Source of the DNA: Anagrus nilaparvatae | Taxonomy: Eukaryota > Arthropoda > Insecta > Hymenoptera > Mymaridae | Direction: 5' to 3' | Assembly (NCBI GenBank): GCA_022575985.1 | Contig: JAKSXM010000040.1 | Span: forward strand, 10,062,001 to 10,126,000 | Length of the DNA stretch: 64,000 nt | In this document: positions 1 to 64,000 of the stretch, one piece after another | How positions within the stretch are numbered: position 1 is the stretch's first letter | Layout: every line of letters begins with the position of its first letter | Notes under the pieces: model-generated | Seen by the model: the letters and a program-made list of their open reading frames with translations, nothing else | Database searches by the model: none | What the model was told of the DNA's origin: nothing | Position numbers and translations under genes: made by a program

Positions 1-422
1 TAATAATAATATCAGACGTTAATTTTTTTTTTCTTTAATAATCAAAGTTTGAATGAAAATGAACTTACATAATATGTATTCTTATATTCTATACGTAAGC
101 ATAAAATAAGTCTTACAAGCATTTACAAGTCAAATTGAAAATAAATAATTTTTTAATTTAAGTATATCGTGGATAGGTCAGTTTTTAAATAATGTTGAAT
201 TAATGAAAATAAAAAAATTAATAATGAACGTATACATGAAAATATTAAAATAATGAATATATACATGAAAAGAATAATTATTGCCCCAAAACTATAAATA
301 CAATCTATGAAACTTATAAATAACGAAATAAAAAATAGTATCGAGTAGCCAGACGGAGAAACCAAATAGTTTTATAATTCCCGCTTTTTAAAGTGGATAC
401 GCAATTTTTTTTTGATACATAG
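1..422. other. AT-rich DNA, no supported gene
   Basis: Very AT-rich with homopolymer runs. A 70-codon minus-strand reading frame at 153-365 is low-complexity, rich in Phe, Ile and Leu, and matches no family I know. I see no RNA gene or structured repeat here. Confidence 0.5.
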
Positions 423-701
423 GGAAATGTGCACGTGAAAAATGCCAGTATTGAAATTTCAACATTAGCTAAGACAATTGAAAATGCAGTTTGGTCAATT
501 GCAGAAGTAATAGTTGAAACTAATCAAGAAAAAGTAAATGCAAACATTTCCCTAACCTCAAAGTTAAATATTAATACAAGCTACTAAAGTTCTCAGATTG
601 CTAATAGATTACCGAAAACGCCATCACGCGTACAATGTATTTACGATGATAATATAATTAATGATGTACTTAAAGACGCGCAACAAAATAACAACTCTTA
701 A
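423..701 (+). pseudogene. Decayed protein-coding remnant, unknown family
   Basis: One frame reads through 423-701 with a single internal stop at 585-587. It has protein-like composition, for example NASIEISTLAKTIENAVW and later RLPKTPSRVQCIYDD. It follows a stop at 420-422 and lacks a good start. A stretch near 862-921, inside the next reading frame, again reads NASIENSELALTVVESN, which resembles NASIEISTLAKTIENA here, so part of the segment may be duplicated. I do not recognise the family. A decayed retroelement gag or a broken host exon are both possible. Confidence 0.35.
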
Positions 702-945
702 TACATCGTACGATAAAAACACATTTTGTAATACATACACATTACAAAATAATACAGAGTTATTAAATAAAATATATTATGAAATGAATCCCTATGAAAT
801 GAATTATTATACAATGAATTACTATAAAATAAAAAGCTTGCAAAATAGCTTTTCTCCCTCTCTGAATGCAAGCATTGAAAATTCAGAATTAGCTTTAACA
901 GTGGTTGAAAGTAATTTTTTTTTTAGATTAGACATTCCACGATAG
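661..945 (+). CDS. Low-confidence 94-codon ORF with a duplicated motif
   Basis: The frame opens at ATG 661 and is rich in Asn, Tyr and Thr, with a small run of NEL/YNE-like repeats in the middle (about residues 40-58). Its tail, SLNASIENSELALTVVESN, resembles the remnant at 435-480. Composition in the first two thirds is what random AT-rich DNA gives. I regard only the last 25 codons as possibly derived from a real protein. No domain, signal peptide or membrane segment is evident. Confidence 0.2.
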   Translation: MMYLKTRNKITTLNTSYDKNTFCNTYTLQNNTELLNKIYYEMNPYEMNYYTMNYYKIKSLQNSFSPSLNASIENSELALTVVESNFFFRLDIPR

Positions 946-2182
946 AAGTTATCGCATACACATATAAAATCTAATTATGATTTTTTTTTAATTTTACATT
1001 TAAATAATTCTTTTTTTCAAAAAAAAAAAAAAAAAAAGTTTAATTTTTTTTCAATAAAATAATATAAAACCCTAATCTCATCAAAATTACAAAAACAATA
1101 TAAAGTGTTATTTAATGCAATTTTTTGCTAATTTAATTTTTACTTAGTCAGGAAATTATTCCGTAAACTACACTAATAAATATTTTTTTGTGAAATAAAG
1201 CATATTCAGCAAAAATTTTATGAATTATAAAATACTAATATCCATATCTTATGTTTCAGGTAATACAAATTACAAAAAAAAAAAGAAAACAAAAATTACA
1301 TAATAATTATTTAATCTTCATTCTCTTTTAATTTAGAACCATTATCAATTCAAAATTCATCAATGTTCAGATTTCAAGCAACTTTATTCAAGACAATTAT
1401 ACTTACTATTGATTGAAATACTAATTTTTGTTTACATAAGTAAATATTACTTTAGAACTTCATTAACACAAAAAATAAAATACAAAAAAATACGTAAGTA
1501 AAAATATAAATTAAAACAAAAAAAGTTTTTCCTTTTAAAAAAAAACAATCTATTTACACAAAAATTATTATTTCAAACAATAAATTTTAATTTACATTAG
1601 TTTTAAATATTTTGTTTTGAGCAATATATGGATTATTATATTATAAGTATTTTATACTTTTATTTTGTTAATACAATGAATAATTTACAGCCTACAGAAA
1701 CAAATTTAAAAAATGAAATTAAATATTTAACAGCAGGTAACTCATTAATAATAGCTACCAGTAAATAGTTTATCAGTAATTTAATTTACAAAATTTAAAA
1801 AAAATTTATATTTATAAAAATAAAATTTTAAATTGGTAATAAGTTGGTGAAATGATTTTAAAAAATATAACACTTTAATTCCAAGAACATAAATTTTACA
1901 TTTAAAACTATTAATAATAAATAAGTATATAATTTTTTATTCTAAATCCATATCTTCCATATTCCTTCATAAAACTTAGAAATTTTGCACAAAAAAAAAA
2001 ACAACAACAAAATTACTCCAGTCAAAAACAAAAAATCTACAAAACACAAGTCAGTTGGGAAGAATGCCTCAAAGTTAATTCAAGTCAAGATAGATCAGAC
2101 TGCAGCTGAAAGATACTAGACGTACAAATTAATATTTGTGATCCAATCAAGTACCTTGATTTATTTTACACAAGCTGCCACA
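946..2182. other. AT-rich DNA, nothing recognisable
   Basis: Homopolymer-rich, about 80% or more A+T, with long poly(A) runs (for example 1021-1036). I found no reading frame of protein-like composition, no inverted repeat of note and no RNA gene. Confidence 0.5.
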
Positions 2183-2336
2183 GCATACACGCCAAAAAGA
2201 TTCGTGAAAATGTAAATAATCTGTAAATATGTAAATACCATACACACCAAAAGGATTTGTGAAAAATGTAAATAAATCTGTAAATATGTAAATAGGTACG
2301 TAAAACATTATGTAAATATGTAAATAAGTGAATTTA
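2183..2336. repeat. Short tandem repeat, about 57-bp unit
   Basis: Two imperfect adjacent units each contain CATACAC(G/A)CCAAAA, then GATT(C/T)GTGAAAA and the phrase TCTGTAAATATGTAAATA. The second is followed by further TATGTAAATA copies. The units begin near 2183 and 2240. Confidence 0.65.
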
Positions 2337-3726
2337 TATTAAGAAACGATAAAAAAGTTAAGACACAAAAGACTATAAAAACAATTAGATATTGTAATAA
2401 ACAGTTTACGAATCTTCTATCAACGCTATATAATTCACAATCACAATTAATCAAGAAATACCAAAAAATCAACAACCTAAAATTTAGAGAATATTTTTTT
2501 TTTCTCTCTTCATTATTAGTTTTCATCATACAACAATAATTATAATTAAAATATGACTAAAACTTAAATAGTTTCAATTCTAAAATGCAGCATATTCATA
2601 ACTCAATTAATAAGCTTTATGCGAAAATTTCTATAAAAATATCCTAAAAACAAAATAATAAATATTCTTAAAGTTAAAATACTCCAAAAAACCTCAACCT
2701 TGAATCCTTTAAAATTATATTACAAAAAAATAAATATAAAGAAATTTCATTAATATAATAATATTATAATTTCAAATACTATTTCACTAAGTTATTATTA
2801 ATTCTAAATTCAGAAGTCAAAAATAAAATTTTACAAAAATAGGAAACAATCTGATATTTTTTTTTAACAATAAACAATTTTGCATACTTCAAAGTAACTA
2901 AAACTGCTGAATCATTCATTGTTACTAATAATACTTATTATTTTTATATTTATTAACAAAAAGTAAAATTTTCTTTGGTGTATAAATAATGTAAAATTAA
3001 ACATAACAAAATCTTTAAAGATAAATTTTTAATTTGATTTTCCGAAATCAAATTATTGTTTATTACGTTAACATAAAAAAAAACTCCACTTACAAACTTG
3101 TTGAGGATGAAGGAAAATGGGTAATTTTACTGAATCTTAGTATCAAAATTTAAAAAATTTTTTTATGTTTAGTTACAGTTTGATTTTTAAAATATTTAAA
3201 TTTTAAGTAATTTTTTAAAAACAAAACATAACGCCTCCAAAGCATTTTTTTTTTTACATTGCAAAAAAACATAATTAAAGAACATAATTTATTTTTCCAA
3301 TACATCCAAAATTCTTATTTTCTTGTTTTGATTTTCCGAAATCAAATTTTTGACAGTTTAAAATTAAAATTTTAAACTCCCAAAAGTTTAGCAAGGAGGA
3401 ATACCTGAAGGTACCTGAAGTAAGGGAACCTTACAAAGTTTACAAAAAATTTGGTTAAAACGTTTTTAAATTTTTCAAACACGAACGATCATATTTATTT
3501 AAAGTTTATACATAAGACCTTAACAATATATAAAATAATAATTTGTTTTAATTTTGTTTTAATTTTTGCAATGTAAGATAAACTCTTTAAAGTCAATGTA
3601 CTTTTATAAAAACATTTAAATACCATAAGTATTTATTATTTTTAAATTGCTGAACAAGCAATATTTAAAATACTTTATCTGGTTTCCGAACCAGATCGAA
3701 ATAAAACTAACGTTTTATCTCGAAAC
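2337..3726. other. AT-rich DNA upstream of a probable LTR
   Basis: No conserved protein is visible on either strand. The phrase GATTTTCCGAAATCAAAT occurs twice (near 3037 and 3330). The region may be the decayed interior of the retroelement whose LTR begins at 3739, but no gag or pol motif supports that. Confidence 0.4.
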
Positions 3727-3738
3727 TTAGAGGGGAGG

Positions 3739-4142
3739 TGTTATGAAATAACTTACAAAATAAATAATTAATAATTAAATAATAGTTACGTAAGATAATA
3801 ATTATAAATATTTTAAATTAAACTTATAAATAATATTTAAGCTAATTAATCAAACAATAGATATTTTAAATTAAGAAATCATAACATGGAATTATGAAAC
3901 TTAACATAAAATTATGAAATTATAACAGAAAATTATGTAATAAAACAAATAGTTTAAGAAATAATAATATTTATATTTTGAATATTTTAAATATTTGTAA
4001 AAGATAATTTAGTACATAAGATCAATAAAATTGTAATAACGGGGAGTAAAATAACAGAAGTTGTCATCGACGTGTACTTATATCCGTCTTTTAATAAAGT
4101 TTAGTTTTTAAATAATAATTTATGGTGCTTATTTGGATTCCA
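3739..4142 (+). repeat. Probable retrotransposon LTR (3' LTR or solo)
   Basis: A purine tract (3727-3738, containing GAGGGGAGG) is followed at once by TGTTATGAAATAAC, the usual junction between polypurine tract and 3' LTR. An AATAAA signal lies at 4093-4098 and a CA dinucleotide at 4141-4142 is a plausible end. No second copy is seen in the window, so the boundaries and the superfamily (copia-like by its TGTT start) are inferred. Confidence 0.45.
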
Positions 4143-4922
4143 GCCCTATAAACATCATTTGTAAGTATTTATTTATATATATATTTATCTATTTATTATT
4201 AATAATCCTAGCCATTAGACACATAACAGTACGCCCATTGTTGATATTATTTGATTGGTTGCTACGACGACTGGTGGTTTGTATAATGGGAGCTACTGAG
4301 GTTCTAGACATACGCTTTAAAGTTTTACACATATTGAATACATATTGTTTATTGTCTGCAGTGTCAGATGATGAAATTTTGCTATTTTGTAAATTTGAGC
4401 AGCTATTACTAATATGTACATGCTTAGTGCATGTAATGCAGATAAATAATAGATTGCCTTTTTTCCCTTGTAAATTGCACACACGTCAGAGTTTGTAAAC
4501 ACGTGAGCGTATTTTAGTGGCATTAAGAGCCATCTTGCTTATTTTATATTTTCATTTTTATACTCTAGTCAATTTAAAATTATTTATTAATTGTAATTAA
4601 TGTATATAGTGTTAAGTGTATTTATTATTGTAATGTAATATTTATTATAATGTTTAAATCTTTTTGCTAAAATAATATTGCTAAAATTTATATTTTAATT
4701 AATTTTCATAGCTTCAAATTTAAAATTTATTCATTCTTTAGCCATCAGGCTTTATATGTTTAGCTTCAATATTTTTTATATAGTAACCAATTGGTATTGT
4801 ATTAAAATTAGAATTCTTACTGTCAACTTTTCACCACAATTACCTTTTTGGTTAATTTTTATGCAATTATTAATCTGAGTTTCTTATTTTTACAATTTAG
4901 TAATAAATTGTGGTGGGTGGAA
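4143..4922. other. Unassigned DNA between two probable LTRs
   Basis: Overlapping frames of 121 codons (+) and 97 codons (-) occur at 4133-4498. The minus frame has a Cys/His cluster resembling a degraded zinc-binding tail (ICITCTKHVH), but with no further support. The rest is AT-rich. It could be the 3' interior of the element ending in the LTR-like sequence at 4923. Confidence 0.3.
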
Positions 4923-5101
4923 TGTTGTGTAAATATGTATATATATGTAATATAGTGTATGTGTGTATGTTGAAGCGCTCCCCTCCCCTTTTTTATATGT
5001 ATACTCTCTCCGGGCCTCAGTGCTCGCCGAGACCGCAAGCTATTAAGAGCTAATAAAGCCTATTATATATTTAATTACAGTGTTTATTAAGGGAGGTTTC
5101 A
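4923..5101 (+). repeat. Possible short LTR
   Basis: A purine-rich stretch (GGTGGGTGGAA, ending at 4922) is followed by TGTTGTGTAAATATG. A GC-rich core (CTCTCCGGGCCTCAGTG) and AATAAA at 5052-5057 follow, and CA-type ends are available at 5078-5079 or 5100-5101. This is the architecture of a compact LTR with a polyadenylation signal. There is no partner copy, so confidence is low. Confidence 0.35.
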
Positions 5102-5200
5102 TTTTGAAATGCCTAAATTTCAAGGAATCTTTGGTGATTTTAAAAAAAAATTCTACTGGATGTAATGACATAATTTTTTTTTTATTATTTTTGTACATCA

Positions 5201-5694
5201 TTAAACATTAAATTTTTATGATTATTTTTTTTTGGCCTTGAATAAGTACTTCAAAGATGGCGCCAAAGTGATGAAGTAAAAAAATTACAAAAAAGTTGTC
5301 GGCACGATTACAAAAAAACTACTCGCTCGATTTGAATTTTCTTTTTTTTGTTTTGTTTCGTATTTATCTAAGATGGCATTTACCCACGGAGAAAGAAAAA
5401 TCTTGAATTATAAAAAATTTACACGTAAAAAACGAAAATAGTCGAAAACAGACCTCATTTTTTGGCATTCTCCCCCCTAAAAAAATTTTTATTAATATTC
5501 CGATCAACTTCTCCGTAGGTAAATGCCATCTTAGATAAATATTAAAAAAAATAAAAAAAATAAAATTCAAATCGAGCGGGTAGTTTTTTTGTAATCGTGC
5601 GGACAACTTTTTTTTAACTTCGTCACTTGGGCGCCATCTTTGAAATACTTATTCAAGGCCAAAAAAAAAATAATCATAAAAATTTAATGTTTAA
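5201..5694. mobile_element. Foldback MITE-like element
   Basis: The outer arms are inverted: TTAAACATTAAATTTTTATG at 5201 is mirrored by the sequence ending at 5694. The symmetry continues through the GGCCTTGAATAAGTA and AGATGGC(G/A) blocks to a loop near 5400-5500. No transposase is encoded. It abuts the reverse-transcriptase remnant at 5695, so it probably inserted into it. TTA-like flanks are possible but ambiguous. Confidence 0.75.
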
Positions 5695-6300
5695 TTATCA
5701 GCCAATTGGTAATCAAAATTAAATGAAATAAAGCGACCATAAGAAACAGAAAAACATTTTTTGAAATTTAAATTTAATTTGTTTAATCAACACCAGTCAA
5801 TTATATTGTTTAAATCTTCTTGGAAATGCTTATAATCAGTATAATCATCAATTTTATTAAAAAATTTAATGTCATTAGCAAATAGTAAAATTTGAGAGAA
5901 TTTAATGAATTCTATAATATCATCAATAAAAATTAAAAACAATATCGGTCCCAAATGTGATCCCTGAGGTACCCCAGAGTCAGCAATAAATGGGTTAGAT
6001 ATTGTTCCATTAATATTAACGTTTAAAACTCTTTTAGTAAGTAAGTCTGATAGCCAGTTAATGAAGATTTGAGGAAACCCATAACCCTTCATTTTCAGCA
6101 GCAAAACTCCATGATCAACTAGATCAAAGGCTTTTTTAAAATCTAAATATATTGTATCAACTTGAGACTTGGTTTTAATAGAGCTAAATAAGTAATTAGT
6201 AAAAATAGACAGGTTAGAGACAGTAGATCTGTTACTCATGAAATCATGCTGCCGATCAGCATTTTCATACAACATACAGGTTTTCCAGTAAGAATAAAGA
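5695..6300 (-). pseudogene. Jockey/CR1-like non-LTR reverse transcriptase fragment
   Basis: The minus-strand frame 6275-5787 has non-LTR reverse transcriptase blocks in order: the QHDF..NRST region, motif A (YLDFKKAFDLVDH), the SGVPQGSHLGPILF block and the catalytic motif C. Motif C reads FAND where active enzymes have F/YADD, so the first of the two catalytic aspartates is Asn. After the stop at 5787 the homology continues (LNKLNLNFKKCF, then SVSYGR) to 5695, where the foldback element begins. No endonuclease or C-terminal part is present. It is an inactive internal fragment. Confidence 0.8.
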
Positions 6301-6810
6301 CTTTTGTAAAAAAAAAATAAAAAATTTCTATAAAAATTGATTTTTCACCCCTTTTCACCCCAATTTTCTACCCCTAGATGAAATTTTATGATTTTTTTAT
6401 TGTCATATTTGGAATTAGCAGCCTCGAAAACCCCCAGATATAAATTTAGAGCTAATAAAACGAAGAAGTTTTAGAATTATAACAAAGTGGCACGTTTTGG
6501 CCGCAAAATAGGGTAAAAAAGGCATGTTTTTGATGTTTCTACCCTTTCTTCAGTTCTTCTGAAGGGTTGTACATCAAAAATGACCACAAAACTGAATATC
6601 CAATAAGATTTTGGACCAGAAACCATTTTTTTTTTTTAACAATATTTTGACACGAAAAAATTCAAGTGGCTCGTTTTGGCCGCGCCGGCGGTAATAGATT
6701 AAATCCAAAAAAGTATTATCTCCTTATAGTATGAACATTCATTTTCCGCTATAAACTTTAACGTGCCCGACGTTTGCATAATACGACCTTTCAAGCTAGC
6801 CATGTTAACT
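6301..6810. repeat. Dispersed repeat, related copy near 26.46-26.57 kb
   Basis: The stretch 6700-6808 (TATCTCCTTATAGTATGAACATTC through TGCCCGACGTTTGCATAATA to TTTCAAGCTAGCC) is closely similar, in the same orientation, to 26,465-26,565. The upstream part contains two GTGGC(A/T)CGTTTTGGCCGC phrases (6487, 6665). It has no coding frame. It is an uncharacterised interspersed repeat. Confidence 0.55.
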
Positions 6811-7140
6811 TATAATTATTTTACCCTTTTATAAATAACGTATTTAATAACAAGAGAGATGTTTCTTTTGACCAAGAGGGCTATTAAATAAAAATTTCTA
6901 AGATCTCTTTTTATTCAGCGTAACGTTTCGTGTACGCACAGTACACCTTTTCAAACTGAAAAATTTATTATTTATGTATATAAATAATATTAAAATATTA
7001 ATATACAATAATTTTTTTTTATAAAATATTTTTACGTACCAACAATATTTAAATATAATAAAATTTGCTACATTATACTTAAACTTAGATGATATACCTT
7101 TGGTAGAAAAGAACAACATTGTTTTTAGTCAAAAACAGAT
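6811..7140 (-). repeat. PLE-A pseudo-LTR, minus-strand copy
   Basis: Read on the minus strand, this sequence matches 19,925-20,210 on the plus strand over its length, including the phrase TTTAAATATTGTTGGTA and the hairpin-bearing TTTGAAAAGGTGTACTGTGC. Both copies lie downstream of a Penelope-type coding segment, so they are the 3' non-coding (pseudo-LTR) part of one Penelope-like family, called PLE-A here. Confidence 0.7.
6915..6955 (-). ncRNA. Hammerhead-ribozyme-like hairpin, degenerate
   Basis: On the minus strand TTTGAAAAG is followed by a perfect 6-bp stem (GTGTAC / GTACAC at 946-941 and 935-930), a 5-nt loop, then CGAAACGTTACG. Penelope-like elements are known to carry hammerhead motifs in their pseudo-LTRs, with stem II followed by GAAA. 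The CUGAUGA core is replaced by TTGAAAA, so cleavage is doubtful. Confidence 0.4.
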
Positions 7141-7254
7141 TTAGTATACTGCATTCAGATAAACAAAGACGGTACTGATAAACTCCGTGTTATACTACCA
7201 TATGCATATATTTTATATGAGTTCTAGTATATAGAAGTATATACTTCGCTATTA

Positions 7255-7355
7255 TGCAGAGTTCCTTGCCACCATGGAGTTCGACACTGTTCAGAACACC
7301 GGGTTCTGTTCGTGCGTAACGCATTCTCACCTCTCTGCCGTATGCAAAAAAAATA
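7255..7355 (+). mobile_element. 3' end of an R1-clade element, 5'-truncated copy
   Basis: An 85-bp segment (7255-7339) is the inverted counterpart of 7727-7811, the 3' end of the R1-A element. Both copies end in TCTCTGCC, about 6 nt, then an A run in their own orientation. This is a severely 5'-truncated retroposed copy inserted in the PLE-A minus copy. Confidence 0.65.
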
Positions 7356-7696
7356 TATATATGGAATTTGATTAATAATATGCAATTTTTTATTAATATA
7401 TTTATTAGTAAAATTGATAGGATAATTGTTTAACAACAATAAATTATTGCAAAGTTTAATTTTCTCATAATGAAACTTTTTATCAGATAATTTTATAGCT
7501 CTGTCAATTTTATTATAAATTATGCCTATTTTTTTACTATTAGCATGATTAGAATTATAATTTAATAGACGTCCAGAAAAACATGGTTTTTGAAACCAAT
7601 TAGTAATAATTCTATCATTATTGTTAATTAAAAGTAGTTTGAAAATTCTAGACAACGAACAGAAATCAGTTTATGAAAAATTTTTAGATAATTTAT
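7356..7696 (-). pseudogene. PLE-A reverse-transcriptase thumb/linker fragment
   Basis: The minus frame contains LLINNNDRIITNWFQKP, CFSGRLLNYNSNH, KLSDKKFHYEKIKL and NYPINF. This is the conserved block after the palm in Penelope-like reverse transcriptases (consensus TNWY.KP..SGR.LNF.SNHP). No palm lies upstream and no GIY-YIG nuclease downstream, so it is a 5'-truncated copy. It is oriented head-to-head with the PLE-A copy starting near 13.31 kb once the intervening R1-A is removed. Confidence 0.75.
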
Positions 7697-7720
7697 ATTT
7701 ATTTTTTTTTTTTTTTTTTG

Positions 7721-8176
7721 CACACTGGCAGAGAGGTGAGAATGCGTTACGCACGAACAGAACCCGGTGTTCTGAACAGTGTCGGACCCCATGATGACAA
7801 GGCACTCTGCAAAGAATGCATTGCCTCATGTTTACCGACTAAACTCACCTCTCAACATACCTTATAAGAGTCAGCCCGGAACCGTTTATCACATTACATC
7901 AGGTTGACTTAAGGCAAAGTATCTTCTTTGGTTGAAGATCCTTCCATCCATTAATCCGATCATCCTTTCTTTCTCCTTCTTGTTATTTCACCGTGTCGTC
8001 AACTAGATAAATACGTAAGTTTATAAATAAATAAATATATAAATAAATAAATAAATAAATAAATAAGTATATAAATAAATCAATAAATAGATATCCTTGT
8101 ACGTCCTACATCGTCCCCTCTTTGGTACCGCGTGCAAGAACCGTCCATCTCGGTCGCTCCTACACACGGCTCCTAG
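7721..8176 (-). other. R1-A 3' UTR with ATAA microsatellite
   Basis: Non-coding 3' part of R1-A. It holds an (ATAA)n-type microsatellite at about 8018-8090 and ends on the minus strand in TCTCTGCC, 6 nt and a poly(A) tract. The terminal 85 bp recur in inverted orientation at 7255-7339. Confidence 0.6.
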
Positions 8177-11120
8177 TTAGGGTGGCGTCAATAGCTTTTT
8201 AGTTCGCAGAATATCCTCCACGAACCTTGCGACAGCACTCCACCCTTCTTCATTTTGAAGCATTCTTTCAACGACATTGTCAGGCGCAATGTCGCCTATT
8301 TCCGCCTCCAATTCCCTCCTTTTGATCACCCACTGATCGCAACGAAAGAACGTGTGATACGCATCATCGCGTTCGCCGGGACAGAACACACATTCTGAGC
8401 TTCCAACTTTGCCCATCCTGAAGAGATAGGACTGAAAAAGCCCGTGTCCACTGAGAAACTGGGTCAAGAAGTAATTCACTTCCCCATGTTCTCTCTGGAT
8501 CCATGGAGTGACATCATTTATAAGACGCCTGGTCCATGCGCTGTCTGTGCGATCCTTCTAGAGCGTCTGCCACTCCAGCATCACATCCCTCCTAACTTCC
8601 GCTTTGATACGCTCGACGTCGCCTTCATTTTTTCTATCGTAAATAAGTTAACGCTCTTTGGCGAGAAGCTTAATTGGGATAATGCCTGCGATCACAAGGA
8701 CTGCCGCTTCCGAGACAGTCCTGTACGCGCAAGAAACCCTCAGAGCACCTTGCCTCTGAACTCTTATTATGCCTTTCAAATACATATCCTTGTCTAACGC
8801 CTTCCCCCAAATTTCTGCTCCATACAATAGGATGGAGTGAGTTACAGACATTAGTAGAAGCTACTAATAAGCTACCAAGAGGAAGCCTCTTGCTGGACTT
8901 CGGGCCGTTCATATTTGACATCAGCCTGCTCAGGGCTTGCGTCGTGGTACCTGCCTTCTTGACCCTTTGAGAGATGTGCTCCCAATAAGTCAGCTTCGTG
9001 TCCAGAGTTATCCCTAGATATTTAACGAACCTTTTCGTCTCTATGACAGTATCCTCGTCAATTCGTATCGGGATGACAGTTTGAATTTGCTTCCCCGTAA
9101 ACATTACGATCTCTGTCTTAGCAGCTGCAAGACTTAATCCATGCTCTTCCATCCATATGTTTGTATTTACCATGCAAACGTTCAAGCTGTTCTGAGCCTG
9201 TTGTACGTTTCTTGCTATGATTACGAGAGCAATATCATCCGCATACCCTATCATGAAGCAGCCATCCGCTAGCTCCAGCCTGAGGGTACCATAATAAGAA
9301 ATGTTCCATAAGTTATGTCCCAGTCACCGAACCGTGAGCCGCGCTAGCTGTCACTTTCCTACTCCTTTTACCTTGTAGAGTCTCGTACAAGAGTACTCGG
9401 TCACTTAAGTAGCTCTTCATTACCCGCATCAAATATTTGGGTACTGCGAAGTCATTCAGTCCTTGCAGGAAGTCTGGAATTAAATGCATTCTTGACATCA
9501 AGGGTAACCAAAAGAGTAATTTTACGAGAGTAATGATTACCTGTTTGGGCCCTCGCTATCGCGTTAACGGCCTCCTTCACTGCCCCAATGGTGGACCGCC
9601 CCCGTATAAAGCCGTATTGTCGAGGAGATAAGTCTCCTGCTGCTTCTACAGCGTTTAAGATACGAGGTTGCAGCAACTTTTCGAAACTTTTTCCCGCTGT
9701 ATCCAAAAGTCCTAGTGGTCGCCAGTAGGATGGGAGTGTAGGATCACCCTTTCCTTTGCTGATAAGTACCAGTATTGCCTTTTTCCATCACCTGCTAAAG
9801 ACTCCTGTTCGGATGCATGTGTTGACACTCGTGTGCAGCTAATCTTATAATCTCGGCTGGTATACCGTCTGGGCCGGGAGCTTTCTTATTTCTATGGGAG
9901 TCCACGGCAGCAAACAGCTCTTCTTGCGTAAAGTCCGGAATATCCTCCACATTGGTGTTATCCTCTTGATCCACTCTTGTAGGGTGCGTCGGGAATAGGG
10001 CATCAACGGCTGTTTTTGCCTCCCCTTCGTCCATTAGCGAGCTGGCCGCGAAGCCCCTCAGTTTTTTTCGTAACTTGAAGCCAAGTCCCCAGGGGTCGTT
10101 GTCAACTTCACATAGCTTCCTTTCACAACGAATTTTTCTGGCGTTGATCGCCTGCCTTAGGGATCGCTTAACTTCTTTGTGAACGTTCATGAGTTCCCTT
10201 GCTTCTCCGCGGGACTTTGCTCTAGTCGCTCTTCTTCGCGTCTTGTGGCTTTGTCTGCGGAGCTCTGCAATTTTTGGGTTCCACCAGTACACAGGTGTTT
10301 TTTTTTTTCCATTGAACCTTTTTCGAGGCTTGGAAGCATCACAGGCTTTCTTAAGAAGCGTCATTACTTTGGATACTAGTTTCTCCGCGTCTTCCTTACT
10401 TCCTACTCTGCGGGGATTCGCTAGAATTGCCCCTTGTCCCGTCGATAAAACTTGTATGAATCGTTCTTTATTCAGCTTATTGAGGTTCCAACCTCTTGGT
10501 TTCGGCCTATATGCCTCACCAGGGAGCTGTCGTTCGTGCTGGATTTCAAACGAAATATACTAGTGGTCGCTCGTTGTAAAATCTTCCATGACGTACCAGT
10601 TATTCACTCTTGTGCTCAAGCCTTCAGATGCGAAAGACTCGTCATTTATTGTCTCGTTATAGCCGGCCCTTCTAAAGGTAGTGGTGTTACCCACGTTCAA
10701 GACAACGAGTCCCAGCCTGGTTACCATTTCAAGGGTCGCCTCCTCTTTTGAGTCAGTGTAGGGCATGCCCCAGTCAACAGCCTTGGCGTTAAAATCGCCT
10801 GCAACAATTATGTTTCTAGCCGCATCTCTCGCAAAGTCTGCTATGCCTAACAATACCATATAATACTCCTGTCTAGGTCCGGTCAGCGTAAGGTATCAGC
10901 TCACGTAAGTTATAGTTTTACTTCTAACCCCCACAAAGCCCCTACCTCTTCCTGATGCTGCTACTGGTACTTTTTCTTGATTAGCGATCCAAATAGCTGC
11001 TGTTCCGATTTCGTCGCCGAACCAGGTAGCTGGATTTGGGTTACCCTCTGGGGTAACTCAGCTCGCTGATGATCCAAAGGTCTGCCTTGATCTTCTTCTG
11101 AATTTGATACATAGGCTGGT
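8177..11120 (-). pseudogene. R1-A ORF2: endonuclease-reverse transcriptase, multiply frameshifted
   Basis: Segments in order on the minus strand: endonuclease N-part (about 11,050-10,900, TWFGDEIGTAAIWIA), endonuclease core (10,859-10,560) with AGDFNAKAVDWGMP and the terminal SDH, a linker and RT start (10,364-9795, KKAPGPDGIPAE), RT fingers/palm (9706-9452, FIRGRSTIGAV and TLDVKNAFNS), then motif C MIGYADDIALV (9254) and YLGITLDTKLTYWEH, and the C-terminal CxxC..H..C segment (8479-8177, CVFCPGERDDAYHTFFRC). Catalytic motifs are recognisable but the frame changes at least five times, so it is dead. Confidence 0.85.
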
Positions 11121-12682
11121 TTGCAGTCCAGCTTCTGTGCATTTTTCCTTGGGCCACCTTGATCATTTTCTGATCGCTTTTTGGAACTCAGAGCACTTCC
11201 TGGAACCTGGGAAGTGTTTGAGCATTTTTTCGTTTAATTTGGCAGCTTTGCACAGGAAGCATTGCAGCTTCCCTGTACATTTGACTACCTTGTGGTTTCC
11301 CATCCCACATTTAAAGCATACTTTGCTTCGATCGGGTCCTTTGCAATTACCTGCTATGTGGCCATCTGAAGCATCTAAGCGGAGTTGCCTATAGTCTTAC
11401 TCTACAACTGCCCAAGCCTAGCTTAATGCTACCTTTCTTTATCAGCTTGAATGCCGCCTTCTCGTACAGCTCTACCGTGGCTGATCTCTGTTCCCGAATG
11501 TTAGGTTGAGATAGCTTCACCATGATAGGCCCGATTTCCTTTAGAACGTCTTTCAAGACTACCTCTACTTCCTCTTTAGTATTAAGGCAATCGATGTCTC
11601 GAATCTGAAGAGTTCGGCGTTGTGTCAGACATGTGACATTCACGCTCTCTCCCATTGTTGCCTTAAGTGCCTCAAAAAAGGCTGTATGCCCTTCTGTTTT
11701 TCCTCGCATCTCGATCAATACGTTACCAGCTTGGGTTTTCCGAACTGCACAGATGTTAGTTGCAGTGGCTTCTTCCATAATGCTCTCCTTGATCGGCTTC
11801 AAGACATCCGCGTACGCTCTCCCTTCTAGTAGCTTCATCGCGACTGCTTTGTCTCTAGCTCTGGGAAGCTTCGCTTTCCCATTTGCGTTTGCTTTCTTTT
11901 TTTTTCCTTTTCCTTCCTCCTTTTCTCTCGCTGCCTTTTTCCTTTTCTTCCTCCTGTTCCTTTGGCCAGTTCCAGACCAACTCTTGAAAGTCCTTATTGT
12001 CTGCGGAAGGAGTTTGGGTGGGTCCCAGCGTATTATCTCCATTTCTTTCCGCTGCTGCCACTGTTTCATCTGTTAGCCTTATCAGTGAAACAGTAGCACT
12101 AGGGAGCGTTTGCGGATTGGTTGCCCTGGTAGCTGAGAGTTGTTTTGCCGCAGATGCAGCAGAATTGGCTTTCAGTGCCAAATTTTTTGAGCTCTTTTCA
12201 CCTGCAGACTTCTTTGAGGTAGTCTGTTTTCCACTGTCATTTTCCTCTTCCGAGTTTTCTCAAACCCTTTTCTTTGTATGTTTAGCGGCTTTAGTTTGCT
12301 CGCTAATATACTGCTTAAGTTCAGTTTCGATGGCGAGGACTCCTCGGGCTTACATGCCCTTAATTGTCCTTAACATGCTTAGATTATTCTTGAGCAGCCT
12401 AACACCGTCTTGGATTGCCATCGAAATGTTAGTCTGCTATTTAATCTTATCCTCCATCTGTTCAACTCAAGTAAGCATTTCATCATGGCACTTCTCGATG
12501 GTCGCACGACATCGGTTCAGGTTTGTGACGTTTTTGCCAATTGAAGTACTGGCAAAAGTCGTCTGAACAATATCTTGGTCTCCATCTACGATTTCACCGT
12601 CCATGTCCTGTGTAGAAGGATCTTGGATATTCTTATCCTTTTGATTCATGCTTTTGTTTATGTTTTTTACAGACATTTTCAT
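11121..12682 (-). pseudogene. R1-A ORF1: gag-like nucleic-acid-binding protein, frameshifted
   Basis: The N-terminal piece starts at 12,682 (MKMSVKNINKSM). The middle piece (12,069-11,389) has a Lys/Glu-rich basic stretch and then the conserved ORF1 domain (EGRAYADVLK through YEKAAFKLIKKGSIKLG). The next frame (about 11,370-11,230) has zinc-knuckle-type Cys/His clusters (GHIAGNCKGPDRS, VCFKCGMGNHKVVKC, CFLCKAAK). The same order is seen in the better-preserved R1-B ORF1 at 34,002-35,939. In R1-clade elements this protein binds element RNA. Confidence 0.8.
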
Positions 12683-13298
12683 TTCAATAAGAATTCATCA
12701 CTCCATGTTCAACGGCCTCCTTCGACCCCTCACATTCTGGGCAGCTGACATGCAGACTGGTTGCATCACAGAGAATATAGGTGACAGCATGTACTTGCAC
12801 TACCTTGCTCCTCCTATTTCTCCACGAATAAAAGCATAATTCGCTTCGGAAATTTAGAGTCCTCCAGCAGCTTGGGTACATACCGGCAACATCTCCAAGC
12901 CGTTAATGATGGGCTCCGGCTGCAGAGAACCCCACCTCCCGTTTTGCGCAGCAGAGGCCAAAGATGGTTCAGTTTGCTCGGCACGCAACCAGACAGCTCG
13001 CTTCCCCATCCAGGATCCTCTTTTGGCACTCATGGGTCGCGCCGCACGGCATACTGTCCATATTGGCATGTGTGTAGACAAACACATTTAGCTGTGTTTG
13101 TAAACACACATGTCCCGCATTGGCAGACACACGGCGAAGGATTTTAGAGTTTCCTCAAACACAGCTAGAGTTCCTTAGGTTTGCTTTGCCCATCCAGAAA
13201 GGCCGAAGTCTTGGCCCCGAGGTTTACCTTCACACTTTACCAAACCAGAAAATAATAACCTCCAGTCATAGTTTAGCGGAGCCCGCAACTAACCTAAG
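12683..13298 (-). other. R1-A 5' UTR
   Basis: GC-rich sequence upstream of ORF1 on the minus strand. It ends abruptly at the AT-rich flank where the target-duplication copy TAGATAATCTAT begins (13,299). Several short overlapping frames occur on both strands; none resembles a known protein and I treat them as chance. Confidence 0.6.
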
Positions 13299-13310
13299 TA
13301 GATAATCTAT

Positions 13311-14640
13311 AAACAAATATATAATATCATAATAATAATAACAAAATTTCTGATAATAATAATGAAATAAGAATAACCTCGATAATAATAATGAAATGAG
13401 CAATAATAAATTTGAATCCATTGACAAAAATATAAGATCTAAGTTAACTGATATTCAAAGAGCATTAAAAGTTGATAATCATATTAAAAATCTTATGATT
13501 ACACATAATGTCAATACTACTTCAAAATTTCTTAAAGAAAATAAAAATATTTTATTCACTACTGCTGATAAAAGTAATGTTACACATTTAATAGAATTTG
13601 TAATAATCTTTTATCAGATACTAATACTTATGAATTTATAACTGATAATAAAGAACTTAGATTAAAATACTAGATTATCAACAGAAAGTTAAAAAATAAC
13701 AGTTTATGAAATATTAAAATATCTTAATAATTGTAGATACTTATACAAAAAATATAATAAACTACAGTTAACTGGCACTAAAACTGTTTTGGCAAAGTTC
13801 TATGAACCGTTAAAAACTCATAAAGAAAATTTTATGGTTGATCTTCCTTTTAGACCTGTCATAACTGACATAAACACTCCTCTATCTTTTTTATTAAAAT
13901 TTTTATGTAATGTACTTCAAAATTGCTGTTCACTTCCTCAATTAAATGTAAAAAATAGTTTTGATATCAAAGAAGAACTTAAAGATATTTCTATACCTGA
14001 AGATTAAATCCTTATTTCTTTAAATATAAGATCTTTATTCTCTAATATTTCTAAGGACCAAGTTTTACAATCTTTGGATAAAAGATTCAATAAAATACAT
14101 TCCAAATGAAAAATTCCTTTTCATGTAATAGTTTACGTTATTAATTTTATTTTTGACAATCTATAATTTACATTTAATGATCAAGTGTATAGACAGATTC
14201 TGGGCACCCCCATGGGGTCAGCTGTATCTCCACTCATTGCTGATCTAGTTATGGAAGATATAATAACTGAAGCTCTGTCTAAATTAGATTTTTCTCCGAT
14301 TTTATATCTACGCTATGTAGATGACATGCTTACATGCATTCCCAAAATTAAAATAGAACAAATAATTTATAAAATTGAAAAAAACAAAATTTTATAACCG
14401 GTTTGTGTAACTACACAACCAACGAGCATGGAACATGTTTGCTCATAATAGTAATAAATCCAAAACCCAAAATTACAATAAATCCTGAAATATATACTAT
14501 CCTAAGTTTATAAATTTAGGCCTCATCCAGGGTATTCTGCTGGTCCTCTGTCTCTTGAGCTGTTATGGTTAAAGCGACATCATCCGCGTATCCGATCATG
14601 GAGCATCCACTTTTTAATTAACAATAATGGTAAAATTATT
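13311..14640 (+). pseudogene. PLE-A Penelope-like reverse transcriptase, 5' and palm part
   Basis: The N-terminal piece (from 13,396) includes TTSKFLKENKNILFTTADKSN, resembling the pre-RT region of Penelope-like elements. The fingers piece (13,789-14,007) includes FYEPLKTHKENF and LPFRPVI. Motif A reads SLNIRSLFSNI at about 14,029-14,061, with Asn where the catalytic Asp is expected. Motif B-C (14,185-14,397) has GTPMGSAVSPLIADLVMED and RYVDDMLTCIP. There are stops and shifts between pieces. The frame reaches INNNGKIIT at 14,619-14,642, where the TA-flanked element interrupts it. It resumes at 19,308 with NWFQKP. Confidence 0.8.
14519..14612 (-). mobile_element. 93-bp internal fragment of an R1-clade RT gene
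   Basis: This stretch matches 31,989-32,077 of R1-B closely, with a few differences. On the minus strand it encodes the RT motif-C region (MIGYADDVALTITA, then EDQQNTLDEA). It is embedded in the PLE-A coding region, has no poly(A), and is neither a 3' end nor a 5' end of R1. It looks like patch or filler DNA from repair rather than a normal retroposed copy. Confidence 0.8.
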
Positions 14641-14667
14641 ACTACAGGCGTCCCTCCTTATACGCGG

Positions 14668-15500
14668 TTAATGTATTCCAGGAAGGTGCCGCGTGTAAGG
14701 AAACCGCGTATACAGAGACCAAGGTCTTATGGGAATAAGGGGGTTAGGTTCCAAACACTCCAACTTTCCAGGCTTAATAATAATTTTTTTGTATTTTTGT
14801 GTACTTATTTTTTAGTGAAATATTAAGTTATATTTTTTTATATATGTCTGTTTAATTTACTTAAGTGAGAAAACTGTCCCAAGGTCGAAGCACTATGACG
14901 AATCCTATCTTTGTTGTCTCTTATAGTTCGTACAGAAGACTCATTGATTTTAAACTTTCACGCAATGGCTGTGAATATCTCTCAAGATTCGAGCAAATTG
15001 TTAGATTTTTAGCTTCACACCATAATATCCAAGACATTCCTTGCTTTTTTATTTGGAGAATTTTTGAATTTGAAAGCCATAATTTATGAAAGAATACTTA
15101 TAATAATTTTGCTTATTTGAGAGATGTTAAACTTTAATAATTTTTAATAACTATTTATAGTTTAATAATTTTTTGCCTTCCCGGGCGTAAAACTCGTGCG
15201 TAAAGAATTTTCTGAACTCGCTCTACGCCTAGGTGGGCAAAAAATAGTGTAAGCACCATGGGTAAAATACTTTAGACACGAGCGTGAACACATATCACTT
15301 GTGCCCGGCTTCGCCGAGCACTCTTGCTAGTGCTCACGCTAGTGCCAAAACTTTTACGTCCTTGATACTTAATATACTATTTCTTGTCTGAGAGATGGTG
15401 ATGTTTAATAAATGAGCATAATTAATTTTGTTTCATAAATTGGTTATGTTTCAAAATAATAAAAAAAGACAATCAGTAAAACTGATGTAAAAATACTTTA
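14668..15500. other. Interior of the TA-flanked element, no recognised gene
   Basis: A 74-codon frame at 14,865-15,089 (MRKLSQGRSTMTNP...) has no recognised domain. A more GC-rich block at 15,180-15,360 contains GGGCGTAAAACTCGTGCG and a reversed-looking TTTTACGTCC, possibly a small nested inverted-repeat element. I cannot assign either. Confidence 0.35.
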
Positions 15501-16068
15501 GATGTTAATAAAGTCCGAGCTTTCAACACACATTATAAGTCTTTATCAAGGCTAAAAAATATACATATATGGTAAAATAATATAAATTTGAATAAAATTA
15601 ATTTTTTAAAAAACTTACAATATGATGTTAAATACTATAGTTAAATATCAGAAACTTAATATAACAATGATATAAAATCTTTTCTTAATCCTAGTTATTA
15701 TATACATTTGATTAAACCTATAGATATATTACGTAAAAAGTTACTTTATAAACCAAAAATATTAACTTATTTACAAATAAAAAACAAAAGTTTATTACTT
15801 AATATATATTAATATGATTTCTTCTTGAGGTGTTGTTATTGTCTAACAGTCAGCTGATAATTTAAAAATATGATAGAAAACGTATATGTATAGACATCTA
15901 CATTCCAGGATGTCAATTAAAAATCATAATAAAGAATGATGATAAGGTAGATATATTATAACAAATATTCATATACTTTTTTTCATTTTATGGATGTTTG
16001 ACAGATATGGTTTAAACAATTTTTCAGAGTCCCCTTGCTCATTTATGGTGTTCTTATAAATGTTGATG
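15501..16068 (-). repeat. PLE-B pseudo-LTR, inverted left copy
   Basis: Inverted match to 18,459-19,024 with a few percent difference. It includes the end of the GIY-YIG protein gene (complement of the part encoding INIYKNTINEQGDSEKL) and the non-coding tail. Penelope elements characteristically have such long repeats, in direct or inverted arrangement, around the coding region. Confidence 0.8.
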
Positions 16069-16739
16069 GATAAAATAATAATTTAGAACGTGACTTTTAC
16101 GAGCATAATTTGTTGTTTATTAATTTTTAAAAAACATTAATCCAACGTTTCGATTACAATGTAATCTTTTTCAAGGCTGGAATATTATATGACATTAGTT
16201 TACGAAAAAATATACATAGAAATTTTTTACAAAAAAACTTACAAGATGAAATAGTTATTGACAAAACTGTTTTAAAAATATCATAAAACGTTATGGTATA
16301 CATAATAACTATGCGTGACATAATTGAAACAATAACTGTAAAACAGATTTAATTGTGCATATATAGTCAAAATATGATTAAAAATATGAAAAAAATAAAT
16401 AAAAATTAACCTACGTATAGTAAAATATATAAATGTGAATATTGCACAAACAATAAATAGTACATATTGATAATATGAAAATTACTAATTTAGAAAAACA
16501 TGTAATAAATATTACATTAACTTAAGATAACTCTATTGAAAAGCAATACGTTATAATGCTTTTAAATAAACTACAATGTTTTGATTGTTATTATTATTAT
16601 TTTATTCCGTCAGCTGTCAGATTATCATAATGATGGTAGAATCATACAACTATAGACATCCATAGCCAGGAAGGATAACCACAAACTTCATGTTAAGTTA
16701 CGATGATAATAAACTTCTGTGATAATGTAGACGCATTGT
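16069..16739 (-). repeat. Penelope pseudo-LTR of a related copy (PLE-C)
   Basis: Non-coding tail following the minus-strand PLE fragment at 17,057-16,740. It is similar in layout to the PLE-B pseudo-LTR but diverged in sequence. It carries the hairpin motif at 16,130-16,180. AT-rich, with no other gene. Confidence 0.5.
16130..16180 (-). ncRNA. Hammerhead-ribozyme-like hairpin, degenerate
   Basis: On the minus strand CTTGAAAAA is followed by a perfect 6-bp stem GATTAC / GTAATC (16,166-16,161 and 16,157-16,152) with a 3-nt loop, then CGAAACGTTGGATTAATG. The stem followed by CGAAACGTT repeats the pattern at 6930-6946 in another Penelope copy. The first core strand is not CUGAUGA. Confidence 0.45.
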
Positions 16740-17057
16740 TTATAACAACGATGATTTATTTGACAGGCTTTTTCTCATTTTGTGGATATTAGACAAATAA
16801 AGTTTTAAAAGTTGTTGTGAATCTCCTTGCTCATTTATGGCGTCCTCATAAATATTAATGTGTAGAACCTCACTGGTTTTTCTCTTGTGATAATTAGATT
16901 CATGATCTAATAATTTAAACTTAGACCAAGCAAAATTGTGTTTTGTAGTTTTGTAATGTTTTAATACAACAGGATCATCATTAATATTTTTTTGACTTGT
17001 TTTATCATTATTGATTTCACAATAATTAGGGGTATCTTCAAGTACATCAACGTACAA
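16740..17057 (-). pseudogene. Penelope C-terminal fragment (PLE-C), inverted
   Basis: The encoded segment contains VVLKHYKTTKHNFAWSKFKL, LDHESNYHKRKTSEVLHINI, NEQGDSQQLLKLYLSNIHKM. It parallels the C-terminus of the PLE-B protein (VVLTHFKKTRHNFSWPKFRI and so on), that is, the part after the GIY-YIG nuclease. The reverse transcriptase and nuclease core are absent. It joins head-to-head with the plus-strand PLE-B RT at 17,057/17,061. Confidence 0.75.
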
Positions 17058-17060
17058 AAG

Positions 17061-17820
17061 GTTAGATAAAGACCCTCTTGAAGGTTTACAAAAACGTAAA
17101 TATCAATTTTTAAGACGTTGGAACATAAATGGTTTTTTAACCAAGAAATTCCACAAATTTAGCTTCACACAAACAAATACGTGCTTAGCTAGAATATATT
17201 GTCTTCCGAAGGTTCTTAAAGTCATTTTTGATAATAATGGTCGCATGGTTTGTAAATTTAGACCTGTTGTTTTAGCTAAAAAAATCAGCATAATATTAAA
17301 TAACTGCATTAAAAAGCCTGATTCTTACATACGAAATAGCAGTGATTTTATTGAAAAAATTAAAAACATCTCTATCCCTGATGACTACTTATTTGTTAGC
17401 TTTGATGCCACCAGTTTGTTTACAAACGTTCCTCCTGAGTTAGTCAAATCAGGCATTGAGAGGAGGTATGAACAAATGAGGAAACATACCATCATTCCTT
17501 TAGATTAATTTTTTGAGGCAATTGACTTTCTAAATGATAATACGTTTTTACAATTCAACAAAAAGTACTACAAGCAAGTATTTGGGACCCCTATGGGTTC
17601 AGCTGTTTCATCAGTTTTCTCTGATATTGTTATTTCTGACTTAAAAACACAATGTCTAAATAGTATTGATTTTAAACCAATATTTTATTTTCGGTATGTA
17701 GATGACATCATTACTTGCATACCAAAAAACAAAATTATGGTTATGTTGAATATATTCAATTTTTACCATCCTAAGTTACAATTTACTCATGAGGTTGAAC
17801 AAGAAAATACTATAAACTAG
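17061..17820 (+). pseudogene. PLE-B Penelope-like reverse transcriptase
   Basis: The frame enters at the junction with DPLEGLQKRKYQFLRRW and CLARIYCLPKV (the Penelope IYGLPK-like block), then FRPVV, motif A SFDATSLFTNVP with Asp intact, an in-frame stop at 17,506-17,508, then FGTPMGSAVSSVFSDIV and motif C RYVDDIITCIP intact. It stops at 17,820. The thumb block (TNW..KP..SGR) expected next is missing, so about 150 residues have been lost before the nuclease part. 5'-truncated. Confidence 0.85.
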
Positions 17821-18558
17821 ATACAAGATACAAAATACTAGAAATTATATACAATAAAATATAAAAAAGATAATAATATAGCAAGCAATTATGACACTAT
17901 TGACATCCAAAAATCCATTAGTATTAAGAAACCAAAATTATGTGTCCCCTTTGTTGATGGTTTCTATGATGACATGAACAAATGCTGTAAGAGACACAAC
18001 ATACTTGCTATACCAAAAATTGTAAACAATTTAAGTGATAACAACATCATTATAAAAGCCAAGGATAAAATTCCCAAAGAAAAACAAATTGGCATAGTAT
18101 ATAAATTTGATTGCTCTGAGTGTCCAGCTACTTACATTGGTGAGACCAAGAGTGAAGTGGGCATAAGACTGGGTGAACACAAAGGACCCATAGATGCAAT
18201 TATAAAAAAAGAAGAGAAAGAAATAAACAAAAATGAAACTGGTATACCCTGTAAGAGACCACAAAGACGCGTTGTTGTTAAAAAACCACCAAGTTATATT
18301 GATAACAATGATGACCAAGAAAAGCAAAAAAACGCTAGTGATGAGAATGTTGTGTTAACACATTTTAAAAAGACCAGACACAATTTTTCTTGGCCAAAGT
18401 TTAGAATTCTTGATCATGAGTCAAATTACCACAAGAGTAACACTAGTGAAGTTTTATACATCAACATTTATAAGAACACCATAAATGAGCAAGGGGACTC
18501 TGAAAAATTGTTTAAACCATATCTGTCTAACATCCATAAAATGAAAAAAAATATATGA
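17821..18558 (+). pseudogene. PLE-B GIY-YIG endonuclease part
   Basis: After stops at 17,820 and nearby, the frame reads KKPKLCVPFVDGFYDDMNK, then the nuclease: IGIVYKFDCSECPATYIGET (GIY...YIG), IRLGEH (the conserved Arg and a following His), a Lys-rich insert, and the tail LTHFKKTRHNFSWPKFRILD. In Penelope-like elements this domain makes the nick that primes reverse transcription. The nuclease core (17,974-18,558) is open and its visible motifs are intact; the linker upstream is damaged. Confidence 0.85.
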
Positions 18559-19024
18559 ATATTTGTTGTTATATATCTACCTTATCATCATTCTTTACTA
18601 TGATTTTTAATTGACATCCTGGAATGTAGATGTCTACACATATACGTTTTCTATCATATTTTTAAATTATCAGCTGACTGTTAGACAATAACAACACCTC
18701 AAGAAGAAATCATATTAATATATATTAAGTAATAAACTTTTGTTTTTTATTTGTAAATAAGTTAATATTTTTGGTTTATAAAGTGACTTTTTACGTAATA
18801 TATCTATAAGGTTTAATCAAATGTATATAATAATTAGGATTAAGAAAAGATTTTTTATCATTGTTATATTAAGTTTCTGATATTTAACTATGTTATTTAA
18901 CATTATATTGTAAGTTTTTTAAAAAATTAATTTTATTCAAATTTATATTATTTTACCATATATGTATATTTTTTAGCCTTGATAAAGACTTCATGTGAGT
19001 CGAAAACTCGGACTTTATTAACAT
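18459..19024 (+). repeat. PLE-B pseudo-LTR, right copy
   Basis: Inverted counterpart of 15,501-16,068. It overlaps the last codons of the nuclease gene and continues to the hammerhead-like motif at 18,978-19,024. Confidence 0.8.
18975..19024 (+). ncRNA. Hammerhead-ribozyme-like motif, degenerate
   Basis: GCCTTGATAAAGACTTCATG is followed by TGAGTCGAAAACTCGGAC. Stem GACT/AGTC closes a 7-nt loop and is followed by GAAAA. TTGATAA differs from the hammerhead CUGAUGA core at two positions, so this is closest to canonical of the motifs in this window. The left copy (15,501-15,550) has lost part of the stem. Confidence 0.45.
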
Positions 19025-19305
19025 ATAAATAAAACATCATCAAGAATTTGCTCGTAAAGGTTGTTATATATTATTTCATTCAGTTTAAATACTCTCCTTA
19101 TTATCGAGCGATAAAAAAATTATTTTGAATTTCTATTATTCAATACTTATTATTTACAATCAGTAAAAATTTTCACTTAGAATTTTGAATAGAACCCGCG
19201 TATACGGAGGGAAAAACCGCGCATAAAGAGGGATGGGAAAAATTAAGAAACCGCGTATGAGCGAAACCCGAGCATATGGAAACCGCGTATAAGGAGGTAT
19301 GCCTG
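19025..19305. other. Right end of the TA-flanked element
   Basis: From about 19,190 the sequence consists of repeated ACCGCG(T/C)AT(A/G) phrases leading to the right terminus, mirroring the left end. No gene. Confidence 0.6.
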
Positions 19306-19307
19306 TA

Positions 19308-19573
19308 ATTGGTTTCAAAAACCATGTTTTTCTGGGCGTCTATTAAATTATAATTCTACTTATCCTAATAGTCAAAAAATAGACATCATTTATAATCTAA
19401 TAGACAGAGCTATAAAATTATCTGATAAAAAGTTTTATTCTGAGAATATTAAACTTTGCAAAAGTTTATTATTGTTAAACAATTATTCTATCAATTTTAT
19501 TAATAAATATATTAATAAAAGATTGCATATTATAAATCAAATTCATAATAATAATAATTATAATAATAATAAT
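19308..19573 (+). pseudogene. PLE-A thumb/linker, continuation after the insertion
   Basis: The frame resumes with NWFQKPCFSGRLLNYNS, then DRAIKLSDKKFYSENIKLCK and INKRLHIINQIH. It parallels the minus-strand copy at 7356-7655 residue by residue with few differences. It ends in an (AAT)n tract just before the small retroposon. No GIY-YIG domain follows. Confidence 0.8.
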
Positions 19574-19588
19574 AATATAGATGACAAT

Positions 19589-19826
19589 ATATATTATACC
19601 TGAAAAGGGAGTTCCGGTTTGGGGCAAACAAGCGCAGGGGGGTTTATAAAGTGTTTATCCAGTAAGAATCTGGGGCAAAACCGGTGACCATATTCGCCGG
19701 CAGTCTTCCGGTTGTACCTTTGTATAACTGGAAGGTCATGCAAATTTGCGAGTCTTCAAGGCCCGCTAACACTCCATGGTTGATGCAAGATTTACAAGAT
19801 TTCCTTGACAAAAAAAAAGAAAAAAA
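19589..19826 (+). mobile_element. Short poly(A) retroposon with 15-bp target duplication
   Basis: A GC-richer insert ends in an A-rich tail (about 19,810-19,828). It is flanked by AATATAGATGACAAT (574-588) and AATATAGATAACAAT (827-841), 14/15 identical. I see no tRNA-type A or B box. It may be a 5'-truncated LINE 3' end or a non-tRNA SINE. No coding frame. Confidence 0.7.
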
Positions 19827-19841
19827 AATATAGATAACAAT

Positions 19842-20300
19842 AATAAAAATGACAAGAATTAATTATTAGTATATTTATTACTAGTTAATAAGTACCGTGA
19901 TTGTTTATCTAAATGCAGTATACTACTTTTCTTTTGGTTAAGAACAATGTTGTTAATTTCTTCCAAAGATATTTCATCTAATTTTAAGTAAAATGTAACA
20001 AAGTTTATTATATTTAAATATTGTTGGTATGTAAATATATTTTATATTATTTTTAAATTATTGTATATTATTGTTTTAATATTATATCTTAAATAATCAT
20101 TTTTTCAGTTTGAAAAGGTGTACTGTGCGTACATGGAACGTTACGCAGAATAAAAAAAGATCTATTTATTTAGTAGCCCTCGTGGTCAAAAGAATCATCT
20201 CTCTTGTTATTATTTATTTAAAATGGGCGAAAAATTCTCCAATTCTTATAATAACTATAATGTTGCTATTTCCGCCCTATCGGATTGACCACGATTATTA
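19842..20300 (+). repeat. PLE-A pseudo-LTR, plus-strand copy
   Basis: Matches the complement of 6811-7140 across ACAATGTTGTT, TTTAAATATTGTTGGTA, TTTGAAAAGGTGTACTGTGC and CTCTCTTGTTATTA. The hairpin GTGTAC/GTACAT at 20,118-20,134 is a slightly decayed version of that at 6930-6946. It closes the plus-strand PLE-A copy. Confidence 0.7.
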
Positions 20301-22421
20301 ATTTATATTCTGAAAATATCTCAAACACAAAAGCTGTAAGAAAAAGGAGTCGTATAAACACACGCGCGTGACAATAATATATACATGTAAATTGCGGTAG
20401 CACGAGGTTGACTTTTTTTATTAGGGATCGCGGGAATTTATCTATAATGCTGAAGAGGGGGAGGTGAAAGGGGTTATAATTTGTAATAATAAACTTTACA
20501 CTATATTTAATTATAAAAATATATATACGTAATTTATTTTATTCAAAGAAAAACATACACTTTTCACTAATCAGATTTCATATAACACGGTCCATAACGT
20601 TTTTTTTCTAATTTTTAAACCCGCTATATAATTCACTTTAAATTTCGTAAAAACGTCACTTTTTGCTATTTCAATTCTTCGCGACACACACATATAATTA
20701 TATTCCTTTTATTCTTTACCTGTATATTAGTCTGAATTTACCTATCACCCTTAGTTTTGGTCCCAGCTACTCCAGACACCTTCCGAACTTACGCTATAGA
20801 GGTATGATAATAAATCGCTTTTAAGTATAACAGTGACTTCATAGTTGAACTAATAACTTTTGTTAGATAAGTAAGCACATAAGAGCATATTTAATAACAT
20901 AAGATTCATTTCTTGGAATCAAAGATGTTTCTTTCGGTATCTTGAGAACTCTTATCTTCAAAAGAATCTCTCATACGCTTTTATCTATGAATATCGTCTA
21001 TCTTTCTCTGCATAGACTAACTGTAGTCTGCCATGTGAATACCAAATCTTCCTTGACATGGTTAGACTGGATTATCACATAATGGCAGACATAAAAGAAA
21101 GTGTGTACGAAAAACTTCTAAGAGTTGGAACTCTAGATACCAATAGAAACATCTTTGATTAAAAAAAAACGAAACTTACGTTATCAAATATGCTTGAACG
21201 TGTTTATTTTATCTAGTAAAAGTTCTTTATGCAAACCTGCAATCGTTTTAATACTTTAAAGAGATTTATTAACCTACCTACGCGGTGGTTCAGAAGGTGA
21301 CTGCAGCCAATTTCGTGAAAGTGCATTGTTAATTTCTTAATCTTCATATCCTAAACTAATTATCTAGTCAATAAAATCTGATGGAGCTAAAATTTCTTAA
21401 TTGTCACATTTTTTCTATTATTTCCAACGGCCTAAGTACAGAGTACGTTATTTTATTATATCTAGAATCCTCATTCTTTTTTTTTATTACCTGTAAAAAA
21501 ATAATAATTTGCCAGGGGGCTAAATCGATAGAGCAGGGTTTTGTTACTGCTCCGATAATTTTTTATAAAGTAATAATAATTTAATTGTTTAACAATTTTT
21601 ATTAAATTATCTTAGCCCCCAAACAATAATTAATTAATTAAAACAACTTTTTGTTTCAAATGTTAAATTTTTAAAATGTAAAATTATAAAAATTAAAGTA
21701 AAAAAAATATATTAACAAAATGGCTGCTTGTAAAAGTATTTTTCAAGTGCTATATTTAACAATCAAATAGGCGGTAACAACGGCAATATAGTGACCACAG
21801 AGTTATTTAATTTTATAAAAATGTTTACTATACATATTATTGTACATACATTCATAAAAATACAAACATAAATTATTATTTTATAAACTTAATTATATTT
21901 CAAATTATTTTAAATTCTAAAATAATAATTTAATTTTCCTATCATATTATAAACTATTGTAAAAGGGTTCGTCCCGTTAATTTGTTTAAAAATAAAAAAT
22001 AAAAAAATAAAGGATTTAAAAAAAATAAATCTTTGAAATAGACTATTTTATTATTCTTTGAGATCAAAAATAGTTAAAAAATATCGATATCGTGCATTTA
22101 GTTCACAATTTATGGTGACTCAATTATCTATATTTTAATATTTTAAATGTTGTTGAATTTTTTGATCTTCTGAGTAAAAATAAAATATATAAAAATTTAT
22201 TGCATAAAAAAATTCAACAATATTTAGAAGTTTATTTATTGAAATTCTCTAAAAAAATTAATGATTTAAACGATTTCGTAATTTGCTTTTATTGCCACGT
22301 TATGATTTATTTGAAGTATTGTAATTCAAATATATATAAGTCTTTTATTTTAAAAATGAATTCAAGATAATCCTTATAACATATTAGTAATTATATCTTA
22401 TAATAAATTTTATTTTTTTAG
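20301..22421. other. AT-rich DNA, probably intron upstream of the kuz exon
   Basis: No coding frame of protein-like composition. A small inverted phrase GGGGGCTAA / TTAGCCCCC spans 21,515-21,618. The segment ends in the pyrimidine-rich acceptor TATTTTTTTAG at 22,411-22,421. I could not find neighbouring ADAM10 exons in the window. Confidence 0.5.
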
Positions 22422-22769
22422 CTATGCATAAATGGTGAATGTACAGGATCTATTTGCTTAGAATGGAATTTGACAGAGTGCTTTCTTACTAGCAATATCA
22501 TACCAAATATAGATAAGAGGAAATTATGTGAGTTAGCTTGTCAAAATGGTACTGATACTTCAACTTGTCGAAGTACAAGTGAATTTGCCCATCTTGTGAA
22601 TTTGACTGCCGGTGGAATAAGTCTTCGCCCCGGTTCCCCTTGTGATAATTTTCAAGGATACTGTGATGTTTTCTTAAAGTGTCGAGCAGTGGATGCAGAA
22701 GGCCCTTTAGCCAGATTAAAAAATTTATTGTTTAATAAGGAAACACTTTCTACGTTACAACAATGGATG
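22422..22769 (+). CDS. kuz: Exon of ADAM10/Kuzbanian metalloprotease (Cys-rich region)
   Basis: ADAM10-family proteins are membrane metalloproteases that cleave Notch and other surface proteins. This exon starts after the acceptor TTTTTTTAG at 22,421 and encodes about 116 residues in phase 0: CINGECTGSICLEW, then RPGSPCDNFQGYCDVF, LKCRAVDAEGPLARLKNLLF and LSTLQQWM. In animal ADAM10 that last block lies in the cysteine-rich region just before the transmembrane helix. The frame stops at 22,779, so I end the exon at a GT donor after codon ATG (22,770-22,771); a second GT at 22,774 is possible. The catalytic, prodomain and transmembrane exons are not visible here. It is the only clear host gene piece. 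Confidence 0.85.
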
Positions 22770-22884
22770 GTGGTTGGTTAATTTATTATTTATATACTTT
22801 ATTATTATTTGTTTTAAAATTTAACTAGCTGACAATGGATAGTGGTTGGTTAATTTATTATTTACATACTTTATTATTATTTTT
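22761..22884 (+). repeat. Tandem duplication of the kuz exon edge
   Basis: CAATGGAT(G/A)GTGGTTGG and the next 30 or so bases (22,761-22,811) recur at 22,833-22,883 with two substitutions. The second copy repeats the exon end and donor-like GTGGTTGG but not the rest of the exon. The phrase AAAATTTAACTAGCTGA is repeated at 22,815 and about 23,300. Confidence 0.8.
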
Positions 22885-23639
22885 GGTTCCTCAAAGAGGA
22901 ACCATTGTGATAGGTCAAATTTCGATTTTTGATTTTTTGGCATATAAGCACGTTTTGAGACCCCAGGAAGCTAAAAAGCCGGTTTTTAAAAAAAGTATGT
23001 ATGCGCGCGCGCGCGTGTGTGTGTGTGTGGGTGGGTGGGTGTTTTACTTTTTGGTGTAATACTTAATTTAATTCCATGAAAGTACTATCTTGAATAATTA
23101 TTATCCAATGAATTACGTTAGATTTTATATGAAAAAAATAAATTTAGTTAAATTCAATACATAAATTTTCTTTTAACTTTTAAACGTTAATAGAAATGAA
23201 AATATGATTGATGGTTGTAATCGGTAATATCTGTGGCATATTGAAGTATTTAGCTCATTGTTTGAGAAACCTTAGTGCCAGCTAGTTGGCAGGGTATTTT
23301 AAAATTTAACTAGCTGATTGCCCTCGCGATGCTCAGCTTAACCAAATAAAAAATTTTGTGCATTAATTTATTTATATTTTGATCATATGCGTTTAGTTAT
23401 AATAAATTTAATCATACGTGATTAAAAAGCACTTAATTTTTATTTAAAAATGAATGAGAACAGAATTAATTTTATACGTACCTCTAAATTTATTAATAAA
23501 AAAATTTTATAATACATATAAAGAAAAAGTTACATTATTATTTATAAATATTTATAACTAATGAGGTATATTTAATAACATTAATAATTATTAATAATAA
23601 ATAATAATTGAAAATAGAATACATAGTAATATGCAGATT
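22884..23639. other. Intronic-type DNA with CG/GT microsatellite
   Basis: A (GC)n(GT)n(GGGT)n microsatellite lies at about 23,001-23,041. The rest is AT-rich with no gene. Confidence 0.5.
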
Positions 23640-24520
23640 TTTTAACAAAATTTGCAGTTTTTTTTATATTGTAGACACTTAATATTTAAATATTTTCTAT
23701 TTTCATATTCATTATAACTCATATTGTAGACAATCAATATGCATTTTACTATATAATGAAATTTTTATAATTTTTGTTTGTTTATCAAAAGGACAGAAGA
23801 TATCCATTTTACTCTATAGTGAAATTTTTTGGGTTCTTTCGTATATAAAATAGCCAACAATATAGATTGAAAAATTTGATTTTTTTTTCATAATGAAGAA
23901 GGCCAATATAAATTTTACTATAGAGTGAAATTTGTATACTTGGTTTTATCATAATGTAGACAGCCTATATGAATTTTACTATTGAGTAAAATTTTTATAG
24001 TTTTATGTTTTTTCATAAAAAGTACAGCCGATATCCATTTTACTCTATGGTAATATTTTTAGGATTCCCTATATATAAAACAATATAGATTGAAATTTTT
24101 GCTGTATCTTCATATTTTAAACAGTCAATATAAATTTTTCTATGCAGTAAAATTTTTTTTATTTTTGTTTTTTTATTCTTACACTGCCGATATCTATCTT
24201 ATTTCAAAGTAAAATTTTTAGAGTATTTTCATATATCAGACAATATAGATTAAAATTTTTATAGTTTTTTCATATTGTATGAAAATAAATATGCATGAAA
24301 AAATATACAAAATATACATGAAAAATTCAAAAAAATTTAACTTTATAGAAAAAATCACATTGTCTGTCTACAACATGATTAAACTGCAAAAATATATATG
24401 ATCGGGTGTTTTATATACAAAAAAAACTCAAAAAATTTCATTAATTAGAAAAATGGTTTATCGGCTGTCCTATACATGAAAAAATAAAGAATTCCAAAAA
24501 TTTCACTAATGGTATTCTTT
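23640..24520. repeat. Degenerate repeat zone A
   Basis: Repeated phrases of the type ATTTTACTATA(G/T)(A/T)GTGAAATTTTTA and TATTGTAGACA occur roughly every 100-120 bp, with matching inverted or altered versions toward 24,500. The units are old and diverged. Confidence 0.5.
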
Positions 24521-24539
24521 AATTTTCTCTTTATTGAAA

Positions 24540-25145
24540 GGATAAAACCAAAAATACATACTTTTATTGAAATGTTATAATTTCAACTACTTTATGCAAT
24601 GATAGCATTGAAAAATTAGTATTGAATTTAGCAGAAACTATACCTCAATTTAATTTTTTTTCTTATAGTATCCCGTTTCTTAAAAAATTTGAAATAATAG
24701 TATTGAATGTAGCAGAATATATACTATTTTTAAAATTGTACTTTTAATTCTTATTATGCAATGATAACATTAAAATATTAGTATTGAATTTAGCAGAATA
24801 TACTCCACTTACGTGTTTTTGAAAATTGTCTTGTTTTATAGAAATGTTGTAATTTCAAATTTTTATATGCAATGATAGCATTGAAATATTAGTATTGAAT
24901 TTAGCAGAATATACACCGCAAAAATATTTTCGAATCGGATCCTGTTTTATAAAAATGTTATTATTTCAAATGTTTTTTTGCAATGATAGCATTGAAAAAT
25001 ATGTATTGAATTTAGAAAAATATACGCCACTTTAAATTTTTTTGAATAGCAGTAGCCTGTTTTATAGTAAATTTGAAATTTCAATGTTTTTATGCAATTA
25101 TAGGATTTAAATATTTGTATTGAATTTAGCAAAATATACCCGTTT
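24540..25145. repeat. Tandem repeat, about 115-bp period
   Basis: At least five units contain TGCAATGATAGCATTGAAA then TATTAGTATTGAATTTAGCAG and AATATAC; cores are near 24,595, 24,755, 24,870, 24,980 and 25,095, with a partial unit near 24,690. Each is followed by a CTGTTTTATA-like phrase. Confidence 0.75.
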
Positions 25146-25589
25146 ATTATGTAAAAAAATGTAAATAATATTTTATTTTGTTTTACAAAAATTTGATACA
25201 TAGTTTACATAGATAGTAATAGCGATTTATAACAATTTTAATATAACATAATATAGATAACTTGTTAAAAATAAGTTATATGTGTATAAAAAAGAAAAAA
25301 TTAAAATTAAAATTCTAAAAGTAAGCAATGTAATAGTAACAGTAATTAATGTGCAGCTAATAATTTAATATTTTAATTAACTTTCTAACAATACGATAAA
25401 GTATATCACAGTCATTTCATAGCAATAGAATAGATAACTTTTATTTATTTATAGGTAGCTTTAATACAATTTAATCTTGATAAATAGGCAGATATAACAC
25501 TCTTATTTGATAATTTTGAATTTTAAAAGGCCGAGTCATCATATGTATGATTCGATGCTCTTAGATAATTTAAAAGGCCTGATTTTTAG
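25146..25589. other. AT-rich DNA between repeat zones
   Basis: Nothing recognisable; no coding frame of protein-like composition. Confidence 0.5.
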
Positions 25590-26854
25590 TAAAAAATAAT
25601 CTAGATGTCGGCTGTCCTAGTTAAGAAAAAATTAACAATAAAGAATTACTGCATAGTGAAATTCATATTGGCTGTTTACAATCTGATAAAATTTATAACA
25701 TTTCAGTTTACACTGTTGGAAGTTTTACGTATCAAAAAAACAAAAAAATAAAATATAGATGTCAGCTGTCCCAAGTATAAAAAAAGAAAATATATTTTTG
25801 CTGTCCGTAATACGAAAAAATAATAATTTCTATTTTAGATTTTCTGTGCTTTTATATATGTAAAAAATTGACATTGTAGTAAGGTTAGGTTAGGTCGGCT
25901 TTCCCAATTATGAAAAAGTAAAAAATTAAAAAAATTTCATTCGGTCGTTAAATATATTTTGGTCGTTTATAATATAAAAAATCTATAAATATATATCTTA
26001 GATTTTCAGTGTTTCTATATTGTTTGCTGATTCATATTGAAAAAAAAAAATAATTTAGATGTCGGCTGTCCTAGTTATGAAAAAATAAAAAAAAAATTAC
26101 AGCATAGTGAAGTTCATATTGGCTGTCTAGAATCTGATAACATTTTTAAAATTTCAATATACACTGATGGTAGTTTTATGCATCAAAAAAACAAAAAATA
26201 AAATATAGATGTCGGCTGTCCCATGTCAAACTAAAATTGTGAAGCAAAATCAGAAAAACCGCTACAAAATGGGTTTTCCCATGTATTTTAAATGGGAGAC
26301 ATATTGATAAATATCTTGGAGAGGATGACTGATTTTCAAAAACAGGTTTCTTGAAAATTTCAGCCCGATCCGAGCAGGGAAAATTTTTGCTCTTTTTCAG
26401 CTGCCCCGACAGACACGTTTTATCAAATAACTCGCCAAAATATAAATTTAACATTTAAACCGAAAGATTATTTCCTTATAGGTTGAACATTCTTTTTTTG
26501 CTGAAAATCCCAAGTGCCCGACCTTTTCATAATCTGATCTTTCAAGCTAGCCGTGAATATGAAAAATATTAAAATATTTATCTTAGATTTTCAGTGCTTC
26601 TATATTGTTGGCTAATTCATATTGAAAAAAAAATAATAATTTAAATGTCGGCTGTCTTAGTTATGAAAAAAAAATACTGCATAGTAAAATTCATATTGGC
26701 TTTCTACAATCTGATAAAATTTCTTAAATTTAAATTTACACTTTTGGCAGTTTTACGTATCAATAAAACAAAAAAATAAAATATAGATTTCGGCTGTCCC
26801 AAGAATGAAAAAAAAAATTTTTTAAATTTCATTCCATCGTCAAATATATTTTTC
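25590..26854. repeat. Degenerate repeat zone C with an inserted dispersed repeat
   Basis: The phrases ATGTCGGCTGTCC(T/C)AGTTATG, TTCATATTGGCTGTCTACAA and TTTTACGTATCAA recur in the same order near 25,605-25,790, 26,050-26,225 and 26,640-26,800. Between the second and third, 26,230-26,565 is a different sequence, the end of which matches 6700-6808. Confidence 0.6.
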
Positions 26855-27055
26855 TGTACTGCGGCCCGATAGTATGTATTTCCCGGACGCTGCGCGCCCG
26901 GCAACAGCGTCTTTTCTCGCCACAGTCGCAGAAAAATTTTATACAATCCTCGGCCATAAACAAAGAATGACCCACTCGGCTTCGCCTCGGAAGGTAATTT
27001 ACGTGCGATTTGGGCCATTCTTTATTTTTCTGGCCTAGGACCGTAATATACTATT
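26855..27055. repeat. GC-rich island, possible MITE
   Basis: A sharply delimited GC-rich block in very AT-rich DNA. Its ends are weakly inverted (GCGGCCCGATAGTAT on the left; AGGACCGTAATATACTAT on the right), suggesting a small inverted-repeat element. No transposase. Confidence 0.35.
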
Positions 27056-27944
27056 GGTCGTTTATAATATGAAAAATCTAAAAATATTTATCTTAGAATT
27101 TCAGTGCTGATGTTAAACTGAAACTATTTTTATTTGATTTTTTATTAAAGTCTAAAACTTAAAGTACGTTGGATATTTTATTAGATTCGGATTACAATTT
27201 TTTTCTTAAGTACCGATTATTTTAATACAGTTATATGAAGTGTGACACATATATACAAAAATTTTAAATATACTTATTGAAGCACTTACCCCTAGGGTGT
27301 GTTAACCCATACATTTTTTTTATAACATCTTAAAATTAAATGAGGTAAGGATATGGCTTGTTGTGGGAGGTTAATTTGAAATAAATTATTTGAAACAATT
27401 TTTTAATTTGAAAACTTAACTAAAAAGACTTTACGATTTATTATATAAACTGATTTTTTATTGATTACAATTATTTTTATTATTATATTTTTTAATCAAC
27501 ATAAAATTATTAAATTTATTTTTACTAATTTTTATACAAATATCATACAAAGTAACTGATGTTATGTAGAGCACTCTAGTGGAGTGCACAATAAATAAAA
27601 TATTTAAATAATTTTTAGTAAATATTATACCCGTGGGTATAATGCTTCAATATGCATATAATACAGTACTAAAATGTATGTTTGTCATTAATTTTTGTTT
27701 ATGTTATAACGAGATTTAAAGGGTTTTATAGGAACATACGGAGAAAAGTAATAATTTTGTTTTGGATTTTTAATTTTGTACGTACAATGTATATAAATAA
27801 ACACTTTAAAAAGTAAAAAGAGTGGTTTCAAAAAAATTTATATATGTAACCGAACCTTAAAAAACAACTGATATGCTTTATAAGTTTGGTTTCAGATTTT
27901 GGTTCCATTTAAGAAAGATAATTATTCTTTTGAATTAAAAACAA
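27056..27944. other. AT-rich DNA, no supported gene
   Basis: No protein-like frame, RNA gene or clear repeat was found. Confidence 0.45.
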
Positions 27945-28055
27945 AAATTTCCAGCAGAAAAATTGAAATTTTTTAAAACCCAGTGGTTTTAAAACTTAGT
28001 CTGGAAAATCACCACTGGGTTTTATAAAATTTCAATTTTTCTGCTGGAAATTTTT
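27945..28055. repeat. Long hairpin
   Basis: An approximately 45-bp inverted repeat: TTTCCAGCAGAAAAATTGAA on the left and its complement on the right, with AAAACCCAGTGG / CCACTGGGTTTT closer in and a loop near 27,990-28,010. It could be a tiny foldback element or a hairpin RNA source. Confidence 0.7.
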
Positions 28056-28449
28056 TTATCAGATTACCAGCTTCAAAAATATTTAATAAAAGATACCTCC
28101 GTTTTAAATAAAAATTTAGGAGCATACGTAAAAATTGGTGCCGAATCGAATACTACCAACTCGTGACAATAAAATTTGTCAGTAGTCTCGAGATATTTTT
28201 TTAAAAATTTTTTAAAATTTTATCAAGTTCAAAATCACTGAAAATTAAATATCTCAAAAACTACGATAGCTGAGCAGAAAATCTATACCCTATGTCACCC
28301 ACATACTTTTTTTTCTTTATTCTTTACACCGGTTTCATGCCAATTGGTTTGGCGGTTCTTGAGTCATGAAGGTACAAACAAGCAAACAAACAAACAAACA
28401 GACAAATAAATTTTCAGATATATATAGTATTAAGATATATATATCTCTA
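28056..28449. other. Non-coding DNA with AAAC microsatellite
   Basis: Contains AATTGGTTTGGCGGTTCTTG and an (AAAC)n run at about 28,380-28,405, a combination often seen at 3' ends of LINE-type repeats. No protein evidence is available here. Confidence 0.35.
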
Positions 28450-28980
28450 AGAATTTCTCTTGAAAAAACGACACATTGTTTTAAATACCTGGTTGTATGA
28501 ATGATGTAGTTTATTTAGGTCATCTTTAGAATTTAACGGATATAGTTGTTGGTGCATATGGCTAACTCTGGAAATCGTCCGTTTTCTGTAAACCGGCTCG
28601 ATATCAAGAATTCGCGGTGATTTTTAATCTATAATATGACCATTTATACAGTGTTTAGGTATCACCTCATTAACATTATTTTTAACATCACGACTATGTT
28701 TATTTACCCGATACCTTAAAGCTTTTTTTGTTTCCCCAACATATGAGGCTTGGCACTTAGTGCATTTTAGTAAGTATACGCAACTTGGCCTCGATAATAG
28801 TGGTATTATGTCCTTGTTTTTACTAATAATTTTCGTTAAGTTATCTTTTACGCATACGATGGGCAAAATGTTAAACTGTTTCATAAGGTGCGAAATTTCA
28901 TCAAACCAGTCCATTTATAGTGATAATTTATTTTTAGTTTTTGTGCATAAAGTCAGCTGCGTATGTCTCTCAAGTTAATA
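28450..28980 (-). pseudogene. Penelope-like GIY-YIG endonuclease fragment
   Basis: The minus frame from 28,914 reads MDWFDEISHLMKQFNIL, then the nuclease SCVYLLKCTKCQASYVGET (GIY-YIG-type motif), KALRYRVNKHSRD and CINGHIID. After a stop at 28,627-28,629 the same frame continues with SPRILDIEPVYRKRTISRV and YNQVFKTMCRFF to about 28,450. This is the C-terminal half of a Penelope family different from PLE-A and PLE-B. No reverse transcriptase lies upstream. Confidence 0.8.
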
Positions 28981-29696
28981 CCGTCGTGATGAGAGTTCAC
29001 AAATTTCTGTTTTTTAATATATGGGCGATTATTTCTTAACCCGGCCACCCCCCTCTGTCCAAAAATGGTGGCAACTTAAAAAGATTTTGGTTTTCTCAAA
29101 TTGACTGAAAAAGGGTCTAGTTTTTTATTCTCATTGGCCTTTTCGACTCTGTAAATCTACTGTTCCCATTTTAGGCACTAAGCGGCGGCAGGTCGACATT
29201 TAAAAAACAGAAAAATTAATATACGATCGCTACATACATATGAATATATATCCATATATACGTGAGTATATATGCATATATAGCATATGAATATAGTAAT
29301 GTGTATCACGGTGTCGACTCCCGTGTTTAGTTAGATACGTACACTCACACTAACTTAAATCTAACGTGATTTTACTGTTGATTAATTTTTTAATAAAAGG
29401 ATATTGTCGCGATGAGCTTATATAGATTTTGTGTGCACATTACCTTTTTGGGATATAAAAATAAAGTGAATTTCCTATTTTAGATGCTTATTATCTCCAC
29501 ATGCTTCTTTCAAGGTTATAGATACTGTTACGTATCCTGAGGTTTAATTCGATTGCAAAATATTTAAAAATACTTACCATAAATTTTGGAAGACGTTAAA
29601 ATTAAAAATTTTCAGTGTATATCAAATGCTTTTACACATTATTTATTTGTGGAAAATCATGATTTTTTATTTACTCCAGACGTTGAAATCAATATG
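28981..29696. other. Non-coding DNA left of the BEL element
   Basis: A moderately GC-rich stretch (29,035-29,215) of unknown origin, then TATA-rich simple sequence (29,235-29,300). No gene found. Confidence 0.4.
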
Positions 29697-30289
29697 TGAG
29701 GATTATGATACAAAAAAATAACTTCAAATAAATGTTTAATTTAAAAATTCACTCATATTTATTTATGAACACAAATAGAAAAAATTCCTTTAATTATTAT
29801 GTACATTTTAGCAACTTTACGTAAATTATAAATTCTAAATAACACTTATTATAAACTTCTTTTCACTTAATCTTATTAACATTTTATAAAACGATATAAC
29901 TTAAATAAATATATGATTTATGAGAATACTTAATTAGATCTGAGAGTACATTTATTTACACTTTCACTTTTAATAATTCGAGTATGTGGACTGTATTTTA
30001 CTATTTTAATCTGATAAAAAATGCACATATTATACACAGTAAATAATATTAGATTAAGATTAATATACTTTTAAGATAATTATTTGATTATAATTTTTAA
30101 TGATATGAATTACTGAGTCTATAATGATACTAATGAGCCGGCGTACGAGACGATAATGGCGACGAAAGAGAAGAAGGCGGTGGAGCACGCATGCAGAAAC
30201 GATGAAACGATTGAACGATTCAATTCATCGTTTCTATGATTTATGTTAAAAATTGTGAAATTTAAAATTCATTTAATTATTTATTAACA
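29697..30289 (-). repeat. BEL 3' LTR
   Basis: 593 bp. On the minus strand it starts TGTTAATAAATAATTAAAT and ends ATCATAATCCTCA. A purine tract (complement of 30,291-30,306, GAAGGCGGGCGG) precedes it. It is about 250 bp longer than the 5' LTR, which lacks the middle part. Confidence 0.85.
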
Positions 30290-30379
30290 TTACCGCCCGC
30301 CTTCGACTCTGTCGAATAATTAACATCTTTATAATTAGTATTATTATCAGAAACCGGTAACAAAATCAATTTAGTAATA

Positions 30380-30915
30380 GTTCGAGTTAAACTAGATCGT
30401 CACTCAAAGTGCACAATGGTCGATAATACATGCAAGCTTCGATAGAAGCAAGCAGAGTCGACATTTCCTCATAAGTTAATTTCGCGTCGCCTACGATTCT
30501 CTTGATATGATGTTTACAGGATTTGACCGCGGCCTTCCAAAGTCCACCTCTATGCGGAGCAGCAGGGGGATTGAAATGCCATTTGATGCCATTATTGGTT
30601 AAATGATTTTGAACGATTTTCATGTGAGGAGAGTCTATACGAAGCATTTGTTTAAGAACATTATCTGCGCCTACGAAATTTGTGCCTTGATCAGAATACA
30701 GGTCAGTACACGTGCCCCTTCTGGAAATCATTCTCTTAAAAGGTGCAATCAAATGCGGAGTGTCATAAGAAGTGACGGCTTCGAGATGAACGGCTTTCGT
30801 GGCAAAACAAACAAAAACTACTATATAACCAGGATACGATATTTGACCTCTACCTGAAGATGCTCTTATTTTAATTGGCCCTGCATAGTCAACTCCAACA
30901 TGAATAGAATCCGGA
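30380..30915 (-). pseudogene. BEL integrase catalytic core, DDE Glu changed
   Basis: Resumes at about 30,915 with DSIHVGVDYAGPIKIRAS (first Asp), then YIVVFVCFATKAVHLE and LYSDQGTNFVGADNVL (second Asp). The third catalytic residue, in the family consensus GGLWEAAVKS, reads GGLWKAAVKS, so Glu is Lys. The frame ends at 30,387 after LSDDLV; the C-terminal domain of pol is missing before the 3' LTR. Confidence 0.85.
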
Positions 30916-31099
30916 CCGGGACTCCCTGTTTAGGTATTACTTCGGTCCGGAAACAATGCAGCCCAGGCATTTCTTCGCCATACCCTGTCAATGAAGGAGG
31001 AGATTTTCCTACGAAAGGAACCCTTCCTCCTTTTTTCCAGTCAGTGTCGCCCGTACGTACTCTGCCACACTGTACCAGTTAGCGGCACTGCGCAGCATT

Positions 31100-34050
31100 T
31101 CAGCGCAGCAGCGGGACGACTACTTCCGGCCTCCATTCATCGAAGGGCGGTCGCCCTTCAGCGAAGCGAGGACACCCAAAAAAGGTGTGCTCAGCGGTAT
31201 CCAGCTCGCCCGGGCAATGCAAGCATTCCGGAGATGTCACCTTGCTCCACTTGAAAAGCATATCGCGGAAATAACCGTGACCAGTTAGGAACTGTGTGAG
31301 GTAGAAGTCTACCTCTCCATGATCACGGTTCATCCAGCTTTCCAAATCGATGATAAGGCGGTGCGTCCAACGTCCCCTCGGGTCACCATTCCACCTATAC
31401 TGCCAACATTCCATTGTGCGGGAGCGAGCGCGAACGGAAGCTACGTCGCGCTCTTCTTCCCCACGGTTATAGATCGCCTGCCTTTCCAAGGCAAGCAGGT
31501 CGATGGGAATCACCCGAGCCACCACCTGGATCGCTGGCTCTGATACTGTCTTGTACGAGCAAGCGATTCGAAGTGCCCCCTGCCTCTGTACTGCCTTTAG
31601 TTTCTTGCAGTACTTTTTTATGCGGACATTGTCCGCCCACACCTCTGCACCGTAGAGCAAGATGGAGTTAACTGTCGTCATCAACAGCCTCCTCTTCTCA
31701 GATCTGGGACCGCCGATGTTCGTCATTAGCCACGAGAGGGACTTTGTCACCCGGCCAGCCTTTTCACAGGCCTGCTGGAATTGTCTATTGTAGGTCAACT
31801 TGTTATCCAAGAAGACCCCCAAATATTTGACCGATGGTTTGGTCTGGATCATAAGGGGATTACCTCCGTCATCAAAGCTGATGCCGAATATGGTATCAAC
31901 CCTTTCCGGGTCAGAAGGACAATCTCCGTTTTCGGGACTGCCAGTCTTAGTCCGTGATCCGACATCCAGCTATTGATAAGGCGCATGGCCTCATCCAAGG
32001 TATTCTGCTGGTCCTCTGGCTCTCGAGCTGTTATGGTTAGAGCAACGTCATCCGCGTATCCGATCATGGAGCATCCATCCGGGAGCTCAATCTTTAGCAA
32101 GCCGTCGTAAAAGGCATTCCACAGATCAGGACCCAAAACTGAACCCTGCGCTATGCCTGCGCTTAATACTTTACCTCTTGTGCCATCAAGCGTGTCCCAG
32201 CGCAGGTATCGGTCCCGGAGGTAATCTCTGAGTATATTTCTCAGATAATCCGGAACTCTGAATACCTGCTCGAGGGAGTGCAACATATCGTCCCACTTAG
32301 CCGAGTTGAATGCGTTTTTCACATCCAACGTGACAAGCAGGACGTCCGGTTTAATATCCGGCCGCACTTGTCTGGCCCTCATAACCACCTTCACGACCTG
32401 CTCGATGGCACCGATCGTGGAACGCCCCTCACGAAAGCCGTGTTGGTCGTCGCTAAGGTCACCCGCTTCCCTAATTGCTTGCCGCAATCTTCCTCTGACC
32501 ATGCTCTCCATCACCTTGCCAATGGTATTTAACATACACAATGGTCTGTAAGATGATGGAGATCCTGGTTCACCCTTTCCCTTGCTTATCAGAGCCAGAC
32601 GGGCCACTTTCCAGTCTCTTGGAAAGGCGCCTGCCACGAGGCACGCGTTAAACATGCCAAGCAGGAGACCAGGGATTACCTTTGCAGCCGCCTTAAGGGC
32701 TTCCGCGGGTATTCCGTCTGGTCCTGGCGCTTTCCCATTTTTCATTGACCTAATTGCCTGAAGCATCTCCGCCTCGATAAATAGCGGAACTTGCTCCCTC
32801 GGGACATCCAAAGCAGGGTGTTGTTGGTTTGGATGATCCGGGAAGAGAGCGTCCACTATTCTTTTGGTCGTTGCTTCATCCATCGTGTTGTCACATCCGG
32901 ACTTAAGTTTGCCCATGACAACCTTATATCCCAGGCCCCACGGGTCGCTGTTGACATCATCTCTTAGGGACCGAAGACAGCGCGCCTTGCTGAGGCGGAT
33001 AGCTTTCGCCAGCCTATGCTTGGCTTCCTTGTACTCTTCAGAGCGCGTAGCCAGCTCTGGGCGGCCCTGCGCTCTTTGCCGTCTTCTGCGTGCGCCGTGA
33101 CAGACCCGTCTTAGCTCCGAAATTTCTTCATTCCACCAGTACACGCTTCTTTTACCCTTCCAGGGCCGTTTACGCGGCATAGAGGCATCGCAGGCTCCCC
33201 TCAGAAGAGCAGTTACCCTCTTGACAAGGGTCTCTGCCTCTCGCGGGGTGGTCGGTCCTCCATGCCAGGCTGGGATAGACGAGAACTCTTCGCGAAGATA
33301 ATCCACAAATCTGTCCTCGTCCATCTTTGACACATTCCAGCCTAGTGGGCGCTTTTTGTACGGGGGCCGATTAGCAACCCTATCACGCACTTTGAAGGTG
33401 ATGTAATTATGATCGCTGCCATTGGCTCCATCCATCACCCTCCAGCCACCCACTCTTCCTGCCAGCCCGGCCGAGGCAAAAGTGACATCAGGGATCGATT
33501 CGCCAAAGCCTGGCCTTACGTAGGTTGGATTGTTCCCAGAGTTCATGACCACCAGATCAGTTCTAGCAGCCATCTCTAGGATCAACGTTCCCCTACGGTT
33601 CGTGGTTGGCATTCCCCATTCCACGGCCCTGGCATTTAAGTCCCCAGCAAATATGATATTGCCAGAGACTTCCCTTATCGTTTCCTCCAATGAGGCCAGC
33701 TTTGCGGTGAACACCCCAATAGTGTCATTCGGTGACAAATAACAACTAATGAAAGTTGTATCACCGCAATTTGCCCAGACGTGGCAATTGCCTTTTCCAT
33801 GTCGTGACATAGACGTCTGAGCACGACCTCGTAGCCATATAGCGCACCGGCCTGTGTCATCGGTTAACCAGAATTGCTGGTTCCTATTGCGAAGCGGCTC
33901 GGATAGCAAGACGACGCTAGAGTCTGTCTCGCCTGCGAGCTGATCGAGCAAAAGGTCAGCAAGAATGGTTTTGTTCATATTCCCTTGCAGGACTCCGAAC
34001 ATTACCGATGACACTTTATCTTCCTTGCAGTAAGTGCCTCCCGATAACAC
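31100..34050 (-). pseudogene. R1-B ORF2, endonuclease-reverse transcriptase, one frameshift
   Basis: The first frame (34,050-31,849, 733 codons) has an AP-type endonuclease: VLQGNMNK, GDLNARAVEWGMP, SIPDVTFAS and SDHNYITF. The RT follows with KAPGPDGIPAE, FREGRSTIGAI, motif A TLDVKNAFNSAKW, AQGSVLGPDLWN and motif C MIGYADDVALTI. A one-base loss in the AAAGGG run near 31,895-31,902 moves the remainder (VKYLGVFLDNKLTY, and the CLHCPGELDTAEHTFFGC zinc motif) to another frame, 31,852-31,100. The catalytic residues seen are intact. The shift could be a sequencing error. Confidence 0.9.
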
Positions 34051-35939
34051 TTACATGCTCCGCATCCTGGAAGGTGGTCGGTCTTGGCCTTGTCAGCTCT
34101 TTCCCTGCAGAGGAAGCATTCTGCTTTTTCCACAGGACAATTTTCTGACTTGTGGCCTTGAACGCCACATTTAAAACACGCAAATTTTCGGTCCATGCCC
34201 TTACATGACCACTGGTTGTGGCCGAAACCAAGACACTTAAAGCACCGTCTAACCTCGGCTCTTAAGCGCACTTGCCAATTAGACCAGCCATTATTTAGCC
34301 GGCCTTTTTTGGTCAATTTTAGTGCGGCGGCTTCTGGTAGGTCTACGACCGCCATATCCGCGTTAGTACCCTTAGCCTTGAAGATGGCGACTTTTATGTC
34401 GTCATCGTTCTGCAGCTTGGTTGCCTCCTTTATCACCTGCCTCACTTCGTCGCTACCAGTAGTACCATCTAGGCTTCTGATCTCCACGGTTAGGTGGGGA
34501 ATCAGTTCCTTGACTGTACTTTCTGGGCCTGCGACCGTCTTGACAGCGTCTAATAGTTTTTGCCGGTCTTTCGACGAGCTCAGCTCTATTAGGACGCTCC
34601 CATCCTGGGTTTTCTGGATTCGGTGAACCTCAGTCCCTGAATCTTTTAGTTGGACACCTCTTTTGATCTCCAGCAGGGCTGTTGCATAAGACTTCCCTTC
34701 AGGAGGCTTTATTATTAGAGCCTCCTTACGCTTAGAGATCCTTATGCGCCGGTTCTGGCGCTTCTTTCTCCTGCCTTTTTCTGTCGCCTCGGAAGGAGGA
34801 GATACGCCATCTCCTCCCTTCTTCTGCGGCTTTTTCTTTTTGCTTCTTTTATTTTCTGCCCCCTGCCGCAGGTTTGCTGCCGCTGCAGTTATTTTTGGCT
34901 GTTCCTTCTCCTGCTGCTTCTTCTGTTCCTGCTCTTGGTTTTTACGAGCCTCTGCCTCCTTTCTTTCAAACTCTTTTTTCTTTTTCTTCTTTTCCTTTTT
35001 TCTTTGACCTTTGCTTTTAACAGCGACGAAATCATCCTCGTCTGGAGGGGAGGTATCTGTAGCTACATCTTTTGGCTGCGTTTGCTGGCCAGAAGCTAAC
35101 TGATTTACCTCCTGAACCATATCTTTCGGAGGAGACATCACTGCATTAGCGAAGGTCTTCCTTAGAGGGAGTTCCGGGGACGTTTTCTGCGCCGGTCTCT
35201 TTTTTGTATTCTCCTTTCCGGGTGGGCTTCGGGACGCAGTCCGAGCCCTCTTCTTTCCTTTTCCAGTCATAACCCCTAATGCTTCCTCTATAGGAATATC
35301 GGGTTTTTGTTTTCCATTTAAAAGCTCCTGCTGCAGTTTAAAAATTGTCTTAAGCCTGGCTAAATATTTTTCAAACTCAGCTATGCCTTTTTTGACTGTC
35401 ATATTACAGTTCTTCTGTACTTTGACTGAGTCTCTCATCTGAGTAATATCTCTCTCCATGTTTGAGTGGATTTCAATGCACGCCTTGTTATAGTCCTTTG
35501 TTATTCGGAGATATCTTTCTATATTTTCTTCCCTCTTGCCTTCGTCATCAGGCCCAACTTCGCTAACATTAGGCAACGAATATGACCTCTGGTCCTTCAG
35601 AATAGAAGGCCGTATCAAGCTGTTGCTTGAACCTTTTTGGGCGCCACATTTTGCGCATATATCACCTTCCATTGAGGATTTGCGGGAGGAATCCTCGACC
35701 TCTAGCCTAGTTAAGACTACCTTTGCCGTCTTTTTTTCAGCATTAATTAGAGCTAGATGTTGTTGCTCTGTGGGCGTGGTGTTCTGCCCTTGCTGCTGAG
35801 AAATGCTAAATTGGAGACCCCCAGAATCCGTGTCTCCGGCTCTGAACATCAAGGCTTTCACTTGATCGGAATCAGAGGTTGAATTATCCTCTGTAAGAGG
35901 GGTATCAACCTGGGGTAATTCACTGTATTTATTTAGCAT
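34002..35939 (-). CDS. R1-B ORF1, gag-like protein (645 aa)
   Basis: Starts at ATG 35,939 (MLNKYSELPQVDTPLTEDNS). An acidic/Gln-rich N-third precedes a long Lys/Glu-rich segment (about residues 300-410), the conserved ORF1 domain from about 415 (KPPEGKSYATALLEIKRG through LPEAAALKLTKKGRL), then zinc-knuckle-type Cys/His motifs (CFKCLGFGHNQWSC, CFKCGVQGHKSENC, CFLCRERADKAKTDH). It is intact over its length. It binds element RNA in related R1/SART-type elements. It ends inside the start of ORF2 with a 49-base overlap. Confidence 0.9.
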   Translation of the reverse strand: MLNKYSELPQVDTPLTEDNSTSDSDQVKALMFRAGDTDSGGLQFSISQQQGQNTTPTEQQHLALINAEKKTAKVVLTRLEVEDSSRKSSMEGDICAKCGAQKGSSNSLIRPSILKDQRSYSLPNVSEVGPDDEGKREENIERYLRITKDYNKACIEIHSNMERDITQMRDSVKVQKNCNMTVKKGIAEFEKYLARLKTIFKLQQELLNGKQKPDIPIEEALGVMTGKGKKRARTASRSPPGKENTKKRPAQKTSPELPLRKTFANAVMSPPKDMVQEVNQLASGQQTQPKDVATDTSPPDEDDFVAVKSKGQRKKEKKKKKKEFERKEAEARKNQEQEQKKQQEKEQPKITAAAANLRQGAENKRSKKKKPQKKGGDGVSPPSEATEKGRRKKRQNRRIRISKRKEALIIKPPEGKSYATALLEIKRGVQLKDSGTEVHRIQKTQDGSVLIELSSSKDRQKLLDAVKTVAGPESTVKELIPHLTVEIRSLDGTTGSDEVRQVIKEATKLQNDDDIKVAIFKAKGTNADMAVVDLPEAAALKLTKKGRLNNGWSNWQVRLRAEVRRCFKCLGFGHNQWSCKGMDRKFACFKCGVQGHKSENCPVEKAECFLCRERADKAKTDHLPGCGACKCYREALTARKIKCHR

Positions 35940-36415
35940 TGTACATAAAATAAGCCTGTGTCCCTGGACAAAGGGCCCTTAGTTGGGTAAGAGTACCCTT
36001 CAGAGTATTATTAAAGGATTTATGTTAGTCGCTGACAGAGAGTATCTATCAGCTTCCAGCGTCCATCCAGTAATAATAGTCCTACAGATCGGGGGGTTTT
36101 CACCACCATGTCTGATGACATCACATACGATTATTAACCCGGCATGTAACAGACTTCGATTGAGAGGCGGTGACGCGAGGGAACACCAATCCTCAATCTA
36201 ACAGGCGAAGTGTTTCCACCTCTATGTTTGCTACCATTCCACAATGTTTTATACCTGTCATGGAACAGGTCAGGCATCTACCAGTGGAGTCATGAGGGCT
36301 GATGTCAGATTTTACTCTGGAACCAGGCGGCATTGATTCCATAGATAGATCCCCTACAGAATGGAGGATTGCTCCTCCTTGTCTGATGACAATGCCACTT
36401 CCCAATAACCCAATA
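35940..36415 (-). other. R1-B 5' UTR with internal repeat
   Basis: The phrase TGTCTGATGACA occurs at about 36,110 and 36,380 with related flanks, suggesting two or more tandem promoter-like units of about 270 bp. A 70-codon frame at 36,193-36,405 has no recognised domain. Confidence 0.45.
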
Positions 36416-36815
36416 ACCCATCACCTTCAGGCCTAAATTTGACACATTTTACGCAATTGCAAATTACCCATTTGATTAAATTTCGACCGTTAACGATCCA
36501 AAACTTTTCTCTAGATAGCAATAAAATTAATTGAGTTTCATTATGCAGATGTTTTATATGATAATATGCTGCAATTAACGACGATAAACGAGATTTCTCC
36601 GATAAAATAAACGGAAATTTAGCATTATACGATAAATTTGAGTTTTTTAACCTACCTCCTAGTCTAATACATTGATTGTCTTTATCTAACAGAGGACTAA
36701 GTTTGAGAATCTTGCTAGATCTTTCGATGATTTCATCCCTTTGTAACATTGCATACTCAGTGAAATACCAAGTGGTTTGAGAGTGTTTTACCCAGAATAT
36801 TTCAGAATTTATCAA
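36415..36815 (-). pseudogene. BEL integrase zinc-binding N-terminus
   Basis: The H-H-C-C zinc-binding motif is visible: H and H in YYHIKHLHNETQL, then CNCVKC, followed by FRPEG. BEL homology stops at about 36,420, where R1-B begins, and the catalytic core is 5.5 kb away at 30.9 kb. Confidence 0.8.
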
Positions 36816-37823
36816 GTCGCTGGGTAATAATACATGTGACGAGTAAGGATTTGGTAATTTTTTAACTCTAGTTTTAAGAACATTGATAAATCTTAGACCT
36901 CAAGATGTTATTCTAATTAATTGCATATAACTAGAATATCTACGAATTATAGACCATTCTTGAGGATTCGTGAGATGAAATACGTGAACAACACGCCTTC
37001 TTTCAGATTTATCTAAGACTTCTAGATTTTCAAGATCTGGAGAAATAGCATCGCTGTTATCTGATAAAAATGCAGGCCCTTGCCACCATAACTGAGAAGA
37101 TTTGAGTTCATCAACTGATAGCCCTCTACTAGCTAGATCAGCAGGATTGGAAGTACCTTCGATAAAATGCCATATTGCTTGAGGACAAAGACTTTGGATA
37201 TCTGATATACGATGAGAAACAAACTGAAGCCATAAATGAGGAGAAGACTTTATCCATGATTACGCCACACGGGAATCTGACCATAAATGCACAGAACATT
37301 CAGGAAAATGCATTTCATTTAGAGAATTATTGATGAGTTTACTGAGAAGATGCGCAGCACAGAGTTTGAGTCTAGGTACTGTGAGAACTTTGACGAAAGC
37401 GACTTTTGTTTTAGTTACTAATAGATTGACATATGATACACTGTCTGATATGATTCTGAGATAAATGTTTGCAGCGATAGCTTGCGTAGATGCATCTGAG
37501 AATCCGTGAATTTCGATACGAGAATTTTTATACGAGTTTATCCAACGAGGGATAAATACAGAGTTTACTGATTTCAGTTCTGGCAGAAGATTAAGCCAAT
37601 GATTTTTTAATTCGATAGGCAACTCTTGGTCCCATTCTAACTTTTTGACCCAAAGAGTTCTCATGAAGATTTTGCATCTGATAATAAGAGGAGATAATAA
37701 TTCTAAAGGATCGTACAATTTAGCTATTGAGGATAAAACTTTTCTTTTGTTGATTTTGCTTAGAAAGATAAAGTGTCTAACTTGGGAAGCCAAGTAAGAC
37801 CGAGAAGATTGTGTTCTCCACAC
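36816..37823 (-). pseudogene. BEL RNase H and connecting region
   Basis: From 37,823: SKINKRKVLSSIAKLYDPLE (BEL-specific), LWVKKLEWDQELP, then the RNase H start EIHGFSDASTQAIAANIYLR and VHLWSDSRVA. After the stop at 37,260 the homology continues to about 36,900 (GTSNPADLASRG, LWWQGPAFL) with a stop near 36,900. It degrades the RNA strand in intact elements. Confidence 0.8.
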
Positions 37824-38752
37824 AGCAATTGAGAATCATCTGTGATAGATTGCAACCAATCGATAGGTATATGATTAAGAAGATCAGAATCATTCGAAAG
37901 CCATTTGTGCAACGGAAAACCGCCCGCCATGAGGAGATCTGTTAACTGTTTTGAAGTTGATATGGCTTCGTCTTTGGAGTCTGCGCCAAATAGACAATCG
38001 TCTACATACATATTTTCGAGTAAAATATTGACTATATCTGGATATCTAGATGCTTCATCTGATGCGAGTTGTCTTAAGCACCTGATAGCTTGATAGGCAG
38101 AAGGACCGAGACCATAAGTGACCGTGTTTAACTCGCAAACACTGTTGTCATCAGTAGGTTTAAATCGCCAAATAATGCGTTGAAATTTACGATCATCTGG
38201 ATGAATGAGAACTTGTCGATACATTTTGGCGATGTCAGCTGTATATACATATTTCAACATTCGCCAACAAATGATGATAAAAACGATGTTTGATTGCAAA
38301 GTTGGACCAGTGTGAAGCATCTCGTTGAGAGATACAGAGTTGTAACATCTCATAGAGCCATTGAAAACAGAACGAAATTTACCAGAATGTTGTATGATTC
38401 CATGATGAGGAATGTAAAAAGTATTATTGTCAGAGATAAAAGTAGATAAATTGCTTATGATAGAGAGATGCTTAAGATAATGATACTCGTCGATGAAAGT
38501 GAAATAACTATCATTTAAGGTTTGATTATTTGATAATCTCGATTCTAGCCTACTGAAGGCTCTTTTAGCGATTTCTAAAGAACCTGGAAACTCTAAATTA
38601 GAACTTTTGAATGGGAGCCTAACTATAAATCTCCCTGTCTCGTTTCTAGAATAAGTGGATTGAAAATGTGCTTCGCAGTCTTGTTCATCTTTTGATAAAA
38701 TGATTTGATTACTAGCATAAGGAACAGATTCGATTTCCCAGAATTTTTGCAA
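37760..38752 (-). pseudogene. BEL reverse transcriptase
   Basis: An open 330-codon segment starts QKFWEIESVPYA, the usual BEL pol entry. It has FRSVFNGSMR, motif A (YTADIAKMYRQVLIHPDDR), GLGPSAYQAIRCLRQLA and motif C YVDDCLFGADS, all intact. Its frame ends at 37,760 and continues in another frame as RNase H. On its own this domain looks undamaged. Confidence 0.9.
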
Positions 38753-39260
38753 AGTCTCATTGAGTTAATCATTTAAAGAAGATGTGGCATTGGTGGAGTA
38801 CGAGTTATTTTCATTGTGATCAGAAACGGACTTGCTACAAGAGCCCATAATAATTCAACCGAAAGTAGTCAACTGTGCAATAGGTTCGTCATCAGCACCC
38901 TTAACGAGTCCAGGTAATAAAACTGAAGTGTATAATTCCATGCCTATAATTAATTCAACAGGAATTTTAGAAGAAAATTGTGGATCTGCCAAAGGTAATT
39001 GAGAAAATTGAGCGTCCATTCGGACAAACAAGAAGATGATCTTGGTTCATAAAAGGAAACTTGCCCTAATATGAGAGCTTCTACTGTATAAGAAACATTA
39101 CAATCTAAGCGAGCAGTAATTTTAATTTGTGTTACCCCTTTTGTGCAGGTTTCAATACTACTTACTCCTGTGACTGGTACTTTACATGGTCGCCGAGGTA
39201 GATTTAATAGCTGCACCAGAGATTCAGCAATTAATGAAGCCGTAACAGGAATCGATGAGA
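38753..39260 (-). pseudogene. BEL protease region, broken
   Basis: The aspartic-protease strand ending ALIDS is intact at about 39,256-39,242, but the frame changes immediately after it, so the catalytic loop is followed by unrelated residues and a stop. The normal continuation (LVQLLNLPRRPCKVPVTGVS and on) is found in another frame, 39,216-38,950. Further stops occur before the reverse transcriptase. Confidence 0.7.
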
Positions 39261-40688
39261 GCTCTAGCTTGTATTGATCTCCCGTACCCGTTGGATTCGA
39301 CTTCTACCATTGCAGTTCCAAGTAATGAGAGTGTTTTTTCAGAAACGTGAAGCGAAGTTAGAGAAGCTGTGTTAACACTTGCTGAAGTGTCTGAAGCATC
39401 ATCAGATGATATTATGATGTTGTGAGCAGACAATCCAGAATTGCCATGTGATTGAGCTGGCGATGACAGCGCCTTATGAAGAAAAGTATGATGACGGTTT
39501 TTACACGTTTGGCATACTTTGGAACTCTTACAATCTCGAAGAAGGTGTTTACCTAGGCAGTTATAACAACTATTTAGTTTGCGAACAATTTCAAGTCTTT
39601 TAGTGGGATTGCTAGCTTTGAATTTATTACAATATGAAATATAATGATTATCGTTACATATAAAACATTTAAAATTATTGTTACTATTTTTACTATTTAC
39701 ATTAGCTGTTTGGACAGAAATTGGAAATCTACGACCTGAGTTTTTCTGTTGATTCCTAGAAGACTGATGATTTGTCTCTACTGCAGTTAACGCTGTAAGC
39801 CGGTGCTTTAAGAACGTGCTGAACTCTTCATATGTGGCTGGCTCAGTGGAGTCGCTGGTTTTGTCCTCCCAGTGACGTCTTGTCTCGCTGTCTTTATTGA
39901 TGATGATGGGAACCAGTAAATAATCCCAGCGTTTAGTGGGAGCGCCCATGGATTTCAGTGATTCGAAGTTGTTGGTGACTTCACTTATCAGCCTTTGAAT
40001 TCCAGCAGCAGATTCAGTTTGCAAAGGCTTCAGGTTGAGAAGAGAATCGACGTAAGCATTGATTATTCTTTTTTTGTTCTTGTAGTTATTCACAAGTTTA
40101 TTCCAAATCTCACTCTCGAATTTGCCATCTGAAACGTTAGAAGTTTTAATTAAAGCTAAAGGTTCACCAGAAAGTGCACTTAATAAATAAGTTTTTCTGC
40201 ATCGGTGCGATTAGATTTAAAAATCATTTCGTTGAACAAATTTTGAAAACGCAACCATTGTCTGATGTCTCCATCGAATAATGGTATTGGCAGAGTAGGC
40301 AGCTTTCTCTCATGATTGATCACAGCAGATGAGTCACTAGGTTTGATTGAACTATGAGAAGCAGCATTTTCTTTGAGCTCGATTTTGTGTTTGGCTTCGA
40401 AGTATTCTCCACGTACATCAGCGTATAGCTCTTCTACAGCATCTAAATGAAAATTTTCATCAGTAAAATATTGAAATTTTATATTCTCATTTGTCTTAAG
40501 TTCTTTAATTTCACTATTAGTATTTTGATACTGATCCCAATACTTGTCTGAGATAGTAATAATAGAATGAGTCTTGATTCGATTGCACCAATGGAAAAAT
40601 TTTTCTTTGATAAATAATTTTTAAAAGAGTTTTTGATTTTATTCAAGTTGTCAGTCTGATCTAAGATTAGCTCATTTATGTCAGTCAT
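39224..40688 (-). pseudogene. BEL gag
   Basis: Starts at ATG 40,688 (MTDINELILDQTDNLNKI) and shifts frame before 40,093. It carries the BEL gag signature PLFDGDIRQWLRFQNLF, then from 40,093 the domain ending TYEEFSTFLKHRL. Zinc-knuckle-type Cys/His motifs follow (CFICNDNHYISYCNKF, CYNCLGKHLLRDC, CQTCKNRHHTFLH). The frame ends at 39,224 just inside the protease active-site region. In intact elements gag forms the particle that packages element RNA. Confidence 0.85.
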
Positions 40689-41472
40689 ATTTGATTAAAT
40701 TTAATGATGAAACGTTGATAATAATTGTGATTTGTCAAAATTTTAATTTCAGAAAATATAAAATTTTACCTCAATTTTCATGATTTGTCAAGGATTTACC
40801 CATATACGATTTCTTGATAATAGAGGTTGATGAACAGATGTGCTGAGGAATCACCCAAGTGTCTATTGATAATGTAGACTTGATGCGAGATTACGATATT
40901 TTGACGAGGAAATGCTCATATAGATATACACTTGTTTATTTCAGCTTAAAGATAATCTTGATACGGCAACTTCACGAGAAAACGCCTATTTACGTACACT
41001 TGAGAATTTTTACTTGATACTGAAATTTATACGATGTTGAATTGTTGAGAAAAACTCCATATACATTGAAATTCAAAATATTGTCTCGATACTAAACTTG
41101 ATAGAATGTTGATTTGATAAGGAAAATTCCATATACATTTAAAATATGATAATTTTAACTTGATGATGACTTGAAAATGCACTTTATTGATTCTTGATTT
41201 TGAACTGACATAAATGCTTTCATATATTTAAAAATTGATGCACACACACAAACGAAAAATAGACAAGCACCTGATAATATTAAATTCTTGCGCATTCACA
41301 AGTATTTGATATGAGTATTGCGCATCGACGCCATGCTAAATTTTGTATCAAAGAGAAACACGTGATTCTTTTTAAATTTTTAGCGAATTTTGTTTGCACG
41401 TGTTTTTGCCTGCCGCCATGATGATTTTATTTTATTTTGTAAAACTTGATGATTTTCAGCGAACTTCTTGAT

Positions 41473-41491
41473 ATCCGGCTCGATTGGACCA
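41473..41491 (-). other. BEL primer-binding site, tRNA-Tyr-like
   Basis: Six bases inside the 5' LTR the minus strand reads TGGTCCAATCGAGCCGGAT. It matches the complement of a typical insect tRNA-Tyr 3' end (TGGTCC..CGAGCCGGAT) apart from a short mismatch/insertion. Isotype is from memory. Confidence 0.55.
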
Positions 41492-41497
41492 AAAATA

Positions 41498-41838
41498 TGA
41501 GGATTATGATAAAAAAAAATAACTTCAAATAAATGTTGAATTTAAAAATTGACTCATATTTATTTATGAACACAAATAGAAAAAATTCCTTTAATTATTA
41601 TGTACATGTTAGCAACTTTATGTAAATTATAAATTCTAAATAACACTTATTATAAAATTCTTTTCACTTAATCTTATTAACATTTTATAAAACGATATAA
41701 CTTCAATAAATATATGATTTAATAGGCGGTGGAGCACGCGTGCAGAAACGATGAAACGATTGAACGATTCAATTCATCGTTTCTATGATTTATAATAAAA
41801 ATTGTGAAATTTAAAATTAATTTAATTATTTATTAACA
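41498..41838 (-). repeat. BEL 5' LTR, internally deleted
   Basis: 341 bp, same ends as the 3' LTR, with a deletion between TATATGATTTA and GGCGGTGGAGCACGC relative to 29,697-30,289. Outside the gap the copies differ at a small number of positions. Confidence 0.85.
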
Positions 41839-43237
41839 CAATATAAAAAATAAATTCAATAATATTTAATCATCAACAAAAATTATGTCTACGAGTATGT
41901 ATAACGATGATATAGAAAAAAAAGTATTTTGCTGATATTTTTTTTTAAATTTAAATATTTTAATTCACAGAACAAATAGCAACCCCCTTCAAACATCGAT
42001 TTCAAAATAATCAACATTTCTCTAGAACGAAAATTTTTTATATTTTTATCTTAAATTATTGCTACTGTAATTATTTATTGTAAAAAAATTTTTTTTTATA
42101 AAATTAATTATTCCAGATTCTTTTATAACAATAGAAGCGATGATATTTATTTATTTTAAATATTTTTCTGAATAAAAATGTTATAGTTTTTTTAAGCATC
42201 TGTTATCAAAAATATTTAAAAATACTTACCATAGATTTTAGAAAGTATTGCATTAAAAATTTTAAAATCTGTAGCGTAATTGCCGGATTATCACATTTTA
42301 TTCTCAGGTGATACAAGAATTCTTTTTATTCGGACCTTTAAGTTATTTTAAGGCTTGTTTGTTGTAGAGGAAAATAAATTAACCAAAATAGTTGAATATA
42401 ACTTGTTTGTTTATTGCAAATACTCCAAGTTCCATAATATAAGTATAAGAACAAGATGCTAGTATCGAGATCCCAATAATATGCAATGCAAAAGTTAGAG
42501 TAGCAAGTATCTTAGCCAAGTGTCTCAAAGAAGTGTCCCGCGACATCCCTGGACACCCCAGTAGCTTATATGCGTTAAACCGTGTGAAAGAATGGAGCTA
42601 CTGTATGAGAAGAATTTTTATGTTGTCGTGGGCGTCTTGTATACCAAGTTCAAAGGTTGCCCTTTGACGTCATAGATGTTGTTTTTATATTGACTTTCAA
42701 TCTATAAGCTCGTAAATACCATTTTCACATATTGTTTTTTATTTTTGTTCTATTAGTGATATCTTTTACTAAGCATCTTCCACGAAATTAAACATGGTAA
42801 ATATAATATTACAAAAACATATGTAACATTTTTCCCATACTATGCCTACGCAACACACCTCTGGTTGCCTTCCATTCCTCCTGGAATGGCCCTATCCTAG
42901 TTTTACATAAAATTAACTCTTTTTGTTGTTGTTATTTTCTAATTCGTATAATATTTTTTTACATATTTATTTATTGTATATTGCTAACATAACTTTCTTA
43001 ATTGCAATTATTATTATTATTATTTTATTACAAACAAATTTTTATATTTGTGTAATCTTTAAATACATATATATAATTATTTAAATTTAATCTTGTATAT
43101 ATATTTTTAATGTTTTTATGCTTTTATATGGATAAGGATTTGGGTAGGTATGTGCGTCTGCAGCTGTCTTTAATTCTTAACCATGCTGACATTCGCTGGT
43201 CTCAGAGGGAAACTGCAGAAAACTTCTGTTAGCATGG
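41839..43237. other. AT-rich DNA, no supported gene
   Basis: No coding frame or clear repeat. The stretch 42,330-42,900 is slightly less AT-rich and may be an old non-coding insert. I cannot name it. Confidence 0.45.
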
Positions 43238-43959
43238 TGTTGGGGATTTTTTAAACACCCTAATATACACACCACCCTAATATATAAAATAAATTCCACC
43301 CTCCACTTCTTCAGAATAGCCCATAAAAATTTTATTGCAAAGGGCAACAGGAATATCTTGACTATTGATTAATAATATTTGAAGGGAGATAAACACCCTC
43401 TATTATAGTTTGCAGGCACCCTTTTTCGTCTGACTAAAGGGGAAGCTCACTCCAGCCTTTCACTGTAAGGGAAAAGCAAACCTAAGTAGGGTTAATCGTT
43501 CAGATAAGTTTAGAGGGTAAACTTAAATCAATACAGACCCCTACCTCGATGGTCTACAGGACTAATGTAAAATGGTCTACAGGGAGTCGAGGGGTAAACA
43601 AAGAGAGTTACTTCCTCCCAGGGGGTCACCACCCACAACGACTATATAAGTTGTTGTAAACGCTAAGAGCAGGCAGTCAGAGACTCAGACGTCTATACGT
43701 ACACATCATTTAGTAGTCCTTACACAGTCAACATAAATAGTCCAGTAGATATATATATTTTTGGTTACAAAGTTCAGAGAACAGTAAACTCTTAATAAAC
43801 AAGAAATATTATAAACATCTACGTGTTCAGTCATTTACTGGGATAACCTTTTCCGATAAACATATCCTTAGGGATCCAGTAGAACCAACAGCATCAATTA
43901 AAACAAAAAGGCCATTAGACTCAACTGGATAATTATTTATATAACTCGAATCCGTAACA
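43238..43959 (+). repeat. 5' LTR of a gypsy-like element with promoter
   Basis: Starts TGTTGGGGATTTTTTAAACA and ends near CGTAACA. It contains TATATAA at 43,643-43,649, an initiator-like TCAGAG about 30 bp downstream, and AATAAA at 43,794-43,799, the expected U3-R-U5 order. No 3' LTR lies in the window, so the ends are provisional. The leader up to 44,412 has no gene. Confidence 0.6.
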
Positions 43960-44412
43960 TATAAATAAATTCTGGTTCCACTACCGTGAAGCTGGTGGAA
44001 AAGTTATTACAAGGAGGAAAATATCATCAAGAAACTGAAAATTTGCAGCCATGCAACGTACAACCTTATTAATATTGGCAGTGTAAGAGATAAGTATAAA
44101 ATTTATTTTACTTATTTTCTTTAACGTTGCACATTATTAATACAAATTCATACGTTATTAAGAAACTCAGAACCGCTTACAGTAACCAAAAATAAACAAT
44201 AAATACTTATCAATACGTAACCATAAATTAAATTATATAAAAAAAGTCAACAAATAAACAAAAGAAAAATTCGGAGAAATAAGATGAAAACAAAAAAATT
44301 ATAAGTGAAGAGTACATATAAAATTTTTTATAAACAAGAGAGTGAATAGCAAACGGTATAAAAAAAAATATATTCAAAAGTATTAATAAAACAATAATTG
44401 GTATAAATTACC

Positions 44413-45606
44413 ATGGCTAATCCTGTAATTCATAACGAAACTTGGAGAGAAAAGGAGGGGCACTATACACAAGAAGAATCACCTCAATTGAATGATTTAA
44501 ATTTCCTAAATGCTTATAGTCTGGAAGCTCAAAACGTGAGCAAAGATAAACAAAAAAAGCTCATACTTCCGGACGAATAATTTGAAAAATTAACTTCTCG
44601 TTTTAACGAAAATCGGGGTACAAAAAGTAAAACATTAAATATAGACTCTCATGAAAGAGATTGGACTAATGAAAGAGAGCAATTATTAAGATACTTAGCT
44701 GTATATAAAGAAAAAGAAAAAGATAAATTCTTGACATTAAAGAAAAATTAGGAAGAGTTTGTCGCAAGTCATGTAAATGGCGGATTAAATGGGACAGAAA
44801 ATCCTGAGCAGAGACGACAGTATAGACCAGTTCCACTATTAAGGCAAAATATACTTACATTTAAAGACGCACTAAATTTAATATCAGATTATAACGGAAA
44901 AAGCGAAACATTATATAATTTTTGTAAATCATTGGAAAACCTCGTCGAGAATTATGGTCCGAACCCCATGTACTCCAAATATTATCTAGGAAACTAAAAG
45001 TATGTTCAAGTCAAGTTTTTAAGAGTTCGGTCCACAGTTACAATTCAGTTGGCGATTTTATCCATGCATTGAAGTTACAATTCGGAGCAACACAGGACGG
45101 AGAAACAGTTCGCTTGAAGTTAAGAAACATCCACCCATATAAGAATGAACCTACCGAGGACTACGCGTTACGAATCTAGACAAAATCTAATAACAATTTA
45201 TGAGGCAGCGGGTGATTTAGATCAACAAGAAAAAATAAAAAATAAAAAAAGAATAAAACAAGAAGCGCTTGAATGTTTTATATTCGGGTTGAGAGACCCA
45301 CCAGAATATCGAGTATCAGCCAAAAACCCAAAGACGCTAGCTGAAGCTTTAAATATAGCAATAAAATTGGAGGAACCAAAATTTTCAAAAAGAAAACAAA
45401 AATTTAAACTAAGAATGTGCTCAACTTCGAGTGGAGTTAAGCCTAATAATATAACTCAACCGATTAATGTTGTAAAACCGTACAATGTAACGAATAGAGT
45501 AGCAGCAACGAAAAATATTAAAATAAAACAAGCCAAGCCAAATACTAAGTTAGAAAACAAAGAAATAAATGAGAATAAATATATTCAAAACAAAACTAAA
45601 AAATAA
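44413..45606 (+). pseudogene. Gypsy-like gag, degenerate
   Basis: Opens at ATG 44,413 (MANPVIHNETWREKEG) with in-frame stops at 44,578 and 44,749, then RPVPLLRQNILTFKDALNLI and SETLYNFCKSLENLVENYG, typical of gypsy-type gag. A frame change near 44,990 leads to later pieces, including 45,145-45,606 with EALECFIFGLRDPPEYRVSA. No zinc knuckle is seen. It is a non-functional remnant. Confidence 0.7.
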
Positions 45607-46280
45607 CTAAATCAACTGATAAAGGAGAAGTTCAAAATTTAATCAATATTTCTGAACCTATAAAAAATGAAAGAGCAAAAATAAATGAACCCCTCAAAAT
45701 AAAAAAAGGCAAAAGCGAAATCAATAAAGCTCAGCTCCCTAACAACAGAATAGGGGAGGCGAAAGAACCCCCAGAGGTCATAGACCCTAACAAAATAATC
45801 AATTTAATGGATCATGCGCAGAAGCAGAATACAAAAATAATCAATAATTCACCCCATATAGAGAAAGATATCGAAATAAAAAAGGTATTGCTCGCAAGCA
45901 TCAAAAGAATTCCCCCTAATATTACACTAAAAAGCTCAAGTTTAGCCTCAGGAAAAGCAAATTTTTTCGTCGATACTGGTTCACAAGTAAGCTTAATTAA
46001 GAAAACAGTCCTTAATAACAATGCTATAATTAATAAAAATTCAATCTTGAGAATTTCGGGGATTCCGAATAATTACTGCAGGTCTTATTGGATTAGATAC
46101 ATTAGAAAAATATAATGGACAAATTGATATAGCAAAAATGCAAGTACGACTAGGACCATATACAATACCTTTTACTGAAAGGGAGAAGTTTTTAATTCAA
46201 CCTCATTCAAAGCAAATAATTTATGCACTTGTGTTTATGCAAAATTATGCAAAACTACAAATAAAATTTTTGAGACATTA
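45607..46280 (+). pseudogene. Gypsy-like protease start, truncated pol
   Basis: The frame 45,807-46,115 contains FFVDTGSQVSLIKK with the Asp-Thr-Gly active site intact. A shift near 46,080 leads to GLIGLDTLEKYNGQIDIAKM and RLGPYTIPF. Homology ends near 46,280 before any reverse transcriptase. Most of pol and the 3' LTR are missing, so this is a truncated copy. Confidence 0.7.
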
Positions 46281-46439
46281 AGCTCTTTCCTTAAAATCAA
46301 AAAAATTTCTTTTATTAAGCTTTCTCTAAAAATTTTCTTTTACTAAGCTTCTTCCTGATTTTCAAACAAAATTAAATTTTTCAATTCTGAAGCTTTTTTT
46401 TCTCAAATTAAAAAAAAAGAAGATACTCCTCGAATCTGT

Positions 46440-47130
46440 CTTCGTCCATTTTTGGGACGTTCCAACCCAGGAGGCGCCTCCTGTACGGAGGTCGTTATGA
46501 GGTTCCTTCCAATACCCGGAAGGCGATGTAATGATGATCACTACCATTGTATCATCCATCACCCTCCAGTCGCCTATTCTCCCGGACGCAGCTTCTGTAG
46601 CGAAGATTATGTCCGGGATAGAGGCACCCCAACCTGGGCTCTCGTAGGTGGGCCTGTTGCCTCTATTCTGGACCACTAGTTTGCACCTAGTGGCCATTTC
46701 GAGCACCATTCGTCCCCTGGGGTTAGTCGTTGGCATCCCCCATTCCAGAGTCCTGGCGTTGAAGTCTTCACCAAGGATGACGCCAGCAGTCGCCGTTCGG
46801 ACCGTGCTCTCGATGCTGACCAGCTTTGTAGCCAGCTCTGCCGAGCTGTCGTTTGGGGAGTGATAGCAACTTATGTAAGTTGTTTCCCCGCACTTGGCCC
46901 AAACGTGGCAATTCCCTTTCCCTTGTTGGGTAAGGGACGTTTGGGCTCTGCCGCGAAGCCATATAGGCGCAGCAGCCAGTGTCATCGGAAAGCCAGTACT
47001 TGTGGTTCATGTTGTAATATTGCTCGCTTATTAAAAGGATATTTGCATCCTCTTCGCGAGCAATTTGATCCAACAATGCACCAGCTTCCCGCGCGTGTCG
47101 CATGTTACCTTGGAGAACCTTGATCATTTC
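46440..47130 (-). pseudogene. R1-C ORF2 endonuclease domain
   Basis: Starts near 47,125 (MIKVLQGNMRHAREAGALLD), frameshifts near 46,975, then IWLRGRAQTSLTQQGKGNCH, GEDFNARTLEWGMP (D/E change in the GDxNA motif), SIPDIIFATEAASGRIGDW and a damaged SDH region. It ends near 46,440 at the junction with AT-rich DNA. Confidence 0.75.
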
Positions 47131-47660
47131 CGATGACACCTGCTTCTCGCCACAGCCAGAGCCTCCCGATAACTGGGACAGTTTCCCTCTCCAGGATAGT
47201 GCTTCGTGGAGCACTCATCCTTTCTGGTCTTGCATAGGAAGCACTCAGGCTTATCTTGCTGCACTCTGTCCTCTTATGGCCATCTTCGCCACACTTTAAA
47301 CACGCCTTAGTTCTGTCTGGGCCTTTGCAGACATATTGGCTATGTCCATAGCCTAAATATTTAAGGCTGTCCGCATAGCCTGGTTTTTCAGTATTCCCTG
47401 CACCTGGTGCAGGTAGTGGATGCTGAATATGTTCAAGCAAAACTATGGCTTGAAGTTCCTTACCTGATCCCCCCTGGGTGGAAGATGATGTTAAATCCAC
47501 CTCCATTCAAAATTGTTGGCCCCCCTCAGAATCCATGGGGCCAGTGCCAGGCACCGGGGCTTTCACCCTATCGGAACCGACAGCTGAATTCGACACTTTT
47601 TGAGCAAGTGACTTATCAGCCTGAGGTATATCAGTTTTATCATTTTGCATATTTTTATCG
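47131..47660 (-). pseudogene. R1-C ORF1, internally deleted
   Basis: An N-terminal fragment (47,660 on) and the C-terminal zinc-knuckle part (YLGYGHSQYVCKGPDRTKAC, LKCGEDGHKRTEC) are close together. The Lys-rich middle and conserved ORF1 domain seen in R1-B are missing. Confidence 0.7.
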
Positions 47661-47900
47661 TTTAAATAGCCTGTGTCACTAGCCCTTAAATGGATTCGGG
47701 TAAGGGTACTCTCTGTGTGATGTGATAACCTGGAAAAAAGAAAAAAACTGTAAACTTTTCAGCTCTTTTCGTGGCTTTTTCTGAATCCCCCCAACAGACA
47801 GCAGGTGAAGGGCACGAACATGAATGAACATAGGGCAAGGCAACATTGCTGTGGAGCCCTGCTCCAGAGAAACCCCAGCCATACGTGCCATTCATCATAT

Positions 47901-48364
47901 TGATATTATTAATGTCAATAGCATTAGTGTATAGTATAATTAAAAATTAAAGCTGCCTTTAGTGACATCTGAATTAGAGGAGATGTATGCCCCGTTCGCA
48001 GATGAAATTTATACGTTGCCATGCATATATATTGACATACATGGGGATGTATCATCATGAATTCATTATGTCTCTGTATAAAAATGTATAATCAAGCACT
48101 TTCATACATGGTCATGTATGGTCATGTATGGCCATGGATAAGAAAAAAATATTAAAAATTTTCTTTTAATATATCCCATGCATACCCATGTATGAGCATG
48201 CACCGGAACTTATTTTTATGAAAAAATGAAAAGAAAAGGCAAAATGGATAATACGCACATGCTTATGCGCGCACATGCGTTATAAAGGTTTTTAGGCTTC
48301 ATCCTATTCGTCTGGGGTCTAAAAAAATTTTTTTGCATAATTTTAAAATTTTTTCTGAATCAGA
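47901..48364. other. AT-rich DNA with ATACATGG repeats
   Basis: Short palindromic phrases such as ATACATGGTCATGTATGG recur around 48,030-48,200. No gene found. Confidence 0.4.
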
Positions 48365-48760
48365 TTTTATTTAGAAAGTTAGATTAATGTATGAAAATTA
48401 AGAATGTTATGAACCGGACACAGAAATTATCCGGTAGACATTTTTGTTGTTGCTATTTTCGCCAAAAATAGGCGTCTTTTGCTATTTTTTCTTGTTTACT
48501 TACAATCTATTTTAATCGATTAAAACTGATGAAAATCTTTAATGTGAATATTTAAAAAGTCTCGCAATTAAAATTGTGCCATTGTGGCGTCAGTTTTAAC
48601 CTAAAAATGACGAAAAACAATTAAAAAATGAAAATTTTAATAATTTAACAAAATGGAAAATACCCACACAAAAAATGAGTACTTCTTGATCATGAATTGC
48701 CCGGTAAAGTAGAAAATTTAAAGAGGCTGACTAAAAATTAGGGCAATTTTTTCAGAAAAT
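48365..48760. repeat. Left arm of an older, diverged inverted repeat
   Basis: Its complement aligns with 60,805-61,170, with many substitutions and small gaps. Anchors are TTTTAATCGATTAAAAT, GCG(C/T)C..TTTGC(T)ATTTTTTC, and TACTTC(T)TGATCA. This arm and its partner lie just outside the 6-bp duplication of the 11.7-kb element, so the element inserted between them. Confidence 0.7.
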
Positions 48761-48779
48761 GAAGTTAGTAGATAGGTAA

Positions 48780-49370
48780 TGTCGATCCTGGCACAGGGGG
48801 TGGGGGAAGGTCACATGGGAGGTCGCATGGTGGGGATTGTCGATCCTGGCACAGGTGGTGGGGGTGAGAGTGGAAGCGGACGTCCCAGGGTATTGATTAT
48901 TTTTTGGCACGTGCAATTGCACGTGATCATATTTGGCGGCCATTTTGCACGCGTGCGTGCGTGAATAAAAAATGGCTGTTGTATTAGAGAGTATTTGTAT
49001 TAGAGAGTATTTTTCAAGATGGCGGACATTTATATTTTTTATTTGAAAATGGCCGCCATTTAATTCATTGTATCGCGTGCATGCGTGCGTGAATCAAATA
49101 TGGCTGCCGTTCAATTGCATTATGTCATATTTGGTAGCCATTTTGCGTGCGTGCGTGGTTAAAATATGGCTGCCATGCATTTGCATGAATCATATTTGGC
49201 GGCCATTTTTTTTGCGTGCGTGCGTGCATGTATAAATTTAATATGACTGCGTGTAGTTGCACAAGCGTATTTTTAAAGATGGCGGCCATTTATATTTTCT
49301 ATTTCAAAATGGTCGCCATATATTTATATTGTAGTGCGTGCGTGCGTGCGTGCGTGAAATTTTTTATTTT
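48780..49370. repeat. Left-arm ATGGC(G/T)GCC / GTGC repeat block
   Basis: About a dozen imperfect units combine (A/T)ATGGC(G/T)GCCAT, in either direction, with GCGTGCGTGCGTG tracts. Mirrored at 59,860-60,455. AAGATGGCGGC (49,014 and 49,276) matches the remembered YY1/Pho consensus; whether it is bound is unknown. The outermost part has two copies of GTCGATCCTGGCACAGG. Confidence 0.75.
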
Positions 49371-49439
49371 TACAGCTATTGTTTTTTTTATTATATATGA
49401 AATTATATTTAGAACAAAAATAATATAACAACGCAATAA

Positions 49440-49795
49440 AAACCGGTATATGACGTCAATGGGAATCCCAAAAAGATGAATCATCATTTTATTTATTTAA
49501 TGCGTAGTTAAAACCGGTTTATGACGTCAATGGGAATCCCAAAAGATGAATCATCATTTTATTTATTTAATGCGTAGTTAAAACCGGTTTATGACGTCAA
49601 TGGGAATCCCAAAAGATGAATCATCATTTTATTTATTTAATGCGTAGTTAAAACCGGTTTATGACGTCAATGGGAATCCCAAAAGATGAATCATCATTTT
49701 ATTTATTTAATGCGTAGTAGAAACTGGTTTATGACGTCAATGTGAATCCCAAAAAGATGAATCATCATTTTATTTACTTAATGCGTAGTAGAAAC
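49440..49795. repeat. Left-arm 70-bp minisatellite with TGACGTCA
   Basis: Five tandem 70-bp units, each AAACCGGTTTATGACGTCAA then GGGAATCCC and GATGAATCATCATTTTATTT. TGACGTCA is the palindromic CRE/ATF site. Homopolymer length differs between units (AAAA or AAAAA). Mirrored on the right arm at 59,443-59,790. Confidence 0.9.
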
Positions 49796-50942
49796 CGATG
49801 TATACCTATTTTTATGAGTGTAATATTATGTACATGATAAGTTACCTGAGCTTGCTTAGGTATCTTAACATGTAGATAATTATAGTATATTAATAATAAA
49901 AAATATTTACATGTATAATAATAAAGTAGTAGTATATGAGTGCACGTGTCTATTATTCTTAATTTGTTACTATATATACATATAAACAGATACATGCACT
50001 CATATACTATAAATATATGTGATCAATTTTTTCCTTATATATGGAACAAAGGTTAAATTTATCACTTGTGAGAGAAAAAAAAAGACGCCCTCTAGTGTTA
50101 TATTTCGTAACTTCCATAAAAATTTTATATTTTTATAAATATAACTATAATTTTTTAATATTAGTTATTTATTTTATATTTTTTTTAATATTTATTGAAA
50201 TTTTAAGGCTATGTCTTCTTTATAATATATTAATTATTTTCTCTGCACCAAATAATATGTTTTTTTTTTTTACTAAACATAACCTTAAAATTCAAGATAT
50301 ATAATATAAAAATATATAAATTCTTTAACATAACCTCAAAATATATAAATTCCTTACATAACCCCTAAAATCTGAATAATTCTTATAATAACCTCAATCA
50401 TTTAATAGTTTTTAGATCATTAACTTAAATTTTGATAGAAATTGTTAAAGTTTAAACATTTTTGAAGTAGAAATAATTTTTTTTTTTTTTTTGCCATAAT
50501 TACCGAATTAATTAATATTCAATTACTAAAATAAAGTAAACAGTTTTACACGGGAAATTTAATTTTAGTTTGAAATAAAAACAGAAATTTATTAAAAAAT
50601 TTTTTTTATTCTTCATGATATTTTAATTAATTTTTCTTCTCTCAAATAATGTATATATGTTTACTAAACATAACCTTAAATTTCAAGGTCATTTAACCAG
50701 AGTACTTTGAAAATATGTACATGGTTGAATGCAAAAATATAGAAAATTGAAATTTCATCTATCACCAACTTTGCTTTTTACGGTTTAAATTATATCAGCT
50801 AAATAATAATAATAATAATAATTTACTATTTTTTAAGAAATTAAAAAACATTTATTGTTGATAAATACATAATTTTTTATTATAAGTCTTATAACATACA
50901 TTATTTTATACATTATTTTTTATAACATTTTTTACAATAAAT
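49796..50942. other. Left-arm non-coding spacer
   Basis: AT-rich and without a protein-like frame. It contains recurring CATAACCT(T/C)AAAAT phrases (50,278-50,400, 50,675). Compared with the right arm it has at least six single-base differences, whereas the coding parts seem unchanged. Confidence 0.55.
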
Positions 50943-51947
50943 TTATAATTTTTTTTTTAATTGTTTAACTTTAGTTTGTCTACATTTGTCAATGATGGAT
51001 TTAATTTCATTTTCATAATTAGTAATTTCAGCTTCTCTCTTGTCTACTAACGATTTCATGCGGTCATCTAACTTGTTAGAATCATCCCTAACATCTTTTG
51101 CTACCTTCTTCTTAAACATATATTGTGACAATCCTTGTCCAGTAGTATTTAAAATTCTGTTTATCCATGCACTTTTTTCCGTTTTATCGTCTCGAAAAGA
51201 TGCATTTGGCTTATATCTCTTCCTGTAAGCATTAGTTGATTTCAGAATTTTTATATAATTCGCTTGATCCTGATCGGTTACATTTGGGCCTGGTAACTTC
51301 TTGAATAAAAGCTCAATCATTCCATCAGTCAAAAAATATTTATCATAATCTAAATTTATGTGATTCTCGTCATCGAAAGAGACATCAGTATTTCCCAAAT
51401 TTATGTTATTCTTGTTATCGAAATAGACTTCAGTATCTCCCACCATGTATGATCCATTTTGTAAGTACCGTACTCCAGTCTTTGTATCCAAATTTTTGTC
51501 TTCATTTTTTAAAAGCATTTGCAAGTATTTATTCACTTTTGATGTTTTTGGTGTGCTAGCTTCTAGGGTTGGATAAATCTTTGATGAATGAGGTGTTTCA
51601 TCATCCATATCATCATTATTTCTTTCGATAACAGTGTCATCTTCATCATCATAATCTATCGCTGATTTAAAATTATCATTGTACAACGATGAAGTATTAT
51701 TTTTCATTTTCTTAACTTTTTTAATATCATATTCGTAGGTATCATCCTGAATACGTCTTTTTCCTGAATTATTATCTATTTCTGACCATTTTCCCAAAAT
51801 TTTTTCTAAAGGTTCTGTTATAGGTTTGAGATTTTCTTTTAATACATCTTCAGCAACCTGTTTACCTAGTTTGTAAGCTAAACTTTTGCGACGTATGGAT
51901 TTTCTTAACTCAGCAATTTGCTGTAACAATAAAGCCTTTTGTTCCAT
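50943..51947 (-). CDS. 334-aa acidic/coiled protein, left-arm copy
   Basis: Intronless. ATG at 51,947 (MEQKALLLQQIAELRKSIRR). The N-terminus (1-60) is helical and basic; residues 90-120 are very acidic (DYDDEDDTVIERNNDDMDDE). Residues 155-265 form the likely folded domain, with an internally repeated phrase (TEVYFDNKNNINL, TDVSFDDENHINL) and then FLTDGMIELLFKKLPGP and ILKSTNAYRKRYKP. It resembles a domain I recall from many insect repeat-borne proteins (labelled DUF8207; unverified). Residues 287-328 match the C-terminus of the 280-aa FLYWCH protein. The tail is KQLKKKL. It is divergent from the 127-aa gene across 348 bp. Function unknown. Confidence 0.85.
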   Translation of the reverse strand: MEQKALLLQQIAELRKSIRRKSLAYKLGKQVAEDVLKENLKPITEPLEKILGKWSEIDNNSGKRRIQDDTYEYDIKKVKKMKNNTSSLYNDNFKSAIDYDDEDDTVIERNNDDMDDETPHSSKIYPTLEASTPKTSKVNKYLQMLLKNEDKNLDTKTGVRYLQNGSYMVGDTEVYFDNKNNINLGNTDVSFDDENHINLDYDKYFLTDGMIELLFKKLPGPNVTDQDQANYIKILKSTNAYRKRYKPNASFRDDKTEKSAWINRILNTTGQGLSQYMFKKKVAKDVRDDSNKLDDRMKSLVDKREAEITNYENEIKSIIDKCRQTKVKQLKKKL

Positions 51948-52295
51948 GTTGAATACTCAACAGTTCAATGCAAACTAAACAATTAGTTTTGAAAACTAAC
52001 ATATTATATGTGAAACTTCAGAAACTATAGTAAATTTGCATAAACTATAGTAAAATTACGAAGTTTGTCGATGATTACCGAAAATTTACGAACTATAGTA
52101 AAATTATAATTTTAATGAACGTTGTATCTAATGAGATCGATATTTAACTAAGATAGGTTAAAAAAAACTTGTGGCGACATCTGTAATTTCTATAAAGGAA
52201 GAAATTTGATATAAAAAAGTCAGTATGTACTTATTTATTGACATGTTCGTTTCTTGTTAAAAAAAAAGAGAGAATTTTAAGGTTATATTTTCAAG
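51948..52295. promoter_or_regulatory. Probable bidirectional promoter, left arm
   Basis: The 348-bp gap between divergent starts holds three copies of AACTATAGTAAA (about 52,024-52,110) and an initiator-like TCAGT at 52,220, 76 bp before the plus-strand ATG. It is identical in outline on the right arm (56,937-57,284). Confidence 0.45.
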
Positions 52296-52679
52296 ATGTC
52301 AATTTACATGTATTATCCACCAGGCACACAAGTTAATGTTGAAATATATGACGACAGCAAGTTCTCCGCAGGAGAAATAAAAACATTTTCTTTTATGCAA
52401 AATTCATGTCTTAATCCGTTTGAATGTATGACATATGACTGTGATCGTCTATGGGTTATTATATTTACCTCGAACAGCATGAAAGACGCAGAGAATTTCG
52501 ATGACATTGATATCGAATTCGTAGATGATGATGCTCATGAAGATGATGACAAAAGATATATTAATCTCACCATCGAAAAAAGGGGAGGAAAAGAAGCAGA
52601 AAAAATCATAATAGGTTCAGATTTTTATGGATATACAAAATTAACTTCGGATGAATGTGATTGTAAAACAAAAATATAA
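52296..52679 (+). CDS. 127-aa acidic protein, left-arm copy
   Basis: ATG at 52,296 (MSIYMYYPPGTQVNVEIYDD). It is followed by a Cys-containing central segment (SFMQNSCLNPFECMTYDCDR), a short hydrophobic strand (LWVIIFT), an acidic run (NFDDIDIEFVDDDAHEDDD) and a C-terminal CDCKTKI. There is no signal peptide or transmembrane helix. Length and alternating strands suggest a small beta-rich fold. AATAAA lies just past the stop (52,683). It is convergent with the 280-aa gene, 417 bp away. I recognise no family. The right-arm copy encodes the same protein. Confidence 0.8.
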   Translation: MSIYMYYPPGTQVNVEIYDDSKFSAGEIKTFSFMQNSCLNPFECMTYDCDRLWVIIFTSNSMKDAENFDDIDIEFVDDDAHEDDDKRYINLTIEKRGGKEAEKIIIGSDFYGYTKLTSDECDCKTKI

Positions 52680-53096
52680 TTTAATAAATTCAATATTGTA
52701 TTTCTTTTTGAAAATTAACTGTAAGATCTTAAATATATTCTATATATGTATAATAGATAATTTTTTAAGTGTATTTTAGGTTAGGTTATTTCAGAATCCA
52801 ATAAAACTCTTGTAAATAATATTTATTTATAAAACATAACCTGAAAATTAAAAAAATCTTTTGCATAACCTCAAAATGTAAACAATCTCCAAAATAACCG
52901 CAAATTTTTTATAATCCTATACAAATTCTTAAAATTTAAATAATTCTCTATATAAAATAAGAAATTTAAAAATTTTAGAATAATTTTGCTTATCTTGAAG
53001 GAAGTTGAATAAGTATAAAACAGTTTATATAATGAAAATATTTTTCTTTATTGAAATAACATTCTTAAACATTTTAAAAGAAAACATGTGATAAGG
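52680..53096. other. Left-arm spacer between convergent genes
   Basis: AT-rich with polyadenylation signals for both genes: AATAAA at 52,683 on plus, and on minus the complement of TTTATT at 53,047-53,052. It also has repeated CATAACCT(G/C)AAAAT phrases. No other gene. Confidence 0.6.
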
Positions 53097-53939
53097 TTAA
53101 TATATAATCTTAGCTGTCCTTAATTCTTCGACTATTAACTTAATTTCATTATCATGTCCAGTAAATCCACGTTTCCTCTCAGCATCTAATACTCTCAGGC
53201 GATTAACAAGTTTATTAGGATCATCCCAATTGTCATAATTGATTGGTGTATCGATGATATCCCTACATGTTGGTGTTGAACTGTGAGCGAAAAGATTTAA
53301 AAAATTTTGATCTGTAGAACTTTTTGAACTTTGATTTTTATTGAATGATTGGTCAGATTCATCGATATTAAAATTTTCATCAGATGAATAATTTTGACTA
53401 TTCTTTAGGTATCTTGTTTTTTTAAATTTATTTCTTCTAGGTTTATTGTTAGTAAATGATGACTCGATCGTGTTTACTCCTATACTTCGAACAGATTTTT
53501 CTGTATTCGTTGCCTTATCACAAAAAGATACTTTTTGCGTATTTGTTGATTTATCAGAGAAAGATTTTTCATCATCAATATGTTTATCATAAATTATTTT
53601 ATTATTAGAATCAAATTCTTCTGCCTCTGGTAATTCTTGAAATCTTGTAGCATTTGTTTCATTGCAATTGCTTGCATATTCATTTTTGAGACAAGAATTT
53701 TTTACTGTAACATCATCTTCAATCTTTTGCGAATTCTTTTTCGCTGTTTTAGGATGATTGTGTGCAACAACTCCAGGAGCTATATAGTTGTCGGTTATTA
53801 AAATTTTTGCCTTGCAAGTTTTTCTCACACACCTCCACGTGACACCCGATCGAATTTTATTATCATAGCGATATATATAATCATTTACTTTTTTGAGAGG
53901 GTTACCCCTCTGACTAACAAGATCTTCCGATGCTAACAT
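53097..53939 (-). CDS. 280-aa FLYWCH zinc-finger protein, left-arm copy (intact)
   Basis: ATG at 53,939 (MLASEDLVSQRGNPLKKVND). Residues 20-62 form a FLYWCH-type zinc finger: YRYDNK, VTWRCVRKTCKAKI, and VAHNH, giving the Cys-Cys-His-His set. FLYWCH domains bind DNA or protein and occur in transcription factors and transposon proteins. The middle (70-230) is low-complexity, Ser/Asn/Lys-rich, with two DKSTNTQK/DKATNTEK repeats. The C-terminal module (238-278, DDPNKLVNRLRVLDAERKR, NEIKLIVEELRTAKI) matches the end of the 334-aa protein. Its start faces the central satellite. Probably a DNA-binding regulator or structural partner; this is inference. Confidence 0.85.
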   Translation of the reverse strand: MLASEDLVSQRGNPLKKVNDYIYRYDNKIRSGVTWRCVRKTCKAKILITDNYIAPGVVAHNHPKTAKKNSQKIEDDVTVKNSCLKNEYASNCNETNATRFQELPEAEEFDSNNKIIYDKHIDDEKSFSDKSTNTQKVSFCDKATNTEKSVRSIGVNTIESSFTNNKPRRNKFKKTRYLKNSQNYSSDENFNIDESDQSFNKNQSSKSSTDQNFLNLFAHSSTPTCRDIIDTPINYDNWDDPNKLVNRLRVLDAERKRGFTGHDNEIKLIVEELRTAKIIY

Positions 53940-54035
53940 CTTGAAATAATACTTGATACTAAAATAAATAAGGCTAGTGTATGATACTATATTAGAAAAC
54001 CAATAACCGTCGGTAAAACTTAGAAATCTTTTTAA

Positions 54036-55199
54036 TCCGCGCAGTTTATATGAAAATCCGCGCAGTTTATGTAAAATCCGCGCAGTTTATATGAAAATCC
54101 GCGCAGTTTATGTAAAATCCGCGCAGTTTAAGTAAAAAGTGGCGCAGTTTATATGAAAATCCGCGCAGTTTATGTAAAATCCGCGCAGTTTATGTAAAAT
54201 CCGCGCAGTTTATATGAAAATCTGCGCAGTTTAAGTAAAAAGTGGCGCAGTTTGGCGCAGTTTAAGTAAAAAGTGGCGCTAACTATATAAAATCGGCGCT
54301 AACTATGTAAAAAGTGGCGCTAACTATATAAAATCGGCGTTAACTATGTAAAAAGTGGCGCTAACTATATAAAAAGTGGTGCTAACTAAATTGCGCCGGT
54401 TTAAGTAAAAAGTGGCGCTAACTATATAAAATCGGCGCTAACTATGTAAAAAGTGGTGCTAACTATATAAAATCGGCGTTAACTATGTAAAAAGTGGCGC
54501 TAACTATATAAAAAGTGGTGCTAACTAAATTGCGCCGGTTTAAGTAAAAAGTGGCGCTAACTATATAAAATCGGCGCTAACTATGTAAAAAGTGGCGCTA
54601 ACTATATAAAATCGGCGCTAACTATGTAAAAAGTGGCGCTAACTATATAAAAAGTGGTGCTAACTAAATTGCGCCGAACTGCGCCACTTTTTACTTAAAC
54701 TGCGCCAAACTGCGCCACTTTTTACTTAAACTGCGCAGATTTTCATATAAACTGCGCGGATTTTACATAAACTGCGCGGATTTTCATATAAACTGCGCCA
54801 CTTTTTACTTAAACCGGCGCAATTTAGTTAGCACCACTTTTTATATAGTTAGCGCCACTTTTTACATAGTTAACGCCGATTTTATATAGTTAGCGCCACT
54901 TTTTACATAGTTAGCGCCGATTTTATATAGTTAGCGCCACTTTTTACTTAAACTGCGCCAAACTGCGCCACTTTTTACTTAAACTGCGCAGATTTTCATA
55001 TAAACTGCGCGGATTTTACATAAACTGCGCGGATTTTACATAAACTGCGCGGATTTTCATATAAACTGCGCCACTTTTTACTTAAACTGCGCAGATTTTC
55101 ATATAAACTGCGCGGATTTTACATAAACTGCGCGGATTTTCATATAAACTGCGCGGATTTTACATAAACTGCGCGGATTTTCATATAAACTGCGCGGAT
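54036..55199. repeat. Central satellite array at the palindrome axis
   Basis: Made of about 20-22-bp units of two types: CCGCGCAGTTTATGTAAAAT and GTGGCGCTAACTATATAAAA. The orientation flips near 54,665-54,675 (AAATTGCGCCGAACTGCGCC). The left part is about 640 bp and the right about 520 bp, with blocks in different order, so the axis itself is not a perfect palindrome. The two FLYWCH genes start on either side, reading away from it. Confidence 0.9.
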
Positions 55200-55294
55200 T
55201 AAAAAGATTTCTAAGTTTTACCGACGGTTATTGGTTTTCTAATATAGTATCATACACTAGCCTTATTTATTTTAGTATCAAGTATTATTTCAAG

Positions 55295-56135
55295 ATGTTA
55301 GCATCGGAAGATCTTGTTAGTCAGAGGGGTAACCCTCTCAAAAAAGTAAATGATTATATATATCGCTATGATAATAAAATTCGATCGGGTGTCACGTGGA
55401 GGTGTGTGAGAAAAACTTGCAAGGCAAAAATTTTAATAACCGACAACTATATAGCTCCTGGAGTTGTTGCACACAATCATCAAAACAGCGAAAAAGAATT
55501 CGCAAAAGATTGAAGATGATGTTACAGTAAAAAATTCTTGTCTCAAAAATGAATATGCAAGCAATTGCAATGAAACAAATGCTACAAGATTTCAAGAATT
55601 ACCAGAGGCAGAAGAATTTGATTCTAATAATAAAATAATTTATGATAAACATATTGATGATGAAAAATCTTTCTCTGATAAATCAACAAATACGCAAAAA
55701 GTATCTTTTTGTGATAAGGCAACGAATACAGAAAAATCTGTTCGAAGTATAGGAGTAAACACGATCGAGTCATCATTTACTAACAATAAACCTAGAAGAA
55801 ATAAATTTAAAAAAACAAGATACCTAAAGAATAGTCAAAATTATTCATCTGATGAAAATTTTAATATCGATGAATCTGACCAATCATTCAATAAAAATCA
55901 AAGTTCAAAAAGTTCTACAGATCAAAATTTTTTAAATCTTTTCGCTCACAGTTCAACACCAACATGTAGGGATATCATCGATACACCAATCAATTATGAC
56001 AATTGGGATGATCCTAATAAACTTGTTAATCGCCTGAGAGTATTAGATGCTGAGAGGAAACGTGGATTTACTGGACATGATAATGAAATTAAGTTAATAG
56101 TCGAAGAATTAAGGACAGCTAAGATTATATATTAA
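55295..56135 (+). pseudogene. 280-aa FLYWCH protein, right-arm copy with 2-bp deletion
   Basis: Mirror copy of 53,097-53,939. Two bases are missing at about 55,480-55,482 relative to the left arm, just after the His-x-His of the finger. The frame started at 55,295 therefore ends after 72 codons (stop at 55,511). The rest of the protein stays open in another frame (to 56,135) and looks unchanged. The truncated product would keep the FLYWCH finger but lose the shared C-terminal module. Confidence 0.9.
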
Positions 56136-56552
56136 CCTTATCACATGTTTTCTTTTAAAATGTTTAAGAATGTTATTTCAATAAAGAAAAATATTTTCAT
56201 TATATAAACTGTTTTATACTTATTCAACTTCCTTCAAGATAAGCAAAATTATTCTAAAATTTTTAAATTTCTTATTTTATATAGAGAATTATTTAAATTT
56301 TAAGAATTTGTATAGGATTATAAAAAATTTGCGGTTATTTTGGAGATTGTTTACATTTTGAGGTTATGCAAAAGATTTTTTTAATTTTCAGGTTATGTTT
56401 TATAAATAAATATTATTTACAAGAGTTTTATTGGATTCTGAAATAACCTAACCTAAAATACACTTAAAAAATTATCTATTATACATATATAGAATATATT
56501 TAAGATCTTACAGTTAATTTTCAAAAAGAAATACAATATTGAATTTATTAAA
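56136..56552. other. Right-arm spacer between convergent genes
   Basis: Mirror of 52,680-53,096, with the same polyadenylation signals. No gene. Confidence 0.6.
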
Positions 56553-56936
56553 TTATATTTTTGTTTTACAATCACATTCATCCGAAGTTAATTTTGTATA
56601 TCCATAAAAATCTGAACCTATTATGATTTTTTCTGCTTCTTTTCCTCCCCTTTTTTCGATGGTGAGATTAATATATCTTTTGTCATCATCTTCATGAGCA
56701 TCATCATCTACGAATTCGATATCAATGTCATCGAAATTCTCTGCGTCTTTCATGCTGTTCGAGGTAAATATAATAACCCATAGACGATCACAGTCATATG
56801 TCATACATTCAAACGGATTAAGACATGAATTTTGCATAAAAGAAAATGTTTTTATTTCTCCTGCGGAGAACTTGCTGTCGTCATATATTTCAACATTAAC
56901 TTGTGTGCCTGGTGGATAATACATGTAAATTGACAT
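56553..56936 (-). CDS. 127-aa acidic protein, right-arm copy
   Basis: Same protein as at 52,296-52,679, with no amino-acid difference seen, in mirrored position. ATG at 56,936. It is divergent from the 334-aa gene at 57,285. Two intact copies per element suggest the protein is under selection or that the arms are homogenised. Family and function unknown. Confidence 0.8.
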   Translation of the reverse strand: MSIYMYYPPGTQVNVEIYDDSKFSAGEIKTFSFMQNSCLNPFECMTYDCDRLWVIIFTSNSMKDAENFDDIDIEFVDDDAHEDDDKRYINLTIEKRGGKEAEKIIIGSDFYGYTKLTSDECDCKTKI

Positions 56937-57284
56937 CTTGAAAATATAACCTTAAAATTCTCTCTTTTTTTTTAACAAGAAACGAACATGTCAATAAATA
57001 AGTACATACTGACTTTTTTATATCAAATTTCTTCCTTTATAGAAATTACAGATGTCGCCACAAGTTTTTTTTAACCTATCTTAGTTAAATATCGATCTCA
57101 TTAGATACAACGTTCATTAAAATTATAATTTTACTATAGTTCGTAAATTTTCGGTAATCATCGACAAACTTCGTAATTTTACTATAGTTTATGCAAATTT
57201 ACTATAGTTTCTGAAGTTTCACATATAATATGTTAGTTTTCAAAACTAATTGTTTAGTTTGCATTGAACTGTTGAGTATTCAAC
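56937..57284. promoter_or_regulatory. Probable bidirectional promoter, right arm
   Basis: Mirror of 51,948-52,295, with three copies of the complement of AACTATAGTAAA at about 57,120-57,210. Confidence 0.45.
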
Positions 57285-58289
57285 ATGGAACAAAAGGCTT
57301 TATTGTTACAGCAAATTGCTGAGTTAAGAAAATCCATACGTCGCAAAAGTTTAGCTTACAAACTAGGTAAACAGGTTGCTGAAGATGTATTAAAAGAAAA
57401 TCTCAAACCTATAACAGAACCTTTAGAAAAAATTTTGGGAAAATGGTCAGAAATAGATAATAATTCAGGAAAAAGACGTATTCAGGATGATACCTACGAA
57501 TATGATATTAAAAAAGTTAAGAAAATGAAAAATAATACTTCATCGTTGTACAATGATAATTTTAAATCAGCGATAGATTATGATGATGAAGATGACACTG
57601 TTATCGAAAGAAATAATGATGATATGGATGATGAAACACCTCATTCATCAAAGATTTATCCAACCCTAGAAGCTAGCACACCAAAAACATCAAAAGTGAA
57701 TAAATACTTGCAAATGCTTTTAAAAAATGAAGACAAAAATTTGGATACAAAGACTGGAGTACGGTACTTACAAAATGGATCATACATGGTGGGAGATACT
57801 GAAGTCTATTTCGATAACAAGAATAACATAAATTTGGGAAATACTGATGTCTCTTTCGATGACGAGAATCACATAAATTTAGATTATGATAAATATTTTT
57901 TGACTGATGGAATGATTGAGCTTTTATTCAAGAAGTTACCAGGCCCAAATGTAACCGATCAGGATCAAGCGAATTATATAAAAATTCTGAAATCAACTAA
58001 TGCTTACAGGAAGAGATATAAGCCAAATGCATCTTTTCGAGACGATAAAACGGAAAAAAGTGCATGGATAAACAGAATTTTAAATACTACTGGACAAGGA
58101 TTGTCACAATATATGTTTAAGAAGAAGGTAGCAAAAGATGTTAGGGATGATTCTAACAAGTTAGATGACCGCATGAAATCGTTAGTAGACAAGAGAGAAG
58201 CTGAAATTACTAATTATGAAAATGAAATTAAATCCATCATTGACAAATGTAGACAAACTAAAGTTAAACAATTAAAAAAAAAATTATAA
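57285..58289 (+). CDS. 334-aa acidic/coiled protein, right-arm copy
   Basis: Same protein as at 50,943-51,947, with no amino-acid difference seen. It has the same ATG context, basic helical N-terminus, acidic 90-120 stretch, FLTDGMIELLFKKLPGP domain core and C-terminal module (RDDSNKLDDRMKSL, NEIKSIIDKCRQTKV). Identity of this 1-kb coding sequence contrasts with the substitutions seen in the spacer downstream (58,290-59,440). Function unknown. Confidence 0.85.
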   Translation: MEQKALLLQQIAELRKSIRRKSLAYKLGKQVAEDVLKENLKPITEPLEKILGKWSEIDNNSGKRRIQDDTYEYDIKKVKKMKNNTSSLYNDNFKSAIDYDDEDDTVIERNNDDMDDETPHSSKIYPTLEASTPKTSKVNKYLQMLLKNEDKNLDTKTGVRYLQNGSYMVGDTEVYFDNKNNINLGNTDVSFDDENHINLDYDKYFLTDGMIELLFKKLPGPNVTDQDQANYIKILKSTNAYRKRYKPNASFRDDKTEKSAWINRILNTTGQGLSQYMFKKKVAKDVRDDSNKLDDRMKSLVDKREAEITNYENEIKSIIDKCRQTKVKQLKKKL

Positions 58290-59442
58290 ATTTATTGTAT
58301 AAAATGTTATAAAAAATAATGTATAAAATAATGTATGTTATAAGACTTATAATAAAAAATTATGTATTTATCAACAATAAATGTTTTTTAATTTCTTAAA
58401 AAATAGTAAATTATTATTATTATTATTATTTAGCTGATATAATTTAAACCGTAAAAAGGAAAGTTGGTGATAGATGAAATTTCAATTTTCTATATTTTTG
58501 CATTCAACCATGTACATTTTTTCAAAGTACTCTGGTTAAATGACCTTGAAATTTAAGGTTATGTTTAGTAAACATATATACATTATTTGAGAGAAGAAAA
58601 ATTAATTAACATATCATGAAGAATAAAAAAAATTTTTTAATAAATTTCTGTTTTTATTTCAAACTAAAATTAAATTTCCCGTGTAAAACTGTTTACTTTA
58701 TTCTAGTAATTAAATATTAATTAATTCGGTAATTATGGCAAAAAAAAAAAATTATTTCTACTTCAAAAATGTTTAAACTTTAACAATTTCTATCAAAATT
58801 TAAGTTAATGATCTAAAAACTATTAAATGATTGAGGTTATTATAAGAATTATTCAGATTTTAGGGGTTATGTAAGGAATTTATATATTTTGAGGTTATGT
58901 TAAAGAATTTATATATTTTTATATTATATATCTTGAATTTTAAGGTTATGTTTAGTAAAAAAAAAAACATATTATTTGGTGCAGAGAAAATAATTAATAT
59001 ATTATAAAGAAGACATAGCCTTAAAATTTCAATAAATATTAAAAAAAATATAAAATAAATAACTAATATTAAAAAATTATAGTTATATTTATAAAAATAT
59101 AAAATTTTTATGGAAGTTACGAAATATAACACTAGAGGGCGTCTTTTTTTTTTCTCTCACAAGTGATAAATTTAACCTTTGTTCCATATATAAGAAAAAA
59201 ATTGATCACATATATTTATAGTATATGAGTGCATGTATCTGTTTATATGTATATATAGTAACAAATTAAGAATAATAGACACGTGCACTCATATACTACT
59301 ACTTTATTATTATACATGTAAATATTTTTTATTATTAATATACTATAATTATCTACATGTTAAGATACCTAAGCAAGCTCAGGTAACTTATCATGTACAT
59401 AATATTACACTCATAAAAATAGGTATACATCGGTTTCTACTA
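58290..59442. other. Right-arm non-coding spacer
   Basis: Mirror of the left-arm spacer with scattered differences, for example near 58,459 (G for C), 58,519 (T for A), 58,612 (C for A), 58,703 and 58,712. No gene. Confidence 0.6.
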
Positions 59443-59790
59443 CGCATTAAGTAAATAAAATGATGATTCATCTTTTTGGGATTCCCATTGACGTCATAAA
59501 CCGGTTTTAACTACGCATTAAATAAATAAAATGATGATTCATCTTTTTGGGATTCCCATTGACGTCATAAACCGGTTTTAACTACGCATTAAATAAATAA
59601 AATGATGATTCATCTTTTTGGGATTCCCATTGACGTCATAAACTGGTTTTAACTACGCATTAAATAAATAAAATGATGATTCATCTTTTTGGGATTCCCA
59701 TTGACGTCATAAACCGGTTTTAACTTCGCATTAAATAAATAAAATGATGATTCATCTTTTTGGGATTCCCATTGACGTCATATACCGGTT
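59443..59790. repeat. Right-arm 70-bp minisatellite with TGACGTCA
   Basis: Five units, the inverse of those at 49,440-49,795. Here every unit has five T in the homopolymer where most left-arm units have four A, so the two arrays have been homogenised separately. Confidence 0.9.
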
Positions 59791-59859
59791 TTTATTGCGT
59801 TGTTATATTATTTTTGTTCTAAATATAATTTCATATATAATAAAAAAAACAATAGCTGT

Positions 59860-60455
59860 AAAAATAAAAAATTTCACGCACGCACGCACGCACGCACTAC
59901 AATATAAATATATGGCGACCATTTTGAAATAGAAAATATAAATGGCCGCCATCTTTAAAAATACGCTTGTGCAACTACACGCAGTCATATTAAATTTATA
60001 CATGCACGCACGCACGCAAAAAAAAAATGGCCGCCAAATATGATTCATGCAAATGCATGGCAGCCATATTTTAACCACGCACGCACGCAAAATGGCTACC
60101 AAATATGACATAATGCAATTGAACGGCAGCCATATTTGATTCACGCACGCATGCACGCGATACAATGAATTAAATGGCGGCCATTTTCAAATAAAAAATA
60201 TAAATGTCCGCCATCTTGAAAAATACTCTCTAATACAAATACTCTCTAATACAACAGCCATTTTTTATTCACGCACGCACGCGTGCAAAATGGCCGCCAA
60301 ATATGATCACGTGCAATTGCACGTGCCAAAAAATAATCAATACCCTGGGACGTCCGCTTCCACTCTCACCCCCACCACCTGTGCCAGGATCGACAATCCC
60401 CACCATGCGACCTCCCATGTGACCTTCCCCCACCCCCTGTGCCAGGATCGACATT
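59860..60455. repeat. Right-arm ATGGC(G/T)GCC / GCAC repeat block
   Basis: Mirror of 48,780-49,370, reaching the element end. Contains TGGCCGCCAT and ACGCACGCACGC tracts. Confidence 0.75.
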
Positions 60456-60472
60456 ACCTATCTACTGAAGTT

Positions 60473-60804
60473 TTTCTTAAGTTTTACGATAACCCAAAAC
60501 CAGCTTTATTTTAATTTCGCGCGATTTTTTCAGTCGGACGTATTTTATTTTCTGATTTTCTCTAATATTTGATGATCTCAAAATTCACAGTTCATAAATC
60601 AGGAGTTCACAGTTTTCAATTTTGGGCATTTTTAAAGATTTTTAAAGATGACGGTGGTGGCAAGAGGATGTGGGGGAAAGGGTAAGGGATTAAAAATGAA
60701 TAAAGCGAAATTTTTATATACCGTATTACTTGTGTAGAAAATAGATAAATACGCTTCAAGTAAAGAAAACGTAAAAATAGATCTTTCTATTTAAATTTCG
60801 CGCT
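60473..60804. other. Loop of the older inverted repeat
   Basis: Lies between the right end of the 11.7-kb element and the right arm of the older inverted repeat. The phrase TTCGCGCGATTTTTTCAGTCGG (60,516 on) is a diverged repeat of 60,799-60,822. A G-rich stretch is at 60,650-60,685. No gene. Confidence 0.5.
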
Positions 60805-61170
60805 AATTTTCAGTCGGCCATTTTGAATTTTTCACTTTTCCGGACTTATTCTTGATCAGGAAGTTACAAGTATTCATTTTTTTGGGTATTTTCATTTTGA
60901 TTAAATATTTAAATTTTCATATTTTTATTGATGTTTAACCTTTTTCAGGCTTAAATTGACTCGAGCATGAATTAATTTGAATTGCGAAACTTTTTTTAAT
61001 ATCCACATTAAACATTTTCAATCGATTAAAATAGGTTATAACTGAACAAGAATTTAAAAACGTGAAAAAATAGCAAAAAGCGCCTATTCTTTGCGAAAAC
61101 AGCAACAAAAAAAAATATTTCGTGGTCTATGTCATAAATTTCTTAATTTTCATACATTAAACTAAATTTC
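60805..61170. repeat. Right arm of the older, diverged inverted repeat
   Basis: Inverted, diverged partner of 48,365-48,760, outside the 6-bp target duplication. Together with the loop it forms an old foldback element of about 1.1 kb that was the insertion target. Confidence 0.7.
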
Positions 61171-61638
61171 TATCCAATAAAATAAAGAAAAAATTGATGG
61201 AGAAAAAATTTCTTGATTTACAAATTTTTTTAATTTCAGCGGACTATAAAATATACAAATATATTCAAAAAAAAACCCCGGCTTAAAAAATTAAAACTCT
61301 TTCTTGATGAATTTTTTTAAGAAACTATATAAAAACTTTGAAAAACTGCATAAATTAGTAAATTGTTATCGTTAATAGTATTTTTAGTATTTTTTAAATA
61401 AGTCCTTACTTCTATTGTTATATTGAGATAAATTCATTTTTTGCCGAAAATAGATTTTTTATAATAAAACTTAGGTTGCATTTTTATTAACATATAAAAG
61501 TAAAAAAATTTAAATAATAGAAAAAAAAAATTAAAAATATGCATTAAAAAAAAAATATAGAAAACACAATTTTTAGTTTTAAAACTATAAAAAATTTAAT
61601 TTTTGATAATTACATTTATTTTAATTAATAAATTTAAC
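61171..61638. other. AT-rich DNA, nothing recognisable
   Basis: No coding frame, RNA gene or notable repeat seen. Confidence 0.5.
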
Positions 61639-61727
61639 GTTCGTCATATTTTTTTCAAATATTAGTATCAATAATTAAACGATCTTTACGAACAAATAAT
61701 AATCTTATATTTCAAAGATACATAAGG
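61639..61727. repeat. Inverted repeat flanking tRNA-like sequences, left copy
   Basis: CGTTCGTCATATTTTTTTCA and the following 70 bases to TTTCAAAGATACATAA are the inverse of 62,079-62,167. The right copy directly abuts the right tRNA-like sequence. Confidence 0.8.
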
Positions 61728-61883
61728 CATTTTCATGCCATTAATTTTATTTAAAATTTTTTACAATTTTAAATAAATTATTAAAAATTTTTTATTGATG
61801 TTAAATAATTTTTTAAGTTAAATTAATTAATAATTTAACTTAAAAAAAGGTTTTTGAATGAAAAATAAAATGTCCATCAACTT

Positions 61884-61972
61884 GCCTCGAGCGGGATGCG
61901 ACCCCACGACCTTCGGTTTTCTACATATAAACCAATGCCGGAACGACGCTCTACCAACTGAGCTATCGAGGG
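61884..61972 (-). tRNA. tRNA-like sequence, 89 nt, isotype unresolved
   Basis: On the minus strand: acceptor CCCTCGA/TCGAGGC (C1-C72 mismatch), TA at 8-9, D arm GCTC..GAGC, T arm GTGGG GTCGCAT CCCGC (G for the usual T at position 54). The total fits a 72-nt tRNA with a 17-nt insert in the anticodon arm. If the insert is an intron at 37/38 the anticodon would be GGC (Ala); the acceptor and D arm look Tyr-like and an embedded TGTAGA resembles a Tyr loop. Probably a pseudogene or tRNA-derived repeat. Confidence 0.5.
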
Positions 61973-62078
61973 CAGACAACCACAAGAGACAATCAGCAAC
62001 ATTTTCTTTTTCATTCAAGGGGCAGCTTTTTAGATCTAGTGCCAAATTTATATTAATTAATAAGTTTAATGAAATCAT

Positions 62079-62167
62079 TATGTATCTTTGAAATATAAGA
62101 TTATTATTTGTTCGTAAAGATCGTTTAATTATTGATACTAATATTTGAAAAAAATATGACGAACGTC
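62079..62167. repeat. Inverted repeat flanking tRNA-like sequences, right copy
   Basis: Inverse of 61,639-61,727, ending two bases before the right tRNA-like sequence. Confidence 0.8.
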
Positions 62168-62169
62168 CG

Positions 62170-62258
62170 CCCTCGATAGCTCAGTTGGTAGAGCGTCGTT
62201 CCGGCATTGGTTTATATGTAGAAAACCGAAGGTCGTGGGGTCGCATCCCGCTCGAGGC
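62170..62258 (+). tRNA. tRNA-like sequence, second identical copy
   Basis: Identical over all 89 nt to the complement of 61,884-61,972. Both share a 3' flank (AAGTTGATGGACATTTT). The same acceptor mismatch, G54 and 17-nt insert are present, so both derive from one already altered tRNA-like unit rather than two independent genes. Confidence 0.5.
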
Positions 62259-62487
62259 AAGTTGATGGACATTTTTAGTCCTGTCGCCCACCATGCTATT
62301 TAATGCCATAAAAGTTCCATGGAAAAAAATGGTTGGCATTTATGTTTTTTGACCCGCTAAACACGAATCCGAAGTCCGTTTTGCAAAATTCGTGGTCAAT
62401 TTTTTGTTATTAACAATTTATTGCAAAATTTGACAACAATCTAAATGTTAAATATCCTGTAGCTAAAACAATTCAAAATTTTGATAA

Positions 62488-64000
62488 GCCCCTGATTTTA
62501 TTTTACATATTTTGACTCACTTAATCCAAATTTCTAATTTATAAGCTCGTAAGATTAATTGTTTAAACAATATTTAATTGTTAAAAAATTGTTTAAACAA
62601 TTTTTTTTTGAAAATTACGTGTGACACCTTTTTATATGTATTTTTTGACCCTCTGATCACGATTTTCAAGTTATTTTTTGCAAAAACCTTACTTACAGTA
62701 ATTGTTTAAACAATTTTAATTTGTTTATAAGCCAAAATTAGTATGTTGCTATATAAAATTCGACAAAAACATGAATTCCGCAGCTTACAGCTTTCGTGAT
62801 TTCGAAAAGCGATCACCAACTTTTTATAATTACTTGCTTTATCCGAATTTTTAATTTGCAATGTCGTAAGACTAATTGTTTAAACAATATTAAATTGTTT
62901 ATAATTTATTTAAACAATATTTTTTTGAAAATTACGTGTGACACCTTTTTATATGTATTTTTTAACCCTCTGATCACGATTTTATGGTTCTTTTTTTCAT
63001 AAATCTTACTTATAGTAATTGTTTAAACAATTTTAATTTGTTTATAATCCAGAATAAGGATGTTATTAGGTAAAATTCGAAATTCTCTCCCTCCTGTGGA
63101 AGAACTTGTACCAAATTGTACGTGTTCTACTTGTGCTCGCTCAACGTGTATGTGTAAAAGTGCGGAAATTCCCTGCTGCTCCTTTTGTTTTTGCAAAAAA
63201 AGGGCAATAAATGCAAAAGCATTTTTCAGTCATATTTATAACATTTTTTATTGCCAAAAATTGATATTAATAGAAATAAAAAAAAAATTCTTAAGCTAAT
63301 TGAAATACATTGGTATTTAAGTTCATTCAAGTGCTTTTTTTACTATAGTAAAATTTATGTTTATACAAAAAAATGTAATAATACATTAAATAAATAATCT
63401 TGCATACAACTAACCCGAGAGTTAATTTTATTTATTATATGATTTTAAAGTTTAAATTGTTTAAGCAAATAATGGGGTTGGTTTTTGAAAAAAAGAACCT
63501 AAAAATCGTAATCAGAGGGTAAAAAAATACATAAACAAAAGTGTCACACGTAGTTTTCAAAAAAAATATGTTTAAAAAATTTATTAATAATTAAATATTG
63601 TTTAAACAATTAAACCTATGACCTTAGGAATTTAAAATTCAGATCCAGCAAATTAAAATTAAAAAAAATTATCGATGATTTTTCAAAATCACGAAAACTC
63701 TAGGCCACGGAATTCATTTTCTTGTCGAATTTTACCTAACAACATACTTATACTGGATTATAAACAAATTAAAATTGTTTAAACAATTACTATAAGTAAG
63801 GTTTTTGCAAAAAATAACTTGAAAATTGTGATCAGAGGGTCAAAAAATACATAAAAAAGGTGTCACACTTAATTTTCAAAAAAAAAATTGTTTAAACAAT
63901 TTATTAACAATTAAATATTGTTTAAACAATTAATCATACGACCTTATAAACTAGAAATTTGGATTAAGTGAGTCAAAATATGTAAAATAAAATCAGGGGC
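62488..64000. mobile_element. Palindromic element with GTTTAAAC motifs, cut by window end
   Basis: The sequence from 62,488 (CCCCTGATTTTATTTTACAT) is mirrored by the last bases of the window, with the axis near 63,244. Each arm contains two tandem units of about 340 bp, each with the palindrome AATTGTTTAAACAATT or a close variant (about ten copies in all) and the phrase CACGTGTGACACCTTTTTAT or a diverged form. The right terminus lies at or beyond 64,000. A cysteine-rich frame sits in the middle. No transposase core is visible. Confidence 0.7.
63060..63299 (+). CDS. Small cysteine-rich ORF inside the palindromic element
   Basis: 79 codons from ATG 63,060. The first 50 residues look like real protein: LPPVEELVPNCTCSTC then STCMCKSAEIPCCSFCFCKK, with ten Cys in C-x-C and C-xx-C pairs, a pattern typical of the C-terminal tail of some DNA-transposon proteins. 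The rest is AT-rich noise. It probably is the last exon or relic of a transposase-like gene whose main part is absent. No family assignment. Confidence 0.45.
   Translation: MLLGKIRNSLPPVEELVPNCTCSTCARSTCMCKSAEIPCCSFCFCKKRAINAKAFFSHIYNIFYCQKLILIEIKKKFLS

Follow-up and report, generated by a model that had tools for sequence, protein, structure and literature searches.

An 11.7-kb palindromic, gene-bearing element with a candidate Polinton-type insertion signature in animal DNA

Results

Structure of the element

The window analysed here, meaning the whole 64-kb stretch of DNA, contains an element that is almost entirely inverted repeat, with copies of three genes in each arm, tandem repeats near both ends and in the centre, and a short direct repeat on either side (Table 1). 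The first-pass annotation had described two near-identical arms, and this is what we observe: when 48767-54032 is aligned with 55201-60466 in inverted orientation, 5246 of 5273 columns are identical, and when the alignment is carried through the centre, the count is 5735 of 5882. The comparison without the centre shows 13 substitutions between the arms and 9 gap events, of which one falls at the cut edge. All 13 substitutions fall within 49505-50932, outside the three genes, and there are none from 50932 to 54032; when 13 substitutions were placed at random 200000 times, a gap this long arose in 31 cases. Such a substitution-free stretch would be expected under selection on the genes, under gene conversion between the arms, or if one arm had been copied to make the other.

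Table 1. Coordinates of the element and its features in the 64-kb window
Feature	Position	Strand	Remarks
Whole element	48767-60466		11,700 bp; ends AGTAGATAGG...CCTATCTACT; known from a single copy in the 64-kb window
Left target-site duplication, GAAGTT	48761..48766	.	7-bp reading: 48760-48766, TGAAGTT
Right target-site duplication, GAAGTT	60467..60472	.	7-bp reading: 60466-60472
Left palindrome arm	48767..54676	+	starts AGTAGATAGG; reaches the orientation switch of the central repeats
Right palindrome arm	54677..60466	-	ends CCTATCTACT
Left subterminal array, five 70-bp tandem repeats	49439..49797	+	five TGACGTCA (CRE-like) octamers
334-aa ORF, left copy	50943..51947	-	no Pfam or PDB sequence match at E up to 1, whole protein
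127-aa ORF, left copy	52296..52679	+	no family above cut-off
280-aa FLYWCH zinc-finger protein gene, intact left copy	53097..53939	-	Pfam FLYWCH, E 2e-08
Central array, ~20/21-bp repeats of two kinds	54032..55200	.	cores GCGCAGTTTA and GGCGCTAACTA
FLYWCH gene, right copy	55295..56135	+	2 bp shorter, frameshifted; first frame FLYWCH E 1.1e-08
127-aa ORF, exact right copy	56553..56936	-	
334-aa ORF, exact right copy	57285..58289	+	
Right subterminal array, five 71-bp tandem repeats	59431..59792	-	five TGACGTCA octamers

The palindrome has a single switch point, which lies inside a tandem array. The orientation of the central repeats flips once, near 54676, so that matched units run one way on the left and the opposite way on the right, and the unit counts are unequal (12+18 on the left versus 7+6+13 on the right). 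The innermost inverted pair in the element, among the 25 longest of 80, joins 54538-54676 to 54815-54953 across 138 nt. Toward the ends, the subterminal units hold 10 of the 11 TGACGTCA octamers in the window, where 100 shuffles gave a mean of 0.37 and a maximum of 4, and GTGCGTGCGTG occurs 14 times in the element and 0 times in the remaining window. Eight motifs (CRE, YY1-, E-box- and E2F-like sites and a GTGCGTG run) were tried in the left 1.3 kb, and six of the eight exceeded the maximum of 200 shuffles. GATGGC (2 seen; shuffle mean 0.53, maximum 3) and TTTGGCGC (0 occurrences) were not enriched there. From their sequence, one might guess at CRE-like regulation or protein binding at the subterminal octamers.

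The element is bounded by AGTAG/CTACT inverted ends, in keeping with the AG...CT termini noted earlier, and the perfect 6-bp direct repeat GAAGTT, also noted earlier, adjoins them on both sides. By chance, a 6-mer match at two random flank positions arose in 18 of 20000 draws. However, a T stands both at 48760, before the left GAAGTT, and at 60466, as the last base of the element, so that a 7-bp TGAAGTT can also be read. Under the 7-bp reading the terminal A on the left is unpaired and the inverted ends are uneven by one base, and we use the 6-bp reading because the inverted ends are then symmetric. The first six bases of the element, AGTAGA, agree at 5/6 positions with (AGT)2, a motif given for vertebrate Maverick elements in PMC8097293. 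Within AGTAGA, AG recurs at a 3-base offset, which is what a "jumping-back" start would need (PMC8097293). No further copy of the element was found elsewhere in the 64-kb window by blastn at E 1e-3, and a 21-base terminal pattern had 0 matches in a viral contig collection, which covers viruses and not insects.

Genes of the element

The first-pass annotation had counted three genes per arm, and this stands for the genes of 334 and 127 aa, each present as two exact copies, but not for the FLYWCH gene, whose right copy is without the 2 bp seen on the left at 53751-53752 and is thereby divided into two frames. The naming of a FLYWCH protein was correct, and the FLYWCH zinc finger is the sole Pfam family among the three ORFs. 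In 300 shuffled versions of the arm, the longest ORF had a median of 72 aa and never exceeded 132 aa, against 334 aa in the arm itself, so the ORF lengths exceed chance. Past the stop codons of the 334-, 127- and 280-aa ORFs, the first AATAAA stands at an offset of 61, 3 and 44, respectively. The 334-aa gene also contains a 45-bp internal duplication (86% matches) at 51352-51442, found at 57790-57880 in the right copy.

Solved structures gave no match to the 334-aa protein at E up to 1 or to the FLYWCH protein at E up to 0.1, and the lone structure row for the 127-aa protein, at E 0.45, was disregarded. Single-sequence structure models were unusable, with mean pLDDT of 40.3 and 44.7. Pfam rows under the cut-off (DUF4476, NUC153, DUF3573, DUF7688, Med21 and Pox_A21) were likewise disregarded. 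A suspected resemblance to insect "DUF8207" proteins, in the 334-aa protein and in the C-terminus of the FLYWCH protein, was not supported: pieces of both gave no such Pfam row at E up to 10, in a Pfam copy that may be without that model. Pattern-matching stretches encoded no relative of the 334-aa protein (45 in viral contigs and 136 in prokaryotic/genome contigs), of the FLYWCH protein (15 in viral contigs) or of the 127-aa protein (19 in viral contigs). The collections searched hold viruses and prokaryotes, and these negatives say little on insects.

The earlier reading had no Polinton core genes in the element, and the Pfam scan agrees, in that FLYWCH was the only family above the cut-off when 16 of 16 frames of at least 60 aa were scanned. 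These were the stop-to-stop frames overlapping the left arm and centre, of which three were scanned as ATG-started genes at E up to 1 (the 334-aa gene via its identical right copy) and 13 stop-to-stop at E up to 0.1; four right-arm frames, out of a larger number, were also scanned. In the frames of the left arm and centre, Pfam recognised none of the polymerase B, integrase, ATPase, protease and capsid families, in a scan run without a positive control for a divergent Polinton protein. There was also no transposase family match in the frames scanned with Pfam, and the same would be expected for a non-autonomous copy. As core genes were not recognised, we do not file the element as an autonomous Polinton; it may operate by Polinton enzymes in trans.

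Surroundings of the element

The window is animal DNA, because it contains an ADAM10 (kuzbanian-like) cysteine-rich exon at 22422-22781 (Pfam E 3.3e-22; six PDB sequences matched, all ADAM10). The animal is probably an insect. This exon is the one clear piece of a host gene that we saw, among retroelement remains. Remains of a BEL/Pao retrotransposon occupy several frames at 36354-40620, with Peptidase_A17 and DUF1759 above the cut-off and RVT_1 and Integrase_H2C2 below it. Related non-LTR retrotransposon stretches lie at 31100-35978 and 46362-47506 (68% alike over 603 columns), with endonuclease matches in both and reverse transcriptase in the former, the latter being partial. Frames at 17026-18558 look Penelope-like by eye and have no Pfam match at E up to 0.01. 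Closer by, an inverted repeat flanks the element on both sides (48364-48749 and 60793-61183, 72% alike), and it is probably an older transposon into whose interior the element inserted. To the right of the element, at 61637-62275, two inverted repeats, 89 and 111 bp long and 100% and 99% complementary, are interleaved with each other.

Discussion

On the 6-bp reading, the element resembles Polinton/Maverick elements in its duplication, and its inverted ends, at 5 of 6 bases, come close to the AGT type. According to PMC8097293, vertebrate Mavericks have (AG)3 or (AGT)2 ends and 6-bp duplications, the end repeats permitting the jumping-back step of protein-primed replication, and a Polinton target-site duplication of 6 bp is also given in PMC10045372. 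The element differs in its length of 11.7 kb, against 15-20 kb for Polintons/Mavericks (PMC4028283). The Tlr elements of Tetrahymena are, like the element, without the Polinton polymerase, but they encode integrase, ATPase and capsid proteins, none of which we recognised; that they are non-autonomous Polinton derivatives was the suggestion of an earlier paper and is disputed in PMC4028283. Drosophila-associated adintoviruses (13.3-14.6 kb) share with the element an arthropod association and a similar size class, whereas one adintovirus has homologues of polymerase B, integrase, capsid, protease and FtsK, none of them recognised here (PMC8363768). A further difference from Polintons/Mavericks is that the inverted repeat is almost the whole element, with core and capsid genes not recognised.

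Palindromic defective derivatives of protein-primed linear DNAs, such as those of adenovirus and yeast linear plasmids, are inverted dimers of one terminus. These derivatives are episomal, whereas the element is an integrated copy between direct repeats. The term "inverted duplication" was not met among the matches listed on protein-primed palindromes in a largely open-access literature.

The insertion signature points to Polinton-type integration, less firmly given the 7-bp reading of the direct repeat. We infer the integrase use, the replication mode and the parent of the element, and the earlier proposal that it may use a Polinton integrase would rest on the repeat length and the end bases. 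The explanation that we tentatively favour, and which is quite possibly correct, is that the element is palindromic and non-autonomous, derived from a linear replicon of Polinton type or living as its satellite, and mobilised in trans. No new class is needed for these observations, since an inverted duplication of one Polinton end would explain them equally. Protein-primed synthesis would have begun at an end of a larger, Polinton-like linear DNA and, close to the central array, changed strand or folded back, so that the product was an inverted dimer of the end first copied. Both termini of this dimer would then bear one and the same origin and integrase-recognition sequence, and because of this a full element could supply the polymerase, the terminal-protein function and the integrase in trans to have it copied and integrated. 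The three genes that it kept would be accessory genes from near the end of the parent. The fold-back model would explain together the two arms, the genes that they carry, the one change of orientation and the scar of insertion. Under this model, a parent Polinton should exist in which the three genes lie beside one end.

In favour of the fold-back model are the direct repeat adjoining exactly ending inverted arms, the AGTAGA end, a duplication of the Polinton length, the absence of recognised core genes and the single switch of orientation in the centre. The substitution-free stretch also counts for it, since such a stretch is expected if the arms were homogenised or copied from one another. 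Against it, the end bases and repeat length are a short signature, with the repeat readable as 7 bp, none of the three proteins has a Polinton-specific match, and a single copy carries the whole case, with no parent Polinton seen and no second copy in the window. In addition, if packaging matters, 11.7 kb is outside the range of vertebrate Mavericks, given as ~17 kb plus or minus 10% in PMC8097293.

Foremost among the alternatives, albeit unlikely, is an independent old satellite family in which the palindrome and three-gene set were kept by selection while living on Polinton enzymes. The intact 334- and 127-aa genes, exact in both arms, would fit this, as would ORFs far above shuffles, the ten TGACGTCA sites of the subterminal arrays and the two kinds of unit in the central array. 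However, a young insertion also fits intact genes, the right FLYWCH copy is frameshifted, and no relative was found in the collections searched, which cover viruses and prokaryotes and not insects. Next, and in our view unlikely too, comes a non-autonomous element with long TIRs from some other superfamily of DNA transposons (Galileo/Foldback-like, IS3EU-like or undescribed), in which the TIR has taken over the interior. Galileo has long, internally repeated TIRs, as does the element, and according to PMC3573991 its longest-TIR copies are without transposase and non-autonomous, its TIRs grow by recruitment of the interior and through internal tandem repeats, and its duplications are 7 bp, the length to which the direct repeat can also be read. 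That reading makes the inverted ends uneven by one base, however, and Galileo TIRs reach about 1.26 kb versus more than 5 kb here (PMC3573991). IS3EU and GingerRoot were considered for their 6-bp duplications and rejected, as their ends are mostly TA..TA (occasionally TG..CA in GingerRoot) versus AG..CT here (PMC10045372).

A self-sufficient new element, with one of the uncharacterised proteins as a recombinase or replication protein and FLYWCH as the DNA binder, is improbable. The 334- and 127-aa proteins do have no Pfam family above the cut-off and no solved structure beyond the E 0.45 row, but an absent match is weak evidence, and with structure models as poor as those obtained (mean pLDDT 40.3 and 44.7), nothing points to an enzyme. 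Least probable is an assembly or fold-back read artefact in which one arm was read twice. Hairpin reads are known to yield palindromes of such size, and the size here would fit such a product. However, the mirrored stretch ends exactly at the direct repeat, with unlike sequence beyond; 13 substitutions and 9 gap events separate the arms, whose central unit counts are also unequal; and the flanking inverted repeat, at 72% alike, has diverged much further than the arms have.

Protein-primed linear DNA, with both ends serving as origins, is the presumed replicating form of Polintons, and we know of little direct evidence of Polinton replication intermediates in animals. If the fold-back model is true, then the element, as an inverted dimer of one end that became integrated, would be a fossil both of protein-primed replication and of mobilisation by a Polinton integrase in trans. 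More doubtfully, there could be a class of palindromic, gene-bearing polintovirus satellites in insects, with one origin/integration end at both termini and their own FLYWCH regulator and two uncharacterised proteins, perhaps packaged and spread by a helper Polinton, which they would parasitise in the manner of virophages. As a fossil of the kind described, the element would make protein-primed replication and mobilisation in trans testable.
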